Positions 1-23,342 of a stretch of DNA of 23,342 nt are shown here, piece after piece. The notes below the pieces were generated by a model, which was given only the letters and a program-made list of their open reading frames with translations, was not told where the DNA came from and ran no database searches. Each line of letters starts with the position of its first letter. The stretch's first letter is position 1. The stretch comes from an uncultured bacterium. Lineage in GTDB: Bacteria; Actinomycetota; Coriobacteriia; Coriobacteriales; Eggerthellaceae. The DNA lies in contig CANSQW010000002.1 in assembly GCA_947649215.1 (NCBI GenBank), forward strand, positions 1 to 23,342. Reading direction: 5' to 3'. The position numbers and the translations under genes were made by a program.

Positions 1-1436
1 AGGAAGTTGGGCTCGTAGAAGTCGTTGTGGCACAGGCACGGCTCCACGCCGTCGGCGCACACGTCTTCGTAGAGCTCTGCAGCCATGGCAGCCAACTCGT
101 CGAAGTCCTCGAAGGGACGCGTCTTGAGCATCGCCACGATCTCGACGGCCTTCTGGTACACGTCGAAGTCCCAAGGAGATGCCTCGCCGCAGCCGTGCAG
201 ACGACGCGCGATCTCCATGCTGCGGCGCAGATGGTCGTCGTTGTGGTAGTCGAAGGGTTCGCAGCCGTCGATGAAGGCGGATATCTTCCAGCCCTCGACG
301 GCGTCCTCGTGGATGAACGTGTCGTCGATGCCGAGGCGGCGCGCCACGTCCTGCGAGAACGTCTCGCTCTCGCGGTTGATGATCTCGTCGGTGCCGGCTC
401 CCGGATGGCGGTAGACGTAGGTCTTGCCGTCGACGTCAAAGCGGAACGAGAGGTTGGTGAGTCCCTGCTTGATGGGAACGATGGAGCGAATGGCGCCCTT
501 GGCGCAGTCAAGCACTCCGCAGATGTTGTCCATGATGGACGAGTCGACATTGTCGATGAAGTCAGGGTCAAACTCGCGAAGCTCGTCGAGCGAGTCGAAT
601 TCCCAGATGACGCCCTTGTCGTAAGGACGCAGAACCAGCGGGGGCAGCTCGCCTATATGCTCGGCGTAGATGTCTTCCCAGAGCTTCGGCGCCGTCTCCG
701 GATCATCGTAGATGCGGTCAAGCAGCGCGACGAAGGCCTGGGAGAACGCGCGATCCCAATAGGCGTGCCCGAGCATCGTCCAGGAGTGAGAACCCCCCCC
801 CGTGAGGATTTTTACGATGCGACGATCCCACCCCTTGGCGACCATGCAGTACTCATTGGTGTCCCCCTCCTCGAACACCGACGAGTAGTAGCCCGCATAG
901 ACATACGACTCGAAAGGGTTCTCGGTGAAGTAGTCATCCGAGGAGCAGATGTAGGTGTTGCCGAGTTTCTCCCTCACACGCATGATGGACGAGTTGTTGT
1001 TGCGAGCCGTGTATTCGTCATTGACAACGATGCTCACACCGAACTTGTCCTCGAGGTAGAAGAACTCCTCCTTCTTATACCCCACCACTACCGTGATGTC
1101 GCCAATGCCGGCCTCCTGGAGCTGACGGATCTGACGCTCGATGAGCACCTCGCCCCTTACCTTGAGCACACCTTTAGGCCGCTCGTAGGAGATGGGCGCG
1201 AAACGCGAAGAGAGCCCCGCCGCCATGATGACGGCATTGTCGACGCGGTGCTCCTCAAGGGCGTCCTCGCCAAGTTTGGTGATGAAGGCCCCCTCCACCA
1301 GGGCCTCTTCCCTCAGCCCGGCGAGAGCCTTGTTGACTGCTCCCAAGGAGACGCCGATGGCCTCGGAGATTATCCGCTGGGTTGCCCCTGCGTTTTTCCT
1401 CAAGAAGCAGAGGGTGTCGAACTCTATCTGATTCAT
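1..1436 (-). CDS. Winged-helix / LicC-like nucleotidyltransferase / LicA-like kinase fusion (3' end cut by window edge)
   Basis: The open frame begins at ATG 1436, preceded by AGAAGG, and runs off the left edge after 478 codons. Residues 1-63 look like a winged-helix DNA-binding domain. Residues 67-300 are a sugar-nucleotidyltransferase-type domain with the N-terminal motif MAAGLSSRF (71-79) followed by RPKG (86-89) and an SSDD metal-site candidate (165-168). From about residue 310 there is a choline/ethanolamine-kinase-like domain with the Brenner-type catalytic motif HNDFYEPN at 470-477 (Asp472). LicA phosphorylates choline and LicC makes CDP-choline from it; a LicC-LicA fusion is known from Treponema denticola. 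The extra N-terminal DNA-binding domain also occurs in the neighbour at 1564-2463, so the two genes are paralogous. A G9 tract (793-801) encodes Gly213-215. Choline is the default substrate guess, but ethanolamine or another amino alcohol is possible. The domain calls are secure; the substrate is not. Confidence 0.85.
   Translation of the reverse strand, partial: MNQIEFDTLCFLRKNAGATQRIISEAIGVSLGAVNKALAGLREEALVEGAFITKLGEDALEEHRVDNAVIMAAGLSSRFAPISYERPKGVLKVRGEVLIERQIRQLQEAGIGDITVVVGYKKEEFFYLEDKFGVSIVVNDEYTARNNNSSIMRVREKLGNTYICSSDDYFTENPFESYVYAGYYSSVFEEGDTNEYCMVAKGWDRRIVKILTGGGSHSWTMLGHAYWDRAFSQAFVALLDRIYDDPETAPKLWEDIYAEHIGELPPLVLRPYDKGVIWEFDSLDELREFDPDFIDNVDSSIMDNICGVLDCAKGAIRSIVPIKQGLTNLSFRFDVDGKTYVYRHPGAGTDEIINRESETFSQDVARRLGIDDTFIHEDAVEGWKISAFIDGCEPFDYHNDDHLRRSMEIARRLHGCGEASPWDFDVYQKAVEIVAMLKTRPFEDFDELAAMAAELYEDVCADGVEPCLCHNDFYEPNF
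793..801. repeat. Mononucleotide tract (G9 on the coding strand) inside the LicC/LicA fusion gene
   Basis: Nine C on the plus strand, so nine G in the coding strand, encode Gly213-215 within the nucleotidyltransferase domain. Gaining one G would give a stop about 25 codons later; losing one would give a stop about 45 codons later. Either change removes the kinase domain. This and the tract at 17559-17567 are the longest mononucleotide runs in the window. Confidence 0.9.
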
Positions 1437-1459
1437 TGCCCTTCTCTTTCCTCGCTCGT

Positions 1460-1506
1460 AAACTTGTTCATTCTACTATAAGAACTGCCGAAAAATGAAC
1501 AAGTTT
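1460..1506. promoter_or_regulatory. Perfect 13-bp inverted repeat, candidate operator of the LicC/LicA fusion gene
   Basis: AAACTTGTTCATT (1460-1472) is repeated exactly as its reverse complement at 1494-1506, with a 21-base spacer. It sits 24 bases upstream of the minus-strand start codon and flanks and overlaps the predicted promoter. A second, similar palindrome lies at 5924-5965. The encoded winged-helix domains of the two adjacent nucleotidyltransferases are natural candidates to bind it. It is not a terminator: there is no short loop and no clean T tract. Confidence 0.75.
1475..1502 (-). promoter_or_regulatory. Sigma-70-type promoter for the LicC/LicA fusion gene
   Basis: Reading the minus strand, TTGTTC (1502-1497) and TATAGT (1480-1475) are 16 bases apart. 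The -35 box lies in the upstream arm of the palindrome and the expected start site falls in the downstream arm. A bound protein on either arm would block initiation. The fusion gene may therefore be transcribed separately from the upstream transporter genes. Confidence 0.6.
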
Positions 1507-1563
1507 CCAACAGATCGAGGGCAGAACGCCTAAGAGCGTCTCAATCTCCCCTTCTTCCTGGCC

Positions 1564-2463
1564 CTATAGACGGTATGCGGGATCTATCTTCTGCAACTCG
1601 GCGAACGTATCGATCTCCACGAGGTCTTCCCGTCTGCACTCGCGGATCGTCACGCGATAGCGATCCTTGCAATAGCGCAGAGGCACCTCATCCCAGTAGC
1701 GTTCCTTACCGCCCGGCATCTCGATCACCTTGGGAATATCCTCGGCGAGCTTGCGACCGTCCTCTTCCGTCCAATAGGAGATACCGCACATCTGATGGCA
1801 GTTGAGCCCGCCGACCGCCATGGAGTCGATGGCGCCATGCTTCACATAGAAGCACCAGTCATCAGTTCGCTCCACGGCGAAGGCTAGGTAGTTCGTCTCG
1901 TACTGATACTTCGTGATCAGCCGGGGATTCGCGAGCAGGATGTCCGACTCCAGCACATAGGCGTTCTCGAGCAGCCCGCTGGCGGCGAGAGCCGATGAGA
2001 TGTTGTTAGCCTCGTTGTAGATCTCGTTCTCAATGAACTTCACATTAGGGTAGCGATAGCGCAGCTGGTCGAACTGCTCGCCGAGGTACCCACGCACAAC
2101 GTAGACTTCCTCAATGTCCGCCGCCTCGAGCGCGTCGAGGAGCGAGTCGATGATCCGCTTCCCCCTTACACGCACCAGCGGCTTGGGGGTATTGAGCGTG
2201 ATGGGAACCATGCGCTCGCCGAAGCCGGCAGCGATGAGGATGGCACGCCGCACTCGGTAGGGCTCCAGCGCTTCTTTCCCCTTCTCGGTCAACGCCATCT
2301 TGTCCAGGAGGCCATCCTCCACCAGGGAGGCGATGAGCTTGTTGACAGAGCCGACGGAAAAACCGGTCGCCGTCGCAAGATCGCGCTGGGTGAGCCTCTC
2401 CCCCACGCTCCCCTCGATCAGCTCAAGTAGCTTGAATTCCTTCGCGGTAAGGTTTCCGCTCAT
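1564..2463 (-). CDS. Winged-helix / LicC-like cytidylyltransferase (NTP transferase) fusion
   Basis: The protein has 299 residues; ATG 2463 follows AAGGAAGGAAG. Residues 1-65 form a winged-helix domain (recognition-helix region GFSVGSVNKL). Residues 73-299 are a nucleotidyltransferase with the motif LIAAGFGERM (76-85), TPKP (92-95) and a likely metal-binding ESD (172-174). It resembles LicC, which makes CDP-choline from CTP and phosphocholine. The related PntC enzymes activate 2-aminoethylphosphonate for surface glycans. It aligns over its whole length with the first part of the gene at 1-1436 but lacks the kinase domain. It could therefore use a substrate that is already phosphorylated or a phosphonate, possibly brought in by the ABC importer encoded 11 bases upstream. 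The DNA-binding domain suggests an enzyme that also acts as a regulator; that is inference. Confidence 0.8.
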   Translation of the reverse strand: MSGNLTAKEFKLLELIEGSVGERLTQRDLATATGFSVGSVNKLIASLVEDGLLDKMALTEKGKEALEPYRVRRAILIAAGFGERMVPITLNTPKPLVRVRGKRIIDSLLDALEAADIEEVYVVRGYLGEQFDQLRYRYPNVKFIENEIYNEANNISSALAASGLLENAYVLESDILLANPRLITKYQYETNYLAFAVERTDDWCFYVKHGAIDSMAVGGLNCHQMCGISYWTEEDGRKLAEDIPKVIEMPGGKERYWDEVPLRYCKDRYRVTIRECRREDLVEIDTFAELQKIDPAYRL

Positions 2464-2474
2464 CTTCCTTCCTT

Positions 2475-4073
2475 TCAGGCAGACGCCGGCAGCCCGGCCC
2501 TGCGCATCAGCAGCCTCTTGACGCCGGCGAAGAGCGCCTTAAAGACGATATTAGTCAAAAGCACGAGAAGCGACACGAATGCAGCGCACTCAGTAAGACG
2601 CTGGGCGTCAAAATCGGTGATCAGCAGCGCGAGTGGCATATCGAGGGTGGTAGCGAGGAATGCCACGGCCGAGATGGTGACCATGCAGTTCACAAAGAAG
2701 AACGAGAACATCTCCAGAATGGTTCCCGCGGTCTGGGGGACGAGGACGTCCTTCAGGATGCGCCAGCGGCTCGCGCCGATAGTCGCACCGACCGCCTCGA
2801 GGTTAAGGTTCACCTTGCCAAGCGCGTTATAGGCAAGAAGGTAGGGCGAAGCGAAGAAATGCACGATGTTGACGAGCACGAGAATGCCGAGCGTGCCGTA
2901 GAGGAAAGACCCCTTGAAGGCGAACACATAGGAGAGGCCGAGCACGATACCGGGAATGGCCAAGGTGGTTATGCACGCCAGATGCAACACACGTGCGGAC
3001 TTACCTCCCACGCGCGCGGTGATGTAACCCGCCAGGTAGGCGAGCGACGTGCCGATGAGCGACACGGCCAAGGCGATGGCAAGCGAGTTGAGCCAGTATG
3101 CACCCGCATTCAAGTTCATCGAGCGCCCGATGTTCCCCAGCGTGAACGAAAGATCCAGCGGATACTTCACAACGAAAGACACCAGCACGAAGACACAGAT
3201 CGGCAGGAGAATGGCCACTGAGACGGCCCCCACCGCAACATAGCCAGCGAAGTCGCGACGCCGATCCTCACGGATGACGCGCGCCTTCCTCACGAAACCG
3301 AGGCGCCCTCGATCCTGATTTAACACGTCTACGAGAAACGCCACCACAGCCGGCAGCAGGAGGACGAAGCCGATGGAAGCGCCCGTGTCGAAGTTGAGCA
3401 GACCTATTACCTCCTGGTACATGAGCACTGGAAGCGTGATGGTCTTGCCGCCCACCATAAGGGGCACGCCATAGTCTGTCACCACGAGGGTGAACGTGGC
3501 AAAGGCAGCGGATATGAGCGGTTTGCGCAGATACGGGAGCGTGATGCCAGCGAACTGGCTCAGCTTGGGGATGCCCAGCACATCGGCGGCCTCGTAGGGC
3601 GAGGCGTCCTCGTTCTTGAGCACGTCGTACACCAGCAGGAACGCGGAGGGAAAGGAATACAGCACGGCGCCGATTACGATCCCCCAGAAGCCATAGATGG
3701 AGACGTCAAGCCCCAGCAGGTTGGTAATAATCCCGTTCGACCCGAGCAGAAAGACCAGGCCCATGCCAAGGCCGAGCGAGGGAATGAGCATGGGAAGCGT
3801 CATCAGGACGGCAAAGGCGCCCTTCCCCCGGATGTTCGTACGGCAGAACACCCATGACACGAGCAGCGCAATGCTGAGCGACAGAAGCATAGCGATGAGG
3901 GCGATGCTCACCGAGTTGAGGCAGGCGGGCAGAAATTGAGGCGAGCTAAATACCTCCCACGCCGCAGGATCGAGCAGGCTGGCAAGGAGCCCGCAGAGGG
4001 GAAGCACTGCGGCGACGAGGAAGAACAGCACCAAGGCGATGCGGGTCAGACTGATTCCCTTTGAGATTCCCAT
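2475..4073 (-). CDS. ABC transporter permease, double-length FbpB / aminoethylphosphonate-type
   Basis: This integral membrane protein of 532 residues has about twelve hydrophobic segments. It is two fused copies of the binding-protein-dependent permease domain: a first EAA loop near residue 161 (EAADVLGIPK) and a second near 426 (LEAVGATIGASRW). Both are the cytoplasmic loops that touch the ATPase. The duplicated layout is typical of ferric-iron (FbpB/AfuB) and some 2-aminoethylphosphonate importers. It lies seven bases after the ATPase gene and eleven before the nucleotidyltransferase gene, so all are probably co-transcribed. ATG 4073 has only a weak AGGTAGG upstream, which fits translation from a polycistronic mRNA. 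The substrate cannot be read from the sequence, but the LicC-type neighbours favour a phosphoryl amine or aminophosphonate over iron. Confidence 0.88.
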   Translation of the reverse strand: MGISKGISLTRIALVLFFLVAAVLPLCGLLASLLDPAAWEVFSSPQFLPACLNSVSIALIAMLLSLSIALLVSWVFCRTNIRGKGAFAVLMTLPMLIPSLGLGMGLVFLLGSNGIITNLLGLDVSIYGFWGIVIGAVLYSFPSAFLLVYDVLKNEDASPYEAADVLGIPKLSQFAGITLPYLRKPLISAAFATFTLVVTDYGVPLMVGGKTITLPVLMYQEVIGLLNFDTGASIGFVLLLPAVVAFLVDVLNQDRGRLGFVRKARVIREDRRRDFAGYVAVGAVSVAILLPICVFVLVSFVVKYPLDLSFTLGNIGRSMNLNAGAYWLNSLAIALAVSLIGTSLAYLAGYITARVGGKSARVLHLACITTLAIPGIVLGLSYVFAFKGSFLYGTLGILVLVNIVHFFASPYLLAYNALGKVNLNLEAVGATIGASRWRILKDVLVPQTAGTILEMFSFFFVNCMVTISAVAFLATTLDMPLALLITDFDAQRLTECAAFVSLLVLLTNIVFKALFAGVKRLLMRRAGLPASA

Positions 4074-4080
4074 GGCGCGC

Positions 4081-4848
4081 CTACCTATCCATAAAGCGGG
4101 CGAGGGAGTCCATCTTGATCCGCAGGTTCTTGTTCACGAAGTCCGCCACGTACTCGTCAGCCGGATGCGCGATGATCTGCTCCGGGGTGTCGAGCTGGTG
4201 AATTTCCCCGCCGCCCATCACCATGATGCGGTCGGAGAGTGCGAAGGCCTCCTCCTGGTCATGGGTGATGTAGATCATCGTCGTGCCGAGCCGCTCCTGG
4301 ATATCCTTGAGTTCTGCGCGCATGGAAAGGCGCGTCTCCACGTCAAGGGCACTCATAGGCTCGTCGAACAGGATGATTTCCGGCTCCAGCACGAGGGTGC
4401 GCGCGATGGACACGCGCTGCTGCTGGCCGCCCGACAGCTCGTGGATCGGCTTATCGATCTGTGCAGACAGGCCGAGCTGGGCAAGCGCCTTCTCCGCGAT
4501 CTCACGACGGCGATCCTTGCGCTCCTTGTCGAACTTGAGCGCATACTCCACGTTACCGCGAACCGTCATATTCTCGAACAGGGCGTAGTTCTGGAACACG
4601 ATGCCCATGGATCGCTGATCCGGCGCTGCGTCTGTGACGTCGACGCCGTCAAGGAGGACGGTGCCAGCGTCAGGCTCGAGCAGGCCGATGAGAATACGCA
4701 GCGTGGTGGTCTTCCCGCAGCCCGAGGGGCCGAGGATGGAGAGGAACTCGCCGTCAAGGACGTCAAAGTCGATGCCGTGAAGCACTCCCTTACCATCGAA
4801 GTTCTTCTTGAGCCCGCGAACGGACAGCTTTGGGGTCAACGTCGTCAT
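4081..4848 (-). CDS. ABC transporter ATP-binding protein (FbpC/PotA-like)
   Basis: With the start at ATG 4848 the protein has 255 residues and every ATPase motif. Walker A is GPSGCGKTT (40-48), the Q-loop glutamine is Gln86, the signature is LSGGQ (138-142), Walker B is ILFDEP (159-164) and the switch histidine is His196. I prefer ATG 4848 to an in-frame GTG at 4860 because the GTG lies directly against AAGGA with no spacing. ATG 4848 overlaps the stop codon of the binding-protein gene by one base (TGATG), a usual sign of translational coupling. There is little room for the C-terminal regulatory domain found in longer MalK/PotA relatives. It would power import through the double permease encoded next. 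Confidence 0.92.
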   Translation of the reverse strand: MTTLTPKLSVRGLKKNFDGKGVLHGIDFDVLDGEFLSILGPSGCGKTTTLRILIGLLEPDAGTVLLDGVDVTDAAPDQRSMGIVFQNYALFENMTVRGNVEYALKFDKERKDRRREIAEKALAQLGLSAQIDKPIHELSGGQQQRVSIARTLVLEPEIILFDEPMSALDVETRLSMRAELKDIQERLGTTMIYITHDQEEAFALSDRIMVMGGGEIHQLDTPEQIIAHPADEYVADFVNKNLRIKMDSLARFMDR

Positions 4849-5867
4849 CAGTACTTCCACTCCTTCAAAAGACGCTCCTTCTCCTCAAGATCCCTGATGC
4901 CTTCCATGTCGGCATAGACGATATCGCTTGGGTAGTTCTCGATCTCCCCCTTGAAGTCGCGGAGAACCTGGTCAGCGCTGAAGTTGGCGTTATCCAGCTT
5001 CACGCCCTCGGTAGCAAGCCAGCCGAACACGTCCATGACGGCCTGCTTGTCCTGCTTGCCCTCGATGACGCCGATGGAGTACACGTCCCACGGCGACCCC
5101 TCCTCGAAGAAGTGGATGGAGAGCGGGATGCCCTGGTTGATCTCGGTGACAGCCTGAAAGGTAAGGCCGAGCCCGATGGCCGCCTCGCCCTGAACGAGGG
5201 CGTTGATAGGGCCCGAGCCCGAAGCGGTGAACTGGTAAACGTTGTCGGCAAGCTTGTCGAAATAGGCCAGAGCCTCATCCTCGCCATAGGCGTTCACCAG
5301 GCTCTTGAGGAAGTTGTAGGCTGTGCCTGAGGTCTTGGGATTAGCCATGCAGATGAGCCCCTTGTACTGCGGGTCGAGCAGATCCTCGTAGCTCTGGGGA
5401 ACCGGCAGCCCCTTTTCCTCCAGAATCTTGTCGTTAACGGCCACGCAGGCGCTCTCGCGGGCAAACGGAACCGACTTGCGCGTAGGATCGACCAGATCCT
5501 CCGCGTAGATGTCCATATCAGTGTCGGGCAGACACGCAAGAGCTTCGGATACCTGTCGTGTGTACCCACCTTCAAGGTCGAAGACGATGTCGGCCTCGGA
5601 GCCCGTTCCCTCCGTCTTCAACCGCGCAGCGTTGTTGCCCGTGGGCAGATAGCGGAGCCGAATGTCGTACTGGGGGAATTCCTCATGAAGCGCACCCATA
5701 ATTGCCTCGTTGCGCATGCCCTCGGCACTCGAGTAGATGATCACAGTGTTCCCATTCGAAGATGGCACGCACCCCGCTAGGGCCGCCATGAGCATAGCAG
5801 TGAGGGAGCCCAGGAACACCAGGCGCAACCTGCTGCCGCGCCCGCTCAACATCGAAGTGCTCCGCAT
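4848..5867 (-). CDS. ABC transporter substrate-binding lipoprotein (family of iron / aminoethylphosphonate binders)
   Basis: From ATG 5867, which follows AGGAGG by ten bases, the protein has 339 residues. A basic N-terminus, a hydrophobic core and the lipobox LAGC (Cys33) mark a membrane-anchored lipoprotein. A longer frame from a TTG at 5921 is less likely because it lacks a ribosome site and would put a polar stretch before the signal. The mature part starts with VIIYSSAEG and contains PKTSGTAYNFL and FTASGSGP, characteristic of the Fbp/Phn-type binding proteins. No adjacent tyrosine pair is visible, as would be expected for classic FbpA iron sites, so a non-iron ligand is plausible. It is first in the importer operon, and a palindromic control region lies just upstream. 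Confidence 0.87.
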   Translation of the reverse strand: MRSTSMLSGRGSRLRLVFLGSLTAMLMAALAGCVPSSNGNTVIIYSSAEGMRNEAIMGALHEEFPQYDIRLRYLPTGNNAARLKTEGTGSEADIVFDLEGGYTRQVSEALACLPDTDMDIYAEDLVDPTRKSVPFARESACVAVNDKILEEKGLPVPQSYEDLLDPQYKGLICMANPKTSGTAYNFLKSLVNAYGEDEALAYFDKLADNVYQFTASGSGPINALVQGEAAIGLGLTFQAVTEINQGIPLSIHFFEEGSPWDVYSIGVIEGKQDKQAVMDVFGWLATEGVKLDNANFSADQVLRDFKGEIENYPSDIVYADMEGIRDLEEKERLLKEWKY

Positions 5868-5923
5868 AGCCAAACATCCTCCTCGCACCCGCAGGCCCCT
5901 CTCAGGGCCCGTCGCAGGCAATC

Positions 5924-5965
5924 TGTGTTCATAATTTTACAAATTTATATAATTTTATGAACACA
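5924..5965. promoter_or_regulatory. Inverted repeat and AT-rich promoter region of the importer operon
   Basis: TGTGTTCATAA (5924-5934) is mirrored exactly at 5955-5965 with a 20-base AT-rich spacer. The TTCAT cores are 29 bases apart, against 28 in the palindrome at 1460-1506, so the same regulator could read both. Minus-strand promoter choices are TTCATA-16-TAAAAT or TTATGC-17-TATAAA. Both would place RNA polymerase across the palindrome. The transcript leader to ATG 5867 would be about 55 bases long. Confidence 0.65.
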
Positions 5966-6010
5966 AGCATAACGCATTGTTCGATATATGAGAACCAGGA
6001 TGTCTTTTTT

Positions 6011-6047
6011 GAACAAAAAACCGGAGCCTTTGCAGGACTCCGGTTTT
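6011..6047 (-). terminator. Rho-independent terminator of the rfb operon
   Basis: The arms AAAACCGGAG (6017-6026) and CTCCGGTTTT (6038-6047) form a ten-pair stem, extended by CCT/AGG inside the loop. On the minus strand the stem is followed by a run of T. It lies 29 bases past the stop codon of rfbC and separates the rhamnose operon from the importer operon. Confidence 0.85.
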
Positions 6048-6075
6048 CCAAGCGCTCAAACAGAGAAAAGGGCGC

Positions 6076-6660
6076 CTACCCCTTGAACGGCGGGTGGTGC
6101 CTGTCCTTCTCGCTGAGGATCACCTTGGCGGGGTCGAAGGACTCGTCGCCCGCGAGCGGGGGCCACTCGACGCCGATGGCGGGATCGTCCCACATGAGGC
6201 CGCCCTCGTCGCCCGGGTGGTACACGTCGTCGCACTTGTAGCAGAACTCCGCGGTGTCGCTCAGCACGAGGAAGCCGTGCGCGAAGCCGCGCGGGACGAA
6301 GAACTGGCGGCGGTTCTCGGCCGAGAGCACGACGCCCTCCCACCGGCCGTAGGTGGGGCTGCCCGGCCGCAGGTCGACCGCCACGTCGAACACCTCGCCC
6401 GACACCACGCGCACGAGCTTGGACTGCGGGTGCTCGATCTGGAAGTGGAGTCCGCGCAGCACGCCACGGGTCGAGGAGGACTGGTTGTCCTGCACGAAGT
6501 CCGCCTTGATGCCGCCCGCCTCGAAGTCGGGGCGCTTGTAGGTCTCCATGAAGTACCCTCGCTCGTCGCCGTAGCTCTTGGCATCGACGACGACGACCCC
6601 CTCGATGGAGGTCTCGGTGAACGTGAAGTTGCCGCTCTGCACCTTGTCTCCGGCTGCCAT
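6076..6660 (-). CDS. rfbC: dTDP-4-dehydrorhamnose 3,5-epimerase
   Basis: This 194-residue cupin enzyme has the usual length for RmlC. It inverts C3 and C5 of dTDP-4-keto-6-deoxyglucose, the third step to dTDP-L-rhamnose. The family signature is plain: RGYFMETY (34-41), RGVLRGLHFQ with catalytic His72, FVPRGFAHGF and, near the end, the stretch from YKCDDVYHPGDEGG to WPP. ATG 6660 follows GGAGGGAGG. It is the last gene of the rfbA-rfbD-rfbB-rfbC operon, twelve bases after rfbB and just ahead of a terminator. A 430-codon frame on the same strand in another phase (6056-7348) is a high-GC shadow. Confidence 0.96.
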   Translation of the reverse strand: MAAGDKVQSGNFTFTETSIEGVVVVDAKSYGDERGYFMETYKRPDFEAGGIKADFVQDNQSSSTRGVLRGLHFQIEHPQSKLVRVVSGEVFDVAVDLRPGSPTYGRWEGVVLSAENRRQFFVPRGFAHGFLVLSDTAEFCYKCDDVYHPGDEGGLMWDDPAIGVEWPPLAGDESFDPAKVILSEKDRHHPPFKG

Positions 6661-6672
6661 GGCGCCTCCCTC

Positions 6673-8608
<1,936 letters not shown>

Positions 8609-8609
8609 G

Positions 8610-9512
8610 CTACGCGCGCTCCCGGTGCGGCGCGATGCGCCCCTCGACGACCTTGCGCAGGTGCCGGCCGTACTCGCTCTTGCCGCAGCGCGCGGCGGCC
8701 GCCTCGAGCTCGGAGAGCGTGATCCAGCCGTTCTCGTAGGCGATCTCCTCGGGCACCGACACCGACAGCCCCTGGCTGCGCTCGACGGCGCGGACGAACT
8801 CGCCGGCCTCGAACAGGCTCTCCATGGTGCCGGTGTCGAGCCAGGCGTAGCCGCGCCCGAGCGTGACCACGTTGAGCGTGCCGTCCTCCAGGTACATCTG
8901 GTTGAGGGTCGTGATCTCCAGCTCGCCGCGCTCCGAGGGCTCGACCCGGCGGGCCAGCTCGCAGACGCGCGCGTCGTAGAAGTACAGGCCCGTCACCGCG
9001 TAGTTGGACTTGGGGCGGGCCGGCTTCTCCTCGATAGACACGGCGTTGAAGTCCTCGTCGAACTCCACCACGCCGAAGCGCTCGGGGTCGTCCACGTGGT
9101 AGCCGAACACCGTGGCGCCGCCGCAGGCCTCCGCGTCCTCCACCGCGCGCCGCAGATGGCGCCCCAGGCCGTTGCCGTAGAAGATGTTGTCGCCGAGCAC
9201 GAGCGCGCAGGGGTCGCCCGCCACGAACTCCTCGCCGATGATGAAGGCCTGCGCCAGGCCGTCGGGCGAGGGCTGCTCGGCGTAGGACAGGCGGATCCCC
9301 AGGTGGGACCCGTCGCCGAGGAGCCGCTCGAAGTTGGGCAGGTCCTCGGGCGTCGATATGACGAGGATGTCCCGGATGCCCGCCATCATGAGGGTGGACA
9401 GCGGGTAGTAGATCATGGGCTTGTCGTACACGGGCAAGAGCTGCTTGCTCGTGACCGTGGTCAGCGGGTAGAGCCGGGTGCCCGACCCGCCCGCGAGGAT
9501 GATTCCCTTCAT
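8610..9512 (-). CDS. rfbA: Glucose-1-phosphate thymidylyltransferase
   Basis: The 300-residue enzyme joins dTTP and glucose-1-phosphate to give dTDP-glucose, the first step of rhamnose donor synthesis. The N-terminal signature [13 protein letters not shown] is followed by [12 protein letters not shown], and the metal-binding stretch reads VLGDNIFYG. Its length matches RmlA. AAAGGAG lies about 13 bases before ATG 9512. It is the first gene of the rfb operon. The region upstream (9513-9593) is AT-rich and must hold the promoter, but I could not pick a convincing -35/-10 pair. Confidence 0.97.
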
Positions 9513-9593
9513 GCTGCGCTCTGCGCTCCTTTAGGCAAACAGCCTGGTCGACAATGGAAAAACGAAACACTAACTTGCTTATTGTACAAAAGA

Positions 9594-9619
9594 ACAGGCC
9601 CGGCATCACCAGCCGGGCC
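9594..9619 (-). terminator. Terminator after the L,D-transpeptidase gene
   Basis: GGCCCGGC (9597-9604) pairs with GCCGGGCC (9612-9619) around a seven-base loop; on the minus strand it is followed by TGTTCTTTT. It lies 23 bases past the stop codon at 9642 and upstream of rfbA on the same strand. It should keep the wall-enzyme and rhamnose genes transcriptionally apart. Confidence 0.75.
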
Positions 9620-9641
9620 CTTTGTCCACGATATGAGCAGG

Positions 9642-12554
9642 TTAGTAGCTAAGCACCGTCGTCCGCGAGGGGATGTTGTCGTAGATCCACTTCGCGTGAT
9701 CGATGTTCAGACGAACGCAGCCATGGGATACCTGCCGGCCCAGCGTTCCGTCCTGGATCACGCGCGTACCCTGGTTGTACAAGACGGAGTGGAACAGATA
9801 GTTGCCGTAGAACTGCGTCCAGTAATAGCACGAGTACCCGCTTCCGAAGACATAGCCGCGGGTGCCCACCGAGTAGAGGCCCTTGACGGTTGGGGTGCGT
9901 GGCGCACCGGGCCCGCACGACCAGTAGGCGATGTTCGTCCAGTTGCCCCTCGACCCCTTGTAGATACCGATAAAGCAGTTCACGTTATCGATGGCGACGA
10001 GGTATCCCGTAGGACTCGAGAGCAACGCGACGCGGTTGTTCATGGCCCGATACTTGGGCGCAAGCACCTCCGAGGGGTTTACCGAGAAGGAGGTAGAGCC
10101 GATGAACCTGCCGTCCGCGTACACATGCGAGACGCAGCCGCCCGAATGGAGGAGGTTCTGACAGGAGATGTCAGCCCGCCAAAGGCCGCCACCCACATGG
10201 CGGGCGCTATACCAGGTCAGGTCGTCCTGGCCGCCGCTCGTAGACCACGTGGGAACCTGAACCCGAGACGGCGAACCCGCAGGATTGCGCACCCATACCG
10301 TGCGGCTCCCTGAACTGCCCGTGACGAACACATAATTGGTAAGGTTCAGCGTCGTCGAGACCGACCCCACGAACGACGTCACGCCGTTGCCGCCCGTGAC
10401 ATAGGCGTGGGAGACGTAGGATCCCGCCTCTCCGTTATGCCGGTAAGCGGGAATGGTGACGCGATAGCTGCCGTCGCCCTGCCGCACGGCGTCGTACCAG
10501 ACGATGTCGTCCTGGCCGCCAGCAGCCGTCCAGGTGGGAACCATGACGCGAGCCACCCCCGAAGGAGAGCTGATGCCGGAAACCGTCACTGTAACCGTTC
10601 CCGCTCCGTCGTTCTTGGTGGCGGACACCACCTTGGCGGAGACGGGCTTGACGGAGAAGGCCGCCTGCCCGCCGAAGCGAAGGGCGCCCGCAGCCGTCGC
10701 ATAGGCGTGCGCGGCATAGTCGCCTGCGTCGCCATGGGACGATACGGGGATATTCGCCACCCAGACGCCATCGGGGGCACGTCGAGCCGCATGCCAGACG
10801 ATGTCATCCTGCCCGCCGGAAAGCGACCATACCGGGAACGTCACCGAAGACGCCATGGCAAACCAGCCGCCCGAGGCCGTCATCGTCACCGTTTTCTGAT
10901 CCCCTGAGAGCACTGCCGTCACCGCAGCAGGAACGACGCTAACCGAGCCCCTCGTCTCCCCCGCGTAGCCAAAAACCCCGTTGCCCATGGTCACATAGGC
11001 ATGGGCAACGTACTCCCCCACATCGCGCCGAGGATGCGCAAGAGGCACCGTCGCCGCCCATGACCCATCGGATCTTCGAGAAGCGGCGTACCATACAATA
11101 TCGTCTTGCCCACCAGCCGAAGACCAGACGGGGATCTGCACCGAAGAGACGCCCGACGAGGCCTTGATGCCCGAGACAGCCACGGTGAAGACCCCGGCCT
11201 TCTTCTGCGCCTCGGATTGCGAGAGGGAGACCGTCGCACTCGGAGCCGTGACAGAGAAGGAGGTTTCGCCCGCGTAGACTTGCGCACCTCTCACCATCGC
11301 ATAGGCGTGAACAGCGTAGGATCCTGCATCGCCATGAGCTGGAATGGGTATCTTTGCACGCCATACGCCATCAGCGCCCTTGCTCCCCGCGTACCAGGAG
11401 ATGTCATCCTGGCCCCCTACGGCAGACCAGGTGGGAAACAGCACGCTCGAAGCCAGGGAGAACCAGCCTCCCGACGCCGCAACGGAGGCCGTCTTCTGGT
11501 CGGAGGCCAGCGTCACGGAAACCTGCGCGGGCGACAAGGAGACGCTTGCCGTGGCTTGGCCGACAAACGAGAAGAGACCGTTTCCGCACGTGAGGTAAAC
11601 ATGCGCGTTGTACTCGCCCGCCGCCCGCCGCGAGCCAGCGAGGGAGACCTCGACAACCCAGGCTCCGTCAGCACGCCGCTTCGCGTCAAGCCACTCTATG
11701 TCATCTTGCCCACCGGCCGTAGACCATACCGGAACCTGAACACGCGACACCCCCGACGGCGCAGAGACATCCGAAACCGCGACCGTAAAGACACCAGACT
11801 TCTTCTGCGCCTCAGACTGGGAGATCGTCACCTTGGCCGAAGGCGCGGACACCGTGAACGAGGAAGCACCGGCATAGGACTGCGTGCCCCCCTTAGCAAT
11901 GTAGGCATGTACGAGATAGTTGCCTGAGGATCGGTGCGAGGAGACGGGGACGATCGCGCCCCACGATCCGTCAGCGGCTTTCTTTCCAACGTACCAGACG
12001 ATGTCATCCTGTCCGTTTGCGGCAGACCACGTGGGAAACAGAACCGCCGTGGCGCCCGAGGCAGCCGCAGCAGAGAGCTTGACGGTGGCAGTCCTCTCGT
12101 CTTTGGAGAGCACTGCGGTCACAGGGGACGCGGCTGCCTGCTGGTCGAGAGCCTCCTCTTTCGCCGCCGACTGCGGGCCGTCCTTCGCGGCAGGAGCGAC
12201 GGCAGGGGGTTTAGCCGCGTCAGCGGCCTCCCCTGTGGGCTCCTCGTTGTCAGGCTGGACCGTATCGGTGGCATCGCCTGAGGGAGCCTGCGCATCAGGG
12301 GAAGTGACGCCTCCTGGATGGGCGCCCCCTTCATCCTGATCAATCGGGGAAACCGGATCGGCCGAGGGCGCAGCCGCAGGAGGGCGCTGGCCGGCAGGGG
12401 GCTCACCCGCCGAATCGCCCTGCGTCTCGCTCTCGGTGACGGGCGCCTTCCCCCCGGCTCCAACATCTCTCTCATCTGCACTCTGGGCCCAAGCGCATGG
12501 CGTGATGCCAAGTGCAAGCGCAAGCGCGAGCGCAACGATGCCCGTTCTCTTCAT
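9642..12554 (-). CDS. Secreted L,D-transpeptidase (YkuD) with seven GBS Bsp-like repeats
   Basis: The start at ATG 12554 gives 970 residues and a clean signal peptide (MKRTG, then a hydrophobic core to AWAQS); GGGAG lies eight bases upstream. A Pro/Ala/Gly/Glu-rich, probably disordered segment covers about residues 25-150. Seven repeats of about 100 residues follow, each with a core like VWSxxGGQDDIxWY. The YkuD domain occupies about residues 837-970, with His922 (FHSVLYN), His944 and the nucleophile Cys946 in SHGCVRL. Such enzymes make 3-3 peptidoglycan cross-links or attach proteins to the wall. The repeats are presumed to bind the wall. There is no LPXTG anchor or transmembrane tail. The gene follows the amidase gene but a terminator lies between them. 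Confidence 0.92.
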   Translation of the reverse strand: MKRTGIVALALALALGITPCAWAQSADERDVGAGGKAPVTESETQGDSAGEPPAGQRPPAAAPSADPVSPIDQDEGGAHPGGVTSPDAQAPSGDATDTVQPDNEEPTGEAADAAKPPAVAPAAKDGPQSAAKEEALDQQAAASPVTAVLSKDERTATVKLSAAAASGATAVLFPTWSAANGQDDIVWYVGKKAADGSWGAIVPVSSHRSSGNYLVHAYIAKGGTQSYAGASSFTVSAPSAKVTISQSEAQKKSGVFTVAVSDVSAPSGVSRVQVPVWSTAGGQDDIEWLDAKRRADGAWVVEVSLAGSRRAAGEYNAHVYLTCGNGLFSFVGQATASVSLSPAQVSVTLASDQKTASVAASGGWFSLASSVLFPTWSAVGGQDDISWYAGSKGADGVWRAKIPIPAHGDAGSYAVHAYAMVRGAQVYAGETSFSVTAPSATVSLSQSEAQKKAGVFTVAVSGIKASSGVSSVQIPVWSSAGGQDDIVWYAASRRSDGSWAATVPLAHPRRDVGEYVAHAYVTMGNGVFGYAGETRGSVSVVPAAVTAVLSGDQKTVTMTASGGWFAMASSVTFPVWSLSGGQDDIVWHAARRAPDGVWVANIPVSSHGDAGDYAAHAYATAAGALRFGGQAAFSVKPVSAKVVSATKNDGAGTVTVTVSGISSPSGVARVMVPTWTAAGGQDDIVWYDAVRQGDGSYRVTIPAYRHNGEAGSYVSHAYVTGGNGVTSFVGSVSTTLNLTNYVFVTGSSGSRTVWVRNPAGSPSRVQVPTWSTSGGQDDLTWYSARHVGGGLWRADISCQNLLHSGGCVSHVYADGRFIGSTSFSVNPSEVLAPKYRAMNNRVALLSSPTGYLVAIDNVNCFIGIYKGSRGNWTNIAYWSCGPGAPRTPTVKGLYSVGTRGYVFGSGYSCYYWTQFYGNYLFHSVLYNQGTRVIQDGTLGRQVSHGCVRLNIDHAKWIYDNIPSRTTVLSY
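10060..12115 (-). repeat. Seven tandem GBS Bsp-like repeats in the L,D-transpeptidase
   Basis: The codons for GGQDD (NGQDD in the N-terminal copy) lie at 12003-12017, 11700-11714, 11403-11417, 11100-11114, 10803-10817, 10506-10520 and 10221-10235. Spacing is 297-303 bases, except 285 for the last and most diverged copy. Copies alternate between two subtypes: one with a GWF-type lead-in and FPxWS, the other with a SGVxxVQVPVWS lead-in. The array therefore grew by doubling a two-repeat unit of about 600 bases. Confidence 0.9.
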
Positions 12555-12574
12555 GAGAAAGCTCCCTCTCTCCA

Positions 12575-12612
12575 AAAAATGAATTGACGGGGGCATAACG
12601 CCCCCGTCAATT
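12575..12612 (-). terminator. Strong hairpin terminator between the amidase and L,D-transpeptidase genes
   Basis: Thirteen-base arms at 12582-12594 and 12600-12612 (core TTGACGGGGGC) enclose a five-base loop. On the minus strand the hairpin is followed by TTCATTTTTT. It lies 26 bases after the amidase stop codon. Only about 20 bases separate its end from the transpeptidase start at 12554, leaving no room for a separate promoter. The downstream gene probably depends on read-through. Confidence 0.88.
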
Positions 12613-12638
12613 TTATTCCTTCAGCTGAACCTTCAGGC

Positions 12639-15600
12639 CTAGTATTTGGAAAGTTCTTCGATCAACGTCAGGAGTTTCGTACCGTACGCCGGATCGCTCG
12701 CCCACTTTCCCGAAAGGGCGATCACCGTCGTTGCCGATCCCCTCTTGACGAGGTTGAACCGGGGGTCAACGCAGGGGTTGCGCAGGGCGTCCGTCGAGGC
12801 ATAGGCCTTCAGGTGCTGGGTTTGCGCCCGCAGCCCGGTCCTCACGTCGGGGAAGGTAGCAGGACGGGGATTGCTGTCGGTCGCGCCGATGCCTCCGAAG
12901 TTGCACTGATCGGCCTTCACGCTGCTACCCTGGAACTGCAGCCAGCCGGTCTCGAGCATGACCTGGGCAAACAGCACCTCAGGCTTCACGCCCTCCGCCT
13001 TCGCCTCCTCACAGAGGATCGAGCAGAACTTCTCGATGTTATCGGCGCCCTTGGCGGTGTAGACCATTGTCGGATAGGTCTTCCCCTTCGCATTCCACAT
13101 GCGAACCATCTGCGTGACCGAGGCGTTGGAGCTCCCCATTATCCGGTAGTTCAAGCCGTCGACAATGGTCTGGCTTACCGAGAACGAGGTCTCGCCCGCG
13201 TAGGAGCGAACGCCGCCGAGCGTCAGATAGCAGTGAGACGCATATGTTCCCGCGGTCCGGTGGTTCGAGATGGGAACCTGAGCCGTCCAGGTCCCCGTCA
13301 GCGAGTTCTTGGCCCCCAAGTACCAGACAATGTCGTCCTGACCGCCTGCAAGCGACCACGTGGGGAACTCAACCGACGTGGCCCGAGGAAGGTTGCCCCC
13401 CTTGGCGGTTATGGTATAGGAAAGCCCATCGGATGATTTCTGAGCCGAGACAGAGACCGGCGTGGGCATCAGACGGTAGGTGGTCTCGGTCACGAAGCTC
13501 TGGATTCCCGCGCGGTCGGTCGCATAGGCGTGAATCGCATAATCGCCCTGCTGGTAGCCGTGATCGGAGATCCTCACCGTCACGCGATAGCTGCCGTTCC
13601 CCTTCGAGTCCACCGAATAGGGAGCCATGGAGTACCAACGGATGTCATCCTGGCCGCCCACCGTCGTGCACCACACGGGCAGCTGGATCGAGCGAATGCC
13701 GAGGGAGGACGAGACAGACGCCTCAATCACCATGGTACCAGCCGACTGATCCGCGGAAACCACCTTCACCGAGCCGGTGGGACGGGAGACCGTGAAGGAG
13801 GTCTCCCCGACGAACACCTGGCTGCCGCCGAGCATCATATAGCAATGGGCCGCGTACTTACCCGTATCTCCATGCCGAGGGACGGAGACCTTGACGCTCC
13901 ACTCTCCCGTGAGGGAGTTCTTGGTCGCCGGATACCAGACGATGTCGTCCTGGCCGCCATTAAGGGACCAGACGGGAATCGAGACCGAGGCCGCAGAGGC
14001 CAACCGCCCGCCCTTGGCGGTAATCGTGTAGGAGAGGCCGTCGGAAGACGACTTGGCGACCACGGTGGCCGGCGGCAGAGTAAGACGCTGCGACGTGCTG
14101 TCCACGTAGGCTCTGGCGCCGATCTTGTCGGTCACGTAGAGGTGGGCTGCGTAATCGCCCGATTGGTAAGCGTGGTTGGCCATGTTGACCGTAATGCGAT
14201 ACGTCCCACGCCCTAGGGAGTCGACGCTGGTAGGTGACATCGCATACCAGCGGATGTCGTCCTGCCCGCCGACGCTCGAGCACCAGACAGGCAGCTGAAC
14301 CGAGCCGACGCCCACAGGCGACGACACCGTCGCTTGAATGACCATCGTGCCCGCCGACTGGTCGGTAGAGACCACCTTCACCGTGCCTGTAGCGGCCTGA
14401 TGGGTGAAGGAGGCGGAGCCGACGAAACTCTGAGATCCCCCGGCGGTCATGTAGCAGTGGGCAGCATATTCGCCGGCGCTCCCGTGATTTGACAGAGGAA
14501 CCGTGACGCTCCAGCTGCCGTCCAGGGCGTTACGCTGGCCGGGATACCACACGATGTCGTCTTGACCGCCCTCAAGCGACCAGGTAGGGAACGAGACCGA
14601 TACCGCAGAGGCGAGCTTGCCGCCCTTGGCGGTGAGCACCACGCTTCGCCTGTCGCTGGAGAGCGTCGCGGTGACCGCGGCGTTGCTAACCGGCGTCATC
14701 CTCTGGACGACGCTCGTCAAGTAGGTCTGGACGCCCGCCCCGCTCACCACGTAGAGATGAGCCTGGTAGTCGCCGGCCTGCTTTCCGTGGTTCGCCGTCG
14801 AGACGGTAAGGCGATACGTGCCGTTGCCCCGAGAATCGACACTCTTCGGCGACATGGTGTACCAGCGGAGGTCGTCTTGCCCCCCTACCGTCTCGCACCA
14901 GACAGGCAGCTGAACGGCGCTTACGCCCGTCGATGAGGAGACCTGGGCCTCATACGTTATCGAACCCGCCGCCTGATCGGCAGCCACCACCTTCAAGGTG
15001 CCCGTCGGAAGCGTCGTCACCTGCTTAGACAGGCCGTACTGCCGCGCGATTCCCGTCGCATCGGCCACGCCCAGCTTTCGCAGCTTGGACTCGTCGCTCA
15101 GATACAGCTCGTAGTCAAGGGGGCTCGAGATAAACGCATGCTCGACGATGATACCCGGAATGCCGTACTGCCGCGCATAGCGCGTGATGCCGTAATAGTC
15201 GATGGGGTGACCGGAGAGGTCGGTGCCGTCGACGCGGGTCTTCACACCACGGTCGTTGAGGCCGAGCTTCTCCAGCTCATCGAGGATCTTGCTTCCCAAG
15301 GCGGTGCCGACGACGTGGGTGTCATGGTTGTAGTCGGAGCTATTAGGCACCCATACCTCCGCCCCGTTCGCATGGGGGAGATCCGACGAGTTGAGGTGGA
15401 TGCTCACTACGACATCGGCACCTTGGTCGACAGCGCGCTTGACACGATTGTAGATGCTCACCGTCTCGTTCTCAGTCTTCGTCAGGATGACGCGCACGCC
15501 TTGGTAGGCCTCGAGCTCCGCCTTGCAGTAGTTGGCGATCTTCCAGGTGAGAACCTCCTCGCGCGACCCGCTGACCCCCGAGGCTCCAGACTCGGTTCCA

Positions 15601-16451
15601 CCGTGGCCGGGGTCGATGGCCACCACCAGCTCGCCAGCCCTTGACTGGCCGTCGGGGGCGGCCGCGCGGCTCCGGCTCATCGTGCGAGCGTTCTTCGAAG
15701 GCGCGGCCGCCTGGGCGGACTGCTCCAAGGCGTCCTCCATCGAAGACGCCTCCACCACCTCTCCGCTCTCATCCACGGTGAAGAACGAGACGTCATCAGC
15801 ATCAGGGGCCTCAGCGGAGGCAACGGCAATCCCGGCCTCGGAGGACGGGACGATGAGGAACCGGGCGATGTCGCAAGCGCTCAGGTCAAGGGAGACCTCG
15901 CCATCCTCGCCGCGATACGCGATGCTCTTCGCTACCCACTCGCCTGAGGTCCAGCCTTCGGTCGAGAACGAGAACAGTACGGAGGACTCGGTCGCAGCGG
16001 AAGCGGAAACGGCTCGCCTCTCCCCGTCGTTCTCAAGAGTAAGAACAGCCTGGGAAAGCCCCGGCGCTTCCTCGAGGAGGGAAATCGCCACATGCTGCGT
16101 CTCGGGCTGGGAGATGGTCTGCCGGTCAACGTAGACGAAGGAGACGAGGCTCTCGGCGGCAGCGGTCTCGACGGAGGACGGGGAAGTCTCCGGAACCTCC
16201 GAATCAGCCGCCTTCTCGCCCACGGCAGAATCAAGCCCCTCGCCCGCCTCGGATGCCGGGTCGTCCCCCTCGGCAGGAGCCGGTTCCGGCGCCACGGCAT
16301 CTTCCGCCGGAAGGGCCGGATCGCCCACGAGTCCGACGAACTCCGTGACGGCATCGGGCGCCTTATCTCCGAAGGCCATGACCGGGAAGCCGACCCCCGC
16401 AACCAGAAGGAGCGAGAGGGCGCAGGCAAGAAGCTTTTTTGGATCACGCAT
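12639..16451 (-). CDS. Secreted dual peptidoglycan hydrolase: N-acetylmuramoyl-L-alanine amidase + six GBS Bsp-like repeats + glucosaminidase
   Basis: The protein has 1270 residues; GAGG lies nine bases before ATG 16451. A signal peptide (to about residue 26) is followed by an acidic Pro/Ala-rich linker, a small beta-rich segment at about 94-200 and a Ser/Ala linker. Residues 276-472 are an Amidase_3 zinc amidase with His283 (DPGHGG), Glu298/299, His352 (SIHLNS) and Glu437 (VEHAFIS). Six wall-binding-type repeats fill about 482-1095. Residues 1099-1270 resemble a FlgJ/LytG-type glucosaminidase with likely catalytic Glu1167 (MLETGW) and the tail FNLVKRGSATTV. The protein could cut both the peptide and glycan strands, a layout suited to daughter-cell separation. 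It is divergent from the MBOAT gene at 16658. Substrate linkage is inferred from families. Confidence 0.92.
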   Translation of the reverse strand: MRDPKKLLACALSLLLVAGVGFPVMAFGDKAPDAVTEFVGLVGDPALPAEDAVAPEPAPAEGDDPASEAGEGLDSAVGEKAADSEVPETSPSSVETAAAESLVSFVYVDRQTISQPETQHVAISLLEEAPGLSQAVLTLENDGERRAVSASAATESSVLFSFSTEGWTSGEWVAKSIAYRGEDGEVSLDLSACDIARFLIVPSSEAGIAVASAEAPDADDVSFFTVDESGEVVEASSMEDALEQSAQAAAPSKNARTMSRSRAAAPDGQSRAGELVVAIDPGHGGTESGASGVSGSREEVLTWKIANYCKAELEAYQGVRVILTKTENETVSIYNRVKRAVDQGADVVVSIHLNSSDLPHANGAEVWVPNSSDYNHDTHVVGTALGSKILDELEKLGLNDRGVKTRVDGTDLSGHPIDYYGITRYARQYGIPGIIVEHAFISSPLDYELYLSDESKLRKLGVADATGIARQYGLSKQVTTLPTGTLKVVAADQAAGSITYEAQVSSSTGVSAVQLPVWCETVGGQDDLRWYTMSPKSVDSRGNGTYRLTVSTANHGKQAGDYQAHLYVVSGAGVQTYLTSVVQRMTPVSNAAVTATLSSDRRSVVLTAKGGKLASAVSVSFPTWSLEGGQDDIVWYPGQRNALDGSWSVTVPLSNHGSAGEYAAHCYMTAGGSQSFVGSASFTHQAATGTVKVVSTDQSAGTMVIQATVSSPVGVGSVQLPVWCSSVGGQDDIRWYAMSPTSVDSLGRGTYRITVNMANHAYQSGDYAAHLYVTDKIGARAYVDSTSQRLTLPPATVVAKSSSDGLSYTITAKGGRLASAASVSIPVWSLNGGQDDIVWYPATKNSLTGEWSVKVSVPRHGDTGKYAAHCYMMLGGSQVFVGETSFTVSRPTGSVKVVSADQSAGTMVIEASVSSSLGIRSIQLPVWCTTVGGQDDIRWYSMAPYSVDSKGNGSYRVTVRISDHGYQQGDYAIHAYATDRAGIQSFVTETTYRLMPTPVSVSAQKSSDGLSYTITAKGGNLPRATSVEFPTWSLAGGQDDIVWYLGAKNSLTGTWTAQVPISNHRTAGTYASHCYLTLGGVRSYAGETSFSVSQTIVDGLNYRIMGSSNASVTQMVRMWNAKGKTYPTMVYTAKGADNIEKFCSILCEEAKAEGVKPEVLFAQVMLETGWLQFQGSSVKADQCNFGGIGATDSNPRPATFPDVRTGLRAQTQHLKAYASTDALRNPCVDPRFNLVKRGSATTVIALSGKWASDPAYGTKLLTLIEELSKY
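13165..15010 (-). repeat. Six GBS Bsp-like repeats (three A-B pairs) in the amidase
   Basis: GGQDD codons lie at 14871-14885, 14556-14570, 14256-14270, 13944-13958, 13644-13658 and 13332-13346. Spacing alternates near 312-315 and 300 bases. A copies read LPVWCxxVGGQDDxRWYxM, then SVDSxGxGxY. B copies read WSLxGGQDDIVWY, then LxGxW. Each A copy has a cysteine after VW and each B copy has one in HCY. The repeats belong to the same family as those in the transpeptidase. Confidence 0.9.
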
Positions 16452-16490
16452 AGCAAATACCTCGTTTTAGCCGTGTTTATTGCAACCGCC

Positions 16491-16521
16491 ATCATATCGA
16501 AAACAACGCGCGCTCGACAAG
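16491..16521 (-). promoter_or_regulatory. Possible promoter of the amidase gene
   Basis: On the minus strand TTGTCG (16521-16516) and TATGAT (16496-16491) are 19 bases apart, somewhat long for a sigma-70 promoter. The site lies 40 bases ahead of ATG 16451. The 206-base gap 16452-16657 separates divergent genes and must hold both promoters. I could not identify a convincing one for the plus-strand MBOAT gene. Confidence 0.35.
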
Positions 16522-16657
16522 GCGCGAGCCTCACTCCACACCTTTTTCCGATGATCAAAACCCAGCGAGCAACATGGGCTTTTCCCCTTTGTGGTAGCCT
16601 TTGTGTGCTTGCGAGCCCCCAAAGGCCGCCTGAAACGTTTTCGGCAGAAGGAACCCC

Positions 16658-18208
16658 ATGATCTTCTCCAGCTCGACTTTTCTCCTCGTCTTTCTCCCCC
16701 TTACCGTCATCTGCTACTTCCTCGTCCTGGGGCGTGCCTGCAAAAACATCTTGCTGCTCCTCGCTTCCCTGGTCTTCTACGCATGGGGCGAACCGGTCTA
16801 CCTCTTCCTGATGATTGTCTCCATCATCGTGAACTGGGGATTCGGGGTGGCCATTGGCTCCACGCACGGCCCGGCGAGAAAGGCTCTCCTCGCACTCGAC
16901 GTGACGGCGAACCTCGGCATCCTCGGCTTCTTCAAATACGAGGGCTTCCTGGCCGCCAACGTCAACGCGCTCCTCGGACACGCGCTGATACCCGATCTCC
17001 AGCTCCCGCTTCCGATAGGCATATCCTTCTACACCCTCCAGGCGCTCTCCTATGTGGTCGACGTCTACCGCGACGAGGTTCCCCCTCAGCGCAACCCGCT
17101 CTACCTGGGCATGTACATAGCGATGTTCCCCCAGCTCGTAGCCGGCCCCATCGTTCGTTATTCCACTATCCAAGACCAGATACTCCATCGCCACGAGAGC
17201 CTTCGCGACTTCGCCGCCGGCGCGCGCCTGTTCTGCGTGGGCCTCGCCAAGAAGGTGCTCCTCGCCAACACCGTGGCCATCCTCGCCACCAACATGCTGG
17301 CCGAGGGAGGTCCCGCCATCGGGGCGATAGGCGCCTGGGCCGGACTTGCGGCCTACACCTTCCAGATATTCTTCGACTTCTCGGGCTATTCGGACATGGC
17401 CATCGGCCTGGGAAAGATGTTCGGCTTCAAGTACCTCCGCAACTTCAACTATCCCTATATCTCAAGAAGCGTCACCGAGTTCTGGCGACGTTGGCACATA
17501 TCACTCTCCTCGTTCTTCCGAGACTACGTCTACATCCCCCTCGGGGGAAATCGAGTAACCCCCCCCCGTTGGGTTTTTAACTTGGCGGTTGTGTGGCTCC
17601 TAACCGGGTTCTGGCACGGTGCCGCTTGGAACTACATCCTTTGGGGACTCTACTACCTTGCGCTCCTCCTGCTTGAGAAGCTTCTCATAGGACAGTGGCT
17701 GCGCAGGCTTCCCGCCCCCATCCAGTGGGCATACACCGCCCTGGCGTTCATGGGCGGCTGGCTGCTGTTCTGGATCGAGGATCTCTCCGCGATGGGCCAG
17801 TACCTCCTCGCGCTCGTTGGAGCGTTCGGAGCCACGGGCTCCTCCACCTTCTGGGAGCTGGGGGCGTGGTCGTTCATCCCCGTGCTTCTGATGTGCGCCC
17901 TCGCCTCCACGCCTATTGTTCCTTGGCTCAGGGCCAGGGTGGTCGCCTGGACGATCGGGCGCCCGCTCGCGAAGGGGACGTTCATGTCGGACGACCTTCC
18001 CAACACACGGCTCCTCTCCACCGACAGCCTGTGCGACTACGAGGGATACGCGAGCGATGGCGAGCTTAGCGACGCTCCCCGTCGGAGGAAGGTCGCGTAC
18101 GGGGTGGTTCTGCTCGCATCGGACATCGCCCTGGTCGCAATGCTGCTGCTCTCCATCGCCTCCGTGGCATCTGGTTCGTTCAACCCCTTCATCTACTTCC
18201 GATTCTAG
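16658..18208 (+). CDS. MBOAT-family membrane O-acyltransferase (AlgI/PatA/DltB-like)
   Basis: The polytopic membrane protein of 516 residues starts at ATG 16658 after AAGGA. It carries the AlgI-type landmarks: SIGTH-like N-terminal helices, PIGISFYTLQ, FPQLVAGPIVRY, FFDFSGYSDMAIG, FWRRWHISLSSFFRDYVYIPLGG and the catalytic-histidine motif WHGAAWNY (His320). Such proteins pass acetyl groups from the cytoplasm across the membrane to a partner transferase, here encoded by the next gene. After residue about 430 a cytoplasmic-looking loop of some 60 residues precedes a last membrane helix. A C9 tract (17559-17567) encodes Thr301-Arg304 just before His320. The acceptor could be peptidoglycan or a wall polysaccharide; the sequence does not say which. 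Confidence 0.93.
   Translation: MIFSSSTFLLVFLPLTVICYFLVLGRACKNILLLLASLVFYAWGEPVYLFLMIVSIIVNWGFGVAIGSTHGPARKALLALDVTANLGILGFFKYEGFLAANVNALLGHALIPDLQLPLPIGISFYTLQALSYVVDVYRDEVPPQRNPLYLGMYIAMFPQLVAGPIVRYSTIQDQILHRHESLRDFAAGARLFCVGLAKKVLLANTVAILATNMLAEGGPAIGAIGAWAGLAAYTFQIFFDFSGYSDMAIGLGKMFGFKYLRNFNYPYISRSVTEFWRRWHISLSSFFRDYVYIPLGGNRVTPPRWVFNLAVVWLLTGFWHGAAWNYILWGLYYLALLLLEKLLIGQWLRRLPAPIQWAYTALAFMGGWLLFWIEDLSAMGQYLLALVGAFGATGSSTFWELGAWSFIPVLLMCALASTPIVPWLRARVVAWTIGRPLAKGTFMSDDLPNTRLLSTDSLCDYEGYASDGELSDAPRRRKVAYGVVLLASDIALVAMLLLSIASVASGSFNPFIYFRF
17559..17567. repeat. Mononucleotide C9 tract inside the MBOAT gene
   Basis: Nine C encode part of Thr301-Pro-Pro-Arg304 in a variable loop before His320. 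With ten C the frame meets TAA five codons after the tract; with eight C it meets TAA after about a dozen codons. Both outcomes lose the catalytic histidine. Flanks resemble those of the tract at 793-801: AA before, and GT..GG.TTTT after. Confidence 0.9.
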
Positions 18209-18232
18209 ACATCCCCCGAAAGGAGGAAACGC

Positions 18233-19483
18233 ATGTACCAGTCACTGCGCGCGGCCTTCATAGCCTGCTTCTCCCTCGTCCTGTGCGCCATCTTGATTAC
18301 CGCAGCCCTTTCGTTTCTCCCGGTCGGCCTTCCGGCATGGCTCAAGAACCCGACCTACTCCTCCCAGCTCGAGGGAAGAACCTACGAGAAACGCCCCTCC
18401 CTGAGCGTTGCCGCGCTCGAGGACGGCAGCTTCCAGGATGCCTTCGAGCAGTACGTGTCCGACCGCATTCCCTCGCGCGACCGGATGCTCATGGCCAACG
18501 CCTCCTTGCAGCGCGCGCTCATAGCAACTGCGGCGCTCCCCTTCGGATACGACGTCTATCCCACCTTCTATGGGTCGGGAACCGTCTACGACAGCAAGGC
18601 GGACATGGTGGCGCCGCTGCCCGAGAGGCAAAGCCCCAAGCAGGAGGAGTCCTACCGCGCCGCAGCCGAGGCCCTGAGCGCCTTTGCGAGCGCGCACCCC
18701 GACCTGAACATGGTGTTCTGCGAAGTGGATCGACTTGAGTTCTCGGGGGCCAATCCCGCATCGGGACTCATCTCCGATCCCATTGACCGGCCTTACATGC
18801 GAAGCCGCTTCCTCAGCCAGCTCCCCTCCAACCTCCAGGTGGTTGACTTGGAGGCAACCGACAAGGAGGCGTTCGTCACGGACTACTTCAGGAGCGACCA
18901 CCACTGGAACGTCGGCGGCGCCTACAAGGGCTACACGAAGATCCTTGACACCTTGCTCCCGGGCGCGACGCCCGTAACCGTCTACGGATCGGACACCTGG
19001 GACAACATCCCCTTCTTCGGCTCCAATGCTCGGCTTGGCCTCTGCGAGGTCGTTGAGCACGATGTCATAACCGATCTGGCCTACGATGAGTCCGACCTCT
19101 CGGTGCGCATAGACGAAAGGGATGAGTCCATCGAATCGCTCCGTCACCGCGAATCCTACGACGCAGGAGCAGTAAGCGATGACCGTTATCAGAACCGCTA
19201 CGCCGAGTACTTCCACGGTGACTTCGGAATCATAGAGATAACGAACCACGACAAGCCCGAAGGAGAGGATATCGTCCTCATCGGCGACTCCTTCTCAAAC
19301 GCCATGGAGCGCTTCGTCGCCGAGCATTATCGCACCACCTACGTCATCGACCCGCGCCGCTATCCGGAAACCCTCGGGGACTTCGTCGAATCGCATCCCG
19401 TGGAAAACGTCCTGTTCGTCCTCGGGGGCACCACCTACGTCAACCCCACGGTCATATCGTTCATCGGAGGCGCCGAGGGCTAG
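18233..19483 (+). CDS. DHHW-family (AlgJ/AlgX/PatB-like) O-acetyltransferase partner
   Basis: The 416-residue protein starts at ATG 18233, seven bases after AAAGGAGG and 24 after the MBOAT stop. A single N-terminal hydrophobic segment (about residues 10-32) would anchor it with the rest outside. The catalytic triad of the SGNH-like AlgJ/AlgX family is visible: Asp222 and His224 in SDHHWN, and Ser353 in LIGDSFSN. It would receive acetyl groups from the MBOAT protein and move them to a wall or polysaccharide hydroxyl. Its stop codon overlaps the stop of the convergent glycosyltransferase gene inside one CTAG, so no terminator separates them. Confidence 0.9.
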   Translation: MYQSLRAAFIACFSLVLCAILITAALSFLPVGLPAWLKNPTYSSQLEGRTYEKRPSLSVAALEDGSFQDAFEQYVSDRIPSRDRMLMANASLQRALIATAALPFGYDVYPTFYGSGTVYDSKADMVAPLPERQSPKQEESYRAAAEALSAFASAHPDLNMVFCEVDRLEFSGANPASGLISDPIDRPYMRSRFLSQLPSNLQVVDLEATDKEAFVTDYFRSDHHWNVGGAYKGYTKILDTLLPGATPVTVYGSDTWDNIPFFGSNARLGLCEVVEHDVITDLAYDESDLSVRIDERDESIESLRHRESYDAGAVSDDRYQNRYAEYFHGDFGIIEITNHDKPEGEDIVLIGDSFSNAMERFVAEHYRTTYVIDPRRYPETLGDFVESHPVENVLFVLGGTTYVNPTVISFIGGAEG

Positions 19484-20634
19484 CGCTGAGACATCGTCTG
19501 ATCGAGGGCGTCGATGAGCGCCGCAGCGCTTTCCTCCCAAGAATAGAGCGACGCGGCCCGCTCGGCGCATCGCGCAGCCCGCTGTTGGGTATCCGCAAGC
19601 CGCGTCACGCACTCCTCGACGGCTTCGGCGATCTTCTCGGCACTCGGCTCCCCGAGGACGATTCCATACGATTCGTCGGGAACGAGGGATCGTGCTATGC
19701 CCACATCGGTCGTGATGGGCAGGGCGCCGCAGATCGCCGCCTCCAGCAAGGCGCTGCCGAACCCCTCCGACCTGCTCGGAAAGCAGAAGAGGTCGGATTC
19801 TCCGAGGAGGGCCGCCACGTCGTGTGGCTCAAGGCGCCCCACCAGGGAAACGCAGGAGGGGGCATTCCGGCGCAGCTCCTCCTCCAAGGGGCCCTCTCCC
19901 GCCACGACGAACGCGACGGGCGTGGAGGAGGAGACCAGCCGCGCGGCCTCGACGAGCTCGCGCACGCCCTTCTCTGGAACGAGACGCCCCACGAAGGAGA
20001 CGATTGGAGCCTGAGGGGGTATGCCCAGCTCTCGCCGGAAGGACCGCGCCGAGGCAAGCGAGCGGTAGGACTCGGCGTCGATGGCATTGGGTATCACCCC
20101 CGCGCCTTTGATGCCGAACCGATCCAGCCACGCGACGCTGCTCGGCGATATCCCGTAGAACACGGGGGCGAAGATGCGAAGAGCCGCCGTCACGCCCTGC
20201 TCATAGGCCGCAGCGGCCTTGTCAAGAAGGGGGCTTCCAAAGGTAAGGTAATCGGCACCATGGTCGAGAACCACCGCCCTCCCCCCCTGCTTCCGAGCGA
20301 GCCAGGCCCCGATGAGGGAATGGGGGTAAAAGCGCGTGTTCACCAGAACGCCGTCGAAAGCGTCTCGCTTCAACTCCCTCAGGAGCGCGCGAAACCGACG
20401 GTTCGGCTTGGGAACCGGCAGTCGGCCGCCCACCAGGCCCCGGCAGGGAAGCCTCACGACCTCCACTCCCTCCGACAGCCGCTCGCGCTCCCCCTTCCCG
20501 TGGGTGTCGTTCGTTACGATGGTGACCGCATGTCCTTCGTCTTCCAGCGTACGCGCCAGATGATCGGTAAACACCTCCACCCCGCCCATGTTGGGGAGGA
20601 AGAGAGCGGAGAATATGCAGAGGCGCCTTCCCAT
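19480..20634 (-). CDS. GT4-family glycosyltransferase
   Basis: The 384-residue cytoplasmic or peripheral enzyme has two Rossmann domains in GT-B arrangement. The N-terminus has FLPNMGGVEVFTDHLA, the middle has IPNAID and VSFVGRLVPEKG, and the E-x7-E motif is Glu290-Glu298 (EGFGSALLE). It should transfer a sugar from a nucleotide donor to a lipid-linked acceptor with retention of configuration. The sugar cannot be named, although the rhamnose donor genes nearby make rhamnose one possibility. It is the last gene of a three-gene minus-strand set with licD and the flippase, 12 bases after licD. Its ribosome site is weak, suggesting coupling. Confidence 0.9.
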   Translation of the reverse strand: MGRRLCIFSALFLPNMGGVEVFTDHLARTLEDEGHAVTIVTNDTHGKGERERLSEGVEVVRLPCRGLVGGRLPVPKPNRRFRALLRELKRDAFDGVLVNTRFYPHSLIGAWLARKQGGRAVVLDHGADYLTFGSPLLDKAAAAYEQGVTAALRIFAPVFYGISPSSVAWLDRFGIKGAGVIPNAIDAESYRSLASARSFRRELGIPPQAPIVSFVGRLVPEKGVRELVEAARLVSSSTPVAFVVAGEGPLEEELRRNAPSCVSLVGRLEPHDVAALLGESDLFCFPSRSEGFGSALLEAAICGALPITTDVGIARSLVPDESYGIVLGEPSAEKIAEAVEECVTRLADTQQRAARCAERAASLYSWEESAAALIDALDQTMSQR

Positions 20635-20646
20635 AGAGGGCGTGTC

Positions 20647-21495
20647 CTAGAGCTCGCCGAAGTCGAGAACCTCGGGAGAGTGCACCTTGCGCTTGTCCTC
20701 GGGAGGCAGCTGCATGTAGTCGCCATAGACTGCAGTCAGGTAGGCATCCGTATCGTGGGGGCAGGGGAACGGGGCGTCCTCGAAGACAACATCCACCGGC
20801 GGGTAGACGTCCTTGGTGCGCAGGTACTCGAAGTCCTGAACGCAGCAGATGTACTCTGTTTCGCCCTCCCTATCAGGAGCAGAGAGCGCCTCGACATACC
20901 GGTCGTAGCGCCTCGCAATGCCCTCGGGAGAGCAGAACGCCCTCACCAGGCGATGGCCCACCTTGCAAATCGCCTTCTTGAGATCGCGGAACGACTCCGT
21001 CGGCTGAATAGCCGGGTTCGGCGTGTAATAGAGGTAGAGCACGCGCTGCCACCAGATGGCGCGGTTGAGCAGACGGGCCCTCTCCTTCTCGCCGAGGCTG
21101 TCCTTGACCGGATCATAGGGAAAGACGTCCAGGTAGATACACGACTCAAGTCCCGCGTCCAGGCTCTCGCGGGCGAGGAACCGTGTGCCCTCCCGATACA
21201 CCTTAGCAAAGAGGTACGAGTAATTCTCGGTGTTGAGGTGCGTATGCAGGGAATACCCTTCAGGCGGATTCTCCTGGAAGAGACGCACGAAACGCTCATA
21301 GTCAGAACGCATCATTCCCACATCGATATCATCATCCCAGGGGATGAACCCCCCATGCCGCACCGCGCCGAGGCATGAGCCCCCATCAAGGAAATAGGTG
21401 ATGCCGTTCTCCTTGCAGAACTTATCAACCGCCTTCAGCATCTCAAGCTCCACGGACTGAAGCTTGCAAAGGTCTTGATCAGAATACGCGCTCAT
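20647..21495 (-). CDS. licD: LicD-family phosphotransferase
   Basis: Starting at ATG 21495 the protein has 282 residues. The start overlaps the flippase stop as ATGA, so the two are translationally coupled; a longer in-frame start at 21552 would lie inside the flippase gene and is disfavoured. The family core is clear: FLDGGSCLGAVRHGG followed by IPWDDDIDVGM, with metal-binding Asp54-Asp58, and further on LFAKVYREGT and YLDVFPYDPV. LicD proteins move phosphocholine, phosphoethanolamine or a similar group from a CDP-activated donor to surface glycans or teichoic acids. That donor could come from the LicC-like enzymes encoded at 1-2463. This is the only LicD in the window. Confidence 0.92.
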   Translation of the reverse strand: MSAYSDQDLCKLQSVELEMLKAVDKFCKENGITYFLDGGSCLGAVRHGGFIPWDDDIDVGMMRSDYERFVRLFQENPPEGYSLHTHLNTENYSYLFAKVYREGTRFLARESLDAGLESCIYLDVFPYDPVKDSLGEKERARLLNRAIWWQRVLYLYYTPNPAIQPTESFRDLKKAICKVGHRLVRAFCSPEGIARRYDRYVEALSAPDREGETEYICCVQDFEYLRTKDVYPPVDVVFEDAPFPCPHDTDAYLTAVYGDYMQLPPEDKRKVHSPEVLDFGEL

Positions 21496-22739
21496 TGCAG
21501 ATCCATCTCTTTCCTCAGAAAACGAACAACGCAGTAAACAAGGACGACGCACCCTAGGGCGTAAGCCAGGGCGCCGGCGAAGCTGACCCCATTAGCCCCA
21601 AACCACGTTATGAAATAATAGGACAAGGGAAACACCGCCGCAAAGGCGAGGATGTTTCCCGCGAGAATGTCCACCATGGATCGCATGACAATGAGAAGAT
21701 CCATGAAGAACCATATGTAGGCCGTTGCAGCGGTGCAGAGAAGCATCGGCTGGAGAAGGTACGCATAGGCGGTTATCCCGTCCCCGAAGAGAAGCCTCAG
21801 CCCCCATTCCCCGAAGAGGGCGAAGAGCACGCTCACCAAGACGGCGATGAGGGCGATGCCGACGCAGACCTTCCCCGACAGGAGAAGCAGGCCGCGCCGA
21901 TCCTTCCGATGAACGAGATCGGCAAATACGCCAAGAAGCGGGTTGTAGATGTAGGTAGCTCCCATCTGGACGATGGCCGCAAGGGTAGAGACCGACGCAT
22001 ACGATCCCAGGGCCGCCTCGCCCTCCATCGCGAAGAGAAACTGGCGGGCCACCGTCACCACCGCGCTGCACAGCACTCCCGACGCAACGGCGGGAAGGCA
22101 GCAGCGGGCGAGCCTCCTCGCCGAGAGCGCATCGATGCGCGGCCTTATATCGGAGAGCCCGCTCGCCCTCCTCGCATCGAAGAAGATGAGGATCACGGCC
22201 GCCGTCACAGTCATGGCGTTAACGGCGGCGGTCAGGCTTGCCGTGAGGTAGAGCGCGACCGAGAAGGCCCCGAGAGACGAGAAGCCCTGCATGATGAGAG
22301 ACGCCCCTGCGTAGTCAAGCCGCGAATAGCGCTGGTCCACACCATGGAGGATGTCGATGATGACCACCACCGACTTGTAGACCAGAAACGCGACGATCGG
22401 CAGGAGGGAGCCACCCGTCGTCAAGACGGCATAGAGGACGCAAGCGCAAAACGCCAGAAACGTAGTGACGATCCTGAAGGCGACGTACTGCGCGTCGGAA
22501 TACTCGCCCTCGACATCAGACACCTGATAAGTACGCGTGTTGTAGTAGGCAAGGGGGGTGAATATGTTTCCAATGGCCATGGCAAGCGCCAGGACTCCCG
22601 CGTCGTCGAAGCCGGTAGACAGCCGTACGACCACCACGGAGAGAAGCCACTGGCAGGCAAGGTAGGTTATGGACCCGATAGAGTACCAAGCCATGTTCTG
22701 CTTGATGGACTTCGGCTGGGTGGACACTTCTGACGACAC
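21492..22739 (-). CDS. Oligosaccharide flippase (Wzx / MATE-like)
   Basis: The protein has 415 residues and about twelve hydrophobic helices, with short basic loops, the arrangement of the MOP superfamily of lipid-linked oligosaccharide exporters. The start is a GTG at 22739 (SSEVSTQP), with GAGGAG some 12 bases upstream; nearby in-frame GTG codons are possible. It would flip an undecaprenyl-linked oligosaccharide to the outer face. It leads the flippase-licD-glycosyltransferase set. No catalytic motif can be expected in this family; the assignment rests on hydrophobicity, size and context. Confidence 0.8.
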   Translation of the reverse strand: MSSEVSTQPKSIKQNMAWYSIGSITYLACQWLLSVVVVRLSTGFDDAGVLALAMAIGNIFTPLAYYNTRTYQVSDVEGEYSDAQYVAFRIVTTFLAFCACVLYAVLTTGGSLLPIVAFLVYKSVVVIIDILHGVDQRYSRLDYAGASLIMQGFSSLGAFSVALYLTASLTAAVNAMTVTAAVILIFFDARRASGLSDIRPRIDALSARRLARCCLPAVASGVLCSAVVTVARQFLFAMEGEAALGSYASVSTLAAIVQMGATYIYNPLLGVFADLVHRKDRRGLLLLSGKVCVGIALIAVLVSVLFALFGEWGLRLLFGDGITAYAYLLQPMLLCTAATAYIWFFMDLLIVMRSMVDILAGNILAFAAVFPLSYYFITWFGANGVSFAGALAYALGCVVLVYCVVRFLRKEMDLQ

Positions 22740-22929
22740 GGCTCTTTGCTGCTCCTCAACTCCTCTTCATGGAAGTCTCATCATCACCGATGATCGATCG
22801 TCCTCGAGGAAGGAGTGCCAAAGAGCGTCATTAATCCACGAGCGCCGCCCTACGCGGCCGGTACCATGCGGCCCGCTCCCCTCCCTTCCCTGCTATCATA
22901 ATCGCTTACGCGATGAGAAAGGGTTACCG
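22740..22929. other. Divergent intergenic region between the flippase and acyltransferase genes
   Basis: This 190-base gap must contain promoters for two divergent genes. On the plus strand TATCAT (22894-22899) and an overlapping CATAAT are possible -10 boxes, without a matching -35 box. A small perfect hairpin ATCGC-TTAC-GCGAT spans 22901-22914. I see no other clear site. Confidence 0.35.
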
Positions 22930-23342
22930 ATGGCCGAACGTCAGCGACAGCTGTACCTGGATGTCCTCCGCATTGTCTCGATAGCCGCCGTGGTGGTCAT
23001 ACACACCGCCGCCGAGTACTGGACGGCCTTGGACGTGACCTCCTACGAGTGGAAGGTCGAGACCGTCTATGACGGACTCGTCCGCTGGGCCGTGCCGGTA
23101 TTCGTCATGATCAGCGGAGCGCTCTTCCTCGATCCGTCTCGAGACCAGCCGATCAAGAAGCTCTATGGCAAGAACATCCTGCGCATCGTGACGATCATCC
23201 TTTTCTGGGGGACAATCTACGCGCTCCTGGCGGGCCTTCCCTCCGATGCGTCAGCCCCATCCCTCTACGCCTTCTTCAAGGCAGCGATTTTCGGCCACTA
23301 CCACATGTGGTTTCTCTACATGATCATCGGCCTCTATGCGAT
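22930..23342 (+). CDS. Acyltransferase-3 family membrane protein (N-terminal part, cut by window edge)
   Basis: The frame starts at ATG 22930, six bases after AAAGGG, and is open through 137 codons to the right edge. The start LYLDVLRIVSIAAVVVIH carries the helix-1 pattern of acyltransferase-3 proteins, in which the histidine in VVIHT (residue 25) is thought to be catalytic. VPVFVMISGALFL and the YHMWFLYMIIGLY segment are also typical. Such integral membrane enzymes O-acetylate or succinylate surface polysaccharides and lipids. The position at the end of a polymer locus suggests a decoration enzyme distinct from the MBOAT/DHHW pair. Confidence 0.85.
   Translation, partial: MAERQRQLYLDVLRIVSIAAVVVIHTAAEYWTALDVTSYEWKVETVYDGLVRWAVPVFVMISGALFLDPSRDQPIKKLYGKNILRIVTIILFWGTIYALLAGLPSDASAPSLYAFFKAAIFGHYHMWFLYMIIGLYA

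Follow-up and report, generated by a model that had tools for sequence, protein, structure and literature searches.

In gut bacteria related to Adlercreutzia, the uptake and CTP-dependent activation of phospho-amines for surface decoration are probably carried out by a self-regulated salvage operon, which we propose from the analysis of a window of 23,342 nucleotides (the whole stretch of DNA examined) and of related loci. The anatomy of the locus, its conservation, the operator, the covariation of half-site and recognition helix, and the specificity residues are supported by sequence comparison, and we hold the model as a whole to be reasonably likely. The five genes, encoding the substrate-binding protein (SBP), ATPase, and permease of an importer and two cytidylyltransferases designated B and A, all lie on the minus strand of the window and are transcribed in the order importer, B, A. 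The features of the locus are as follows.

3..1436, minus strand: gene A, winged-helix domain (wHTH) plus LicC-like cytidylyltransferase plus LicA-like kinase (HTH_24, NTP_transf_3, 1jyk, 3dxq/4r77)
1465..1501, no strand: predicted operator of gene A, TGTTCA-N25-TGAACA (motif scan; held-out enrichment)
1564..2463, minus strand: gene B, wHTH plus kinase-less LicC/PntC-like cytidylyltransferase (domain profiles, fold, catalytic residues)
2475..4073, minus strand: ABC importer permease with two BPD_transp_1 stretches, PhnU2-like below the cut-off (profile matches)
4081..4860, minus strand: ABC importer ATPase, PhnT2-like below the cut-off (profile matches)
4848..5867, minus strand: SBP, a lipoprotein of PF13343 with a phosphate-ester-binder fold, start set at ATG 5867 (profile and fold matches)
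5926..5963, no strand: predicted operator of the importer operon, TGTTCA-N26-TGAACA (motif scan)
5978..6015, no strand: second operator-like inverted repeat, one mismatch (motif scan)
6015..6045, minus strand: terminator-like hairpin and T run 3' of rmlC (read by eye; the loop exceeds the limit of the hairpin scan)
20647..21552, minus strand: LicD-family transferase that may catalyze the transfer step, within the same glycan locus (PF04991, 2.6e-45)

A promoter scan gave 2 matches versus 1.5 in shuffles. An earlier sequence-only reading had described an ABC importer followed by two nucleotidyltransferases that each begin with a wHTH, the second also carrying a LicA-like kinase, and profile and structure matches confirmed this anatomy.

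Profile searches of A returned HTH_24 above its cut-off and NTP_transf_3, and the protein matched LicC (1jyk, 7e-39) as well as the choline kinases 3dxq/4r77. The gene is cut at the contig edge; its C-terminus, which matches APH and Choline_kinase, is found on contig C32 (C32:8857-9228), which overlaps the left edge of the window by 55 identical end bases. Contig C32 also carries a second SBP and, following A, an EutH gene that scores above the NCBIfam equivalog cut-off (NF011668, 655 bits versus 575; PF04346, 1.5e-122). The A genes of relatives have LicB, EutH, or ethanolamine-permease neighbors, with LicB linkage being common, which supports the earlier suggestion that the fused enzyme activates a free amino alcohol. 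At position 136 (LicC numbering), Tyr is present in the A protein of the window and in 88% of EutH-linked A genes (n = 17), and Trp in 92% of LicB-linked A genes (n = 65); position 105 in A is mostly Ser. Residues such as position 136 appear to separate ethanolamine from choline enzymes, and the substrate of A at this locus is probably ethanolamine. Genus g65 has 6 importer-linked A genes, and each of them, like the A gene of locus L037, has the Trp136 of choline-type A genes; neither a permease nor LicB adjoins any of these seven. Because the importer occurs with both kinds of A, EutH tells little about the imported ligand and was dropped as its determinant. Importer-linked A genes in another genus appear choline-type, and the imported ligand is thus not fixed by A. 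In 11 of 137 A open reading frames, the kinase is followed by a fused B-type domain and the fetched stretch contains no importer, which suggests that B-type domains can also accept the product of a kinase.

Gene B gave HTH_24 above its cut-off and NTP_transf_3 in profile searches and matched LicC (1jyk) at 2.1e-24. A structure prediction of the kind proposed in the sequence-only reading, made here for B with AF2 (pLDDT of 92.6), had LicC as its best fold, followed by PntC. The GxG(S/T)Rx4-8PK-type signature is kept in B (alignment A1; window sequence AAGFGERMVPITLNTPK), as are the LicC/PntC catalytic residues Asp107 and Glu216 (LicC numbering), and Trp136, Tyr190, and Asp192 are retained. The set specific for phosphocholine in LicC (Asp105, Asp192, and the aromatic box) is incomplete in B because position 105 is Glu, the residue of PntC enzymes specific for 2-aminoethylphosphonate (AEP); this Glu was present in the window, in 67 of 68 B rows overall, and in 4 of 4 ppm-linked PntC proteins, and the single row that lacks it is from locus L127, whose importer is PotABC-like. 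B clusters with PntC in the tree (support, 94), and in comparison with the AEP cytidylyltransferases treated in the excerpted account of PntC (PMC6697681), it groups with ppm-linked PntC proteins of the same class and shares their diagnostic Glu. No match to the PEP mutase model TIGR02320 was found in the genome of the window (56.6% complete) or in the importer genomes, there being zero overlap between 16 importer genomes and 15 PEP mutase matches. Unlike PntC as excerpted (PMC6697681), B thus has a wHTH and an importer in genomes without a PEP mutase match, which points to salvage rather than synthesis. The proposal that the kinase-less enzyme takes a ready phosphorylated or phosphonate ligand fits Glu105, the PntC grouping, and the replacement of the importer by an antiporter in two loci.

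An unlikely alternative is that the importer and B serve phosphocholine, with B acting as a LicC and CDP-choline or a mixture of CDP-amines arising by two routes. LicC is the nearest solved structure to B, the choline-box residues Trp136 and Tyr190 are kept, the choline-type Trp136 is found in seven A genes linked to the importer, and LicB-linked relatives of A are common. However, the PntC-like Glu and the grouping of B argue otherwise, as does the presence of B in the vicinity of A for 20 of 30 A genes linked to an ethanolamine permease versus 5 of 68 linked to LicB, a comparison whose Fisher test, like that of helix versus half-site below, counted related loci as independent. In addition, Ari-PntC prefers AEP despite having the aromatic box (PMC6697681, as excerpted), so the box is not decisive, and we consider phosphocholine the less likely ligand of B.

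New in this analysis is an inverted repeat, TGTTCA-N24-26-TGAACA, upstream of A genes and of importer or antiporter operons. Among 60 held-out loci, some of whose perfect sites were already known from an earlier listing before the count, 40 have the site upstream of A, 27 of them in perfect form, compared to an expectation of 0.0065 per window and to 12 of 3,000 shuffled controls; in the other 20 held-out loci the strict site was absent, with looser variants in some and none seen in others. Of 34 operons that contain the importer or an antiporter or are PotABC-linked, 23 likewise have the site in front of them (in perfect form in 14; 0.017 expected), and in the other 11 it was not found. Directly before B, it was present in none of 8 importer-less B loci, which lie outside the 34-operon count. 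For the comparison of recognition helix and half-site, 14 unreadable or short rows were removed from 138 and 124 were kept, and GTTCG half-sites predominated in 9 of 10 Gly-helix genes versus 1 of 102 others. The helix residue (Ser or Gly) covaries with the half-site base (A or G), and the tree requires one gain and one reversal, both matched by a half-site change, so that the signal consists of two evolutionary events. Since half-site and helix change together, the fused wHTH probably recognizes the repeat, in agreement with the earlier proposal that the attached domains control the operon. With a DNA-binding domain on each enzyme and a matching site that recurs upstream of these genes in many species, both enzymes probably control whether their own supply is turned on. 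It is quite unlikely that the operator instead belongs to another transcription factor, with the fused wHTH serving only in oligomerization or being vestigial. The pairing of operator and wHTH comes from comparison, and perfect matches to the pattern are also present elsewhere in these genomes, mostly at GC-rich places, but a second factor would not account readily for the covariation, which includes a reversal inside the Gly clade, or for sites that follow these genes across families and phyla and precede whichever gene is first in many permuted operons.

The three importer proteins were scored against the AEP importer models TIGR03261/3262/3265. The best models were TIGR03261 phnS2 for the SBP (151.8 bits versus a cut-off of 392.75), PhnT2 for the ATPase (294.9 versus 457.7), and PhnU2 for the permease (379.5 versus 593.25). 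The assignment to an iron/aminoethylphosphonate type in the sequence-only reading holds as to the best models, but every score is under the curated cut-off, so "aminoethylphosphonate-type" denotes family resemblance. The top seven structures in the SBP fold search represent three proteins described as sugar phosphate or PLP binders, and the nearest proteins by profile and fold bind G6P, hexose phosphate, or PLP. The nearest folds are those of the phosphate-ester importers AfuABC and P5PA (PMC4546632 and PMC8427247, as excerpted); by alignment, their SGT phosphate loop and a subsequent Ser are retained in the window SBP, and the sugar-contacting His205/Asp206 of AfuA are replaced by Phe/Gln, which suggests that the window SBP is without a hexose-phosphate site. 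Because the SBP folds bind phosphate esters and B has the Glu and the grouping of PntC, these comparisons favor as the imported ligand a primary amine that bears a phosphate or phosphonate group (phosphoethanolamine or AEP), rather than iron. That the importer carries ferric iron or a polyamine and adjoins LicC-like genes incidentally is highly improbable: FbpA- and PotD-type proteins are among the weaker matches of the SBP and the importer at B locus L127 is PotABC-like, but phosphate-ester SBPs outrank ferric binders in both sequence and fold, a computational ranking on which we reject ferric iron and which runs opposite to a binding protein for iron or polyamine only, and the importer is linked to A or B under a common operator.

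Among 392 genomes of the class, 19 of 20 SBP matches lie in the same locus as A or B, contrary to the possibility, raised earlier, that such importers rarely sit beside LicC-like genes; importer L289 has neither A nor B within the fetched stretch. With loci L032-L065 chosen for holding B and most other loci for holding A, the importer was present in 23 of 34 named B loci and absent in 11, which rules out an invariable pairing of importer and B. Two importer-less B loci have an organophosphate antiporter of the GlpT family in the importer's position, and one (L127) has the PotABC-like importer. The isolate of antiporter locus L134 carries, at a separate place, a further locus of importer and B (L120), cut by a contig edge. 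When the genomes of 10 of the 11 importer-less B loci and 2 controls were searched, only the two controls gave a high-scoring SBP; weak matches came from G424 and, beyond its strong one, from control G433. The same arrangement is seen again in further genera as well as in Firmicutes and a spirochaete genome and is thus not due to chance.

In the proposed mechanism, the SBP-ABC-permease system would bring in an amine that already carries its phosphate or phosphonate group (phosphoethanolamine or AEP), which B would join directly to CTP. In a parallel route, EutH would take up ethanolamine, and A would phosphorylate it and then activate it to CDP-ethanolamine. LicD-type transferases may attach the group to a surface glycan built by neighboring genes. 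Inverted TGTTCA half-sites, spaced by about three turns of the helix in the promoters that serve the importer operon and gene A, would be bound by the wHTH domains that A and B carry, with either enzyme a candidate for each site. DNA binding most likely follows the state of the attached catalytic domain, in terms of substrate, CTP, or CDP product, and would thereby feed back on uptake, probably by repression. We infer the direct DNA binding, the sign of regulation, the effector, the exact ligand, and the transfer step.

Several described systems share parts of this design, as far as the excerpted sources go. The Lic-1 pathway (PMC10434233) consists of the LicA kinase, LicB permease, LicC cytidylyltransferase, and LicD transferase; A shares its chemistry of permease, kinase, and CTP activation with LicD nearby, although LicB is replaced here by EutH and, unlike the excerpted Lic-1, each cytidylyltransferase has a wHTH, an operator is shared, and an ABC importer would bring in a ready phosphorylated ligand. 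NadR (PMC7221760) combines an HTH, an NMN adenylyltransferase, and a riboside kinase, and A has the same domain order, a single chain running from regulator through nucleotidyltransferase to salvage kinase. Judging by the operator predicted from comparison, the likeness would extend to control of a transporter operon; it is one of logic without homology, as pathway and ligand differ. AepXVW, AepSTU, and AepP (PMC8316502), which include PF13343 SBPs and a GlpT-related permease, transport AEP and were studied for growth on it; both transporter types also adjoin B, and unlike in the excerpted account, uptake here is tied to CTP activation.

Among the matches listed in full-text literature of mostly open access, no description of a wHTH-LicC regulator was found. 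Phospho-amine decorations affect the encounters of bacteria with host immunity, lectins, and phages, and to our knowledge their acquisition and control in gut Actinomycetota and Firmicutes have been little described. We see close to an even chance that all of the following hold together: that wHTH-cytidylyltransferases are widespread enzyme-repressors that sense their own catalytic state and control the uptake of surface phospho-amines, that duplicate circuits in the same genome are insulated by one helix residue (Ser with TTCA, Gly with TTCG), and that the importer is a dedicated, kinase-bypassing route for phosphoethanolamine or AEP into CTP activation. The locus offers a testable circuit with a defined operator, matched paralogous regulators, and an importer for which few ligands are predicted. 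If the model is true, it would add a second natural case of the NadR-type design, a single chain that unites regulator, nucleotidyltransferase, and kinase, from a pathway unrelated to that of NadR.

The window, which constitutes the entire contig C2 of a genome with a completeness of 56.6%, carries on its minus strand, in order, the genes for SBP (the substrate-binding lipoprotein of the ABC importer), an ATPase, a permease, B (a wHTH domain with a kinase-less LicC/PntC-like cytidylyltransferase) and A (a wHTH domain with a LicC-like cytidylyltransferase and a LicA-like kinase). The importer and two wHTH cytidylyltransferases, one with a LicA-like kinase, that had been described in the sequence-only reading were all found in the window. 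The operon is preceded on this strand by rmlC and a terminator-like hairpin, which was read by eye, and its A gene is incomplete, being cut by the left window edge. The end of a second contig from this genome, C32, is identical to the window's first 55 bases in the same orientation, and C32 contains, at L290:6496-9228, the A kinase C-terminus, EutH (PF04346, 1.5e-122; NF011668, 655 bits with a cut-off of 575) and a second SBP with 76% identity to the window copy. The order A, EutH, second SBP was present on a single contig in genomes G052 and G053 and was kept in G054, where EutH and the second SBP are separated by approximately 4 kb. LicD and further glycan genes are located at the opposite end of the window from the operon. 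The window also contains the following:

9642-16451, minus strand: two large wall proteins rich in GBS_Bsp-like repeats, one being an L,D-transpeptidase with 7 repeats and the other combining an amidase, a glucosaminidase and 6 repeats
16658-19483: an MBOAT acyltransferase, then a DHHW protein that weakly matches AlgX; the two may form an O-acetylation pair within the glycan locus

The proposed association of this importer with wHTH-LicC proteins held up when 392 genomes of the class Coriobacteriia were searched: SBP matches at E <= 1e-40 numbered 20, in 16 genomes, and 19 of these shared a locus with A or B, the single exception being in G315 (L289). A-type proteins were matched in 153 of 396 genomes; some matches fell within 1159-aa open frames (G213:C7:314695, G166:C121:83570, G391:C62:3136). 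Seventy-six stretches fitted the pattern for B, and the 34 that were confirmed, the named B loci, span Eggerthellaceae, Oscillospiraceae, Lachnospiraceae, Erysipelotrichaceae, other Firmicutes and one Spirochaetales genome. The importer adjoins B in 23 of the 34, with varying gene order and divergently in one. For the 11 importer-less loci, the gene preceding B encodes an MFS transporter of the organophosphate-antiporter family in two (GlpT 1pw4 at 1e-26 for one of them; 160 and 159 bits to the PgtP model, below cut-off), and a PotABC-like importer is present in one (L127). One of the two antiporter isolates has an additional importer-B locus elsewhere in its genome (L120). A B-type domain was fused behind the kinase in 11 of 137 A ORFs; the open frames of these fusions reach 921 codons, four are near an ethanolamine permease or EutH, and one of 895 aa comprises HTH_24, two nucleotidyltransferase stretches and APH/Choline_kinase.

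wHTH-NTT-kinase-B-type fusions: L043, L044, L045, L047, L048, L049, L053, L055, L056, L057, L058

Perfect inverted repeats were located upstream of both the window importer operon (TGTTCA-N26-TGAACA) and the window A (TGTTCA-N25-TGAACA), and the half-site centres of this predicted operator are spaced 30-32 bp apart. When every one of 60 held-out A loci was tested, 40 carried such a site, one mismatch being allowed, in the 290-base upstream window, 27 of them perfect, compared to a background of 0.0065 per window (16 sites in 715,533 bases of these loci outside the upstream windows) and to 12 of 3000 dinucleotide shuffles. A looser scan for GTTC-N25-29-GAAC gave 84 of 104 A genes versus 0.053 expected. 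After 3 contig-edge-cut loci were dropped from 37 picked for an importer, antiporter or PotABC-like neighbour of B, the operator was found before 23 of 34 operons (14 perfect; 0.017 expected per 380 bases), with close relatives among the 34. Among the named B loci, the other 8 that lack the importer had no operator immediately before B, and the matches listed included no TGTTCA/TGAACA pair upstream of an operon-internal B domain. Three of six perfect sites in G052 and three of five in G053 were AT-rich, and these were the promoters of the first SBP, A and the second SBP; the rest were GC-rich. The window's own assembly has 5 perfect sites, two being the window's operators and the other three GC-rich. 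As read by eye, the left half-site of the window A operator overlaps a -35-like element and TATAGT directly precedes the right half-site, which suggests that the operator acts in repression. Pairs of operator copies in tandem upstream of A, 38-74 bases start to start (L143, L153, L156, L158, L161, L175, L176), may represent cooperative binding.

The half-sites covaried with the wHTH recognition helix. The majority of A proteins have the helix SLGxVN and half-sites GTTCA, and a clade with GLATVN or GVATVN has GTTCG. The arm bases were 23 G, 1 A and 8 C or T for Gly-helix genes and 12 G, 244 A and 10 C or T for Ser-helix genes, with mostly-G arms in 9 of 10 of the former versus 1 of 102 of the latter. 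The newly fetched Gly-helix loci L198 and L203 matched this pattern, L226, L227, L230 and L202 agreed partially, and L167, a Ser helix within the Gly clade, had arms of 3 A to 1 G. On the tree, the covariation requires two events, one gain and one reversal. G053 contains both helix types, a Gly-helix A next to LicB as well as the Ser-helix A of the importer operon, and the operator of each is of the matching type. Two paralogous circuits per genome, Ser/TTCA and Gly/TTCG, occur in G053 (L038, L150) and G096 (L051, L168).

The permease partner of the 137 A was LicB for 68, EutH for 21 and the ethanolamine permease TIGR00908 for 8 (over cut-off in the single one tested), with none found for 40. 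LicC position 136, a candidate specificity site, was Trp in 92% of 65 LicB-linked A and Tyr in 88% of 17 EutH-linked A, including that of the window. B was no more than 6.5 kb away from A in 20 of the 30 cases where A is paired with an ethanolamine permease, in 5 of the 68 paired with LicB and in 23 of the 39 paired with neither, the window's A being tallied as EutH-linked because of C32. On sequence grounds, the window's A is most likely an ethanolamine kinase/cytidylyltransferase. Trp136 in six importer-linked A genes of g65, a genus of another family, and in the A of L037 counts against a simple ethanolamine reading, and the imported ligand must therefore be deduced from SBP and B alone. 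The g65 loci (L284-L287, L292, L293) have the operon A-SBP-ABC-permease-B-glycosyltransferase with a choline-type A, and neither LicB nor EutH was found nearby.

The seven best fold matches of the SBP AF2 model (pLDDT 90.7) were the G6P-binding VcA0625, AfuA entries and the PLP-binding P5PA, followed by ferric binders, and the first three were likewise at the top of a profile search. In alignments read by eye, the window SBP retained the SGT phosphate loop and the following Ser, whereas the AfuA sugar contacts His205/Asp206 were replaced by Phe/Gln; the roles of these residues are as described in excerpts of PMC4546632 and PMC8427247. Of 68 B rows, 67 had Glu at the position of LicC Asp105. 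The one row with the LicC-like Asp was that of L127 (4531-9906), where an operator precedes B and the importer next to this B-type wHTH enzyme is PotABC-like. Glu was also present in 4 of 4 rows of PntC linked to PEP mutase (ppm), while A mostly had Ser. An excerpt of PMC6697681 places Tde-PntC Glu104 near the amine of 2-aminoethylphosphonate (AEP), at the place of LicC Asp105. In a midpoint-rooted tree built on 62 rows, which included a sample of 28 from the 66 B and of 29 from the 128 A, B and ppm-linked PntC formed one group with a support of 94, separate from A; the placement of LicC, on a long branch, was unsure. Some of the ppm-linked PntC genomes are presumably Olsenella uli and Atopobium rimae. 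Of 396 genomes, 15 had a PEP mutase match, which exceeded the cut-off in 14. The 16 importer genomes, from a separate draw of 392, are not among these 15; names are given for only a minority of the genomes without a match. Taken together, SBP and B favour phosphoethanolamine or AEP as the imported ligand, AEP being favoured by the kinship of B with PntC and phosphoethanolamine by the B-type domains fused behind kinases.

No published description of a wHTH-LicC regulator was found among the matches listed in a full-text literature search. According to part of PMC7221760, NadR represses nadA-pnuC, among other genes, in an NAD-dependent manner; A and B would be alike to NadR in logic, not in descent.
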